A program made the translations under genes and the position numbers. Below the pieces are notes generated by a model. The model saw only the letters and a list, made by a program, of their open reading frames with translations. It searched no databases and was not told where the DNA came from. From the IMG/VR virus record IMGVR_UViG_3300027832_000038, positions 1 through 42,169 of that record: DNA of 42,169 nt; one strand, written 5' to 3'. Positions 1-42,169 of this stretch are shown piece after piece (the stretch's first letter is position 1; every line of letters starts with the position of its first letter). Origin of the DNA: a virus.

Positions 1-2
1 GG

Positions 3-92
3 ACCGATGTTGAGCGGGTCCACCTATCGGCCGACGCGTTGCATGCGTTCGATGAAGGTTCGGCTTCTCTTGCTGCCCAAGTCCGCGGCTGA
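3..92 (+). CDS. C-terminal end of tail fibre/minor tail protein (continues from 42169)
   Basis: This frame is open from the window edge to TGA at 90-92 and encodes 29 residues including VERVHLSADALHAFDEG. The gene starting at 41398 leaves one spare base at 42169. Adding bases 1-2 gives AGG and carries that gene into exactly this frame, so the two pieces are probably one protein of about 287 residues on a circular or permuted genome. If the window is instead cut from a longer molecule, this is the end of an unknown gene. Confidence 0.55.
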   Translation, partial: TDVERVHLSADALHAFDEGSASLAAQVRG

Positions 93-142
93 CGGCACCG
101 AGTGAGTCTCACTGTCCGAATCGCGAGTCTGATAGACAATGC

Positions 143-171
143 TTGCACTAGCGAGCTAGTTCCGCTACCGT
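143..171 (+). promoter_or_regulatory. Promoter of the capsid operon
   Basis: TTGCAC at 143-148, a 17-bp spacer and TACCGT at 166-171 fit a sigma70-type promoter. A CTAG-CGAG-CTAG element (148-159) overlaps the last base of the -35 hexamer and the first part of the spacer. Transcription would begin near 178 and give a leader of about 105 nt before the capsid gene. The 93-284 gap shows no other gene. Confidence 0.55.
148..159. repeat. CTAG-N4-CTAG element (spacer CGAG)
   Basis: It overlaps the -35 hexamer and spacer of the capsid promoter, so a protein bound here should block or alter polymerase binding. Confidence 0.8.
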
Positions 172-284
172 CACAGACACACAGCCACCGCTGAGGCCAA
201 CGCTTCGGTCGAGTGCCCCGAGAGCAGACGCTCACGGCAGACCTAATTCTCCACAAACCGCCACTACCCCCACGGGAGCAAGCC

Positions 285-2366
285 ATGAAGACCAACAAGC
301 TCGTCAAGACAGTCAACGGCATGACCGTGGATGAACTGCTCGACTTCCACCGACAAGCATTCGGCGAAACCCGAATGGAAGACAAGCCTGCCGAGGGCGA
401 CGCTCTCACCGCAGCCGACGCCGCCGTCCTCGACGCACCGGCAACCACCGGTTTCGACGCGATGGACGACGAAACTCTCGCCGCCCGCCTCGAAGAACTC
501 ACCGCCGAGTTCGACAGCCAGTACAGCGAAGGCAGCCGCGACATCGCAACCCTCACCGCACTCGCCGACGACGTCGACGCACTCCGCGCCGAGCAGACGG
601 CCCGCGCCGACGCTGCCGCCGAAGCCGACATGGCCGCCGAAGCACTCGCCTCACGCGTCCGTCCCGCCGTCGAAGCCGCCGAGGCAGTCGAAGCGATCGC
701 CGAAGAAGGCACCGCATCCGATACGGAAGCACCGGCAGCGGGTGAAGCGCTGGACGTAGCCACCCCGGCCGACGCCCCGCTCGACGCGCCGGTATCCGCC
801 GAGCCGCTGGAAGAGATGGCTGGTGCCCCGGCATCCGCCGCAGCGATCACCGCCAGCGCCCGCCGCGCCGCCCCCGCCTCAATCGCCGGTCGCGCCCCGC
901 GCCCAGCCCCCGCCCGAGGCGCACAACGCATGGCACTCGCAGCCAGCGGAGCGAAGGCCGACGGCCCGAAGCCCAGCCTTGTCGCAGCAATCGACTTCGC
1001 CACGTCCACTCACCCCGAGGTGCGTGCCGACAACGAAGTGACCTTGCTCCAGCTGGCCGCCAGCTTCAACGACCGGGCAGCATCCATGCCGGTCGGCAAG
1101 AACCGTCCCCGCATCGGCCGACTGAACATGCCGTTCGCCGAGAACCAGACGTTGACGTCGGACGCCAAGCACAACGCCGAAGTCCTCCGCGCTTCGGTCG
1201 ACAACTCGAAGGTGACCGCCGAATCGCTGCTCGCAGCCGGTGGCTGGTGTGCCCCGTCGCAGCCCGTGTTCGAACAGTTCGACCTCGGCCCCGACGCTGA
1301 CAACCTGTTCGACGTCCCGACTTTCGGTGGCGACGTACGGGCAGGAATCATGTTCCCCAGCATGTTCCAGGTCGGCGACGCAGACGACGCCTTCTGGGCG
1401 TGGAGTGAAACGGCAGACATCAACGCTGTCGGCGGAGTCGCCTTCACTGGCGCCATCGTCTCCAACGTCGCCACCCTCAACTTTGCGTCCGATCACGGCC
1501 TCGAAGTTGGCAACGCGATCCGTGTCACAGGATCCGATGCTTCCGGGTTCGCTTCCGGCGACTACTACGTCGTCACGGTCGTCGACTCCGACACGGTGAC
1601 AGTCGCAACCGACGACGCCGACGACGCAGCCATCGCCGGTACCGGCACACCGTTCAAGCATTCCATGCGCATCCCTTGCCCGACGTGGTCCGAGGCCCGC
1701 ATGGGTGCTGACGGCCTGTCGGTCACTCACGGCAACCTGTCGAACGAGGCATGGCCGGAACTGACCGCAGACTTCCTGCGGGTCGCTCTCGCCTCGCACC
1801 GCCGGTTCATGTCGAGCCGACGTATCGCACGGGTCGTCAACGACACTGTCACGGTCATCCCAGCCGATCCCGGCTCGGACGTCGCCGCCGACCTGCTCCA
1901 GATCATCGAGTTGCAGGCTGTCGACATGCGCTCCCAGTACCGGGTCGGCGCGAACACTGTCGTCGAAGCACTGATCCCCGAGTGGATCATGCCGGTCCTC
2001 CGCGCCAACATGGCGAAGCGTGCGGGCGTCGAAAACATGATGTCGGTCCCCGACTCCATGATCAACGGCTGGCTCACGCAGCGCGGCATCAAGCCCCAGT
2101 ACACCCCCGACTGGCAGCCCCTTTACAGTGGTGCCCCTGCCACCAACTATCCGGCGGCAGTCCAGGTCGCCATGTGGTTCGGCGGCTCGTACTTCTCGCT
2201 GAACGGTGGACGCATCGACCTCGGCGTCCAGCGCGACCCAGACATGAACGCCTACAACGATTACACGGCGGCATGGTTCGAGGAGTTCTGGACCATCGCA
2301 CGTCGCGGCCCTGCCGGACGCAAGTGGAGCTACACGCTGACCGGCAAAATCGACGGCGAAGTCTGA
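285..2366 (+). CDS. Major capsid protein with fused N-terminal scaffold-like region
   Basis: The 693-residue protein should form the icosahedral shell (HK97 fold expected). The ATG at 285 is chosen because GGGAG lies 6 nt upstream; an in-frame ATG at 213 has no ribosome site. Residues about 1-220 are Ala/Glu/Asp/Pro-rich and low complexity, as expected for a fused scaffolding (delta) domain removed by the phage protease. The capsid-like body follows from about 240. Residues about 385-455 (VSNVATLNFASDHGLEVGN...) look like a small beta-rich surface domain inserted in the shell protein, of a kind common in phage structural proteins. The C-terminal part contains the hydrophobic, aromatic-rich stretch expected of capsid proteins. 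Family length is usually 300-450, so the excess is the N-terminal region plus the insert. A CTAG element follows the stop. Confidence 0.75.
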   Translation: MKTNKLVKTVNGMTVDELLDFHRQAFGETRMEDKPAEGDALTAADAAVLDAPATTGFDAMDDETLAARLEELTAEFDSQYSEGSRDIATLTALADDVDALRAEQTARADAAAEADMAAEALASRVRPAVEAAEAVEAIAEEGTASDTEAPAAGEALDVATPADAPLDAPVSAEPLEEMAGAPASAAAITASARRAAPASIAGRAPRPAPARGAQRMALAASGAKADGPKPSLVAAIDFATSTHPEVRADNEVTLLQLAASFNDRAASMPVGKNRPRIGRLNMPFAENQTLTSDAKHNAEVLRASVDNSKVTAESLLAAGGWCAPSQPVFEQFDLGPDADNLFDVPTFGGDVRAGIMFPSMFQVGDADDAFWAWSETADINAVGGVAFTGAIVSNVATLNFASDHGLEVGNAIRVTGSDASGFASGDYYVVTVVDSDTVTVATDDADDAAIAGTGTPFKHSMRIPCPTWSEARMGADGLSVTHGNLSNEAWPELTADFLRVALASHRRFMSSRRIARVVNDTVTVIPADPGSDVAADLLQIIELQAVDMRSQYRVGANTVVEALIPEWIMPVLRANMAKRAGVENMMSVPDSMINGWLTQRGIKPQYTPDWQPLYSGAPATNYPAAVQVAMWFGGSYFSLNGGRIDLGVQRDPDMNAYNDYTAAWFEEFWTIARRGPAGRKWSYTLTGKIDGEV

Positions 2367-2372
2367 TACTGG

Positions 2373-2384
2373 CTAGCCAGCTAG
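2373..2384. repeat. CTAG-N4-CTAG element (CCAG), extended to three CTAGs
   Basis: It lies just after the capsid gene stop. A third CTAG at 2389-2392 keeps the same 8-bp phase (starts at 2373, 2381, 2389). Confidence 0.85.
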
Positions 2385-2406
2385 TCATCTAGATCGGAGT
2401 CTCAAC

Positions 2407-3177
2407 ATGACAACCACCTCACAAGTCCGCATCCCGGTATCTCCTCCCCAGGTACGCCCGCGGCTGCACGGACTCACCACCACTTTCCTGCCACGCGATC
2501 TCGGGACACACGACCGTCTCGGCGTCGTGTGGCCGGGGAGCGGTGTGTGCGGTGGTGTCGTGTCGACAACCGACGACGAATGCCTGTCCGGCGACTCGCA
2601 GACGGCGCTCACGCTGGCCGAATCCTGCCTGGCTGGCGGTACAGCCGAACGCCACACTGTCTACTCGTATGTACGACAGTCCCTGTTCGACACTCTTGGC
2701 CGGGATGACGCCTACACGACGTCACCGGACAGCGTGTTTGCTTACTCCGAAGCGCCAGCAGTAGAAGGCATCTTCTGGGATGAGGCGACGGGTGCAGCGA
2801 CAGCACTGCCTGCCGCTTCGTCGTTGCTGAGCGCTCTCGCAGAAGTCGAACAGCATCTCGCCGAGGAATACAACGGCCTCGGTGTCATCCATCTCACACC
2901 TCGTGCAGCGATCATGCTCGGCGGCGACGGTTTGGTCCGTCCGTCGGGCACCCTGACCACCCGCACCGGTACGCCGGTCGTGATCGGTGCAGGCTACGAC
3001 GGCGCTGACGGCCTCACCGTTCTCGGCACCGGTGCGCCGGTCCTGTTCCGGGCAGGCACACCCCAGCAGGTCGAAACGAACGACGGAACGCACAACAGCA
3101 GCACAGTGCTGATCCAGCGAACATGGCTGATCGGCTACGACTGTGTTGCAGTCACCTCTACCCATACCCCAGCCTGA
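2407..3177 (+). CDS. Virion structural protein, probably capsid-associated
   Basis: The 256-residue product follows the capsid gene after 40 bp, with CGGAG about 8 nt before the ATG. Residues 150-215 (HLTPRAAIMLGGDGLV..., GTPVVIGAGYDG) resemble a protein found beside capsid genes in several actinophages, where it is usually annotated only as structural or hypothetical. Cysteines occur in the N-terminal half (VCGGV, ECLSG, SCLAGG) and near the C-terminus (YDCVAV). Decoration/minor capsid or connector roles are both possible; nothing in the sequence decides between them. Confidence 0.5.
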   Translation: MTTTSQVRIPVSPPQVRPRLHGLTTTFLPRDLGTHDRLGVVWPGSGVCGGVVSTTDDECLSGDSQTALTLAESCLAGGTAERHTVYSYVRQSLFDTLGRDDAYTTSPDSVFAYSEAPAVEGIFWDEATGAATALPAASSLLSALAEVEQHLAEEYNGLGVIHLTPRAAIMLGGDGLVRPSGTLTTRTGTPVVIGAGYDGADGLTVLGTGAPVLFRAGTPQQVETNDGTHNSSTVLIQRTWLIGYDCVAVTSTHTPA

Positions 3178-3195
3178 TTCCAGGAGGAACAGACC

Positions 3196-4062
3196 ATGAA
3201 GTCCATCAAAGGTCGCATCATGCGACTGACCGCCCTGGATGAATGCGGAGTACCGCTGTACGACAGCGCTCTCGGCTCGATCATCACCACCGGGTTCATC
3301 TCTGTTTCGTGGGAGCACGAAACGGAAGAGGGAACCGAGTACACGTCCGAGAATGCTTGGGGCGATTTCTGCATCCAAGAAAAAGATGCGCCTCGCGTCA
3401 AGTGGCTGAATCTTGGCATGGACTTCTGCGAGATCGACCCCGAGACGATGGTCATGGTGGCTGGTTCGCTCGCCAACTTCGACACTGACGGCATGGTCGG
3501 TACGTTCTTCGATGAGAACCGGAACGTCAACGCTTTCGCCGCCGAGGTGTGGACGCGGGCGACCGGGCAGCCGTGCAACGCTTCGGGCGAGCCGTACTGG
3601 GGCTACTTCGCTGCCGCCTATGTCCGCAACGGCATGATTGCTGGCGGTGGCACCGTGGAGAACGGCACGATGAACATGGAGATGAGCGGCAACGGATTCG
3701 GTGCTGCTCCTGACCCGTCGGACAACGCCGTTTCGGCGTGGGGCACCGGCCCGTACGCCGACTCTCCGACCGTCAACCCGTGGCCTGTCGGTGCGTTCCG
3801 TTACATCGGTATCACCGACGTCCAGCCTCCCGTGTCGAGCAACGGCGCACGCGCCATTGTCGTCGCTACCGGCGCAACCGAAGTGACCGGCGCCGAGGGC
3901 ACGCTGACCCCAACGAACGCTGGCCCACCACTCACCATTGCTGGCCTGAGCACGGTCATCGCTTCTCCGCTCACGGAGTGGGCGGTTGGCAGTTACATCA
4001 CGCTCGGCGATGGCAGCCTCGCCCACTGGGGCGGTTCCGCTTGGGTCGCAGGCGCATCCTGA
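3196..4062 (+). CDS. Probable major tail protein
   Basis: The 288-residue protein has a good ribosome site (AGGAGGAA, 3184-3191) before ATG 3196. The N-terminal pattern (MRLTALDECGVPLYDS, TTGFISVSWEHETEEGTEY, NAWGDFCIQEKDAPRVKWLNLGMDFCEIDP) matches tail-tube proteins of actinophage siphoviruses as I know them. Residues about 220-288 form a separate Gly/Thr-rich tail (TLTPTNAGPPLTIAGLS...GSAWVAG) that could be an exposed domain. The tube protein would polymerise around the tape measure. It lies in the high-expression capsid operon that ends at the strong terminator at 4451-4478. Position upstream of the adaptor genes is unusual for a tail-tube gene, so a second shell protein cannot be excluded. 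Confidence 0.55.
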   Translation: MKSIKGRIMRLTALDECGVPLYDSALGSIITTGFISVSWEHETEEGTEYTSENAWGDFCIQEKDAPRVKWLNLGMDFCEIDPETMVMVAGSLANFDTDGMVGTFFDENRNVNAFAAEVWTRATGQPCNASGEPYWGYFAAAYVRNGMIAGGGTVENGTMNMEMSGNGFGAAPDPSDNAVSAWGTGPYADSPTVNPWPVGAFRYIGITDVQPPVSSNGARAIVVATGATEVTGAEGTLTPTNAGPPLTIAGLSTVIASPLTEWAVGSYITLGDGSLAHWGGSAWVAGAS

Positions 4063-4068
4063 TCCTGG

Positions 4069-4080
4069 CTAGCCAGCTAG
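4069..4080. repeat. CTAG-N4-CTAG element (CCAG)
   Basis: Located 7 bp after the stop of the probable tail-tube gene, in the gap before the next gene. Confidence 0.85.
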
Positions 4081-4118
4081 TCCCCGATCCAACATCATCA
4101 GAAAGGTAAGGTGGCCGC

Positions 4119-4430
4119 ATGTCGACCGCACGCACACACAGATTGGGTGTCCCCCGCCCGAAGCCACCAACCGAGTATCCGGCGTCGCCGGTGTTGCCGG
4201 TGTCGGCCGAAGCCTTCCTGGTCTTCGGGTCGGCATCGGCAGACACTTCGCCGGAACCGGTTGATCCAGCAACAGTGGACTTCGATCCTGGGAGCCACAA
4301 CGTCGACGAGGTCAAAGACTTCGTGACGTTGTACCCGGAGACGACCAGTCTCATCCTTGAACTGGAGTCGAACGGGAAGGACCGTTCGACTCTGGTCGAT
4401 TGGCTGATCGACTTCGATCCGAACGGCTGA
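4119..4430 (+). CDS. Small virion-region protein of unknown function
   Basis: The 103-residue product has a Pro-rich N-terminus (RLGVPRPKPPTEYPASPVLP) and an acidic C-terminal half (VDEVKDFVTLYPETTSLILELESNGKD...) that reads like a short helical module, similar to small proteins encoded between capsid and connector genes in other actinophages. It is the last gene before the terminator at 4451, so it is co-transcribed with the capsid genes. I do not recognise a function. Confidence 0.6.
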   Translation: MSTARTHRLGVPRPKPPTEYPASPVLPVSAEAFLVFGSASADTSPEPVDPATVDFDPGSHNVDEVKDFVTLYPETTSLILELESNGKDRSTLVDWLIDFDPNG

Positions 4431-4450
4431 CAACAGCCTTCGACTTGTGG

Positions 4451-4478
4451 AAAGGGCGGGCCTGTGCGCCCGCCCTTT
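4451..4478 (+). terminator. Strong intrinsic terminator of the capsid operon
   Basis: An 11-bp perfect stem (AAAGGGCGGGC, 4451-4461, pairing with 4468-4478) closes a 6-nt loop and is followed by CTGCGTT. It sits 20 bp after the last capsid-operon stop codon. Confidence 0.85.
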
Positions 4479-4513
4479 CTGCGTTATACGGAAGAACAAG
4501 ACTGGAGTACGTG

Positions 4514-5221
4514 ATGGCAAGAACAGGATGCGAGGAATGGCCGATCATCGGCTACGCCGATACTGGCAATGTTGATGATGAGGTGCTGGATTCCGCAAAG
4601 TCGGCTGCCCGGGAGTTCTTGAACGGGCTGACCGGCCGCAACTTTGGTACATGCACGTACGATCAGCGGTTCCAGGTCCGCCAGTATCCGTCAGACCATT
4701 GCGCCCCGACGTCATGGAACGGTACGCGCTTGATCTCCGATGGCATGTGCTGCGCAATCAAACTGCCTATCGGCCCGGTGCAAGCGATCACTGATCTTCG
4801 CGTCGACGGCGTGACGCTCGACCCTGCCAGCTACACGATGATCGCTGGCAACAAGCTGATCCGCATATCTGGCTGCTGGCCGTCTTCCGGCGGCTGCGAG
4901 CCTGGCCGGGTCAAGGTCACCTACGTTGCCGGTGTGCCGCTCAGCGTCGGATCCAAATATCACGGTCTGGTCGGGGCAGCGATGGGCGAGGTGGTCCGTG
5001 AGTACGTTTCGGCGTTCGCCGGGAACGCGTGCAAACTCCCGTCGCGGTTTGTTGCTGTCCAACGGCAGGGGATCACGACGCAAGCGCTCGACCCAGCCCT
5101 GTTCTTGAATCTCGGGCTGACCGGTATGCCGCTCACGGACAATCTGATTCGGACTGTCAACCCGAACGGTTTGCGACGCAAGCCTCGCGTCGTTTCGATC
5201 GACGGACCACGTCGGCGCTAG
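4514..5221 (+). CDS. Head-tail adaptor protein
   Basis: The ATG at 4514 has GGAG 6 nt upstream (CTGGAGTACGTG). A longer open frame reaches back to 4400 but crosses the terminator and the end of the previous gene. The 235-residue protein has an N-terminal helical part (DDEVLDSAKSAAREFLNGLTGRNFG) followed by a beta-rich middle (LPIGPVQAITDLRVDGVTLDPASYTM...) and a hydrophobic helical end (VGAAMGEVVREYVSAF). This matches the HK97 gp6-like first adaptor that docks under the portal. The stop TAG at 5219-5221 is part of a CTAG element. Confidence 0.6.
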   Translation: MARTGCEEWPIIGYADTGNVDDEVLDSAKSAAREFLNGLTGRNFGTCTYDQRFQVRQYPSDHCAPTSWNGTRLISDGMCCAIKLPIGPVQAITDLRVDGVTLDPASYTMIAGNKLIRISGCWPSSGGCEPGRVKVTYVAGVPLSVGSKYHGLVGAAMGEVVREYVSAFAGNACKLPSRFVAVQRQGITTQALDPALFLNLGLTGMPLTDNLIRTVNPNGLRRKPRVVSIDGPRRR

Positions 5222-5229
5222 TCGGCTAG
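5218..5229. repeat. CTAG-N4-CTAG element (TCGG)
   Basis: The first CTAG supplies the adaptor stop codon. The second overlaps the -10 hexamer TAGTCT (5227-5232) of the next gene. Confidence 0.85.
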
Positions 5230-5238
5230 TCTCCAGTC
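5227..5238 (+). promoter_or_regulatory. -10 element of a leaderless promoter for the 5239 gene
   Basis: TAGTCT at 5227-5232 is followed by exactly 6 nt and then ATG. There is no ribosome site. No good -35 hexamer is visible 17 bp upstream. Confidence 0.45.
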
Positions 5239-5754
5239 ATGCCACTGAACAGTTACGGCGAGCTCTTGGCCCGGTCACCTGCTGACGTCGCCGAGGTACT
5301 GATGAATAGGGTGCTCGAAGCGGTCGAGGCGTCCACGGCGAGCGAGCCGATCATCGACCACCATCTTTTTGCTGGCGATCTAGTGTGGGATGAGTGCTGC
5401 GGTGTCTTGGCGGCAACGTGGACTCGCATTTTCAGCACCCAGACTTTCCCGCAGCCGGTGACGAACTTGACGATCTGCGACAACACGCTGCTGGCGGTCG
5501 ATGTCGCCGTCATCTTGCTCCGGTGCTCGCCTGTGATGGATGACAACGGCAACCCGCCGACGACGGCGGAGATACAGGCTTCTGCTGCGTCTATCGGCGA
5601 GGAAGCTGCTTTGATTTACAACACTCTCACTGGCGGGTTGCCGGAAGGCTGGGAGCGGGCGGGCGTCGAGCAGACAATCCAGAACGAGGGTGGCTGCGTT
5701 GCGATTGTTACTCGACTGACGATCGGATTGCCGCAGCAAGACTGGTGTAGCTGA
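5239..5754 (+). CDS. Head-tail connector, probably tail terminator
   Basis: The 171-residue product (LVWDECCGVLAATWTRIF..., LAVDVAVILLRCSPVMDDNGNPPTTAE) resembles tail-terminator/neck proteins of actinophages, which cap the tail tube and join it to the head. It lies between the adaptor and the HK97 gp10-like gene, the usual connector position. The stop overlaps the next start as TGATG. Assignment as terminator rather than stopper is inference. Confidence 0.5.
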   Translation: MPLNSYGELLARSPADVAEVLMNRVLEAVEASTASEPIIDHHLFAGDLVWDECCGVLAATWTRIFSTQTFPQPVTNLTICDNTLLAVDVAVILLRCSPVMDDNGNPPTTAEIQASAASIGEEAALIYNTLTGGLPEGWERAGVEQTIQNEGGCVAIVTRLTIGLPQQDWCS

Positions 5755-6248
5755 TGTCTGTGCGCAAGTTGAAGATTGACGGCGGGACCGTCATTTTCAA
5801 CGACGGGGCGGTCGGCATCATGCTCCGGTCGGCGAACGGCGACGTCGGCAGGGACGTCCAGCGCCGTTCGTATGCCGTCCAGAAACGTATGAAACGGTTG
5901 GCTCCGGTGAAGAGCGGGAAGCTACGGAACGGTATCCGTGTCGAGTCGGTACGTGAGTCGCCGGAGGGTCCGGCGTCTCGGGTCATTTCTGATGCACCTC
6001 ACACTCTGGTCAATGAGTTTGGCCGAGGCCCGGTTAACGCTCCGGGTCGGTCGGGGTCTATGCGGGTGAGGCCGGGGCAGCCACAGGTGGCGGGTGGCCT
6101 TCGGTGGAGTAGCGATCCGAGTACTAGTGGTCGGAGCGGGTGGCTGCGGTTTGAGAACAAATCTGGCAATCTCGTTTTTGTGCGTGGGGTCGCTCGCGCA
6201 GAAGGCAGCGATTTTATGAAGAACTCGATTGATGCTGCTCTCGACTAG
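5754..6248 (+). CDS. HK97 gp10-like neck/tail completion protein
   Basis: The 164-residue basic protein has the pattern of this family: an N-terminal helix with KRMKRLAPVKSGKLRNGI and a following beta segment (RVISDAPHTLVNEFGRGP). It would act at the head-tail joint during assembly. It is translationally coupled to the upstream gene. Its stop TAG (6246-6248) lies in the first CTAG of the next element. Confidence 0.65.
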   Translation: MSVRKLKIDGGTVIFNDGAVGIMLRSANGDVGRDVQRRSYAVQKRMKRLAPVKSGKLRNGIRVESVRESPEGPASRVISDAPHTLVNEFGRGPVNAPGRSGSMRVRPGQPQVAGGLRWSSDPSTSGRSGWLRFENKSGNLVFVRGVARAEGSDFMKNSIDAALD

Positions 6249-6256
6249 TTGACTAG
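6245..6256. repeat. CTAG-N4-CTAG element (TTGA)
   Basis: The first CTAG holds the stop of the gp10-like gene. A possible -35 hexamer TTGACT lies inside the element, 19 bp before TAAGGT (6274-6279), which sits 8 nt before the next ATG. Confidence 0.85.
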
Positions 6257-6287
6257 TTTGCTGCGGCCGATGCTAAGGTGCTGACCT

Positions 6288-6698
6288 ATGGCAAAGCACA
6301 GTTTCGGAGCACCAGTCGAAGACGACATCCTGGAAGTCCAGGGAAAGGAGTACCGGCTTCAACCGTTTGGGATGCGCGCGTTCCGCGCGGCGATGGACAA
6401 GGCGGCGGAGGCGACAAGAGTCCAAGATTTGGAAGGCCCAGAGCGGGCGGCCTCGGCGTACGCCCTGTCCATTGACTTGATCATCAACGCCGTTCATCCT
6501 GACGAGCAGGAAGCGATGCTCGCACACATCGAAGATTCGATGGCCCCGGCGCTCGTCAGTCAGATTGCTTCTGCGATCATGCGAGGATTGACGGACGTGG
6601 ACCCTACGCAGCCGGGATCATCCTCGGATGGATCATCCAAGACTGGGGAAGATTCGACGGATGGTGCCTCGGACGAGGAGCCGACCCAAACCAACTGA
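6288..6698 (+). CDS. Tail assembly chaperone (gpG-like short form)
   Basis: The 136-residue protein has an alpha-helical body (residues 1-105) and a Gly/Ser/Asp-rich low-complexity end (GSSSDGSSKTGEDSTDGAS), typical of the short tail assembly chaperone that coats the tape measure during assembly. As in lambda G/GT, an overlapping -1 frame continues past its end. It is not next to the tape measure gene, which is about 28 kb away. ATG 6288 is 8 nt after TAAGGT, so it may be leaderless. Confidence 0.6.
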   Translation: MAKHSFGAPVEDDILEVQGKEYRLQPFGMRAFRAAMDKAAEATRVQDLEGPERAASAYALSIDLIINAVHPDEQEAMLAHIEDSMAPALVSQIASAIMRGLTDVDPTQPGSSSDGSSKTGEDSTDGASDEEPTQTN

Positions 6699-6889
6699 GC
6701 GTCCGTCGCGCCGTGAACGGCTACCTGTTCATGCTGCGCGACGGTGCTACGGAGAAGTTTCTGGACATTCTGGAGATGCGTCTGGAGCCGCCACTTGAAG
6801 TGAGGGCTGCCCGGATGCGTGAGGACTGGGATGATGACGAAGCGTTCTCCGGTTTCAGCGAGGCTAGCGAAGGGTTCGTAACTAGCTGA
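6602..6889 (+). CDS. -1 frame extension of the tail assembly chaperone (gpGT-like)
   Basis: This frame is -1 relative to 6288-6698 and runs to TGA at 6887-6889. It encodes a credible protein segment (GIILGWIIQDWGRFDGWCLG, LSVRRAVNGYLFMLRDG, EKFLDILEMRLEPP). It has no ribosome site or ATG at its head; the first plausible internal start is GTG 6713. Its position and phase match the T extension made by programmed -1 frameshifting. I searched the overlap (6540-6700) for a canonical X XXY YYZ heptamer in the right phase and found none, so the slip site is not located. The start given here is only a point inside the overlap. Confidence 0.5.
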   Translation, partial: PYAAGIILGWIIQDWGRFDGWCLGRGADPNQLSVRRAVNGYLFMLRDGATEKFLDILEMRLEPPLEVRAARMREDWDDDEAFSGFSEASEGFVTS

Positions 6890-6893
6890 CTAG
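6882..6893. repeat. CTAG-N4-CTAG element (CTGA) plus extra CTAG
   Basis: It overlaps the end of the chaperone extension. A further CTAG at 6895-6898 abuts the -35 hexamer TTGCAA (6899-6904). Confidence 0.85.
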
Positions 6894-6898
6894 ACTAG

Positions 6899-6927
6899 TT
6901 GCAAGTCTTCACGCCGCGTGATAGGTT
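6899..6927 (+). promoter_or_regulatory. Promoter of the replication/recombination operon
   Basis: TTGCAA (6899-6904), 17-bp spacer, TAGGTT (6922-6927), then 8 nt to ATG 6936. CTAG elements abut the -35, and the left arm of an inverted repeat (6907-6921) fills most of the spacer. Confidence 0.65.
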
Positions 6928-6981
6928 GCTCTCCTATGAGCAAATACAAGTCCCTGACTGAACCAATCACACGGCGTGAAG
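6907..6981. repeat. Inverted repeat spanning promoter and start of the HTH gene
   Basis: 6907-6921 and 6967-6981 are inverted copies matching at 14 of 15 positions. The arms flank the -10 hexamer and start codon, so they could be an operator pair or an mRNA structure. Confidence 0.55.
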
Positions 6982-7445
6982 CCTGCCTCATCCTGGAAAG
7001 AAAGCAATTCGACAGTGCCGTGAGAGCAGGCAGAATCTCCCCCATCGGCAAGCAGGGAGCGGACGGCGAAGTCGACTATACCGCAGTGGCAGCGCTCACA
7101 GCGCCACTCCTGTTCCTGCAAGAGGAAGTGCGAACGATCGCCGCCGACAACGCCGTCCAGTACACCGCCGAATCAAAGCTGCACGCAGCCACCGCCAAAG
7201 CGCTCGGCAGAACTCAGCCGCCGCTGACCCGCCGCCAGATCGCCGCACTGTTCGGCAAGCGTCTGACTGGCATCCTCATCAGGTCCGGCCGGATCGTCCC
7301 CGACGGTGCCCTGACCGACACGCAGACAGCGGCACACACCTACGATCCGATCGAAGTGTCGTCCGTCGCCAACGATCTCGCCGAGCAGTACAAGGCGGAA
7401 GCCGTCCTGGCGGCACGCGGCGCAAAGACACGGATCCCGGCATGA
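6936..7445 (+). CDS. Tandem helix-turn-helix DNA-binding protein
   Basis: The 169-residue protein carries two copies of one motif: TRREACLILERKQFDSAVRAG at about residues 10-31 and TRRQIAALFGKRLTGILIRSG at about 90-111, each followed by RI-P-G. This resembles excisionase/MerR-type winged HTH units. Two DNA-binding units in one chain would suit a direct-repeat or spaced-palindrome target. It is the first gene of the operon and its promoter is surrounded by CTAG elements and an inverted repeat, so it is a candidate for the phage regulator. Its stop overlaps the RuvC start (ATGA). The start at 6936 is preferred over 6918 because of the -10 spacing. Function is inferred from sequence only. Confidence 0.55.
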   Translation: MSKYKSLTEPITRREACLILERKQFDSAVRAGRISPIGKQGADGEVDYTAVAALTAPLLFLQEEVRTIAADNAVQYTAESKLHAATAKALGRTQPPLTRRQIAALFGKRLTGILIRSGRIVPDGALTDTQTAAHTYDPIEVSSVANDLAEQYKAEAVLAARGAKTRIPA

Positions 7446-7942
7446 GCCTCATCGTCGGAGTCGACCCCGGCAAGACCGGGGCGATCGCTCTGCTCGACCA
7501 CCTCGGCGAACTGATCAGCGTTTACGACATGCCGATCATCGGCAAGCATGTGTCCGTCGCTCAACTCTCCGAAACCTTCTCGTCCCTCACGCTTCCGCTA
7601 ACAGTAGCTCGATGCGCGACGGTCGGCGAAGCTATCTGCGTGATCGAGGACGTGTCTTCCTCGCCGCAGATGGGTGTCACGTCAGCGTTCAGCTTCGGCC
7701 GATCGAAGGGTGTAGTCGAAGCAATGGCCGCAGCGCAAGGAATGCGACTCGTCTACGTCTCGCCCGCCAAATGGAAACGCGACATGCGGCTCAACAAAGA
7801 CAAAGGCAAGGCACGGGAAATGGCGACACGACGCTGGCCGCAGCACGCTCGCTCCTTCATGTTGGTGAAGCATGACGGCCGCGCCGAAGCCGCACTCATC
7901 GGACTGTGGCATATCAACCACGGAGAAGGCTCGAACCAGTGA
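7442..7942 (+). CDS. RuvC-like Holliday junction resolvase
   Basis: The 166-residue protein has the RNase H fold signature of RuvC: GVDPGKTGAIALL with D8, VIEDV with E69, and KHDGRAEAALI with H144/D145 and E149 as the remaining metal ligands. RuvC cleaves four-way DNA junctions; phage versions debranch replication and recombination intermediates before packaging. It overlaps the preceding gene by 4 bp and is followed by a GTGA overlap with the nuclease gene. Confidence 0.85.
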   Translation: MSLIVGVDPGKTGAIALLDHLGELISVYDMPIIGKHVSVAQLSETFSSLTLPLTVARCATVGEAICVIEDVSSSPQMGVTSAFSFGRSKGVVEAMAAAQGMRLVYVSPAKWKRDMRLNKDKGKAREMATRRWPQHARSFMLVKHDGRAEAALIGLWHINHGEGSNQ

Positions 7943-9606
7943 TCGAACTGCGACCGCCAGCAGACGCCGACAACTACCGGGTCAAGGCAGGAAGGTTCGG
8001 CGACCGGTTCTACTGCGACCCTCTGCCAGCCGACCCAGTGTGGGGAGCTACCGGCGACAACGAGATTTACCCGTCGATCTCCACAGTCAAGAAAGCTGTC
8101 GGGACCGACTGGTCGCGGGCAATGGCGAAGCGGCTGTCTCAGAGTCCTAGCCAGCTAGTCGAAATCGGCAACGTCGACAACGAGTTTGAACGCAAAGAGC
8201 GGATCAACCTGCTCTCGGCGGCCGGTCTGAACAAGGCGGGCGACCGCGGCAACATCGTTCACGCCCACGCCGAAGCCTTGCTCGCCAACCGTCTGCCCAT
8301 CTACCAGATGACCGACGCTGCGAAGCCGTACGTCAGAACCACCGACGCTTTCTTCGCCGCCTACCAACCGAAGCAGATCGCCGTCGAGTTCGTCGCCATC
8401 TCCCGGTACCTCAACGCCGCCGGAGTCCAACGCGGCAACGAATACTTCGGCTACGGCGGGACCGGTGACGCCGTCGTCGAGATCGACGGCAAGTACTATC
8501 TGGTCGACTGGAAATCCAGGCCCGAGGACGGCAATCATGCGGCCCACCCGGAAGAGGGTGCACAGGTCGCCGCCTACGGCAAGGCCGACTACTGGATCGT
8601 CGCTGACCCAGGCAGCCAGCACGGAGCGAAACGGATCGCACCGCCAGAACTGGCGGGTGGCCTCATCATCTCGATCAAGCCGGACAGCTACGAAGTTTTC
8701 CCGATCGACCTCGACGAGGGTTTCGCCTACTGGACTGACATGCACGCATGGTGGCAGGCGCTTCGCAGCCAGAACCGTTCACTCGGCAGGAAATGGGCAC
8801 CGCGGGCTGAGCCGTCCACTAGCCAGCCAGTCGAGCCAGCCGCCGAGCCGGTCAACGAACAGGTGGCCGTGGTCCACGATCCGTCGCCGACGGTGACGAG
8901 CAACCGGGCCAGGTTCAACGCTTTGACCGAAGTGCAGAAAGCCACAATCAGAGAGACGTTCAAACGGTTCGGCGTCAACCCGAACCGCAACGAGTTCGTC
9001 ATCCGAGTGTCGAAGTTGCTGGCCGAGATAGAGCAGCGGCCATCGCTCGCTCAGATGGTGGAGACAAAGGCGGAGCAGGAGGCCGCCCACCCTGCCCCGC
9101 CACCCGCCGAACCAGAGATCGACCCGCTCGAAGCTGAGGGGGGACCGGCCACTGATGAGATGATGGCCGAAGCCCGACTCATGTTCGACATGGTGCTCGA
9201 CAAGTCGGGCCGGGAATGGACGGGGTTCCGGGTGAAGGAGAGTAACGAGGCGGAGGTTCCGTTCCAGCTATCGAAGCTGCCCTCGATGAAGCGAGGACAT
9301 TTGTATCTGGCGCTCTGCACTTGGGCGGCGTGGAGGCAAACCAAGGATGACGGTTACGGTGAGATGCACGACCCTCTGCTCGCTGACGAGGCTGAGGGAA
9401 ACGTCGAGTTCACGGCCGTCCTCGCAATGGTCGACGGACGCTTCCCGGTGTTAACGCTCGGCCATCGTCTCGGAAATCTTTCGACAGAACAGGCCGTGAG
9501 ACTTGCCGTCGAGATCAAAGAACTGGTAGATTACGAATCCGGTAACAACGTAGCTACCGCAAATGAAACACAACCCGCAATTCAACTAACCACAGAAGAA
9601 GGATAA
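7939..9606 (+). CDS. RecB/Cas4-family (PD-(D/E)XK) exonuclease
   Basis: The GTG at 7939 overlaps the RuvC stop and has GGAGAAGG upstream, giving 555 residues. The nuclease core is visible at about residues 172-215: GGTGDAVVEIDGKYYLVDWK contains the D...(D)WK catalytic pattern, followed by EEGAQVAAYGKADY (the QXXXY motif). Phage enzymes of this family resect DNA ends for recombination. After a Pro/Glu-rich linker (about 295-410), a second domain (LMFDMVLDKSGREWTGFRV..., about 415-530) is not one I recognise. A CTAG element lies in frame at 8147-8158 and encodes PSQLV, and a degenerate one at 8819 encodes TSQPV. Confidence 0.75.
   Translation: MIELRPPADADNYRVKAGRFGDRFYCDPLPADPVWGATGDNEIYPSISTVKKAVGTDWSRAMAKRLSQSPSQLVEIGNVDNEFERKERINLLSAAGLNKAGDRGNIVHAHAEALLANRLPIYQMTDAAKPYVRTTDAFFAAYQPKQIAVEFVAISRYLNAAGVQRGNEYFGYGGTGDAVVEIDGKYYLVDWKSRPEDGNHAAHPEEGAQVAAYGKADYWIVADPGSQHGAKRIAPPELAGGLIISIKPDSYEVFPIDLDEGFAYWTDMHAWWQALRSQNRSLGRKWAPRAEPSTSQPVEPAAEPVNEQVAVVHDPSPTVTSNRARFNALTEVQKATIRETFKRFGVNPNRNEFVIRVSKLLAEIEQRPSLAQMVETKAEQEAAHPAPPPAEPEIDPLEAEGGPATDEMMAEARLMFDMVLDKSGREWTGFRVKESNEAEVPFQLSKLPSMKRGHLYLALCTWAAWRQTKDDGYGEMHDPLLADEAEGNVEFTAVLAMVDGRFPVLTLGHRLGNLSTEQAVRLAVEIKELVDYESGNNVATANETQPAIQLTTEEG
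8147..8158. repeat. Intragenic CTAG-N4-CTAG element (CCAG)
   Basis: In frame inside the nuclease gene near its 5' end; translated as SQLV. Confidence 0.85.
8819..8830. repeat. Degenerate CTAG element (CTAG-CCAG-CCAG)
   Basis: The second half-site has one change. It lies in the linker-encoding part of the nuclease gene. Confidence 0.45.
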
Positions 9607-9612
9607 AGCAAC

Positions 9613-10224
9613 ATGGCAATTCAACTCGGAGAACAGCACGCAGCCGGATCACCGGTCGTGAAACGCACAGCACTCGGACAGAACTTCGTCGGTGCAGTCA
9701 TCAACGTCGAACGACGCAACCGTACGAAGAAGGACACCGCAACCGGGATCATCGGGCCGCTACTGAAAGCGGACGGCAACCCACGCCAAGAACTCGTCGT
9801 CAAATGCCTGGTCATGCCAGGCACCGACTCTCCCGCCGGACTCGGCGACGAACAAGGCGTCCCCGAAGCAGGAGAAACAGTCCGGCTCATCCTCAAAGGC
9901 AAGTCGTTCGCAGACTGGATCCAGGCGGAACGCGCACTCGGACGCCAGCTGCAAGTCGGAGACTGCGTGAAGCAGCGCACCAACTCGGCGCAGGTCTACG
10001 ACTCTGACGGCAACCCGAAAGGCCAGCTACTCACCACGCAAGCCGAACTCGACGCAGTCCCACGACAGATGACGGTCGGCGTGTACGCAGACTTGAAGCT
10101 GGTGGCCGGAGAAGGCGAATGGGTCGACAAGGCCGAAGCCGCCTACCGTGCAGAGAGCGCCATCAAGCTCGCCGCCACCGAACAGACCCAAGCCGACGCC
10201 AACCACGTCGAAGAGCCCTGGTGA
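9613..10224 (+). CDS. Possible single-stranded DNA-binding protein
   Basis: The 203-residue protein starts at an ATG preceded by GAAGGA. It is beta-rich (NFVGAVINVERRNRTKKD, RQELVVKCLVMPG, GETVRLILKG, GDCVKQRTNS) and ends in an acidic tail (VEEPW), features shared with phage SSB-like proteins. Its place between an exonuclease and a primase-helicase fits a role in replication or strand annealing. I see no diagnostic motif, so this is inference from context. Confidence 0.35.
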   Translation: MAIQLGEQHAAGSPVVKRTALGQNFVGAVINVERRNRTKKDTATGIIGPLLKADGNPRQELVVKCLVMPGTDSPAGLGDEQGVPEAGETVRLILKGKSFADWIQAERALGRQLQVGDCVKQRTNSAQVYDSDGNPKGQLLTTQAELDAVPRQMTVGVYADLKLVAGEGEWVDKAEAAYRAESAIKLAATEQTQADANHVEEPW

Positions 10225-10256
10225 CCGGTCGCTAAACTGACCGAACACTTCACCGA

Positions 10257-10268
10257 CTAGGCAGCTAG
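10257..10268. repeat. CTAG-N4-CTAG element (GCAG)
   Basis: In the gap between the SSB-like gene and the hairpin at 10281. Confidence 0.85.
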
Positions 10269-10280
10269 TCAACCATTCGT

Positions 10281-10321
10281 AACAGGCCGACGCCATGCCC
10301 CCTACACGGCGTCGGCCTGTT
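10281..10321 (+). terminator. Long hairpin, probable terminator or attenuator
   Basis: A perfect 14-bp stem (10281-10294 with 10308-10321) encloses a 13-nt loop. No U-run follows, so termination may be partial. It separates the recombination genes from the primase-helicase gene. Confidence 0.65.
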
Positions 10322-10346
10322 GCATCCACATGGCTAGGGGCCACCA

Positions 10347-12437
10347 ATGAAACAACCGATCGACGCATTAGAAGCAGCAGCCAGATATGTGGCATCCGGC
10401 TACCGGGTGCTCCCAATCAAACCTGGCGAGAAACGCCCACCGATGAAAGAGTGGACGAAGGCGGCAACGACCGACCCGACCACCATCGTCAACTGGTTCG
10501 CACCAGACGGCACCTACCACGACCACGGCATCGGACTCGCCCTCGGCTGGCAAGACACCCCGTTCGGGCAGCGCTGCGTGTTCGCCATCGACCTCGACGA
10601 ACACGACCCCGACCAATCAGGCGGAGCAGCATGGCAACGGCTCGTCATGGAACACGGCGACCCCGGCGACACCGTCACCGCAGCAACAGGCGGCAACGGA
10701 ATGCACCTACTGTTCGCCTCCGAGACACACGTCCGCAACGGCAAGCTCGCACCCGGCGTCGACGTCCGAGGCGACGGCGGACAGATCGTCGTCGCCCCAA
10801 CCATCCACCCCAGCGGCCAGCCGTACGTCTGGCTCGAAGGCATGGCGCCCTGGGAACACGAACTCCAAGACGCACCCGACTGGCTCATCGAACTCGTCAC
10901 CGAAACCGAACGGCCACCGAAGCAACGCATCGACATGCCCGTCAACAACGGCAGCAGCGGCAGGATCGGCACCGAGAAAGGGCCAGCCGACATTCTCCGA
11001 GAACACTGGAACTGGGCTGACCGGCTCGGTGCAGCCGGATGGAAGTTCAGCCACTCCCAAGGGAACGACGAACACTGGGTGAGGCCAGGCAAAGAAGTCC
11101 GCGAGGGAACGTCGGCCGTCCTCCACAACGACACCGGCGTCCTCGTCCTGTTCTCCACCGACGCCAGCGTCCACACACTGCACTCCACCGGCTCGACCAA
11201 CCCGGACGGTTCCGTCAGCCTGACACCGTTCCATTTCTTCGCCGCGACAGCACACGGCGGCAACACGAAAGCAGCGGCGTCGACGATCCGGCTGAAACAC
11301 AACGCCGAGCAGGCAGCTAGTCAGCTAGTCAGTAACCAGACGGTTACCCGACGTTTCGTTGACCCCGACGACGACGACGAACTCGACGGTGACCTCGACG
11401 ACGACGACGTCCCAGTCAACCCACACGACGACCTCGGCCTGATCAACTGGAGCGAAGCGTTCGGCAACCACGCACCAGAAGTACCGATCATCGCTGGACT
11501 TATCTTCCCTGGCCGGTGGACTGCGCTTGTCGCACCCGCCAAGGCAGGCAAGTCGACGTTGGCGTTGCACATAGCTCATCGACTGGCGCGCGGCATCGAC
11601 CCGTGGGACGCCAACCTCCTGCTACCTGACGGGCCTATGGCTGTGCTCTACCTTGACGCCGAGATGGGCAGGCTCGACACTGTGGGCAGAGTCAAAGCGA
11701 TCCCACTTTCGGCGAGCGACCTCGACAACCTGGCGTACACCGACCTGCCCCACAAGCTCGACCAGATCGAAACAGCCTCATGGCTTGCCCGGGCCGCCAA
11801 CCTGATCCAGCCGTCCGTCGTCATCCTCGACGGCATCAACGGGTTCGTCACCGGCGCAGAGAAAGATGACACGCCGTGGCGAATGCTCTACGAGTTTGCT
11901 ATCGCACCGTTGAAGCGGGCTGGGATCGCCGTCATATCAACCGACAACACCGGCAAGGACGAGACGATGGGGGCGCGCGGTTCGACTGTGAAGACAGACA
12001 AGGCCGACGCCATTTTTACGATGCGCGCCGGTCGCGACGAATACATGCACCACACCACGACCATCACTCGCAAGCACGCACGCACCACTTCGTTCGTCGA
12101 TCAGATGACACTCATCGTGAAGGGTGTCGGCACCGGCCAGATCGAATACGTGAGGCCCGGTGCCGCCCGGTCGGTGCCAGCCATCGTGACCCGTGAAGAC
12201 ATTCTGCGGGTGTGCCGAACACTCACGGCACTCGGCCTCCCTGTGACTGCCAGCGTCAACGAGGCGGCCAAGGAGCTACGCATCGAAGGCTTCTCGGTGA
12301 GACAGTCGATGATCGCATCGGCTGTCGAGTACCGGAGGGAAGGCAACCCGGTCGATCAGGAAGGCGACCACCTGCCGACCGTGCCACCTAGCCAGCTAGT
12401 CAACGAAGTACCCGAGCAAGAAGAGGATCTGTTCTGA
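10347..12437 (+). CDS. Primase-polymerase / RecA-fold helicase fusion
   Basis: Residues 1-190 match bifunctional primase-polymerases: AAARYVASGYRVLPIKPGEKRP, catalytic DLDEH at 82-86, TGGNGMHLLF and the later GGQIVVAPTIHPSG. Residues about 365-600 form a RepA/RecA-like ATPase with Walker A APAKAGKST (about 395-403), LYLDAEMG, Walker B VVILDGIN and a STDNTGKDETMGARGS stretch. The protein would prime and unwind DNA at the phage fork. An acidic linker (DDDDELDGDLDDDD) joins the domains, and just before it sits the composite of both repeat families (11317-11348), read as ASQLVSNQTVTR. Another CTAG element lies near the 3' end. The stop overlaps the next start (TGATG). Confidence 0.8.
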   Translation: MKQPIDALEAAARYVASGYRVLPIKPGEKRPPMKEWTKAATTDPTTIVNWFAPDGTYHDHGIGLALGWQDTPFGQRCVFAIDLDEHDPDQSGGAAWQRLVMEHGDPGDTVTAATGGNGMHLLFASETHVRNGKLAPGVDVRGDGGQIVVAPTIHPSGQPYVWLEGMAPWEHELQDAPDWLIELVTETERPPKQRIDMPVNNGSSGRIGTEKGPADILREHWNWADRLGAAGWKFSHSQGNDEHWVRPGKEVREGTSAVLHNDTGVLVLFSTDASVHTLHSTGSTNPDGSVSLTPFHFFAATAHGGNTKAAASTIRLKHNAEQAASQLVSNQTVTRRFVDPDDDDELDGDLDDDDVPVNPHDDLGLINWSEAFGNHAPEVPIIAGLIFPGRWTALVAPAKAGKSTLALHIAHRLARGIDPWDANLLLPDGPMAVLYLDAEMGRLDTVGRVKAIPLSASDLDNLAYTDLPHKLDQIETASWLARAANLIQPSVVILDGINGFVTGAEKDDTPWRMLYEFAIAPLKRAGIAVISTDNTGKDETMGARGSTVKTDKADAIFTMRAGRDEYMHHTTTITRKHARTTSFVDQMTLIVKGVGTGQIEYVRPGAARSVPAIVTREDILRVCRTLTALGLPVTASVNEAAKELRIEGFSVRQSMIASAVEYRREGNPVDQEGDHLPTVPPSQLVNEVPEQEEDLF
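11317..11328. repeat. Intragenic CTAG-N4-CTAG element (TCAG)
   Basis: In frame in the primase-helicase gene, 2 bp before a GTAACC palindrome, together forming a composite element. Confidence 0.85.
11331..11348. repeat. Intragenic GGTAACC palindrome (left arm AGTAACC, spacer AGAC)
   Basis: The only copy of this family outside 15.8-22.1 kb. It encodes SNQTVT and is joined to a CTAG element. Confidence 0.75.
12388..12399. repeat. Intragenic CTAG-N4-CTAG element (CCAG)
   Basis: Lies about 50 bp before the stop of the primase-helicase gene and encodes SQLV in frame. Confidence 0.85.
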
Positions 12438-12670
12438 TGACCGACGCTAACTTCATGGAAGCCGACTGTGTCCACGGTGGTGTGTGGCACGACTGCGACC
12501 AGTGCTCCGCCGACGACCAAGAGATACGCGACGCCGAGCGCCGGACGCTACGGATCCTGGTGGCACGCATCGAGCTACTGTTAGCGGAAGCCGACGCCAG
12601 CATCAGGTCAGGTGACGACTGGAGCAACATCTTCATCCACGTCGGCGACAGTACGGAAAAGCTTACGTGA
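12437..12670 (+). CDS. Small acidic protein with a Cys/His motif
   Basis: The 77-residue product begins with a possible metal site (C-VHGGVWHDC-DQC) and continues as an amphipathic helix (RRTLRILVARIELLLAEAD). It overlaps both neighbours (TGATG and GTGA), so it is co-translated with the helicase. Function unknown. Confidence 0.6.
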   Translation: MTDANFMEADCVHGGVWHDCDQCSADDQEIRDAERRTLRILVARIELLLAEADASIRSGDDWSNIFIHVGDSTEKLT

Positions 12671-13098
12671 GCCGCCCGCTATGGGCGTTGGACGAACTCG
12701 ACCGTGTGGTCGGGTCCGAGGCGCTGGCTTCTTCGCCGACCCGATGGAACGTCGGCCAGGGAGAATGGGATTACCTCCATCTGCTGCCACGCAAAACTCT
12801 CCGAAGGTTGCGCGGTGCCAGGTACATGCGGGTCGGCGGGATGCAGCCGGACGTGCTCGCCGAACTGATCGCACCGAACGTGGCTGGTTGCGACTCGACT
12901 GACGCAGCGATGGAATGGTATGTGAAGACGTGCCTTGTTGCTGTCGCCGAGGCACGTCTCATCGCCGGACGCAAACATCGGCTACGGGTCGCTCAACGCA
13001 ACGGCCACCAGAACTACTACCAGTACCGGACGGAGTCCGCAAAACGGCAAGGGTACGATTCGGTCTACAAGATGCGGAAAGGCAGGGGCTGGGGATGA
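12667..13098 (+). CDS. Small basic protein of unknown function
   Basis: The 143-residue product starts at a GTG overlapping the previous stop. A basic, aromatic C-terminus (HRLRVAQRNGHQNYYQYRTESAKRQGY...) and a helical middle suggest nucleic acid binding. It resembles hypothetical proteins from replication regions of other actinophages. No family recognised. Confidence 0.6.
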   Translation: MSRPLWALDELDRVVGSEALASSPTRWNVGQGEWDYLHLLPRKTLRRLRGARYMRVGGMQPDVLAELIAPNVAGCDSTDAAMEWYVKTCLVAVAEARLIAGRKHRLRVAQRNGHQNYYQYRTESAKRQGYDSVYKMRKGRGWG

Positions 13099-13298
13099 AC
13101 CATCCGATCACTGGCAAGCCGTTCAACTACGATCTGGTTTGCCGGACGTGTGTCCACTTCTCTGACAAGATTCGCAACAGCCGCAGTGTCAAGTACCGGA
13201 CCACTACCTGCGCTCTCGACCCGGAGAACCGCAACCTTGCCAACATCGTCGGGGTCAGCTGGGCTGCGCATCCGGCGTGCTCTCAACACAAGCACTAG
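13095..13298 (+). CDS. Small zinc-ribbon-like protein
   Basis: The 67-residue product overlaps the previous gene (ATGA). It has four cysteines and several histidines in the spacing of a small metal-binding fold (CRTC near residue 16, TTCALD, HPAC). Its stop TAG (13296-13298) is contributed by a CTAG element shared with the convergent ligase gene. Confidence 0.6.
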   Translation: MNHPITGKPFNYDLVCRTCVHFSDKIRNSRSVKYRTTTCALDPENRNLANIVGVSWAAHPACSQHKH

Positions 13299-13306
13299 CA
13301 GGCTAG
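13295..13306. repeat. CTAG-N4-CTAG element (CAGG) supplying two stop codons
   Basis: The left CTAG contains the stop of the plus-strand gene and the right CTAG the stop of the minus-strand ligase. Confidence 0.85.
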
Positions 13307-14118
13307 TGAGTGAGGAGGACGGTGCGGTCAGTCAACGCCCCGTCGAGTTGTTCCACGTCGCAGTCCATTGCTTTCTTGTCGGTGCGGTTGCGGACGATTC
13401 TTGGCTGGACTAGCCGTGGCGTTTCTTTGCTGGCGACGTAGAGGTATTCGACTTCGACGACGCTGCCGAGCTCGACGGCCTCTCTGCCGATCAGCGAGCA
13501 TCCGCCTACCTCGATCAGCTGGTCCCCTTTGACCAGTCCGAGGACTACGGAGGTGGGACTTTGCTCGATCACGATGCAGTCCACGGTCTGTGTAATCTTG
13601 ATCTTGAGAACGTGCCGTGTGCGTGTGTTTGTCCTGCTGTACGTGCCGGTCCTGCGCTTGACTACAACGCCCTCGCCGTTCTGCGCTATCACCTTGCCCC
13701 ACAACTCCCGCTTGGCGGCTGTCGTGGACGCCGACGGCAGTATGTGGACGCGGGCACGGCCGACCATGTCAAGCATTGGCGATAGCGCCTCAAGGTAGGA
13801 GCGGCGCACGCTCTGCGGCTCGCGGGTGAGGTCTGTGCTGACGACCGTGGTGATATCGAACAGCCAGAGACGTCCGTCTGCCATGAGTTCGCCGTCAACT
13901 GCCAGGCCAGGCAGGCCGCCCAGTTCGGCGGCGATGGCGGGATGGTGACGCACGCCCGACTTGGTGGAGAACGAAACGATCCCGTCGTCGTTGACTGTCA
14001 CTGCGCAGCGGACGCCGTCGAGCTTCTGCTCCATTACCCAGTCGTCATCGTTGATGTAGCGGTCCACCGACAGGACGCTGGCTGAGTGATACCGCATGCT
14101 GCCTGCCGAGTTTGTCAT
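13303..14118 (-). CDS. ATP-dependent DNA ligase
   Basis: The 271-residue protein contains the nucleotidyltransferase motifs in order: QKLDGVR (adenylated K32), DGEL (75-78), LWLFD (84-88), EGVVVKRR (149-156) and LKIK (171-174), followed by a short C-terminal OB-like part. This is a minimal phage-type ligase that seals nicks in DNA. It has its own strong promoter (14128-14156) and lies downstream of the Ku-like operon on the same strand. Bacterial NHEJ also uses an ATP-dependent ligase with Ku, so the pair may cooperate; this is inference. Confidence 0.85.
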   Translation of the reverse strand: MTNSAGSMRYHSASVLSVDRYINDDDWVMEQKLDGVRCAVTVNDDGIVSFSTKSGVRHHPAIAAELGGLPGLAVDGELMADGRLWLFDITTVVSTDLTREPQSVRRSYLEALSPMLDMVGRARVHILPSASTTAAKRELWGKVIAQNGEGVVVKRRTGTYSRTNTRTRHVLKIKITQTVDCIVIEQSPTSVVLGLVKGDQLIEVGGCSLIGREAVELGSVVEVEYLYVASKETPRLVQPRIVRNRTDKKAMDCDVEQLDGALTDRTVLLTH

Positions 14119-14127
14119 ACTTCAATC

Positions 14128-14156
14128 AGTATAGCTAGCTTGCCACTGGTTTGCAA
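14128..14156 (-). promoter_or_regulatory. Ligase promoter
   Basis: On the minus strand TTGCAA (14156-14151), 17-bp spacer, TATACT (14133-14128), then 9 nt to the ATG. A single CTAG (14135-14138) sits in the spacer at the same place as in the 15801-15829 promoter. Confidence 0.75.
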
Positions 14157-14168
14157 GCTGGAACGCAA

Positions 14169-14200
14169 AGAACCCCCCGACCGTAAGGTCGAGGGGTTCT
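14169..14200 (-). terminator. Terminator of the Ku operon
   Basis: An inverted repeat with GACC/GGTC around a GTAA loop and AGAACCCC/GGGGTTCT arms (one mismatch) lies just after the last operon gene. On the minus strand it is followed by TTTGCG. It may also act in the other direction. Confidence 0.7.
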
Positions 14201-14202
14201 CG

Positions 14203-14214
14203 CTAGCTGGCTAG
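14203..14214. repeat. CTAG-N4-CTAG element (CTGG)
   Basis: Directly after the stop of the last Ku-operon gene and before the terminator. Confidence 0.85.
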
Positions 14215-14367
14215 CTAATCAGGTGTCGATGAAGACGGGTCAACGTCACCCTCTTGCGGTGCATTGAGGCTACCGAAAGCCAGACATGGGATGCACTGCC
14301 CCTTGTAAAGCTCGGTGGCCGGACTACAACAGTAGTCACACCGACGGCCGGTGTATTCAGCCGCCAT
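14215..14367 (-). CDS. 50-residue zinc-ribbon protein
   Basis: Translation gives MAAEYTGRRCDYCCSPATEL..., with CDYC near residue 10 and CIPC near 27, the spacing of a small zinc ribbon, then an acidic end. The ATG overlaps the upstream stop (TGATG). It is the last gene of the Ku operon. Function unknown. Confidence 0.55.
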   Translation of the reverse strand: MAAEYTGRRCDYCCSPATELYKGQCIPCLAFGSLNAPQEGDVDPSSSTPD

Positions 14368-14471
14368 CAGAACAACACGATCTCAAGAACACACCCGAGG
14401 ACGAATAGCAGCGGGATCGCTGCGATCATCAGGCAGTGGCGGAAAGTGATTTGCTCTTCGTGCTCACTCAT
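14367..14471 (-). CDS. 34-residue single-span membrane peptide
   Basis: The peptide starts MSEHEEQITFRHCL and continues as a hydrophobic helix (MIAAIPLLFVLGCVLEIVLF) to its end. Start and stop both overlap neighbouring genes (ATGA, TGATG), which is the main support for it being real. Role unknown. Confidence 0.5.
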   Translation of the reverse strand: MSEHEEQITFRHCLMIAAIPLLFVLGCVLEIVLF

Positions 14472-14665
14472 ACCACCAACCCTGCCTTCCTCAAATCACG
14501 GAGCGCCTGCTTGCCAGCATTGCGATCCGACGGAGAAGACGACACTGTCACCCGCCCCCCACTGGGCGGGCACCAGTACTCGTGCCCGTTCCTGTTCGTG
14601 ATCGTCCAACCCAACCGGCGGGCCAGCTTCGCCGCATGATCCAAATCCTTGTGACGTCGGGCCAT
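14468..14665 (-). CDS. HicA-like RNA-binding protein
   Basis: The 65-residue protein (KDLDHAAKLARRLGWTITNR, GHEYWCPPSGG, VTVSSSPSD, ALRDLRKAGLV) follows the HicA/YcfA double-stranded-RNA-binding-like fold: helix, GW-x-beta, H in the second strand, TPSD-like turn and a final helix. HicA toxins cleave mRNA and are paired with a HicB antitoxin, but no HicB-like gene is adjacent. Many actinophages carry similar solitary proteins of unknown role. The ATG at 14665 overlaps the Ku stop. Confidence 0.55.
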   Translation of the reverse strand: MARRHKDLDHAAKLARRLGWTITNRNGHEYWCPPSGGRVTVSSSPSDRNAGKQALRDLRKAGLVV

Positions 14666-15588
14666 CACTTCGCCTTCGCTTTCGACCCGGCCGTCGCCTT
14701 CTTCGCAACAGCCTTCTTCGCAACAGCCTTCTTCACCGACTTGCGTGCCTCCATCGACGCAGCGATGGACGCCGCTAGCTCAGCCATCACATCGACCACG
14801 ACCACAGACGGCGCACTAGCTGGCGAGTCGCCAACCGCCACGCCACACGACGCCGCCTTCGAGTCAATGAACTCTTGCACCTTGACCGGCGTGTCATCAA
14901 TGACCGGCTCTGACATGACACCGACCGAGTCGATGAACTGGCCCATCATGTCGATGGCGCCATCAGCATGTTCGATGACCGGCAACTCACGGGCCTCACG
15001 AACGGCATCTGCCGTGATGATGGTCCGCATGTCGCCAGTGTGATCGAGCAGCCCGAACCGTGGGCCGCCACGAACCACGAACCGGATGAGTGCCTGCACC
15101 TGACGGTTCGCCATACCGGTGAGCAGCAGCGAGAACGCCGCCTGGTTCGCCACCTGAGCGGACGCCCGCTTGTCGTTGCGGGCACGCACCTGGACCAGAC
15201 CGTCGATGACATACCTGCCAGCATCGGCAGCCGGTACGAACGAGACGATCTTGGCCTCGCCTGTATCGCCGTACACTTCGGCCAGGTCGGCGTCGTCGAC
15301 GACAACCCACTTGCCAGCACCCTTGCCCGCTGCGGCTTCCGCCATGCGAGTCACGTTAGCCGGGTCGATGATGTCGCCGGTGTCCTTGCGGACATGCACC
15401 CGGCCGACGCTGATACCCGGGTCGCCGTTGAGTCGTTCGCTGCGGTTGATGGCAACGTCTGACACTGCGGTATAGATAGACAGCGGGAACATCATCGACC
15501 CTGCGGTCAACGTGATGCTGTTGGTGGCCCGACTCGGTGCCGCTGCATTGCGGTCGAGTGTGATGGGCGTGGTGGTTGCGTTGTTCAT
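14665..15588 (-). CDS. Ku-like DNA end-binding protein
   Basis: The start at 15588 has AGGAGGG 7 nt upstream; the open frame extends further back without a ribosome site. The 307-residue product resembles bacterial Ku: SITLTAGSMMFPLSIYTA at the N-terminus corresponds to the Ku beta-barrel start, followed by GKWVVVDDADLAEVYG, AKIVSFVPAADAGRYVIDGL and VQALIRFVVRGGPRFGLL. The C-terminal Lys/Ala tail (KKAVAKKAVAKKA...) is like that of actinobacterial Ku. Ku forms a ring on double-strand ends and recruits ligase. Phages Omega and Corndog carry Ku homologues thought to help circularise their genomes. Identity is from motif memory, not alignment. Confidence 0.65.
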   Translation of the reverse strand: MNNATTTPITLDRNAAAPSRATNSITLTAGSMMFPLSIYTAVSDVAINRSERLNGDPGISVGRVHVRKDTGDIIDPANVTRMAEAAAGKGAGKWVVVDDADLAEVYGDTGEAKIVSFVPAADAGRYVIDGLVQVRARNDKRASAQVANQAAFSLLLTGMANRQVQALIRFVVRGGPRFGLLDHTGDMRTIITADAVREARELPVIEHADGAIDMMGQFIDSVGVMSEPVIDDTPVKVQEFIDSKAASCGVAVGDSPASAPSVVVVDVMAELAASIAASMEARKSVKKAVAKKAVAKKATAGSKAKAK

Positions 15589-15635
15589 AGTGTTTCCCTC
15601 CTGGGAATTGTTGTTGATGTTGGTTGATTGATTCT

Positions 15636-15791
15636 TCATGAGCTTGTCTTTCGGAGAATGCCGAACACTGCGCCGGTTGCGGCGAGCATCAGGGAGAAGC
15701 TGACGAGTGCGACAGCGCACACAAACTTGAAGGTCCATTCGAGAATGGACCAGAGCACGCTCTGCCATGTTGGTGCTGGTTGATTGTTCAT
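15636..15791 (-). CDS. 51-residue membrane peptide
   Basis: First gene behind a strong promoter. The peptide MNNQPAPTWQSVLWSILEW... has one hydrophobic span (FKFVCAVALVSFSLMLAATG) and ends RKTSS. It precedes the Ku-like gene in the same transcript. The start is 9 nt from the -10, leaving no room for a normal ribosome site. Function unknown. Confidence 0.5.
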   Translation of the reverse strand: MNNQPAPTWQSVLWSILEWTFKFVCAVALVSFSLMLAATGAVFGILRKTSS

Positions 15792-15800
15792 GTTGCTTTC

Positions 15801-15829
15801 ATTATAGCTAGCTTGTCATGGGATTGCAA
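15801..15829 (-). promoter_or_regulatory. Promoter of the Ku operon
   Basis: On the minus strand TTGCAA (15829-15824), exactly 17 bp, TATAAT (15806-15801). A CTAG (15808-15811) lies in the spacer, and a GGTAAC palindrome lies 5 bp upstream of the -35. Confidence 0.8.
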
Positions 15830-15830
15830 G

Positions 15831-15856
15831 CGCCGGTAACACGGTGGTTACCGGCG
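15831..15856. repeat. Extended GGTAACC palindrome upstream of the Ku promoter
   Basis: Core 15835-15852 (GGTAACA-CGGT-GGTTACC), extended by CGCC/GGCG. It lies between the end of the upstream zinc-protein genes and the -35 hexamer, so it could act as operator or terminator hairpin. Confidence 0.8.
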
Positions 15857-15860
15857 CTGA

Positions 15861-15872
15861 CTAGCCGACTAG
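15861..15872. repeat. CTAG-N4-CTAG element (CCGA; TCGG on the sense strand)
   Basis: Pairs with the palindrome at 15831 and directly follows the stop of the 42-residue gene. Confidence 0.85.
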
Positions 15873-15873
15873 C

Positions 15874-16002
15874 TCACCACGGACAGCCGTGACTACGCTT
15901 GCCACTGTCACACAGAGGACAGCACGGCCGCCGCCCCAGCAGGTAGCGGAGAAAGCAAACCCACGACGGCACGTTGCACCACTTACACCGATGCAAACTC
16001 AT
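15874..16002 (-). CDS. 42-residue zinc-ribbon protein
   Basis: The peptide starts MSLHRCKWCNVPSWVCF and has two CxxC knuckles (CKWC, CPLC) plus a later Cys/His pair. Its ATG overlaps the preceding stop (ATGA). Last gene of the VWA operon. Confidence 0.5.
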   Translation of the reverse strand: MSLHRCKWCNVPSWVCFLRYLLGRRPCCPLCDSGKRSHGCPW

Positions 16003-16184
16003 GACTGATCCTCAAGCGGGTGCGGCGTATCTCCACACTGGCAGCACTCGGCGTCAACCCTCTCAATAGGTGCGTCCCACCAACAGACACAATGCCGACT
16101 CCCATCGCACGCCCATGCGCCCGTACACACTACGCGTGTGGGATTACCTAGCAGACGTGGCTTGCCATTCCCTTGCACGATCAT
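15999..16184 (-). CDS. 61-residue cysteine-rich protein
   Basis: Translation begins MIVQGNGKPRLLGNPTRVVC and contains CDGSRHCVC and CCQC, eight cysteines with one histidine, suggesting one or two zinc sites. The start overlaps the VWA stop (ATGA). A longer open frame continues upstream inside the VWA gene but is a shadow. Confidence 0.55.
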   Translation of the reverse strand: MIVQGNGKPRLLGNPTRVVCTGAWACDGSRHCVCWWDAPIERVDAECCQCGDTPHPLEDQS

Positions 16185-18130
16185 CGCGCCACCGACGAAC
16201 GGACACGGTCCACCAACAGTGCACCAACAGCCGGACCGAGGTCGGCTGCATGTTTGATCTGATGCAACAAGACATCGACCCCACTGAAATGATCGACCAT
16301 CGCCCATTGAGACATCCCGATACCGAACACCGCAACCAACACGCCAGCCGAACGCATCCCACGCAACTCGTCCAGGCATCTACCGTGCTTCTCCCACACG
16401 CCATCAGTGGCGACGATGCACACCTTGTTCGGCTCACGCTGCTGAGAAAGCCAGGCACTCGCAGCGGACATCCCGACCAACGGCTCAGTCGAACCTTCCA
16501 AGCTTCTCGGTACCCACACCCCGTCGCCCACCGAAGCAGGCAACTCTTTGCAATACGATCCGAATGACCACGCCTTGAACGAACCGCGCACCGACTGGAC
16601 TGCACGATCAACAGCCCACACGGACTGCATCGCACCGACCAGACCATCAGAACCCATCGAACCGGAGACGTCGGCGAGCATCGCCACCGCACACCCCGTC
16701 GAGCGGAGAGCGCCAGGATCATGCCGGTCAAACATCTCCTCGGCCCGGGTAGCGCCACCCTCACGCACCACCCGGGCCACGTTGAAACGGCCCCGGTCAA
16801 CACGCCGACGCAGGCCAGGACGGACACCGTCCATCAGGACACGCAACTCTCGGGCGATCTCCGACTCGGCAAGCTGGACTGCCACCGACACGGATATCCC
16901 ATCAACCTGGGCGTCAGCCAGCTTGATGGTCGGCATCCGGCCGGACACAACCGTCTGAGCAACCTCTTTCAGCCGCTCGTCCTGCTCCAGTGCAGAGCCG
17001 ATCGCTTTCGACCATTCCACTAGCCGCCTAGCGTCCACGTCTGAGTCGCCGCCGCCGCCGAGGCCATCGGATGAGCTATCGAGATCGCCGTCAGCGGTGT
17101 CGTCGCCGTCGCCGTCACCGCCAGCCTCATCGCTGTCGCCAGCCTCATCGCTGTCGCCAGCCTCATCGCCGCCGTCAGCCTCATCGTCGCCAGCCTCATC
17201 GTCGCCAGCCTCGCCAGACTCGTCGCCGCCTCCAGCCTCGTCGCCGCCTCCAGCCTCGTCGCCGCCTCCAGCCTCGTCGCCAGCCTCATCGTCGGCCTCG
17301 TCGTCAGCCTCATCGTCGGCCTCGTCGTCGGTAACCGTCTGGTTACCGTCGTCGTCGTCGTCGTCGTCGCTCGACGGGTCGCCAGGATCAGTCCATTCAC
17401 GGGGGACAGAACCATCTACGGCGTGACTGCCGCAATCCGATCCGAAGTCACCGACCAAAGCGTGCATACGATTCACAATGTCAAGCGCCTCGACGCAATC
17501 CTCAGAACCAGGATCGACCAACATCGAATATCGCATCGTCAGATCACGAACAGCGTCGGCGATGTACCCCGAATGCTCGGCAGCAAACGCATCGTACGCC
17601 TCAGACCGAAGCGCCAAAGGAAGATAGGTGCGGCCGACGAGTAGCGGATACACGTTGCTCAAATTGAGCGGACGATTATTGACAGGCTTAAGCAGAATGT
17701 GAGAGACGGCGCCCATCATGTGCGGCGCCCACCCCGGGAAGTCACGCAGCAGCAGCCGCTCGATCCGGGCATCCTCGATCATGTTCCACGTACGATGCAG
17801 CCGCCCGCCCTTAAGCGACCTACTCAACGGCTCATCGTCACGGGGTGAGTACCGGGAATGTGCGAAACCGTGCAACGCAGCACCGCACCACGCAGCAATC
17901 GCCGTCGGCTTACCGGTAGCCATCGACGGCAAATACCTGGAGCCAAGCGTCAAGTACCGACCGCACGACGACGTGGACTCAGGACCGCAGGCGCTTCCCG
18001 ACACATAGACCTGCTCAACAAGCGAGCCGTTGATCTGACACACGACGCCGATGTACTCGGCGAACCGTGCCAGGTTGGGTACCTCGGAACCCGGTATTCC
18101 TTCCACTCGAATTACAAGTTCACTGTTCAT
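16181..18130 (-). CDS. CobT-like VWA-domain protein (partner of the AAA+ ATPase)
   Basis: The start at 18130 has AGGAGGG 6 nt upstream; the open frame runs back through a repeated leader but has no other ribosome site. The 649-residue protein has three parts. The N-terminal part contains ALHGFAHSRYSP and WNMIEDARIERLL, as in CobT-like proteins. The middle (about 260-370) is a very acidic Asp/Glu/Gly repeat. The C-terminal VWA domain has the MIDAS motif DVSGS (487-491) and ATDG (about 574-577). This is the architecture of cobaltochelatase CobT and of phage CobT-like proteins. MoxR/VWA pairs usually remodel or load metal into a partner protein. No cobalamin genes are present, so the target is unknown. 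A CTAG element (17020) and a GGTAACC palindrome (17330) lie in frame. Confidence 0.75.
   Translation of the reverse strand: MNSELVIRVEGIPGSEVPNLARFAEYIGVVCQINGSLVEQVYVSGSACGPESTSSCGRYLTLGSRYLPSMATGKPTAIAAWCGAALHGFAHSRYSPRDDEPLSRSLKGGRLHRTWNMIEDARIERLLLRDFPGWAPHMMGAVSHILLKPVNNRPLNLSNVYPLLVGRTYLPLALRSEAYDAFAAEHSGYIADAVRDLTMRYSMLVDPGSEDCVEALDIVNRMHALVGDFGSDCGSHAVDGSVPREWTDPGDPSSDDDDDDDGNQTVTDDEADDEADDEADDEAGDEAGGGDEAGGGDEAGGGDESGEAGDDEAGDDEADGGDEAGDSDEAGDSDEAGGDGDGDDTADGDLDSSSDGLGGGGDSDVDARRLVEWSKAIGSALEQDERLKEVAQTVVSGRMPTIKLADAQVDGISVSVAVQLAESEIARELRVLMDGVRPGLRRRVDRGRFNVARVVREGGATRAEEMFDRHDPGALRSTGCAVAMLADVSGSMGSDGLVGAMQSVWAVDRAVQSVRGSFKAWSFGSYCKELPASVGDGVWVPRSLEGSTEPLVGMSAASAWLSQQREPNKVCIVATDGVWEKHGRCLDELRGMRSAGVLVAVFGIGMSQWAMVDHFSGVDVLLHQIKHAADLGPAVGALLVDRVRSSVAR
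17020..17031. repeat. Intragenic CTAG-N4-CTAG element (CCGC)
   Basis: Inside the VWA gene between the acidic repeat and the VWA domain; encodes ARRLV on the minus strand. Confidence 0.8.
17061..17360 (-). repeat. Low-complexity tandem repeat encoding the acidic linker
   Basis: Short repeats of GCCTCATCGTC- and GCCTCGTCGCCGCCTCCA-type units (plus strand) encode DEADDEA and DEAGGG repeats. Such tracts vary in length by slippage. Confidence 0.75.
17330..17347. repeat. Intragenic GGTAACC palindrome (spacer GTCT)
   Basis: Lies at the start of the acidic-linker coding region and encodes GNQTVT in the VWA frame. Confidence 0.85.
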
Positions 18131-18214
18131 AGCTAACCCTCCTGGGTTGTTGGTGGAATGCAGGATGCACGCCCTACTACCATCGACGAAGCCGATAGCA
18201 CTAGGCCGTGGCCC

Positions 18215-18232
18215 GGTAACCGTGCGGTTACC
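18215..18232. repeat. GGTAACC palindrome (spacer GTGC)
   Basis: In leader copy 1, about 85 bp before the VWA start. The perfect arms extend to 11 bp with GCCC/GGGC. Confidence 0.9.
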
Positions 18233-18237
18233 GGGCA

Positions 18238-18249
18238 CTAGCCGACTAG
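18238..18249. repeat. CTAG-N4-CTAG element (CCGA)
   Basis: Contains the AAA+ gene stop codon (minus-strand TAG at 18248-18246). Confidence 0.85.
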
Positions 18250-19187
18250 CTCGACGCCTTCAACTCGGCGACGATCATGTCGATCCGCCCGTCGATCGTC
18301 GTCTCGATCACTTCCTTCTCAATGCCAGTGAAGTCTTCGAGCAGGAAACCGAGCGCCGCCTCAGCGTCACCGTGGTAGCGGACTTTCTTCTGGAAACGGA
18401 GCAGCGTCGAAGTCGGCAGGATCGAACGGATATGAGTGTGAGCACGCACCGCCCAAGCCACATCGAGCAACGTCTCAGACCCGATCAAGACGTCTTCGGT
18501 CGGCCGGTCATAACCCCACGGCAGCTTCACGAACCGGCGGGCAACCGCCTCATCGACCTCGAACGTGCCAGCATAAGACGGCGGGTTCGCAGTAGCAGCG
18601 AACATCAACGTCTTGGCTTTGAACGTCGGCAGATTAGCCTCCGGCACCGACAAAGTGCGGGCCTCCGAAGTGATCGACATAAGCTCGGTCGCCCCGACCG
18701 CATCCATCCGGTTGATCTCGTCGAACAGTACGACGCCGGGCAGATGGCGGGCAGCGAACAGCAGGTCACCCTCAAGCCAGCCCTGAACATCGTCACGGTC
18801 AGTCATCAGACCGCCGACAGTGGACCGGCCCATCAGGTTCGGGATCGACATATTCGGTGAGCAGTCGACTCGAAGATACGGAAGCCGAAGTAGACCGCAG
18901 ACGTACTCGATGAGCGTCGACTTGCCGGACCCGGCATGACCGCAAACCATGATGTTCTCGCTGAGCACGATCGCATCGACGACATGCTGCACGCCGCTCC
19001 GGCCGAACACGTCACGGTCAATGAACGAACCCTCGACCGGCACGTCAGGGACGAACGCAGCAGCACGCCGCCAATGCTCCTCCGGCACATCACGATACAG
19101 ATCAAACACTGGCTGCCCCTCGACGACCATCGTAGATATGATGTTCTCGACGTCGGCGACAGCGGTGGTGGTGGTGGTGGTGGACAT
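18246..19187 (-). CDS. CobS/MoxR-like AAA+ ATPase
   Basis: The start at 19187 has AGGAGGG 5 nt upstream. The 313-residue protein has Walker A GHAGSGKS (83-90), the CobS-like RVDCSPNMSIPNLMGR segment, Walker B VVLFDEIN (152-159), sensor FAATANP (196-202) and an arginine-finger region DEAVARRF (213-219). AAA+ rings of this type work with a VWA partner, here the adjacent CobT-like gene, which carries an identical leader. The pair probably forms an ATP-driven chaperone or chelatase-like complex acting on a phage or host protein. A poly-Thr N-terminus (MSTTTTTT) is shared with the next gene upstream. Confidence 0.8.
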   Translation of the reverse strand: MSTTTTTTAVADVENIISTMVVEGQPVFDLYRDVPEEHWRRAAAFVPDVPVEGSFIDRDVFGRSGVQHVVDAIVLSENIMVCGHAGSGKSTLIEYVCGLLRLPYLRVDCSPNMSIPNLMGRSTVGGLMTDRDDVQGWLEGDLLFAARHLPGVVLFDEINRMDAVGATELMSITSEARTLSVPEANLPTFKAKTLMFAATANPPSYAGTFEVDEAVARRFVKLPWGYDRPTEDVLIGSETLLDVAWAVRAHTHIRSILPTSTLLRFQKKVRYHGDAEAALGFLLEDFTGIEKEVIETTIDGRIDMIVAELKASS

Positions 19188-19270
19188 GGTAACCCTCCTG
19201 GGTTGTTGGTGGAATGCAGGATGCACGCCCTACTACCATCGACGAAGCCGATAGCACTAGGCCGTGGCCC

Positions 19271-19288
19271 GGTAACCGTGCGGTTACC
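19271..19288. repeat. GGTAACC palindrome (spacer GTGC)
   Basis: In leader copy 2, about 85 bp before the AAA+ start. Confidence 0.9.
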
Positions 19289-19293
19289 GGGCC

Positions 19294-19305
19294 CTAGCCG
19301 ACTAG
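19294..19305. repeat. CTAG-N4-CTAG element (CCGA)
   Basis: In leader copy 2, between the AAA+ gene and the stop of the upstream gene. Confidence 0.85.
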
Positions 19306-19312
19306 ACCAGAG

Positions 19313-20209
19313 TCACGGCTTGACCTTGACGTTCAACACGGGACGCGTCGGCGTCTTAACCGCCGCCCTGACCGGCGTCTTGACCGCCGTCGTAGGCTTA
19401 CGCTTCGACGACGCCGACGAACCACTCCGGCCCGCCGCAGCCGTCGGCGCAGCCGGTGCCTTGGCCTTGGCCTTGGCCTTGGCCGCCGACCGTGCATCGA
19501 ACGCCTCGAACACGTCGACGATCTGCCGCACCGCCTTAGCCAACGCGGCGTCAACCGACAGGTCGGCGACAGTCAACCGAGCATTGATGGCGTCAGCCAA
19601 GGTGAGCAAGCCGATCGTGCCGAGGTCCAGCGGGGTAGCCCCGCCGGTAACCGCTTGGTTACCGGCAGCTAGTCTTATTGAATCCTTCCAACGTCCAGCA
19701 GCAGCATCAGCAGGCTTTTTCTTGCCGTTCGACTGGGGCTTGTGATCAGGGTCGGCGACCTTGAGCCGAGCGACAACGGAAGCCTTGGTGACGTTGCCCG
19801 GACCGCCCATATTTTTGACGAGTCCCGCCAGGATCTTGCCGCCAGCGTCAGAACCGAGCCGGTTCAATACCTTGTGCGCCTCAAACGAGACGCCGTCGAC
19901 ACGGTCAGCTGGCGCCCACACCTTGACCACCGAAAGCTCATCACGGATCGACTTGAGCTTAGACCGGGCATTCTTCGTGGACCCGGCGACGCCATTGGCA
20001 GTGTCACGGTGATCGCCGTGCATCTGCTTGAACAGAGCGGTATCACCGATACGGGCAACGATCTCCGTCTGCGTGTACTGCGGCATCGACACGGCGAGAC
20101 TGACCACGCCGTCGAGGAACTGCCATTTTGTAGCCGACGTGGTCGCCAGCCGAAACATCTCGGCAGCCTCGTCAAGCGTTGGCGCAGCAATAGTAGTGGT
20201 GGTGGACAT
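19313..20209 (-). CDS. Basic-tailed protein of unknown function
   Basis: ATG 20209 has AGGAGG 6 nt upstream and its own promoter. The 298-residue protein has a helical N-terminal body (TLDEAAEMFRLATTSATKWQ, ARSKLKSIRDELSVVKVW) and a long Lys/Ala/Pro-rich end (AAKAKAKAKAPAAP..., TPVRAAVKTPTRP) like a histone-H1-type DNA-binding tail. A GGTAACC palindrome (19646) is read in frame as GNQAVTG, and a 28-bp repeat lies beside it. It is in one transcription unit with the AAA+/VWA pair, so it could be their substrate or a DNA adaptor; that is inference. Confidence 0.6.
   Translation of the reverse strand: MSTTTTIAAPTLDEAAEMFRLATTSATKWQFLDGVVSLAVSMPQYTQTEIVARIGDTALFKQMHGDHRDTANGVAGSTKNARSKLKSIRDELSVVKVWAPADRVDGVSFEAHKVLNRLGSDAGGKILAGLVKNMGGPGNVTKASVVARLKVADPDHKPQSNGKKKPADAAAGRWKDSIRLAAGNQAVTGGATPLDLGTIGLLTLADAINARLTVADLSVDAALAKAVRQIVDVFEAFDARSAAKAKAKAKAPAAPTAAAGRSGSSASSKRKPTTAVKTPVRAAVKTPTRPVLNVKVKP
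19646..19663. repeat. Intragenic GGTAACC palindrome (spacer GCTT)
   Basis: In frame in the basic-tailed protein gene; followed by the CTAG-containing 28-bp repeat. Confidence 0.9.
19668..19695. repeat. 28-bp repeat, copy 1
   Basis: Identical to 21188-21215 over 28 bp. Here it is coding on the minus strand (RWKDSIRLA). Confidence 0.9.
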
Positions 20210-20232
20210 TGCGAACCTCCTGGTTCGTGACC

Positions 20233-20250
20233 GGTAACCGGGTGGTTACC
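20233..20250. repeat. GGTAACC palindrome (spacer GGGT) in a 5' leader
   Basis: Lies between the promoter at 20266-20294 and the ribosome site of the 20209 start. Confidence 0.9.
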
Positions 20251-20265
20251 GGAATGGAAACACTG

Positions 20266-20294
20266 ACACTAGCCCGCTAGTTGATAGCTTGCAA
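20266..20294 (-). promoter_or_regulatory. Promoter of the AAA+/VWA operon
   Basis: On the minus strand TTGCAA (20294-20289), 17 bp, TAGTGT (20271-20266). The CTAG-CCCG-CTAG element (20269-20280) overlaps the -10 and the spacer. Confidence 0.65.
20269..20280. repeat. CTAG-N4-CTAG element (CCCG)
   Basis: Overlaps the -10 hexamer of the AAA+/VWA operon promoter. Confidence 0.85.
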
Positions 20295-20312
20295 ATGGCA
20301 GTGAAGTGTGGT

Positions 20313-20394
20313 CGGGCAGGGTTGCCCGACCGGACAACCAACGGACACGCCGTTGGCTCTCCGGCCTGCCGGTAACCGAACGGTTACCGGCCGA
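20313..20394. repeat. 82-bp hairpin-rich repeat, copy 1
   Basis: Matches 21023-21104 with about 4 differences. It contains three successive inverted repeats: GTCGGGCA/TGCCCGAC (starting just upstream at 20311), CCAACGG/CCGTTGG and the GGTAACC palindrome at 20371-20388. It lies after the stop of the 98-residue gene, so it could act as a terminator. Confidence 0.85.
20371..20388. repeat. GGTAACC palindrome (spacer GAAC)
   Basis: Third hairpin of the 82-bp repeat copy 1, about 13 bp after the stop of the minus-strand gene at 20401. Confidence 0.9.
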
Positions 20395-20400
20395 CACGCA

Positions 20401-20697
20401 TCAGTAGTCCACGTCGATGCAGTAATGCGTCACCGGATCCGTGACACTCACCGAATAGACGCCACCGGCACCGGCACAATCGCCCGCCGGATCGACAGTC
20501 CAGAAGTCCGACTCGCCGACAAGAATCCACGTCTGCGAACCGTCAAGATCACACGGCGGGACATCGCCCCAACCAGACCACGTCGTCGCCGGACACGACA
20601 CCGGAACAGGAACGGTAACCGGCTGGCTACCGGCACAATTGACGCCGCACACGGACAGAACAAGCGCCGCCGGACCGGCCAAGAAAGACCTGATCAC
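20401..20697 (-). CDS. Small secreted or lipoprotein-like protein
   Basis: The 98-residue product starts with a signal-peptide-like segment (MIRSFLAGPAALVLSVCGVNC); the following residues AGSQPVT come from a GGTAACC palindrome. The rest is Trp/Asp/Cys-rich (TTWSGWGDVPPCDLDGS) and ends HYCIDVDY. It may be exported and anchored. The start overlaps the upstream stop (ATGA). A superinfection-exclusion role is possible but unsupported. Confidence 0.5.
   Translation of the reverse strand: MIRSFLAGPAALVLSVCGVNCAGSQPVTVPVPVSCPATTWSGWGDVPPCDLDGSQTWILVGESDFWTVDPAGDCAGAGGVYSVSVTDPVTHYCIDVDY
20614..20631. repeat. Intragenic GGTAACC palindrome (right arm GGCTACC)
   Basis: One mismatch in the right arm. 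It lies just after the signal-peptide coding region. Confidence 0.7.
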
Positions 20698-20975
20698 TTC
20701 GACGCCGCCACTTCTGACCGAAGCGTCTCACCGGCACGCCACACGGCGATCTGCCGAGTGATCGTTTCAATGGTCGCCCCGAACGGGCAGCCGATCTCCG
20801 TGACGATATAGCAGGCAGCCTCCCGTGCCGTGACACGGTCAGCGGTACCCATCGGCACATAATCTTCGCCGGACGTGTCGCCGTAAACGACATCGTAGAA
20901 CGCCGACTCGCCGGTGACGCACGGCCAGACCGTGACGACACGATCCGCAGAAGTGGACTGGAAATAGCTGGACAT
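20694..20975 (-). CDS. Small protein of unknown function
   Basis: ATG 20975 has TGGAGGG close upstream. The 93-residue product (SSYFQSTSADRVVTVWPCVTG, ACYIVTEIGCPFGATIETITR) is mixed alpha/beta with three cysteines. The open frame upstream of this start runs through palindromes and is not coding. No family recognised. Confidence 0.5.
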   Translation of the reverse strand: MSSYFQSTSADRVVTVWPCVTGESAFYDVVYGDTSGEDYVPMGTADRVTAREAACYIVTEIGCPFGATIETITRQIAVWRAGETLRSEVAASK

Positions 20976-20994
20976 GAACCCTCCAAAGGGTGAC

Positions 20995-21012
20995 GGTAAC
21001 CGGACGGTTACC
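20995..21012. repeat. GGTAACC palindrome (spacer GGAC)
   Basis: 20 bp upstream of the start of the 20975 gene, a 5'-leader position like that at 20233. Confidence 0.9.
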
Positions 21013-21022
21013 GGTGAATGAC

Positions 21023-21104
21023 CGGGCAGAATTGCCCGACCGGACAACCAACGGACACGCCGTTGACTCTCCGGCCTGCCGGTAACCGAATGGTTACCGG
21101 CCGA
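21023..21104. repeat. 82-bp hairpin-rich repeat, copy 2
   Basis: Counterpart of 20313-20394 at a constant offset of 710 bp. The first stem has lost two base pairs relative to copy 1. Confidence 0.85.
21081..21098. repeat. GGTAACC palindrome (spacer GAAT)
   Basis: In the 82-bp repeat copy 2. The spacer differs from copy 1 by one base. Confidence 0.9.
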
Positions 21105-21187
21105 CCCGTGGCGCTGCATCTAGACATGGCACCGGTGGGATGAATGTCCACCGATGGCACGGCCGGACCGGCGAGCGTGCCGGTCTG

Positions 21188-21215
21188 GCTAGTCTTATTG
21201 AATCCTTCCAACGTC
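21188..21215. repeat. 28-bp repeat, copy 2
   Basis: Identical to 19668-19695 but here outside any gene; it begins with a CTAG half-site. Confidence 0.9.
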
Positions 21216-21232
21216 ACACGATCCGGAAGTCC

Positions 21233-21250
21233 GGTAACCAAACGGTTACC
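21233..21250. repeat. GGTAACC palindrome (spacer AAAC)
   Basis: 18 bp after the 28-bp repeat copy 2, in the gene-poor stretch. Confidence 0.9.
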
Positions 21251-21312
21251 GGGCCGGACGCTCGCCGAAAGCGCTGCCGAAGTCAACCCTCGCAGTCAGG
21301 GCGCTACACGAC

Positions 21313-21330
21313 GGTAACCGGATGGTTACC
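21313..21330. repeat. GGTAACC palindrome (spacer GGAT)
   Basis: Isolated copy, 62 bp beyond the 21233 palindrome, in non-coding sequence. Confidence 0.9.
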
Positions 21331-21478
21331 GGCCGCACACGCCAGACCTGTCGACGTGCATAGCAGTAGCTCTATTGCCAAATCTTGACCATGCTCGCGC
21401 CGCTCCAGATCGCCAGTCACCTGCGAGCCGAGCCCTATAGGGCCGGCCGGTCAGTGTCGCCCCTATGTCTTCAGGGCG

Positions 21479-21490
21479 CTAGCCAGCTAG
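21479..21490. repeat. CTAG-N4-CTAG element (CCAG)
   Basis: The only complete CTAG element in the gene-poor region; no promoter hexamers were seen next to it. Confidence 0.85.
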
Positions 21491-21553
21491 TGCATTGCGT
21501 GGTCAGCCGCCTACGGCGGCCGTTGTCAAATTGGGCGATGCCGCCCGGACACC

Positions 21554-21571
21554 GGTAACCAAGCGGTTACC
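21554..21571. repeat. GGTAACC palindrome (spacer AAGC)
   Basis: About 60 bp downstream (minus sense) of the 21633-22073 gene. Confidence 0.9.
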
Positions 21572-21632
21572 AGTCTCCGGCCGGCACCGACCGGCCTAGC
21601 TCACGCCAGGTCGTCGGTGCCAGTTGCTCCGG

Positions 21633-22073
21633 TCAGGCCGACAGGGCGGCCAGAATGTCTTCGGTCGTGCAACCTGCGGCGAGTGCCCTGCGAGCCGCCG
21701 CCGTGACGTCTGCCAGACGTTCTTTCTTGCCCTTAGGCCGTGACTCTCGGCCGGTAACCAACTCGTTACCGGAGGCAAGCTTGCGCTTGACTTCTGCCTT
21801 ACGTTGCTTCCACACGTTCTTCGCAGACAGTGTGACCGCCGCCGATTCTTCAACCGTCAGGACCATGCTTCCCGGAGTTGCCGCATTGATGCGGCGCTTA
21901 ACATAGAGCGACCTAAGCGCCTCGGCCAGTTTCTCGTCGCCTAGTGCCACGACCATGATCGCCTGCCATGCGTCGCTTGCCTTAGCCTGCCATTCTCCAA
22001 CCTTGACATCCGAGTTAATGACCGAAGCAACTAGTGCCCGATGGTCGGTCGTGAGTGTGATTGTGTTCGCCAT
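21633..22073 (-). CDS. First gene of the early leftward region, function unknown
   Basis: The 146-residue protein is mostly helical (HRALVASVINSDVKVGEWQA, DEKLAEALRSLYVKRRINAA) with a very basic segment (NVWKQRKAEVKRKLASG, RPKGKKERL) and a small C-terminal helical unit (TAAARRALAAGCTTEDILAAL). It is read from the best consensus promoter in the genome, with a GGTAAC palindrome in its leader and another in its coding region (GNELVTG). This is the position of a phage early regulator, and the basic segment suits DNA binding, but no known fold is recognised. Confidence 0.55.
   Translation of the reverse strand: MANTITLTTDHRALVASVINSDVKVGEWQAKASDAWQAIMVVALGDEKLAEALRSLYVKRRINAATPGSMVLTVEESAAVTLSAKNVWKQRKAEVKRKLASGNELVTGRESRPKGKKERLADVTAAARRALAAGCTTEDILAALSA
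21753..21770. repeat. Intragenic GGTAACC palindrome (right arm CGTTACC)
   Basis: In frame in the early leftward gene, encoding GNELVTG. Confidence 0.8.
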
Positions 22074-22095
22074 TGGAATCGTCCATTCTGTTAGC

Positions 22096-22113
22096 GGTAA
22101 CGAGAGTGTTACC
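22096..22113. repeat. GGTAACC-like palindrome (GGTAACG-AGAG-TGTTACC)
   Basis: Lies 23 bp past the -10 of the leftward early promoter, in its transcribed leader. Confidence 0.7.
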
Positions 22114-22136
22114 GGCTTGCTCGGTGTTCGAAGATA

Positions 22137-22164
22137 AGTATATCGGCTTCCAAACTCGTGTCAA
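22137..22164 (-). promoter_or_regulatory. Strong leftward early promoter
   Basis: On the minus strand TTGACA (22164-22159), 16-bp spacer, TATACT (22142-22137): close to the sigma70 consensus. It reads into the 22073 gene. Confidence 0.75.
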
Positions 22165-22338
22165 GGTTGCAACGGAATTGGAAGTGAAATATTCGGTACA
22201 AATGTTCAAGAAAGGTCCCCCTACCTGGGTAAACGTAAATTCAAAAAATAGATATAGACATGACGTTGTCAACCTGTGTGTGTGTACCGAAGGGTCGAAG
22301 CATTCCTCTAGCGTCTTCCCCTTCTGTTTGGTGACTGG

Positions 22339-22368
22339 TTGCTCATTTGGTCGCAAGCGTGGTACTGT
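22339..22368 (+). promoter_or_regulatory. Rightward leaderless promoter of the packaging operon
   Basis: TTGCTC (22339-22344), 18-bp spacer, TACTGT (22363-22368), then 6 nt to ATG 22375 with no ribosome site. Confidence 0.6.
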
Positions 22369-22374
22369 TCCGCT

Positions 22375-22608
22375 ATGAGCTATTTGAGTGATGATTTCAG
22401 TGATGGCAGTGTGCGTGAGATTTTCGATGCGATGTTGGAGGCAGATCAGTCGTTGGATCAGGTTGTTTCGGATCTGCGGGCGGTCGGTTTGGTTGTTGGG
22501 GAGGGCCAGCGGCATATTGTGGTGAGGTGGTTGGACGTGTTCTCGATTAACACTCCGGTTCCGTTGGCTATGCGGTTGGCTATGTTGAGTGGCTGGTTGT
22601 CGGCGTGA
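22375..22608 (+). CDS. Small protein of unknown function
   Basis: The 77-residue acidic, helical product (DGSVREIFDAMLEADQSLDQ, GEGQRHIVVRWLDVF) starts a chain of overlapping small genes that leads to the terminase. It could bind DNA as part of packaging control. No family recognised. Confidence 0.6.
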   Translation: MSYLSDDFSDGSVREIFDAMLEADQSLDQVVSDLRAVGLVVGEGQRHIVVRWLDVFSINTPVPLAMRLAMLSGWLSA

Positions 22609-22790
22609 GCCGTCACTCTCAGTTTGGTGGCTGGCCTATCCGCGAGAATGCGGATGGGTCGCGGCAGCGTTTCGTTGAGGGCGAGTGGGTTCCTATGCTT
22701 GCCGAGTGGGCGCAGTCGGGGAAGCGTCTTCCGTCGGAGCGTCCGCGCGACAATGACGTGTTTCTCACTGCGGCGAGAATCATTTTGTGA
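22605..22790 (+). CDS. Small protein of unknown function
   Basis: The 61-residue product starts at a GTG overlapping the previous stop (GTGA). It is Trp-rich and polar (SQFGGWPIRENADGSRQRFV, EWVPMLAEWAQSGKRLPSER). The next gene starts in the same overlapping manner. Confidence 0.55.
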   Translation: MSRHSQFGGWPIRENADGSRQRFVEGEWVPMLAEWAQSGKRLPSERPRDNDVFLTAARIIL

Positions 22791-23095
22791 GTGATTATGC
22801 GTACGGTCACCGGTATCGGCAGTTGCGTGCGGGGCTTCTTGGCCTGCCTTGTCAGCTTCTTCTCGTGTGTGATGGTGATGCGTCAGATTCGGCGGATCAT
22901 TCTCCGCCTTTATCTCGACATGATCACCGCGAGCAGTCTGGGTGCTGCGTTCTTCGACCGGCATGTTTACGATGTCAGGGTGAGCAGGCGAAGCTGTTGT
23001 CGATGGAGTCGAAGTTCAGGAAGCGGTTGGAGAGGGAGGGCGTTGTTTTCCCCGAGGATGCCGGTGTACCGGTGCAGAGTGTGGAGTGGTTGTGA
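22787..23095 (+). CDS. HNH-endonuclease-like protein
   Basis: The 102-residue product has the outline of a phage HNH domain: CQLLLVC, the DH in SADHSPPL, and PACLRC. HNH nucleases beside terminase genes assist DNA cleavage during packaging. The expected asparagine-containing third motif (CN-x-x-K) is replaced by CQGEQ, so activity is uncertain. Confidence 0.5.
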   Translation: MSDYAYGHRYRQLRAGLLGLPCQLLLVCDGDASDSADHSPPLSRHDHREQSGCCVLRPACLRCQGEQAKLLSMESKFRKRLEREGVVFPEDAGVPVQSVEWL

Positions 23096-23409
23096 TCGAC
23101 GATTTAGAAGTTGGTGAAGGTGTTGGTGTGGCTGTTCAGGCTGTGCAGGCTGTGCAGGCTATGAACGAGTTGCATGTCGAGTTGGCTCGGAAGGCTGCGC
23201 GTTTGGCGATGTCTGTGTTGGAGGGGATTGACGTGAATGAGATTCCGGTTGCGTCTGCTGTGGCGTTGTTGAAGTTCGGTGTCGATTTGGAACGCAAGGC
23301 GTTGCTTGGTACTGAGGATGATGTTGAGGCTGATCCGTTTGCGGCTTTGGCTGATGCGATGAAACCGGTGAAGACTGAACCGATGAAGACTGGGCCGGAG
23401 GGGGAGTGA
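23092..23409 (+). CDS. Possible small terminase subunit
   Basis: The 105-residue product starts at a GTG overlapping the HNH stop. After a VQAVQAVQA repeat it is helical (ELHVELARKAARLAMSVLEG, IPVASAVALLKFGVDLERKA) with an acidic/Lys end. Size and position two genes before the large terminase suit a DNA-recognition subunit. No HTH motif is evident, so the call rests on context. Confidence 0.4.
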   Translation: MIDDLEVGEGVGVAVQAVQAVQAMNELHVELARKAARLAMSVLEGIDVNEIPVASAVALLKFGVDLERKALLGTEDDVEADPFAALADAMKPVKTEPMKTGPEGE

Positions 23410-23410
23410 C

Positions 23411-23569
23411 ATGGATGCGATTGGTGAGGTGAGGACTGAGGCGGCTGATGCTCGTCGGCGTCGGGCTGATGAGTGGGGTGTGCCGGTGCGCCGGGTGAAG
23501 ATGACGTACAAGTCGGGTTCGCCTGGTTCGTTCGTGTGGGACTTCGAGCTTTTGCCGAAGGACTCGTGA
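23411..23569 (+). CDS. 52-residue basic protein
   Basis: Translation gives MDAIGEVRTEAADARRRRAD..., with an Arg-rich segment and a C-terminal beta-like part (VKMTYKSGSPGSFVWDFELL). It overlaps the terminase start (GTGA). It may help the terminase bind DNA; unproven. Confidence 0.55.
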   Translation: MDAIGEVRTEAADARRRRADEWGVPVRRVKMTYKSGSPGSFVWDFELLPKDS

Positions 23570-25164
23570 TCACTGACTTCGATCAGCTTGCGCATGATGT
23601 TGAAGCTAGCCAGCTAGTTGTTTCGTCGTCGGTGCCGCCGTATGCCCCGCCTCGTTGGGCGTCGGCTCGGTCTGATCTGCCGACGCATGGGCATCTTGAT
23701 CTCCAGGTTGCTCGTCTGCTCGGGTGGGAGCCGTTCTTTTGGCAGTCGGAGGCGTCTGATCTTGCCGGTGAGTTTGATCCGGTTACTGGTCGGCCCCGTT
23801 TCCGTACGGTGGGTGCGTCGGTGGCTCGGCAGAATGGGAAGACGTCGTGGATTTTGACGCGTGTGGCTCGTCAGCTGTTGCCTGCCGGTCAGCATGTCGC
23901 CTATACGGCTCAGGATCGTTCGTTGGCCCGGTTGAAGTGGGAGGAGCATGTCGACATTTTGATGGACACGCCTTTCGCTTCGCGTGTGAAGGAGGTCAAT
24001 AAGCAGCGGAACCAGGAGAAGCTGGTGATGAAGAACGGCTCCTGGTATATGCCGGTGACGCCGACTGCGAAGAAGGCTGCGCGTTCATTGTCTCTGGATT
24101 TGGCGATTGCTGACGAGGCGTACGCTCATGTGTCGATGGGTTTGGCTGGCGCTATCAGGAACACGTTGTTGACTCGTCCTCTCGCCCAGTTCTATTTGGT
24201 GTCGAATGCTGGTGATGAGACGTCTGTTTTGTGGCGTCATTACACCGATCTTGGCCGTGCGTCGATCGGTGATCCTGATGCGACGATCTGTTGGATCGAG
24301 TATGCGTCGTCGGATGATGCGTCCCGGTTTGATCCGGTTGAGGTGCGGGCGGCGAACCCGTCGGCTGGTGAGCCTGGCGGTGTTGACTGGCTGTCGTTGA
24401 TGACTGAGGTTCGTGAGTCGGATGAGGCGACGGTTCGCAAAGAAAACTTGAATCTGTGGACGTCTTCTGGTGGGCCTGGTTTGTCTCGTTGGTGGGGTCA
24501 GGCGAAGCGGTCTGGTTTCACTGTGGCGAAGGTGTTGGCTGATGGTGGCCGGGTGGTGTTCGGGTTGGACTTTGAGCCTGACCGTGATGGTGGTGCGTTG
24601 ATGGCGTGTGCCGCTATGCCTGACGGTCAGGTGTTCCCGATCGAGGTTGTTGCTGTTGCTGATGATCCTGTGTCGATGGATGGTTTGGTGAAGCGGGCTG
24701 CGGACAATGCGATTGCTCATCAGTCGTGGGTTGCGGTGGGTGCGTCTTCACCGGCGGCGTCTGCGATACCGGCGTTGGAGGCGTTGACGGCGAGGAAAGT
24801 GAAGGTGAAGAGGGGTGGGCAGTACAAGACGGAGGACGCGCATCTGGTGTTTCCGGTGACGGCGCAGGGGACGTCTCGTGCTGTCGGCGCGTTCCATGAT
24901 GCGGTGGTTTCTGCGAAGGTCGCTCATGTGGATGACCCGGTGTTGAACACTGCGGTTTCTGCGGTGGTTCGTCGTGAGGTCGGCGATTCGTTTGTGTGGC
25001 AGCGGCGTGATGTGACGGGCCAGTCGAGGCCGTCGTTGGTGACGGCTGCGACGATGGCGTATTGGTGTGCTCTTACTTCGGATCCGGTGCCTGCTGCGGT
25101 GACTAAGTCGCCGAGGGCTCGTGCTGCTCGCCGTCCGGTTTCCGGTCAGCCTGTTCGCCGCTAG
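23566..25164 (+). CDS. terL: Terminase large subunit
   Basis: GTG 23566 overlaps the preceding stop; an open frame extends to 23473 but duplicates the coding region of the 52-residue gene. The 532-residue motor has a Walker A variant SVARQNGKTSW (about residues 86-96), YTAQDRSLA, Walker B LDLAIADEAY (about 175-184), coupling LVSNAG, and a C-terminal nuclease (GLDFEPDRDGGAL as the first acidic motif). It packages DNA through the portal. A CTAG element near the 5' end is read as ASQLV, and the stop TAG is in another. Codons are T/G-ending, unlike the structural genes. Confidence 0.9.
   Translation: MITDFDQLAHDVEASQLVVSSSVPPYAPPRWASARSDLPTHGHLDLQVARLLGWEPFFWQSEASDLAGEFDPVTGRPRFRTVGASVARQNGKTSWILTRVARQLLPAGQHVAYTAQDRSLARLKWEEHVDILMDTPFASRVKEVNKQRNQEKLVMKNGSWYMPVTPTAKKAARSLSLDLAIADEAYAHVSMGLAGAIRNTLLTRPLAQFYLVSNAGDETSVLWRHYTDLGRASIGDPDATICWIEYASSDDASRFDPVEVRAANPSAGEPGGVDWLSLMTEVRESDEATVRKENLNLWTSSGGPGLSRWWGQAKRSGFTVAKVLADGGRVVFGLDFEPDRDGGALMACAAMPDGQVFPIEVVAVADDPVSMDGLVKRAADNAIAHQSWVAVGASSPAASAIPALEALTARKVKVKRGGQYKTEDAHLVFPVTAQGTSRAVGAFHDAVVSAKVAHVDDPVLNTAVSAVVRREVGDSFVWQRRDVTGQSRPSLVTAATMAYWCALTSDPVPAAVTKSPRARAARRPVSGQPVRR
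23606..23617. repeat. Intragenic CTAG-N4-CTAG element (CCAG)
   Basis: Near the start of the terminase gene; in frame as ASQLV. Confidence 0.85.
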
Positions 25165-25172
25165 CCAGCTAG
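25161..25172. repeat. CTAG-N4-CTAG element (CCAG) supplying two stop codons
   Basis: Left CTAG holds the terminase stop (25162-25164); right CTAG holds the stop of the convergent minus gene (25171-25169). Confidence 0.85.
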
Positions 25173-25417
25173 TCTTTCCGGGGGATTACGGCTTCGAGTT
25201 CTTCGAATGTTGTGCACGCAGCTACAAGATCGGATTTGTTTTTTCCGTGAGTGATGAGCTTGCCAATTTCTGTCCGCATGGCGGTGGCGGTTTGGCCGGT
25301 GGCGTTCAGTTGGTCTGAGATGCTGTACTTGGACAGGATGCTGTCTCGTGTCTCGGATTTGATGCCCAGCAAGATGTCTTCTTTGACGTGTTCGAGGTGC
25401 TTGATGTCGAGGTTCAT
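25169..25417 (-). CDS. Small protein after the tail fibre
   Basis: The 82-residue helical product (MNLDIKHLEHVKEDILLGIK, LITHGKNKSDLVAACTTFEE) begins 2 bp after the fibre stop. Base composition is closer to the fibre gene than to the core genome. A fibre-assembly chaperone is possible from position alone. Confidence 0.5.
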   Translation of the reverse strand: MNLDIKHLEHVKEDILLGIKSETRDSILSKYSISDQLNATGQTATAMRTEIGKLITHGKNKSDLVAACTTFEELEAVIPRKD

Positions 25418-25419
25418 GG

Positions 25420-26343
25420 TTATCGGTCTCCGTAGATGGAAGCGCAAGCTGGGTACAGTTTGTGTGGTTCGGCGATTGTTTGCGTGCTTTCGTTGGCGAT
25501 GCGCGCTGTCGCTAGGGTTTCAAGCATTCGTAGGTCGCAGACAAGTCCTGTTCCGAACGATGTGTGCAGGTTGTAAATGGAGTTGGTGTCCTTGAACCTG
25601 TAAGTCGTTTCGTACCGGTGGACGCTGCACAGAAACAGCAGGATCGTTGTTTCGGCGGGGACGACTACGGATGAGCTCACAAGGTTTTCTGTGTTGCTGT
25701 TCGCGGATCCTATTTTGTTCCAGGTGCCGCCGGTTGTCGTGGAGTAGATGCCGGTGTTCGGAGTGTATTGAACGACTGCGCCGCCGCCGTATGCGGAGTC
25801 CACGGCCGACAGGTAGGCGTTGAACGTGCGGGTGATTGGGGAAGCTGTGGTGTTTCTGATGGGGATGCAGCGCCAGCTGACACCAGAATAGTTTGTGGTG
25901 ATGTTGTCGTAGTAGTAGTAGTCCTTGCGGTTGCTGCCGATGCGTCTGCCGTGGGCGTACTCTTTTACGCGGGTCATCGCGTTTTCGCCGTCGTTCACGT
26001 AGAAGGGTTGGCTTGAGCCGTTCGGGTATCCGTCGCCCATGAACATGTTGAAGCCTTGGGTGATCGAGTTGGCGTCTTGCCAGCTGTGGTAGTAGGTGGT
26101 CCAGGGGCCGGAGCTTGACCATTCTCCTGTGGAGTAAACGTTTTGTCTGGCGGAGTTGGTGATGACGCTTCCAATAATATCTGGGGTGTCTTCGGGGGCG
26201 TGTGAGGGGGGTGAGGGGGAGGCGAACGAAAGGTTGCCTGCGCCGTCGGTCCCCAAAAATTGGCCGCCGGTCCCGTCGGTCGATGGGAGCGAAAGGGCGG
26301 TGCCGCCGGATTTTTGGATTTGATCTACAATAATTTTCGACAT
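25420..26343 (-). CDS. Tail fibre protein of marine-phage type
   Basis: The 307-residue protein starts MSKIIVDQIQKSGGTALSLP, then GGQFLGTDGAGNLSF. This N-terminus is characteristic of fibres from marine cyanophages and other marine myoviruses and probably attaches to the virion. The rest is rich in Ser/Thr/Tyr/Asn (KDYYYYDNITTNYSGVSW, YTPNTGIYSTTTGGTWNKIG) as expected for a beta-structured receptor-binding domain. It is on the strand opposite the other tail genes, next to the lysin, and its codon use differs, which suggests acquisition by transfer. AGGAA precedes the start. Confidence 0.65.
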   Translation of the reverse strand: MSKIIVDQIQKSGGTALSLPSTDGTGGQFLGTDGAGNLSFASPSPPSHAPEDTPDIIGSVITNSARQNVYSTGEWSSSGPWTTYYHSWQDANSITQGFNMFMGDGYPNGSSQPFYVNDGENAMTRVKEYAHGRRIGSNRKDYYYYDNITTNYSGVSWRCIPIRNTTASPITRTFNAYLSAVDSAYGGGAVVQYTPNTGIYSTTTGGTWNKIGSANSNTENLVSSSVVVPAETTILLFLCSVHRYETTYRFKDTNSIYNLHTSFGTGLVCDLRMLETLATARIANESTQTIAEPHKLYPACASIYGDR

Positions 26344-26369
26344 GATGTTTCCTTGGCTGGGGAAGCTGT

Positions 26370-26648
26370 TTACAAAATGAGATGAACCGAGTTGGATGGG
26401 ATTGTGTAGACAGAGGAGCCTGCTAGTGCAAACTCGTTTACGCTGAAAGCTACTGTGCCGCTTCCAAGAGTTCTGTCATCGCCGCTGGGTAGCGGCGATG
26501 CGACCCTGACTCCTCCGGCGGATGACGTTGCGAGTTCGAGTTGAGAGATCCGTCTTGATAGACCTATCAACATTTGGCTGAACTGTTCGACGCCTCGGCC
26601 CGAGTCGGGCGGGCCGGGTGCCCGGTCGGGTGCCCGGTCGTTGTTCAC
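26370..26648 (-). CDS. Small beta-rich protein between lysin and fibre
   Basis: GTG 26648 overlaps the lysin stop. The 92-residue product has a charged Pro-rich start (NNDRAPDRAPGPPDSG), a short coiled-coil (LIGLSRRISQLELATS) and a beta-rich end (GSGTVAFSVNEFALAGSS). A trimer-forming tail appendage is plausible. Confidence 0.5.
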   Translation of the reverse strand: MNNDRAPDRAPGPPDSGRGVEQFSQMLIGLSRRISQLELATSSAGGVRVASPLPSGDDRTLGSGTVAFSVNEFALAGSSVYTIPSNSVHLIL

Positions 26649-27382
26649 TTGACTAGGTCTGCGGTGGTGAGTCCGGCGAGCGCTAGGACGCTCTTGAGTT
26701 CTTGCGGATGGTCTGACACGATGACTTTCGGGTTTTGTCCGGCGGCTATGAGTCGCCGTTTCAGGTCTTCGGTTGTTTCTGCGCCGAGGTGGCGGGCGCC
26801 GTCTGGTGTGACGGCGAATACGTTGGAGTAGCCCTTGGGCCGCCAGAGTGATGTTGCGTTGAGCATGTTGTCGTCCTCTTCTGTTGGTGTTGGTGTTGGT
26901 GTTGGTGTTGGTGTTGATGGTGTGGCCGGTGTGAGACGGTCGGGTAATGCGATGGTGTGCGGGTCGGGTCTTCCGGCGTTTCGCCACGTTGACCATCCGC
27001 GCATCTCGTTGCATTGGATGTGCCACGGTTCGCCGTTGATGAAGGTGTGAAGCCCCCAGCGGCCAGCGTCTTCGGTGTCGGCCCACGCCGGCGCTTTGTG
27101 TTTGGCTGAGCCGTTGCCGGTGACGAGGTCGACGGCTGAGTATCCGACAGTGCCTGACGCGAACGTTTGGTCCTGATGAAACGATTGACCTTCGGGCGCA
27201 AACCCTGACTTGTCGGGCTGAGATCCGGTTGCCCGCCATCCGCCACCGACGCCGAGCAGACCGCCCTTGGCTTCGATGTAGGCGAAGAACCGGCGAGCGA
27301 ACTCGGGGTGCATCTTGGCTGCGTGTTTGGCCTTCATCTGGTCAAGTGTGATGCGGTTGGTTCCGTAGCTGTCGGGGTACAT
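26645..27382 (-). CDS. Endolysin, M15 (VanY-type) peptidase
   Basis: The 245-residue start is chosen because TAGTGT lies 7 nt upstream; the longer frame is a shadow. Zinc ligands of the M15 family are visible: SFHQ (H69), YSAVDL (D85) and EPWHIQ (H121). The enzyme should cut peptide cross-links in the host wall at lysis. A TPTPTPTP linker encoded by a GGTGTT repeat leads to a C-terminal domain (residues 170-245; NVFAVTPDGARHLGAETTED) of a type seen at the ends of actinophage lysins, probably for wall binding. No signal peptide, so it needs the holin. Confidence 0.8.
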   Translation of the reverse strand: MYPDSYGTNRITLDQMKAKHAAKMHPEFARRFFAYIEAKGGLLGVGGGWRATGSQPDKSGFAPEGQSFHQDQTFASGTVGYSAVDLVTGNGSAKHKAPAWADTEDAGRWGLHTFINGEPWHIQCNEMRGWSTWRNAGRPDPHTIALPDRLTPATPSTPTPTPTPTPTEEDDNMLNATSLWRPKGYSNVFAVTPDGARHLGAETTEDLKRRLIAAGQNPKVIVSDHPQELKSVLALAGLTTADLVK

Positions 27383-27389
27383 GGGTTTC

Positions 27390-27395
27390 ACACTA
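27390..27395 (-). promoter_or_regulatory. -10 element of a leaderless lysin promoter
   Basis: TAGTGT on the minus strand, 7 nt before the lysin ATG. No -35 consensus is visible; a CTAG lies 10 bp upstream. Confidence 0.4.
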
Positions 27396-27590
27396 CATGA
27401 CAGGCTAGTGATGCCGATGCTGGTAGGCCGATGGCGGGGGGTGGAAGATCGGCCTGACGACTGGTGTGATTGGCGGTTTGGTTCGGCGGCGGAGGGCGAC
27501 GGGGTGTGCTGGGTGGCTGGTCGACGTCGGTGAGAAGTGGACGTGTGGCGACTGGACGAATTGCCGAGTGCTCTTGGTTCTTTTTGCCAT

Positions 27591-27616
27591 ACCAAATCAG
27601 GGGACCAAATCAGGGG
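27591..27616. repeat. 13-bp tandem direct repeat
   Basis: ACCAAATCAGGGG occurs twice in tandem, followed by a G-rich run. Confidence 0.85.
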
Positions 27617-27630
27617 GGTGGATGGGGGGT

Positions 27631-27735
27631 GGGGTTGATAGGGGGTTGACAAGGTGTGAGAGGATCGGGGTTTCCGTAATTCGCGTGCCGGAATACCCTT
27701 ATCCTATCACACCCTGTCAACCCCTTATCAACCCC
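27631..27735. repeat. 35-bp inverted repeat with 35-bp spacer
   Basis: Arms 27631-27665 and 27701-27735 match at 32 of 35 positions. Each contains TTGATA and TTGACA, facing inward. The spacer has a smaller inverted repeat (TTCCG/CGGAA). Confidence 0.9.
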
Positions 27736-27768
27736 CCCCTCTCCCACCCTGCCGACTGTCCGATAGTA

Positions 27769-27793
27769 AGTTGTTGATAGTCAGTTGTTGATA
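27769..27793. repeat. Iteron-like repeats AGTTGTTGATA
   Basis: Two 11-bp direct copies start 14 bp apart. TGTTGATAA within the second is the complement of TTATCAACA, one base from a DnaA box. Confidence 0.75.
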
Positions 27794-27801
27794 ATGGGCT
27801 G

Positions 27802-27830
27802 TTGACTATCGGTGGTCGGTTTGTTACCTT
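27802..27830 (+). promoter_or_regulatory. Leaderless promoter of the HRDC operon
   Basis: TTGACT (27802-27807), 17 bp, TACCTT (27825-27830), then 7 nt to ATG 27838. No ribosome site. Confidence 0.7.
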
Positions 27831-27837
27831 TCTGTTT

Positions 27838-28233
27838 ATGACGATAGAAGATGACATGATCGACCTACGACACGCCATGAACGAAGGACTCGAAGAGCTC
27901 CGCGCCGAGATCGGCGATCTACTGGAATCCCTCGACAAACGAACCAAGCCCACAACCCCAGCGTTCCTCTTGCGGGTCCAGGTTGACGATCTTGAAGGCG
28001 CAGACCTGACGATGTACCAGGCGCTCTCGGAATGGCGGTTGCAAACTTCCAAAGCCCAAGGGTTCGACGCCTACCGAGTGTTTTCGAACAGGATCCTCGC
28101 CGAGATCGTCCGGGTGAAGCCAGACACCCTGTTCGCCATGAGCGGCATCAAAGGGATCGGTCAGATCAAGACGAAAGAATACGGGGACGCCGTGCTGGCG
28201 ATCGTCGAAAAAGCGGGAAGGACTTCGTGGTGA
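27838..28233 (+). CDS. Stand-alone HRDC-domain protein
   Basis: The 131-residue protein has an acidic helical N-terminus and then an HRDC fold (about 60-128): YQALSEWRLQTSKAQGFDAY, FSNRILAEIV, FAMSGIKGIGQIKTKEYGD. HRDC domains help RecQ helicases and RNase D bind nucleic acid; here no helicase or nuclease is attached. It may act as an adaptor for a host RecQ/UvrD-type enzyme. An upstream TTG is not the start. Confidence 0.7.
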   Translation: MTIEDDMIDLRHAMNEGLEELRAEIGDLLESLDKRTKPTTPAFLLRVQVDDLEGADLTMYQALSEWRLQTSKAQGFDAYRVFSNRILAEIVRVKPDTLFAMSGIKGIGQIKTKEYGDAVLAIVEKAGRTSW

Positions 28234-28793
28234 AGCGCATGATCCAGCAATACATGACCACGGCAGACGTGGCCCGCAAGATGTTCCGCAGCGGATGCCC
28301 CGGCAGGGGTGAGTATCGCACGCAACGGGAACGTGACGCCGCTGGAGCGGTGGAAGGTGTTGATTACTGCTACGGCATACACATGGGCCACGGACCGTCG
28401 ATTACGTGGCTGGCAGGCTTGGTGGTCTGCGAGGCGCGCGACGGCTGTGGCGACATCAGTTATCCCGAATGGGAAGGCAGGCGCCAGCCGTGCAGCGACT
28501 GTGACACGCTCGGCTATCCGCCTGCCGTGGAGGTCGTCAGCTATGAGACGTTCATGGCGGGCGACGGAGAGAACGCCATCCGATGCACGGTGCACGGTCG
28601 GCTTGCACTCGGGACGCCTGTTGCAGTCGTGAGCGAGGTGGTTGATGGTGAGTGTATTGTGATTGGAGGCAACGGGTATTACCACCTACCCGAGTATCGC
28701 GGACACCCCAGCGACGAATACGACATCACCGACGCTGTCGCTGGCACCCTCATCCCTGGCGGAGTCGCCTACCCGATCGAGGTGGTGGGATGA
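28230..28793 (+). CDS. Protein of unknown function with Cys motifs
   Basis: GTG 28230 overlaps the HRDC stop. The 187-residue product contains CEARDGCGD and CSDCD in the middle, a possible zinc site, and a beta-rich C-terminal half (TPVAVVSEVVDGECIVIGGN). No known family recognised. Confidence 0.55.
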   Translation: MKRMIQQYMTTADVARKMFRSGCPGRGEYRTQRERDAAGAVEGVDYCYGIHMGHGPSITWLAGLVVCEARDGCGDISYPEWEGRRQPCSDCDTLGYPPAVEVVSYETFMAGDGENAIRCTVHGRLALGTPVAVVSEVVDGECIVIGGNGYYHLPEYRGHPSDEYDITDAVAGTLIPGGVAYPIEVVG

Positions 28794-28987
28794 TCGGCCA
28801 AGAGATCACCAGAAACCGTTGGGACTACGAAAGGCTCATGCGGACAGTCCAGCCCCGGTGCGGACGAAAAGGGCCAGACAAGGCCAAGTGCATCCTGCTT
28901 CCCGGCCATCGTGGCAATGCGCATGAAGGGAACGGATATGACCAGTTCGGCCCGATGTATAAATCGTGGAACGAGGTGACGACATGA
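28790..28987 (+). CDS. Small basic Cys/His protein
   Basis: The 65-residue product has QPRCGRK, KAKCILLPGHRGNAHEG, a C-x-C-x-H-x-H arrangement common in small actinophage proteins with a possible zinc knuckle. Overlaps both neighbours by 4 bp. Confidence 0.55.
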   Translation: MIGQEITRNRWDYERLMRTVQPRCGRKGPDKAKCILLPGHRGNAHEGNGYDQFGPMYKSWNEVTT

Positions 28988-29466
28988 TCATCACCGTCAT
29001 CATCGCCACCATCCTGTCCATCCTCAACATGGCAGCAAGCGGCGAGCTTCAACCCGCCGAGCGTGGCGAACAGATCCAGGTCGTCCCACCACCAACAACC
29101 ACCGTCCCAGCACCAGTCGGATTGTGGGGTGTCCCGTTCGCACCCGAAGGTCTGACAGGCTGTGACGAGATGCAGTTCTACCGCATCCAATGGGGGCTGC
29201 CCGTCGAGTTCGACCGCATCGGATACCGGGAATCGCGGTGCATCAACGCCGATCACGTCAAGACGTTCTGCTGCCACGGGTACTGGCAGATGTACACCTC
29301 GCTTCATCTACGTGACCACAGGTTGGCCCCGATGCTGGCGGCGTGCGGCGTGACACACCACAACGACCTGAACTCTGACACCCCAATCGAGAAGCAGAAG
29401 CAGGCGTGTGCTGCGTCTGCGCTCTGGTCGGTTGTTGGGACGGACGGGTGGGTTGCGACCCGATGA
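28984..29466 (+). CDS. Secreted transglycosylase/lysozyme-like protein
   Basis: The 160-residue product starts with a hydrophobic signal or anchor (MIITVIIATILSILNMAASG), a Pro/Thr linker (PPPTTTVPAPV), then a lysozyme-like domain: GYRESRCINADHV with the likely catalytic Glu, CHGYWQMYTSLH (the GLFQ-type motif), and KQKQACAASALWSVVGTDGW. It could degrade glycan strands at lysis or at infection. It is distinct from the M15 lysin on the other strand. Confidence 0.6.
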   Translation: MIITVIIATILSILNMAASGELQPAERGEQIQVVPPPTTTVPAPVGLWGVPFAPEGLTGCDEMQFYRIQWGLPVEFDRIGYRESRCINADHVKTFCCHGYWQMYTSLHLRDHRLAPMLAACGVTHHNDLNSDTPIEKQKQACAASALWSVVGTDGWVATR

Positions 29467-29624
29467 GGAAAGTCAGATGTCAACGCTGCGAAGTGTCACT
29501 CACCTGGTACGCCGACCGGATTGTCGGGTTCTGCGCCCGCTGCAATGACCAGCGAATGGATGACGGCCTGAGTGACCCGACTCATTGCGTTACGTCAAAC
29601 CTGTACTGCCTGCGAGACCTATGA
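29463..29624 (+). CDS. 53-residue zinc-ribbon protein
   Basis: Two CxxC knuckles (CQRC, CARC) with an aromatic segment between (SLTWYADRIVGF). Overlaps the previous stop by 4 bp. Possible nucleic-acid or protein adaptor. Confidence 0.55.
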   Translation: MRKVRCQRCEVSLTWYADRIVGFCARCNDQRMDDGLSDPTHCVTSNLYCLRDL

Positions 29625-29674
29625 ACAACATCACCGTCGAAGGAGCTATCGCTACACTCCGGTACGGGGGCGGC

Positions 29675-29687
29675 TAGTCTGACTTCT
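29675..29687 (+). promoter_or_regulatory. -10 element of a leaderless promoter for the 29688 gene
   Basis: TAGTCT (29675-29680) within a single CTAG context (GGCTAGTCT), 7 nt before GTG. Confidence 0.4.
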
Positions 29688-30002
29688 GTGACAGCCCTTT
29701 CCGTGATCATGTTGACCCTGGCGACAGCCCGAGTGACCTTGCTACTGACGACGGACGCGATCCTCGAACCGCCGCGCGCCGCTATCGAGAAGCGGATGCC
29801 GATGCGTGTCGCCTACCTGATGCGCTGCGACTGGTGCATGTCGGTTTGGGTTGGTGTTGTCGTGTTTCTGCTCGGATGGTATGCGCCGAGCACGGCAGTC
29901 CTGATCGGATCAGGGGCGCTCGCAGCGTCCCTGGTCACTGGCTGGCTAGTCACCATCAGCAACTTCCTCGATGCATCTCTCGATGCAGCTAGTGACCGAT
30001 GA
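29688..30002 (+). CDS. DUF1360-like membrane protein
   Basis: The 104-residue product has LATARVTLLLTTDAILEP, R-MRCDWCMSVWVGVVV and two or three hydrophobic spans, the pattern of DUF1360 proteins found near phage lysis genes. A holin or lysis accessory role is likely from position. A degenerate CTAG element (29938) and a CTAG (29989) lie near the 3' end. Confidence 0.6.
   Translation: MTALSVIMLTLATARVTLLLTTDAILEPPRAAIEKRMPMRVAYLMRCDWCMSVWVGVVVFLLGWYAPSTAVLIGSGALAASLVTGWLVTISNFLDASLDAASDR
29938..29949. repeat. Degenerate CTAG element (CTGG-CTGG-CTAG)
   Basis: One change in the first half-site. It encodes TGWLV in frame in the DUF1360-like gene. Confidence 0.45.
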
Positions 30003-30325
30003 TGACTAACATCGTGGTTGCCGGTCTGCTCTCTGCCCTGCTCTCTGCCCTTGTAACAATTTCCGGCTACCTTTTCGGTAGACGGAAATCTCATGCAGAA
30101 GCTTTGTCGTCTGAGGCGACCGCCACTAAGACGACCGCCGAAGCGATTGCGATACGGGACCAGAGTTGGATGAGCGTCAACAAAGAACTACGAGAACAGC
30201 TGGCTTATCAGCGTGACCGGATTGACGAACTGATTGCAAAGGTCGAAGGTTTGGGCAAAGAGAACTTGGAGTTGCGGGCCAGGGTCCGTCACCTCGAAGA
30301 CTCGCTCGAAGGCTTCGAAGACTGA
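29999..30325 (+). CDS. Membrane-anchored coiled-coil protein
   Basis: The 108-residue product has one N-terminal span (VVAGLLSALLSALVTISGYLFG) followed by a long coiled coil (LREQLAYQRDRIDELIAKVE, NLELRARVRHLEDSLEGFED). It overlaps the upstream gene by 4 bp. This layout fits a lysis accessory protein or a spanin-like/holin-regulating protein. Confidence 0.6.
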   Translation: MMTNIVVAGLLSALLSALVTISGYLFGRRKSHAEALSSEATATKTTAEAIAIRDQSWMSVNKELREQLAYQRDRIDELIAKVEGLGKENLELRARVRHLEDSLEGFED

Positions 30326-30344
30326 TCTGATCTTTCTCATCTTG

Positions 30345-30356
30345 TAGTATTCCGAC
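30345..30356 (+). promoter_or_regulatory. -10 element of a leaderless holin promoter
   Basis: TAGTAT (30345-30350), 6 nt, ATG 30357. No CTAG element is present here. Confidence 0.45.
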
Positions 30357-30602
30357 ATGAACCAAGCACCCGACAATCAAGAACCCGTCCGGTCACCAGG
30401 CGAGCCCGGTCCTCTCGCCCTATTCCGGCGGATCCCAGCCGGAATCCGCTGGTGGATCTACTCGATCGGCCTGACACTGTTTGCGTTCGAAGGGATCCTC
30501 GACGCATCCGACGTCGGCTTACTCGATGAACAAATCCAGGGCATCGTGCTCGGAGTCGTCGGCCTGTTCGGTTTCACCACTGCTGTAGCAAACACCGGTT
30601 GA
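30357..30602 (+). CDS. Probable holin
   Basis: The 81-residue product has a charged N-terminus (QEPVRSPGEPG) and two hydrophobic spans (about 33-50, IYSIGLTLFAFEGIL, and 60-80, IQGIVLGVVGLFGFTTAVA) separated by an acidic loop. Small two-span proteins in this position are class II-like holins that time lysis. Confidence 0.6.
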   Translation: MNQAPDNQEPVRSPGEPGPLALFRRIPAGIRWWIYSIGLTLFAFEGILDASDVGLLDEQIQGIVLGVVGLFGFTTAVANTG

Positions 30603-30605
30603 TGA

Positions 30606-30617
30606 CTAGCTGGCTAG
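30606..30617. repeat. CTAG-N4-CTAG element (CTGG) plus a third CTAG
   Basis: A third CTAG at 30625-30628 overlaps the portal -10 TAGTCT (30626-30631). Confidence 0.85.
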
Positions 30618-30625
30618 CTGTCGGC

Positions 30626-30637
30626 TAGTCTCACCGT
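30626..30637 (+). promoter_or_regulatory. -10 element of a leaderless portal promoter
   Basis: TAGTCT, 6 nt, ATG 30638. A TTGATG upstream is 21 bp away, too far for a good -35. Confidence 0.45.
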
Positions 30638-32575
30638 ATGGCAAGAAAGAACTCAGGCACGGCACCGCGAGCTAAGATGATGGTCGCTTCGTCGGCACGG
30701 GTCGCTCCCGGTCGTCGCATCGGACGCACACCGAACGCTGCGTGGCAGGAGCAGGCTTGGGACTATTTCGACTCGATGGGCGAACTGCGGTTCGCTGCAT
30801 CCTGGATCAGTAACTCTGCGTCGAGAGTCAGCTTGACGCTCGGGAGGGTCGGACCGGGCGGCAGCGAACCTGTCCCGGTCCGAGAGACAGCAGACCGGCC
30901 GCTTTCCCCGTTGGAGCAGGACGCTTCCCGGCTGGTCGCCGAGTTGGGTGGCGGTCCCGCCCGTCTCCCTGAGATGATGCAGCATCTCGCCACCCTCATC
31001 GCTGTCGCCGGACTCGGCTGGATTCTGATTGAAGAGGATCCGCTGTCACCGACCGGATGGAAGTGGTCTTCCCGATCGAACGACGAGGTGCGCGACACCG
31101 GCACCCATTGGGAGGTTGAGACAGGCTTGGACGACGACCCTGAATGGGATGACTTGTCGTGGAGGCCGGTCGCAACGAACCATGTGATGATGCGTGTCTG
31201 GAAACGGCATCCACGCCACCCCGACGTCCCCGACTCGCCGGTCCGCGCCGTCATTCCTGTACTGAAACAGTTGAAAGGTATCGACGCTCACGTCAACGCC
31301 ACCTCGAAGTCGCGTCTGTCTGGCGCCGGGATTCTGTTTTCGCCGTCCGAGGTCGAATACCAGTCGGCCGGTGACGAAGACGACGACGGCGTCGACGGCG
31401 ACGTCGAATACTCCAACGTCGACGGCCTCTTGAACGACTTGATCGACAACGCTAGCCGTGCAGCGGAAGACCCTGATGATCCGGCTGCTGTCATCCCGTT
31501 GCCGATCGAAGTTCCGGCCGAGTACATCGACTCGTTCCGGCACATGACGTTCTCGACCGAGTACAGCGAAACGGTCATCGAACTGACCGACCGTGCCGTC
31601 AGGCGTTTCGCTCTCGGCATGGACATGCCGCCAGAAGCGGTGACTGGAATGTCCGACGCTTCACATTGGGCTGCGTGGCGTGTCGCCGAAGAAGGCGTCA
31701 CCATCCACATCGCGCCACTGGTCCGTGTCATCACGACCGCTATCACCCTCAACTGGTTGCACGTCAACCTTGAAGCACTCGACCATGATCCGGTGGAGGT
31801 CAGCAAGCTCGTCGTTTACGGCGACACAACTTCACTGCTGGTCCGGCCAGACAAGTCCGCCGACGCGATCGCCGGATACGAAAACCTCGAAGTGTCCGGT
31901 GACGCTATGCGCCGAGAGTCAGGCTTGACACTCGATGACAAGCCTTCGCATTCCGAGTTTCTGCGTCGCGTCTTGATGCGTTCGATGGACCGCAACCCTG
32001 AACTGTCGTCGGTGCTCCTACCGATCATCGCCAAAGACGTGATCACCTCCGAAATGGTGGAAGGCATCGACTGGTCGACGGTCAATCCTGACCAGCAGAA
32101 CTTCGGCGTCCGTTCGATGGACGGCAACCAGTCACGCCGCGACCAGTTCGAGCAGGCCGGACAGTCGCAGCCGACACCGTTGAAGACTCAAGCTGAAAGC
32201 CCTGCGGGTGGGGGGATGGCGGCGTCCGTCACCACGTTCGAAGCGTTGATCGCTTCGATGGACGGCGTCGTGTACCGGGCGCTCGAACGGGCAGGCAACC
32301 GGATGCGCGCCGAAGTTGGCCGAGGCGTGCCTGGCGGCAACGTGATGGTCGCTGCGATGGAGCCGTCAGAGATTTATACGATCGTGAAACCGAAGAGCAG
32401 CCAGGTCGGGCCACTGGTGGCCGGGGCGTTCGATCGTGTCGCCGAGTTGGCTGTACGTTTCAACGTGGACGGCCCGGAACTGACCGCTTCGGTCGAGGCG
32501 TACACCCGCAGCTTGCTGACCAGTGGTGAAACCCACACTGTCAAAGCTCTCGCTAGCTGGCTAGTGAAAGCGTAA
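30638..32575 (+). CDS. Portal protein
   Basis: The 645-residue protein forms the dodecameric ring at the capsid vertex. The N-terminal part (WDYFDSMGELRFAASWISNSASRVSL) is characteristic of actinophage portals; GLGWILIEEDPL and the clip/stem region with EYIDSFRHMTFSTEYSETVI and DMPPEAVTGMSDASHWAAWRV follow. A C-terminal helical extension (540-645) may project into the capsid. A CTAG element near the 3' end encodes LASWLV. Downstream order is portal, protease, then tape measure rather than capsid. Confidence 0.85.
   Translation: MARKNSGTAPRAKMMVASSARVAPGRRIGRTPNAAWQEQAWDYFDSMGELRFAASWISNSASRVSLTLGRVGPGGSEPVPVRETADRPLSPLEQDASRLVAELGGGPARLPEMMQHLATLIAVAGLGWILIEEDPLSPTGWKWSSRSNDEVRDTGTHWEVETGLDDDPEWDDLSWRPVATNHVMMRVWKRHPRHPDVPDSPVRAVIPVLKQLKGIDAHVNATSKSRLSGAGILFSPSEVEYQSAGDEDDDGVDGDVEYSNVDGLLNDLIDNASRAAEDPDDPAAVIPLPIEVPAEYIDSFRHMTFSTEYSETVIELTDRAVRRFALGMDMPPEAVTGMSDASHWAAWRVAEEGVTIHIAPLVRVITTAITLNWLHVNLEALDHDPVEVSKLVVYGDTTSLLVRPDKSADAIAGYENLEVSGDAMRRESGLTLDDKPSHSEFLRRVLMRSMDRNPELSSVLLPIIAKDVITSEMVEGIDWSTVNPDQQNFGVRSMDGNQSRRDQFEQAGQSQPTPLKTQAESPAGGGMAASVTTFEALIASMDGVVYRALERAGNRMRAEVGRGVPGGNVMVAAMEPSEIYTIVKPKSSQVGPLVAGAFDRVAELAVRFNVDGPELTASVEAYTRSLLTSGETHTVKALASWLVKA
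32553..32564. repeat. CTAG-N4-CTAG element (CTGG)
   Basis: In the last codons of the portal gene; 8 bp before the -10 TAAGGT (32573-32578) of the protease gene. Confidence 0.85.
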
Positions 32576-32584
32576 GGTGTCGGT
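32573..32584 (+). promoter_or_regulatory. -10 element of a leaderless protease promoter
   Basis: TAAGGT (32573-32578) contains the portal stop TAA and is 6 nt before ATG 32585. Confidence 0.4.
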
Positions 32585-33865
32585 ATGAGCACCAAGGATG
32601 AGGCACTGAGATCCAAGTTGCGACGTTCGATGATCGCTGCGCTCGCCGTAGACCAGGACGTAGACCAGGACGCCGTAGACCAGGACGCGTTCGAGGGGAT
32701 CGTCAACAACATGATCGAGATCCCGGCATTCCCGCCGGACGAATGGTTCGCTTCACTCCACGACGCCGAGCCGTACGACGTGGTGGTCGAACCGAACGGC
32801 CACATACACGGCTTCCCGGCAGCCTCCTGGAACGACTGCCACCTGTCGTACCCCGACGAGTGTGTGACGCCGCCCCGGTCAATGACCGACTACAAACTGT
32901 TCAAGGTCGGTCAGATCACCACGGCGTCGGGCGCTGTGATCCGCACCGGCCCGATCACACTGCGCGGCGGTCACGCATCGGCCGGGGTGAGCCGCGAGCG
33001 GGCCCAAAAGTTTTACGACGACACCGACTCCGCTGTCGCCGACGTCGCGATCGGCGACGGCCGACACGGCATCTGGATCAACGGTGCAATCCGCCCTGAT
33101 ACGACTGCCGCGGAAGTGCGGCGGGCGATGGCGTCCGGGTTCTCCGGCGACTGGCGGGAATGGCTAAGCAACCTTGAACTGGTAGCTTTCTCGGCCGTCA
33201 ACACTCCCGGGTTCCGTCGCAAAGCGGCGCTCTATGAGCAGCCCACACCGATTTCTGCGTCTGCGTCCACTCCGGGCGGCACTTCGGGATGGGGCACACT
33301 GTGCGCAGCGATCGACATGCCACGCTCCGTGTCGTATGCCGGTGTCGTTGTTCGTGCACTCGACACCGGTCGGGTACTGATGACGCAACGTTCATGGTTC
33401 CACGGCGACGACGAAGCAACGAAAGGCAAATGGGAGTTCCCCGGCGGCGGCCTCGACGAAGGCGAAGACGCCGAGATCGGCGCACTCCGCGAACTCAACG
33501 AAGAGACTGGCCTGGTCCTACCGGAGCATTGGCGGAAGGTCGGCGAATGGCCTCACGGGGCGCACATGTCAATTCTGTTCGACGTACCAAACGAAGGCTG
33601 GGTCGCCAACGCCGTGTTCGACCCGACCGAAACCATAGGGATCGGATGGTTCGAGCCGGACGTCGTGCCGAAGATCGGCAGGCCGGAATGCGCAGACTTC
33701 GACGTCGAAGCAGTCTGGCACGAAATGACGGAAGCGCCGGTGAAGGAAGAATACACAGAAGACATGGGTGCCGTGCTCGCTTCGGCGGCCGACCGGATCG
33801 CTTCTTCGATCGGCCGCAGCCGACTCCAACTGGCAGCTTCAATTCGTGAAAGGATCTACGGCTGA
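32585..33865 (+). CDS. Capsid maturation protease fused to a Nudix hydrolase domain
   Basis: Residues about 105-215 match actinophage capsid proteases: TGPITLRGGHASAGVSRERA (H130), a DGRHGIWINGAIRPDTTAAE strand and SGDWREW...VAFSAVNTPGF. This enzyme would trim the scaffold region of the capsid protein. After a Ser/Gly linker (225-245), residues about 255-380 are a Nudix domain with a complete Nudix box: G288, E294, R302-E303, E306-E307 and G309 in GX5EX7REUXEEXGU spacing. Nudix enzymes hydrolyse nucleoside diphosphate-linked compounds. The single open frame shows the two are one polypeptide. The N-terminus has a VDQD repeat from a 12-bp DNA repeat. Confidence 0.8.
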   Translation: MSTKDEALRSKLRRSMIAALAVDQDVDQDAVDQDAFEGIVNNMIEIPAFPPDEWFASLHDAEPYDVVVEPNGHIHGFPAASWNDCHLSYPDECVTPPRSMTDYKLFKVGQITTASGAVIRTGPITLRGGHASAGVSRERAQKFYDDTDSAVADVAIGDGRHGIWINGAIRPDTTAAEVRRAMASGFSGDWREWLSNLELVAFSAVNTPGFRRKAALYEQPTPISASASTPGGTSGWGTLCAAIDMPRSVSYAGVVVRALDTGRVLMTQRSWFHGDDEATKGKWEFPGGGLDEGEDAEIGALRELNEETGLVLPEHWRKVGEWPHGAHMSILFDVPNEGWVANAVFDPTETIGIGWFEPDVVPKIGRPECADFDVEAVWHEMTEAPVKEEYTEDMGAVLASAADRIASSIGRSRLQLAASIRERIYG

Positions 33866-34056
33866 TGGCCCGGTTACCTTGCGCTAAGTGCGGCCAGAGC
33901 AGACGGGCACAGACGACCTTGATCGACCGGACTGCCGCTCCACGCACCGGGACTTCGTCGGTCCGATACATGGTGGGCGGCAAGCGGTTCTCCACGCTGA
34001 CCGCCGCCCAGGATCATGCAGCATCCAATCCTGGTTCAGTTATCAAGCAGATGTGA
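33865..34056 (+). CDS. Small zinc-binding-like protein
   Basis: The 63-residue basic product has CAKC near the N-terminus and KQM at the end; its middle (GTSSVRYMVGGKRFSTLTAAQD) is typical of short structural-region proteins. It overlaps the protease stop (TGATG). Function unknown. Confidence 0.5.
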   Translation: MARLPCAKCGQSRRAQTTLIDRTAAPRTGTSSVRYMVGGKRFSTLTAAQDHAASNPGSVIKQM

Positions 34057-34057
34057 G

Positions 34058-34069
34058 CTAGTCGGCTAG
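34058..34069. repeat. CTAG-N4-CTAG element (TCGG)
   Basis: Followed by TAGTGT, the usual leaderless-promoter form, but no start codon stands 6-8 nt later. The next 140 bp encode a possible hydrophobic peptide (ENLTVKTAAAVIAITGVSAI) ending at 34201 without a recognisable start. Confidence 0.8.
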
Positions 34070-34250
34070 TGTTCTCTACTCGCAGCCGACCAGTACCCGC
34101 AGCCGCACATCGCTACCTACGAAAACCTGACGGTCAAAACAGCGGCGGCGGTCATCGCCATCACCGGTGTCTCGGCCATCGCATACATCGACATGACCTG
34201 ATCACATGACCGGCGGGCCTGGGTTGCCGGGAGGCCGCCCCAGCCTGCAA

Positions 34251-34262
34251 CTAGTCGGCTAG
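34251..34262. repeat. CTAG-N4-CTAG element (TCGG)
   Basis: Overlaps the tape-measure -10 TAGTCT (34260-34265). Confidence 0.85.
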
Positions 34263-34271
34263 TCTGCCTGG
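34260..34271 (+). promoter_or_regulatory. -10 element of a leaderless tape-measure promoter
   Basis: TAGTCT, 6 nt, ATG 34272; same layout as at 5227 and 30626. Confidence 0.5.
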
Positions 34272-37200
34272 ATGGCACGAGTAGTAGTTGCAACAGCCGA
34301 AGTCCAGGTCAACGCTGACGTCAGGGGCGCTGAGTCTGGCCTGGAAGGCTTGACCGAATCGTTCAAGAAGATCGGCAGGAACGCGACTCGTGCGGCCGAG
34401 TCCGCTGAGGCAGCGTTCTTCGGAACCGCCCGGTCGATGGAGGGGGGCTTCAAACAGATCATCAGCAAAAGCGAAGACCTTGTCGCCAGCATGGCGAAGG
34501 GCGGCCAAGTATCCCGCATCATGGGCGAGTCACTGGAGAAGGCCGTCAAAGAAGCTAGGGAGCTCGGCGCAGTCGACATCGAAGCTGGCGCAATCGAAGC
34601 GCTCGGAGTGTTCAAACAGATTGTCGGCGTCATCGACGAAATGGGTGGCGGCCTGGAGAGCGCAAAAATCATGGCTGCGCGTCTGGCTGAAGAAGCAGAG
34701 GCCGTCGCCGAAGCAATCCGGGAAGCGGACCGGGCCGCCGAAAGACTTGCTGATGCGTTCCGTGACGTAGGCCGAGACATCGACCTTGCCATGAACGGTG
34801 GCCTCGAAGGACTCCAAGACGACATCAGGGAAACGATCCGCCGACTGAACGACATGGGAGGCGAGTTCAAGGACGTCGGCGTCATCGGCGAACGGGCACT
34901 CGACGGCATCACCGGGGCAGTCGACGCCGACATCAACGACGTATACAACTCCCTCAAACGCCTCGAACGGCAACTCCGTAGCGTCGAGTCCGCCGGTGGC
35001 GACGCACTCGACGAGTTGGCCGCAGACGCACGCCGAGCGGCAGAGGCCGTCGCCGAAGCAATCCGGGAAGCGGACCGGGCAGCCGAAAGACTTGCTGATG
35101 CGTTCCGTGACGTAGGCCGAGACATCGACCTTGCCATGAACGGTGGCCTCGAAGGACTCCAAGACGACATCAGGGAAACGATCCGCCGACTGAACGACAT
35201 GGGAGGCGAGTTCAAGGACGTCGGCGTCATCGGCGAACGGGCACTCGACGGCATCACCGGGGCAGTCGACGCCGACATCAACGACGTATACAACTCCCTC
35301 AAACGCCTCGAACGGCAACTCCATAGCGTCGAGTCCGCCGGTGGCGACGCACTCGACGAGTTGGCCGCAGACGCACGCCGAGCGGAAGCCGCAGTCCACG
35401 GCCTGGACAGGGCAACCGACCGCGCCTCCCGGTCATTCGGCGGTTTAGGCAGCGTCAGCCGCCGGATGACCGGCGACATTCGCGGTCTGACCAGTGTGCT
35501 CGGGACCGCCGGGGTCGGATACGCAATGGTCGAAGCCGGACGTTTCGGTCTGTCGATGACAGTGGAACTGGAGAAAGCCGAGGCCATGTTCCTCGGCCTC
35601 ACCGGCAGCGTCGAAGGTGCTTCCGACATGCTCGAACGTATGGTGACATTCGCGCGAGACACGCCGTACAACCTCGCCAGCGTCACCAAGTCGGCGGCGC
35701 AACTTCTGGCTGTCGGCGACGGATTCGGTGTTACCACCACCAACATCGAGGATTACCTTACGACGTTCGGTGAAGCGATCACTATGACCGCTGGCGGTGA
35801 CGAACAGTTCGAACGTATCGTTCGGGTGTTCGGCCAGATGTCGTCGTCCGGCAAAGTCCTTGGACAGGACATGACCCAGCTGGCACAAAACCTGCCAGGT
35901 TACGAAGTGTGGCAAGCCCTTGCCGACGGTGCTGGTACGAGCGTCGAGGAACTGCGACGGTTGCAGAACATTGGACAGCTAGACGAACTACTCACCGGGA
36001 ACGAAGCGGTAAGGATCCTGGTTGAAGGGATGAAAAATATTCCTGGTGCCGCCGGTGCAATGGAACGCCGTATGGACACCCTCGGCGGCGCTCTAGAAAA
36101 GTTCAAGGAGACAGCGCAACTCGCCGTGTCCGAAGGTCTGGAACCGTTCTCCGAGACGGCGCAGGACGTCCTGTCTAGCCAGGTCATTCTGGACTCGGTC
36201 GAAGGGCTCTCCAACGCATTCGGTAGCCTACTGTCGGAGGGATTGCAGGCTATCGAGCCGGAAATTGCCGAGTTCGCTGCCGCAGTGGAGAAAGTCCTTG
36301 TGGCGTTGGAGAGTTGGGCGCCCGTGGTCGGTGAAGTCGTCGGCATGCTCGGCGACTTCCTGTACGCCATCGCACCGGTAATTTCTTCGACCGGCAATTT
36401 CGTGTCAATGCTGTTCGAGACTGATAACGCACTAACTAAGGTCACCATCGGCATCGCCGCGCTCGCCGCACCGCTGGGCCCGTTCGGTATAGCTATCGCC
36501 GTGATAGCCGGAGTTTCGATCGCCGTCGACCACTTCGCCGGGGCGGCCAGGGAGGCGGAAGAAGTCGCACGGATACTCGCCGCCGGACAGCGTGACGTGA
36601 ACGCAGCAATGGCCGAAGGTGAGCCGGAGATTCATTCAGCCGCCCAAAAAGCTGTCTTGGACCAGGCAAAAAATTTGAATGAGGTGTACCCGGAACTTGT
36701 GGCAATGATGAACAAGTACGACGTCACCATGTGGGACTTGACCAGCAGTCTGACGGCATTGCGGACCGGCACCGGCGAGGTCACCCCGCAGTTCCAGATT
36801 CTGTCGGACGCCATTGCCGCGATACCAGAAGAGGTGACGACAACCTGGGTCGGGTCGAGTTTCCTCGAGGCTGCTCCCGTAGTGGAGCAGTTTGAAACCG
36901 TCCAACAGGTGATGACGAAAACCTCGGACGTCGTCAAGGAAGAAGCGGAAGACATGACGGCCTCTCTACAGATTGCCAGCCTGGACCAAGTCGCCATCAG
37001 GGAGGAGGAAGCCAAAGCCCACAGGGAGTTGATGGAAGGACGGGCAGCGTACGATCAGGCCCGACGCGAGATGGGGGAAGCGGGGTACGCAGCCGCCAGG
37101 GCCATCGAAGAATCGTGGGGCGAACTCGACGAAGAACGCCTCGGGAAAGTCAAAGGCATCCTGAAACAGCAGGCCGACGCCTACCAGGAATGGGAAGACA

Positions 37201-39386
37201 ACATCAACTCGTCCACTGACGGTGCTGCTCTCTCGCTCAGCGGTCTGGCCGAGTCGTCAAACAACGACATCAACAAAATGATCGCAGACCTCAACACCAA
37301 CTCGGCGGCGGTCGCTGGCTGGAAGGGCAACATTGCGACGGCTGCCGCTGGCGTCGGCGCTTCGCTGGGATTGACGGAAAAGCAGACGGCAGAGTTCGCG
37401 GGGACGCTCGGCGAGGTCGGCATCGAGTTCGCACCGGCGCTCGCAATGCTGGTCGCCGACGCCGAGAATGGCGGCGCCAAGCTCGAAGAGTTCTACAATT
37501 CGACAGCCATGAGCGCTGCGGTCATGGATACGTCGCTGGTCGACTCAACACAGGATGCGGCGGGGGCTGTCCCGTCGCTGGCCGAGCAAATGTCTGACGG
37601 CGTCATCTCGATCGAAGACGTATTGAAAGCCATCCCGGCGGCGATGGAAGCCGAAGGAATCAACTTCGAAGATGCCGCCGCCGCCATCGACGCCTCCGAC
37701 GAACTGACCATCGTTGGCCGTGAAGCCGTCAACGGTCTGGTCGCCGAACTGGAAGCTGGCATCAGGCGAACAAAGATTGCTGGAGCGAATCTTGGCGCGG
37801 CCATATCAGGCGGGGCCGGGGAAGAACTCATGGTCTATTCGCCGTCCAGGGTGATGATGGAAATCGGTTTCTTCGCTGCCGAAGGACTGATTCAGGCTCT
37901 TCTGTCCAAGCGGGAAGCCGCCGCCAGGGCCGCCGCAGAACTCGCCCGGGCCGTAGCGGACGGCACAAGAGAAGCGATGGCCGACATGTGGGACGGGGCC
38001 GAATCCCGATTCTCGACGGCCACAGACCTCGCCAGCGCAGCATCAGACCAGATGACCGCCGTGTGGGACAAGTTCGACGCGAAGATAAAGAACAACGAAA
38101 TCAACGCCGCCATCAAGAGCAGCAAAGCCGACGTCAAAGAAGCCCTTGCGGAACTCGCGGCGGCGAAAGCGCTCACCGGTGCGGCCGGTAAGAAAGCTCT
38201 CAAAAAAGCGGAAGACCGTGTCGCCAAGGCGGAGAAGTTGCTGGGGGCAGCCGAAGCGGTCGACGCCACAGCCGACCTGGCAGCCAAAGACACAATGATT
38301 GCATTCAAGAGGGCAGGCGAAGACGCTGCCGCCGCAGTAAAGAAGGGACAGAAAGACGAGTCAGGCCAAGCCGACCTGGCAGCCAAAGACGCACTACTCG
38401 CTTTCAAGCGCGCAGGCGAAGACTCAACCGTCGCGGTGCGGAGCAGGCAGCAGGGCGAGAAGTCCGACTTGAGCTTCCGGCAGAAACAGGAGATCGAACA
38501 GATTCAGCTGCGCATCGCCGAAGCGAACCGCAACCTCGACCCGATCGCCCGGGCGCAAGCGGAAGCCGATCTGGACAGTCGTGTCCGCGAAAAAGAGGCG
38601 TCCGACATGAACGAACGCCATGAAGCCGAAATGCTCCAGATGCGTCGGGTGGAAGAGGACCGGACAAGGATCCTCCAGTTGGGTTTCGACAACGAGAAAC
38701 GCAACATGGACGAACGCCACACAGCCGAAATGCTCCAGATGCGTCGGGTGGGAGAGGACGAAGCAAAGTTCCTCCAGTTGCGTCTCGACAACGAAGACGA
38801 ACTACGAGAGCTTGCTATCAAGTCGCAACAGGATCAGCTGAAAGCGTTCTCGGATGCAGCGAAAGCGATGACCAAAGAGATCGCCGACGCAGTAAAAAGC
38901 TACCTCGCCTTGCAGGCTTCCGTAAAAAAGGCGGAAGAATCATTGCGAGACGACTGGCTCGACAGGTTCAAGATGCTGGTCGGTGGCGGATCGAAAGACA
39001 CAAACAAAGTGCTTCTCGCCGGTCAGAACGCCGGTCTGACGGCCGCACAGATCCGGGAGATCACCAAAGCGGCGGGAGTCGTAGCTCTGACTAGCTCGGC
39101 TGAGGTCAAAGCGGCCGCAGCAACCGCGGCGGGGATGGCCGCTGCGGAGATCGACCGGATTCTCGCCCAGGTCGGGGGTGCACTACCCGTTCCTCCGAAA
39201 CCTGTGAAACACGTACCGATCAGTTCTCCGCTGCGGACGCCGCCGAAGTCGACTGCCAAGGCACGGAATGCGTTCTCCGGTCCGCTCATCACTATGCGGG
39301 GAACCGTCATCCAAAACTCTACTGACGCCGATCTGGTGGCGCAGCGCACAATCGCCGCACTGTCGGCTGCCGGGATGCGTCTCTGA
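34272..39386 (+). CDS. Tape measure protein
   Basis: The 1704-residue protein sets tail length. Residues 142-371 are two 115-residue copies of one helical unit (AEAVAEAIREADRAAERLAD...) arising from a DNA duplication. The conserved tape-measure core follows (about 415-600: LEKAEAMFLGLTG, MVTFARDTPYNLASVTKSAA, GQDMTQLAQNLPGYEVWQAL). A hydrophobic stretch (about 722-755, IGIAALAAPLGPFGIAIAVIAG) may insert in the host membrane. The C-terminal third is coiled coil with its own short repeats (NERHEAEMLQMRRVEEDRTR / DERHTAEMLQMRRVGEDEAK). It has its own leaderless promoter. The tail assembly chaperone gene is not adjacent. Confidence 0.9.
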   Translation: MARVVVATAEVQVNADVRGAESGLEGLTESFKKIGRNATRAAESAEAAFFGTARSMEGGFKQIISKSEDLVASMAKGGQVSRIMGESLEKAVKEARELGAVDIEAGAIEALGVFKQIVGVIDEMGGGLESAKIMAARLAEEAEAVAEAIREADRAAERLADAFRDVGRDIDLAMNGGLEGLQDDIRETIRRLNDMGGEFKDVGVIGERALDGITGAVDADINDVYNSLKRLERQLRSVESAGGDALDELAADARRAAEAVAEAIREADRAAERLADAFRDVGRDIDLAMNGGLEGLQDDIRETIRRLNDMGGEFKDVGVIGERALDGITGAVDADINDVYNSLKRLERQLHSVESAGGDALDELAADARRAEAAVHGLDRATDRASRSFGGLGSVSRRMTGDIRGLTSVLGTAGVGYAMVEAGRFGLSMTVELEKAEAMFLGLTGSVEGASDMLERMVTFARDTPYNLASVTKSAAQLLAVGDGFGVTTTNIEDYLTTFGEAITMTAGGDEQFERIVRVFGQMSSSGKVLGQDMTQLAQNLPGYEVWQALADGAGTSVEELRRLQNIGQLDELLTGNEAVRILVEGMKNIPGAAGAMERRMDTLGGALEKFKETAQLAVSEGLEPFSETAQDVLSSQVILDSVEGLSNAFGSLLSEGLQAIEPEIAEFAAAVEKVLVALESWAPVVGEVVGMLGDFLYAIAPVISSTGNFVSMLFETDNALTKVTIGIAALAAPLGPFGIAIAVIAGVSIAVDHFAGAAREAEEVARILAAGQRDVNAAMAEGEPEIHSAAQKAVLDQAKNLNEVYPELVAMMNKYDVTMWDLTSSLTALRTGTGEVTPQFQILSDAIAAIPEEVTTTWVGSSFLEAAPVVEQFETVQQVMTKTSDVVKEEAEDMTASLQIASLDQVAIREEEAKAHRELMEGRAAYDQARREMGEAGYAAARAIEESWGELDEERLGKVKGILKQQADAYQEWEDNINSSTDGAALSLSGLAESSNNDINKMIADLNTNSAAVAGWKGNIATAAAGVGASLGLTEKQTAEFAGTLGEVGIEFAPALAMLVADAENGGAKLEEFYNSTAMSAAVMDTSLVDSTQDAAGAVPSLAEQMSDGVISIEDVLKAIPAAMEAEGINFEDAAAAIDASDELTIVGREAVNGLVAELEAGIRRTKIAGANLGAAISGGAGEELMVYSPSRVMMEIGFFAAEGLIQALLSKREAAARAAAELARAVADGTREAMADMWDGAESRFSTATDLASAASDQMTAVWDKFDAKIKNNEINAAIKSSKADVKEALAELAAAKALTGAAGKKALKKAEDRVAKAEKLLGAAEAVDATADLAAKDTMIAFKRAGEDAAAAVKKGQKDESGQADLAAKDALLAFKRAGEDSTVAVRSRQQGEKSDLSFRQKQEIEQIQLRIAEANRNLDPIARAQAEADLDSRVREKEASDMNERHEAEMLQMRRVEEDRTRILQLGFDNEKRNMDERHTAEMLQMRRVGEDEAKFLQLRLDNEDELRELAIKSQQDQLKAFSDAAKAMTKEIADAVKSYLALQASVKKAEESLRDDWLDRFKMLVGGGSKDTNKVLLAGQNAGLTAAQIREITKAAGVVALTSSAEVKAAAATAAGMAAAEIDRILAQVGGALPVPPKPVKHVPISSPLRTPPKSTAKARNAFSGPLITMRGTVIQNSTDADLVAQRTIAALSAAGMRL
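34696..35385 (+). repeat. 345-bp tandem duplication inside the tape measure gene
   Basis: 34696-35040 and 35041-35385 are direct copies. By eye I find two differences (C/A in the codon after CGGGC, and G/A in CTCCGTAGC/CTCCATAGC). Unit length is 115 codons, so the frame is kept. Confidence 0.95.
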
Positions 39387-40447
39387 TGGCAAGGATCATC
39401 GCAGGGGACCAGTCATTCAACATTGAACCGTCGATTGGTCCGTCGTCGGGCAGCACCCCGATACAGCCCGTCACTTCGTTCGGTTCGGCGACGGCATCTT
39501 TGGCTGTCACGTTGGCCGGTGCATCAGTGACGTTGGTGGTGCTCGGTGGCGCACCGGAAGCCGCCGTCGTAGACGAACTTGTCACCGACCTCTGGTTGCT
39601 CGGCGACTTCCCGATGCGCTACCGCTTGTGGGCGGTGTGGCAGGACTTCGACTCGCAAGGCGACGACCGAGTCTCGTTCCAGGCGGTCACCTACGAACGC
39701 TTAATGAACCGCCGACTGTTCGGCGCGGGCGGCCTGCTCGCCAGCGCCGTCGACGTCGGGACGATCGTGTGGGATGCAATCCAGCACACGCAAGCGAAAC
39801 CGGGCGGCGACCTCGGCATCACCGCTGGCAACATAGTGACGGGGGTGACAACTTCGATCGACTGGCTTCCCGGCCAGAACATCGGCAGCGTCCTCGAAGA
39901 GATGATGAACGCCACCAACTGTTACTGGGTGATCGACTCGGAACTGCAACTCCACGTCTACAGCCGTGACGCTGCCGTACCGATCGTCGAGCCGCTCATG
40001 TGGGGGATCAACGTCCACGAAATGCAGAGAGCGTCAGCTGGCGTCGGGTTCGCCAACAGTGTTTTCGCGTCAGGCAGTGCGGCGACGGTCCCCGTGTTCT
40101 CAACCCACCCTGACATCGCCACCGACCCGAGAGGCTTGTGGGAGACGGCGATAGCAAGACCCAACGACTTCACGCAGGCATACCTGCAAGAAGCCGCCGA
40201 CGGCGAGCTAGCCATCAGCTATTTGGGTTTGTCTCACTGGAACGTCACCTACGTCACCGAACATTGGATTGGCGCGTCGCGCATCTCTCCCGGCGACAGG
40301 GCCGTCCTCGTCGTACCGTCGTCGCTGGCCGGACCGGCATCGCCACCGCCGACCGTGAACGTCGAATGCGTTTCGATGACGATGTCTTTCACCGGCGACG
40401 GGGCCCTCGAAATCGGGGCCGTATTCAACGAACTCCCAGCTGACTAG
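39386..40447 (+). CDS. Minor tail (baseplate hub-like) protein
   Basis: The 353-residue product overlaps the tape-measure stop (TGATG). RYRLWAVWQDFDSQGDDRVS, YERLMNRRLFG, LGITAGNIVTGVTTSIDWLP, VLEEMMNATNCYWVIDSELQ and the late beta segments resemble baseplate hub/tail-tip proteins that follow the tape measure in siphoviruses. Stop TAG (40445-40447) is in a CTAG element. Confidence 0.65.
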   Translation: MARIIAGDQSFNIEPSIGPSSGSTPIQPVTSFGSATASLAVTLAGASVTLVVLGGAPEAAVVDELVTDLWLLGDFPMRYRLWAVWQDFDSQGDDRVSFQAVTYERLMNRRLFGAGGLLASAVDVGTIVWDAIQHTQAKPGGDLGITAGNIVTGVTTSIDWLPGQNIGSVLEEMMNATNCYWVIDSELQLHVYSRDAAVPIVEPLMWGINVHEMQRASAGVGFANSVFASGSAATVPVFSTHPDIATDPRGLWETAIARPNDFTQAYLQEAADGELAISYLGLSHWNVTYVTEHWIGASRISPGDRAVLVVPSSLAGPASPPPTVNVECVSMTMSFTGDGALEIGAVFNELPAD

Positions 40448-40455
40448 CTGGCTAG
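40444..40455. repeat. CTAG-N4-CTAG element (CTGG)
   Basis: Supplies the stop of the upstream tail gene; 3 bp later lies TAGAGT (40459-40464), 6 nt before ATG 40471. Confidence 0.85.
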
Positions 40456-40458
40456 AGG

Positions 40459-40470
40459 TAGAGTCGCAGT
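40459..40470 (+). promoter_or_regulatory. -10 element of a leaderless promoter for the 40471 gene
   Basis: TAGAGT, 6 nt, ATG; no ribosome site. Confidence 0.4.
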
Positions 40471-41379
40471 ATGGCTTACGCACCGCCGCCACAGGTCGGC
40501 CCATCCAAGATGGCGTTATGGGAACCATCACTCGGCCGCCTCGAACTCGGTGACAAACCGTTCGTCGTCGAATCGTTTCAGATCAGTTCGCCCGAAATCC
40601 GTGCGAACGTGAAGAACCGGTCACTGATGGACGGCGTCTTCGACGACACCTTGTACTACGGGGCGTCGGCGATCACGGTCACCACCCGCCTCGCATCCCA
40701 CATCAAATGCTCGGCGTCGGCCGCCAACTACAAGACCAGGGAACTCCGTAACGAACTGGTCCGATACTGCAACCCGCGGCTCCGGCCGCGACTGTACTGG
40801 CTGTACCCCGGCGACACGATCGGGCAGTGGGCTACAGTCCGCGGCGACTCCTGGCCGTTCACGATCGACGCACAGAAGTACCCGGCGCTGACTGTCCAGT
40901 TCCGAAACCCGCTTGGCAGCATGTCGCTCGGTGACCCACAGGATGCACCGAACTGGGCGGCGGCGCTACCCGGCGACGTACCGGAAGGCCGCAACTACAA
41001 CCTCGCTTTCAACCGCTCCTACCCTGAACTGCTTGTCCCGGTCGGGGCGGCTCTCGTCAACAACGAAGGCAACTCGAAGTCGGGCTGGGAAATGCAGGTC
41101 CAGGGGCCGTTCGAGGCTGGTGCAAAAGTGACGCTTGGCGGCGTGGAGATCCAGCTGAACCAGGAACTGTTGCCCGGACAGTTCGCCAGGTTGCGGACGT
41201 TGAACAAGACGATCTTCCGAGACAACGGCACCTCCTACTACCCGTACACCAACTTCGGTGAATGGGTGTGGGACGACGTGCTGCTGTCTCCTGGTGTCAC
41301 CGAGATCGCATTCGACGGCCAGGTCGGCGGGGTACCATCCGGCTTCGCTACGATCGAGTGGCACTCGACAGTCATCTAG
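40471..41379 (+). CDS. Minor tail protein, distal-tail-like
   Basis: The 302-residue product (KPFVVESFQISSPEIRANVK, SLMDGVFDDTLYYGASAITV, RNELVRYCNPRLRPRLYWLY, KYPALTVQFRNPLGSM) has the layout of distal tail proteins: an N-terminal beta domain that contacts the tube and a C-terminal galectin-like domain (about 190-302, VPVGAALVNNEGNSKSGWEM, GAKVTLGGVEIQ). It would form the ring at the tail tip. Stop TAG lies in a CTAG element. Confidence 0.65.
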   Translation: MAYAPPPQVGPSKMALWEPSLGRLELGDKPFVVESFQISSPEIRANVKNRSLMDGVFDDTLYYGASAITVTTRLASHIKCSASAANYKTRELRNELVRYCNPRLRPRLYWLYPGDTIGQWATVRGDSWPFTIDAQKYPALTVQFRNPLGSMSLGDPQDAPNWAAALPGDVPEGRNYNLAFNRSYPELLVPVGAALVNNEGNSKSGWEMQVQGPFEAGAKVTLGGVEIQLNQELLPGQFARLRTLNKTIFRDNGTSYYPYTNFGEWVWDDVLLSPGVTEIAFDGQVGGVPSGFATIEWHSTVI

Positions 41380-41387
41380 TCGGCTAG
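41376..41387. repeat. CTAG-N4-CTAG element (TCGG)
   Basis: Holds the stop of the 40471 gene and overlaps TAGTGT (41385-41390), 7 nt before ATG 41398. Confidence 0.85.
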
Positions 41388-41397
41388 TGTTGCTGAT
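41385..41397 (+). promoter_or_regulatory. -10 element of a leaderless fibre promoter
   Basis: TAGTGT, 7 nt, ATG 41398; no -35 consensus and no ribosome site. Confidence 0.4.
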
Positions 41398-42169
41398 ATG
41401 GCTTCCGTTGCTCTTGCCAAAGGTCCGCTCTGGATGCAGAACGTCGAGTACCCTGCCGTTTGGGACCGCACCTTCTATGACGCTCTTCTAGAGGAAGGGT
41501 TTTTTGCTGGCGGTGGAGTAGTCACGGCTGCCGGTGGCATGGATATTAGTGTCACTCCGTTCCGGTGCGCCGTCGCCGGGGACGAAGTGACCGGTCAAGG
41601 CAAATACTTTGTTGACTCAGAGGCGACGGTTGTTCTCACTGTGGCGTCCGCCGGTGTGGATCGCACCGAATACGTCTACCTTGCTATCAACGACCCATCG
41701 GTGGTCGGAGGGCGGGCCGGTAACAATGCGACAGTCGAGTCTGGCGCGGCACTGCCAGCGGACTCGACGTTACTGATCGCAACGATCTCGTTGCTGGCCG
41801 GAGTTGTCACGATCACGAACGGGATGATCACTGACGGGCGAGTGTTCACCAGCCTCAACCTAGACGTCAGCGGTCTGGTCGGTGGTGGCGACATGCTGAC
41901 GACTGCGAACCTGAATGATCTGACCAATACCACAACGGCCCGCACCAATCTTGGGTTGGGAACGTTGGCGGTGGTCACACCGACCGGGACGCCGAGCGGC
42001 ACAACGTTTTTGCGTGGTGACAATGTGTGGGCGGCTGCCGGTTTGGCTGGCACCGATGGTGACGTTATTGCGTATCAGCCGTTGCTGTATCGCAACGATG
42101 AACGATCCACTGAACTGACCTATACGGGTGACGATCTGACACAAGTGTTGGAGAAGGACGGGGCAACAA
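41398..42169 (+). CDS. Tail fibre/minor tail protein (runs off the window edge)
   Basis: The visible 257 residues start MASVALAKGPLWMQNVEYPA and contain TFYDALLEEGFFAGGGVVTA, a beta-rich attachment domain typical of minor tail proteins, then a collagen- or fibre-like stretch (NLNDLTNTTTARTNLGLGTL, SGTTFLRGDNVWAA) widespread in phage fibres, then ELTYTGDDLTQVLEKDG. It should bind the host surface. No stop occurs before 42169; the frame matches the piece at 3-92, which would end the protein at about 287 residues. Confidence 0.65.
   Translation, partial: MASVALAKGPLWMQNVEYPAVWDRTFYDALLEEGFFAGGGVVTAAGGMDISVTPFRCAVAGDEVTGQGKYFVDSEATVVLTVASAGVDRTEYVYLAINDPSVVGGRAGNNATVESGAALPADSTLLIATISLLAGVVTITNGMITDGRVFTSLNLDVSGLVGGGDMLTTANLNDLTNTTTARTNLGLGTLAVVTPTGTPSGTTFLRGDNVWAAAGLAGTDGDVIAYQPLLYRNDERSTELTYTGDDLTQVLEKDGAT

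Follow-up and report, generated by a model that had tools for sequence, protein, structure and literature searches.

Dispersed inverted-repeat sites in a leftward, Ku-encoding phage gene block: a putative operator or roadblock array

What purpose might be served by sixteen copies of a short palindrome, nearly all of them placed in a single block of leftward phage genes? The question is raised by IMG/VR record IMGVR_UViG_3300027832_000038, of which positions 1 to 42,169 (42,169 nt, the window in what follows) were analysed. An initial annotation had listed copies of GGTAACC-N4-GGTTACC and proposed that they are operators of a regulator, with RNA hairpins as the alternative. The analysis described here leads us to view the array as putative operator or roadblock sites for a DNA-binding protein, dimeric and probably encoded by the phage, which would damp or time the leftward block, a reading that we hold to be evenly balanced between right and wrong.

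The site family and its half-site

The palindrome family is real, and all 16 coordinates in the initial annotation are correct. A scan at up to 3 mismatches gave 17 matches, with 0.86 expected in shuffled sequence; the seventeenth, at 9541, was missing from the initial list. When scored with a symmetric matrix, the 16 copies reach 22-36 bits, the match at 9541 reaches 14.5 and the next-best position 7.6; the 9541 site is possibly a decayed seventeenth copy.

In every exact copy the distance between half-site centres is 11 bp, just as had been claimed, and the A/T arm centres are strictly inverted, with A on the left and T on the right. The arms are nearly invariant and the spacer length of 4 bp is fixed, again as claimed, but the spacer is not free to vary: a purine adjoins GGTAACC in 30 of the 32 half-sites, giving the spacer RNNY, and the idea of an unconstrained spacer was dropped because this rule contradicts it. 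The outer flank of the arm is C in 30/32 half-sites and, one base further, C in 25/32. The full conserved sequence reads (C)CGGTAACCR-NN-YGGTTACCG(G), a 20-bp dyad, and since the spacer is R-N-N-Y, the real half-site is CGGTAACCR, present twice with a 2-bp centre between.

Two pairs of dyads lie in larger repeats, namely a duplicated 116-bp block (18134-18249 and 19190-19305, 99% identity) and a duplicated 86-bp block (20313-20398 and 21023-21108, 94% identity), with one dyad in each block copy. These pairs spread by block duplication, which leaves about 14 independent copies. The arm has the form GGTNACC, which we take to be a restriction-type sequence (BstEII); a restriction-site reading was left aside because 26 of the 28 GGTWACC words belong to full dyads.

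Position of the sites in the leftward block

The predicted promoters and genes of the leftward block are as follows.

22137-22164, minus strand: predicted sigma-70-type promoter, TTGACA-16-TATACT, 11/12 consensus bases
21633-22073, minus: gene A, 146 aa, first leftward gene, no known relative; candidate binder by position only
20694-20975, minus: gene B, 93 aa, no assigned function
20401-20697, minus: gene B', 98 aa, looks secreted
19313-20209, minus: gene C, 298 aa, no known relative; second candidate binder
18246-19187, minus: gene D, MoxR/CobS-type AAA+ ATPase
16181-18130, minus: gene E, similar to phage CobT-like proteins
15801-15829, minus: predicted promoter of the 51-aa and Ku genes, TTGCAA-17-TATAAT
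15636-15791, minus: 51-aa membrane-type gene
14665-15639, minus: Ku (PF02735; phrog_4873)
13303-14118, minus: ATP-dependent DNA ligase (PF01068), leader without a dyad

Recombination and primase genes sit in the rightward left arm, and a tRNA search found none. The Shine-Dalgarno sequences of genes B, C, D and E each lie within a small inverted repeat of their own.

The dyads are distributed as follows.

22096-22113: gene A leader, 22 nt ahead of the ATG and about 17 nt into the predicted transcript of the strongest leftward promoter; inner C degenerate in both halves
21753-21770: within gene A, encodes GNELVTG
21554-21571: noncoding stretch 20976-21632
21313-21330: same noncoding stretch
21233-21250: same noncoding stretch
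21081-21098: same noncoding stretch, in the 86-bp block duplicated at 20313-20398; duplex GCCGGTAACCGAATGGTTACCGGC
20995-21012: gene B leader, 19 nt before the ATG
20614-20631: within gene B', encodes GSQPVTV; one variant arm
20371-20388: between genes B' and C, duplicate of the 21081 block
20233-20250: gene C leader, 23 nt before the ATG
19646-19663: within gene C, encodes GNQAVTG
19271-19288: gene D leader, 83 nt before the ATG, in the duplicated 116-bp block
18215-18232: gene E leader, 84 nt before the ATG, in the second copy of the 116-bp block
17330-17347: within the acidic repeat region of gene E, encodes GNQTVTD
15835-15852: upstream of the 51-aa gene that precedes Ku, 6 bp upstream of the predicted -35
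11331-11348: within the rightward Prim-Pol/helicase gene, between its two domains, encodes SNQTVTR
9541-9558: possible decayed dyad near the 3' end of the exonuclease gene, 14.5 bits

Fifteen of the 16 copies lie at 15835-22113, within 6.3 kb of one leftward gene block (binomial p=5e-12). The earlier statement that the family is confined to the leftward region is correct for these fifteen and slightly too strong for the whole, given the copy at 11331 and the possibly decayed one at 9541. Within the block, 11 of the 15 sites are noncoding (p=6e-5), five dyads being held by the 657-bp noncoding stretch at 20976-21632, and the remaining 4 are coding. The coding copies share one reading frame, in that 5/5 use one of the two open frames. 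Placement of several copies in 5' leaders had been noted, and the tendency is stronger than that: six of the seven leftward genes with a leader have a dyad no more than 85 nt from the start.

Readings of the array

The evidence that counts for an operator array is the number of copies, their symmetry, the half-site rule, the 11-bp spacing, the noncoding and leader placement and the promoter match. A motif scan of other genomes adds that the dyad is private to this phage, with only single, chance-level matches elsewhere (2.9M viral contigs and about 85,000 genomes), a pattern that fits a phage regulator better than one from the host. A protein presumably binds to the sites, and its binding would repress transcription; the binder may be phage-encoded, perhaps the product of gene A or C, and the leftward block may be early. 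At the main leftward promoter, a dimer on the 22096 site would cover about nt 17-34 of the transcribed region, where it would block or slow RNA polymerase, and the copies in other leaders and inside genes would act likewise on elongating polymerase. Given the same action at leader and in-gene copies, the whole block could be shut down together.

Several points count against the operator array. No regulator was identified among the phage genes, genes A and C have no recognisable relatives, and single-sequence structure models of both were of too poor a quality for a fold search. A search beside the dyads left most copies without a recognisable promoter, so that a simple promoter-operator model covers only 22096, perhaps 15835 and, weakly, 20233; the 15835 site, being upstream of the -35, is in an activator-type position. 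Known stoperators are asymmetric and used in one orientation, whereas the window dyads are symmetric. Finally, the genes searched included no recognisable integrase or repressor gene, and there is thus no obvious lysogeny to maintain. The initial proposal of regulator operators stands as to a dyad site for a dimer, which is favoured, and is weakened by the many copies that lack a neighbouring promoter.

The rival that survives best holds that the sites are RNA hairpins with 4-nt loops in leftward transcripts, acting in mRNA stability, termination or translation and possibly bound by a protein. All sixteen can form stems of 6-12 bp (-10.6 to -26.2 kcal/mol), and three of them end 19-23 nt ahead of a start codon, just before the Shine-Dalgarno sequence. 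The flanks at -22 to -12 also have excess self-complementarity (61 vs 43.5, p=0.0016), but a few sites account for this excess, and at the flank positions closest to the dyad it is not significant. The arms are far more conserved than pairing would require, and an Rfam search gave no match. Among seven variant positions (14 independent copies, one genome), none has a Watson-Crick compensating partner, although three of the seven retain G-U pairing in the leftward transcript. The rule for the inner purine applies symmetrically to both strands and holds in each half independently of the partner half, for which a loop gives no explanation. Taken from sequence variation, the lack of compensation and the independence of the purine rule make a dyad DNA site, presumably recognised by a dimer, more plausible than an RNA hairpin, and we consider the hairpin alternative unlikely.

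A somewhat less likely reading is that the sites serve not transcription but the initiation of replication, partition or the organisation of the DNA. Cumulative GC skew is lowest at about 22.0 kb, adjoining the array, five sites are crowded together in the long noncoding stretch, and an AT-rich stretch (40-48% GC) occurs at 22.05-22.3 kb; control of initiation was also doubted by the authors who described the Cluster O dyads (see below). However, the skew turns where the genes change direction, promoters explain the AT-rich stretch, and a ParA/ParB-type gene was not recognised. The spread over 6.3 kb, with one site per leader, is also unlike compact direct-repeat iterons.

It is improbable that the sites belong to a host OmpR-family response regulator, GlnR or MtrA, and serve for host sensing or regulator titration. 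The core GTAAC-N6-GTTAC of every arm-perfect copy fits the GlnR box of S. venezuelae, GTnAC-n6-GTnAC (PMC10704036), as well as the Streptomyces MtrA box, GtnAcC-n5-GTnAcn (PMC13189361). Such regulators have the same 11-bp period, and relatives of the phage infect actinobacteria. Their boxes, however, are direct repeats in host promoters and far more variable, whereas the A/T centres of the window dyads are strictly inverted, and the strict site has only 28 single matches in about 85,000 genomes, at chance level and in mixed phyla, with no actinobacterial clustering.

Least probable is a small mobile or self-spreading palindrome without function for the phage, for although some copies spread with larger blocks and the coding copies sit, like insertions, in their shared frame at permissive-looking protein positions, copies outside the duplicated blocks share only about 20 bp and their spacers differ except for the RNNY rule, so that the arms appear to be held by selection, the copies fall in leaders and one gene block, and a related element was not found in the other genomes searched.

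Comparison with known phage systems

Relatives of Ku, Prim-Pol and gene D were not found in the viral contigs, and a search of sequenced phages with Ku gave no match at E 0.01. The sequence of the only near relative (L017/L024; 75-76% in terminase) stops short of the array, and the portal relatives (~30%) carry no comparable array, only two minor 4-copy families. A distant DNA search with the array region against sequenced phages gave marginal matches only, and a literature search for the arm sequences returned, judged by title, only primers and constructs. The phiC31 repressor has many dyad operators (conserved inverted repeats) across an actinophage early region, and it is in layout alone that the present array is likened to them.

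The closest known system is the 17-bp dyads of the Cluster O (Corndog) phages, themselves without an assigned function. These dyads, TGTTCGG-N3-CCGAACA, occur in Corndog, Firecracker, Dylan and Ryadel (PMC4351075, PMC6439249). They likewise have two near-invariant 7-bp inverted arms around a short variable centre, with tens of copies per genome that fall between genes as well as inside them, are concentrated in a leftward block with Ku and are private to the group. The arm sequence is unrelated, however, the spacer is 3 bp and A/T-rich rather than the 4-bp RNNY, and there are more than 30 copies instead of 16 with 15 of them in one block. The same site finder gave 26 copies in Firecracker, where 14/25 sites lie 19-33 nt before a start codon, compared to 3/15 in the window phage. 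The window proteins had no match in the Firecracker right arm at E 0.01. Ku as a common cause of the arrays was rejected, as Baka has Ku and no array in the 49 kb examined.

The stoperators of Cluster A phages (L5, Bxb1) provide a precedent for repressor sites that block elongation, since the repressor acts there on both initiation and elongation (PMC6550527, PMC9283540). That short site recurs many times along transcribed regions, in operators, in short intergenic gaps and inside genes, and the 11 noncoding and 4 coding copies in the window block, one of them at a predicted promoter, resemble this placement. Stoperators are, in contrast, 13 bp, oriented with transcription and bound by a monomer. 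The start-associated sequences (SAS) and extended SAS (ESAS) of Cluster K phages (TM4, Pixie) also lie just upstream of the start codons of non-structural genes, and the ESAS inverted repeats show no sign of RNA compensation (PMC3203893). The small inverted repeats around the Shine-Dalgarno sequences of genes B, C, D and E are a further point of likeness. However, SAS spans 13 bp, overlapping the ribosome-binding site, and ESAS is 17 bp and imperfect with 4-13-bp spacers, whereas the window dyad is shorter, stricter and also found in genes.

A doubtful but possible extension is that the window phage and the unrelated Cluster O phages have a common, previously undescribed form of control, in which a dimer on private dyads about 20-30 nt before start codons in a Ku-encoding leftward block would act after initiation, by roadblock or through transcription-translation coupling, and not at promoters. 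Dispersed dyad arrays were described in 2015 in one closely related actinobacteriophage group and left unexplained. A second, unrelated phage, with other arms, a similar layout, Ku in the same block and the start-codon spacing found in both, turns them into a testable pattern. If it is true that one small phage protein silences a whole operon through such sites, the system would offer a compact tool for actinobacterial genetics.

Anatomy of the dyads

A scan of the whole window, a virus record of 42,169 bases, for GGTAACC-N4-GGTTACC, allowing up to three mismatches, recovered 17 matches where 0.86 are expected, and these include all 16 palindromes listed in the initial annotation (named here by start coordinate). 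With a symmetric weight matrix, the 16 sites score 22-36 bits, the extra weak copy at 9541 scores 14.5 and all other window positions score at most 7.6; the matrix was built from the same 16 sites, and so the gap measures separation rather than independent discovery. The clustering proposed for 15 copies was borne out, with 15 of 16 lying within 6.3 kb (p = 5e-12; this and the other site p-values assume independent sites and depend on our own gene calls). Two pairs of dyads belong to duplicated blocks, leaving about 14 independent copies. These leader-type blocks, with one dyad in each, are 18134-18249/19190-19305 (99% identity) and 20313-20398/21023-21108 (94%).

Across the 32 aligned half-sites, GTAAC is invariant save for one G, the outer flank of GGTAACC is C in 30 and the next base out is C in 25, while the inner neighbor is a purine in 30; the unit is thus about 20-22 bp. 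The spacer had been described as constant in length and different in almost every copy; the fixed length stands, but the sequence follows RNNY. There is no covariation between the two halves of a site (5 identical at the inner position vs 7.0 expected). Of 28 GGTWACC words in the window, 26 belong to full sites, with A in the left arm, T in the right and the arms 11 bp apart, the distance originally reported.

A second dyad family, CTAG-N4-CTAG, occurs genome-wide as 27 pairs at exact 8-bp spacing (e.g. 2373, 4069, 5218, 6245, 13295, 25161, 40444, 41376). Most of them sit at the 3' end of a gene, and overlap with the TAG stop codon is frequent; several copies adjoin GGTAACC dyads. A 300-bp repeat (99%, 345-bp spacing) lies at 34695-35339, inside a 1704-aa gene.

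Placement in the leftward gene block

The leftward block (22.1-13.3 kb; boundaries are our own calls) has the following order, with the distance from leader dyad to start codon:

21633-22073, leftward, gene A, 146 aa; 22 nt
20694-20975, leftward, gene B; 19 nt
20401-20697, leftward, gene B'
19313-20209, leftward, gene C, 298 aa; 23 nt
18246-19187, leftward, gene D, MoxR/CobS-type AAA+; 83 nt
16181-18130, leftward, gene E, resembles phage CobT-like proteins; 84 nt
15636-15791, leftward, 51-aa gene; 43 nt
14665-15639, leftward, Ku (PF02735)
13303-14118, leftward, ATP-dependent ligase (PF01068)

Ku, ligase, MoxR/CobS-type ATPase and CobT-like protein occur together in one phage gene block (13303-19187), and a search of sequenced phages at E 0.01 gave no match to the window Ku. 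Cumulative GC skew reaches its minimum at about 22.0 kb, where gene direction switches. The sequence CTAGTCTTATTGAATCCTTCCAACGT is present twice, within gene C (19669-19695) and in a noncoding stretch (21189-21215).

Noncoding positions hold 11 of the block's 15 dyads, vs 23% of its sequence (p = 6e-5). Seven leftward genes have a leader and six of these leaders contain a dyad, in keeping with the earlier remark that several copies lie there. The best predicted promoter in the region is TTGACA-16-TATACT (22164-22137, minus strand); site 22096 begins 23 nt past its predicted -10, about 17 nt into the predicted transcript. Site 15835 lies directly upstream of the -35 of another predicted promoter, TTGCAA-17-TATAAT, and so would occupy an activator-type position. 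The coding dyads (in A, B', C, E and Prim-Pol, the rightward gene holding site 11331) are all five in the frame G-N-Q-x-V-T-G, an agreement that is weak evidence by itself because one of three frames has TAA, leaving two open. The copy in E falls within an acidic repeat, and that in Prim-Pol between the primase and helicase parts.

Two promoter-like minus-strand elements, TTGCAA-17-TATAAT (15801-15829) and TTGCAA-17-TATACT (14128-14156), have CAAGCTAGCTATAMT in common; the first stops about 10 nt ahead of the 51-aa gene's ATG and the second about 10 nt ahead of the ligase's, as might be seen where leaderless mRNAs are transcribed. The Shine-Dalgarno sequences of B, C, D and E, just upstream of 20975, 20209, 19187 and 18130, are enclosed by small inverted repeats (e.g. 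ACCC-AGGA-GGGT, AACC-AGGA-GGTT) that recall the SAS of Cluster K.

Alternatives to a DNA operator

The foremost alternative, also raised initially, is that the dyads are RNA hairpins. Across the window copies none of seven arm variants is compensated, which argues against hairpins; the RNA reading is only weakened, because three of the seven leave G-U pairs on the leftward RNA. Flank self-complementarity at -22..-12 exceeds expectation (61 vs 43.5, p = 0.0016), an excess due to a few sites, one within a GTC repeat. Replication or organization sites rank second. Host GlnR/MtrA sites come third, the dyad core fitting GTnAC-n6-GTnAC. A mobile palindrome is the least favored reading.

Arrays in other phages and a model for regulation

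In the records searched, which may leave out those nearest to the window, stricter forms of the site occur only singly, in 12 and 8 stretches of viral contigs and 28 times in about 85,000 genomes. The one close relative (a viral contig) has no site in its sequence, which stops short of the array. A repeated-dyad finder detects the window array and those of the Cluster O (Corndog-type) mycobacteriophages, and no comparable array in 17 portal relatives (some covered partly), Baka (Ku-encoding), Gray (CobST-encoding) or BAjuniper. The distant portal relative G015 (L156) carries four TTTCAG-N2-CTGAAA dyads at 25, 556, 2135 and 6263.

Cluster O phages have more than 30 copies of TGTTCGG-N3-CCGAACA, of unknown function (PMC4351075). 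The copies are densest in the leftward block, where Ku is encoded too (PMC4351075; annotation). The authors inferred a dimeric binder, doubted control of initiation and saw no close link of the repeats to translation starts (PMC4351075). In the Cluster O phage Firecracker, 14 of 25 sites precede an annotated leftward start codon by 19-33 nt, vs about 1.2 expected (p = 5e-13), a spacing forced in part by many gaps of just about 40 bp; where gaps exceed 90 bp, the distance is 25-33 nt in four of five. Three window sites obey the same 19-33-nt spacing (p = 0.004). The two systems share a dyad array, a leftward Ku-encoding block and sites before start codons. This is a likeness of layout, not membership, because no common protein is detectable in this arm.

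A regulator gene for the dyads was not found among the genes searched. We infer that the array comprises putative operators for a dimeric regulator of leftward transcription, probably phage-encoded and perhaps acting early; the initial annotation had supposed operators of an early-region regulator. Such a regulator would slow or stop leftward transcription both at the promoter and along the block.
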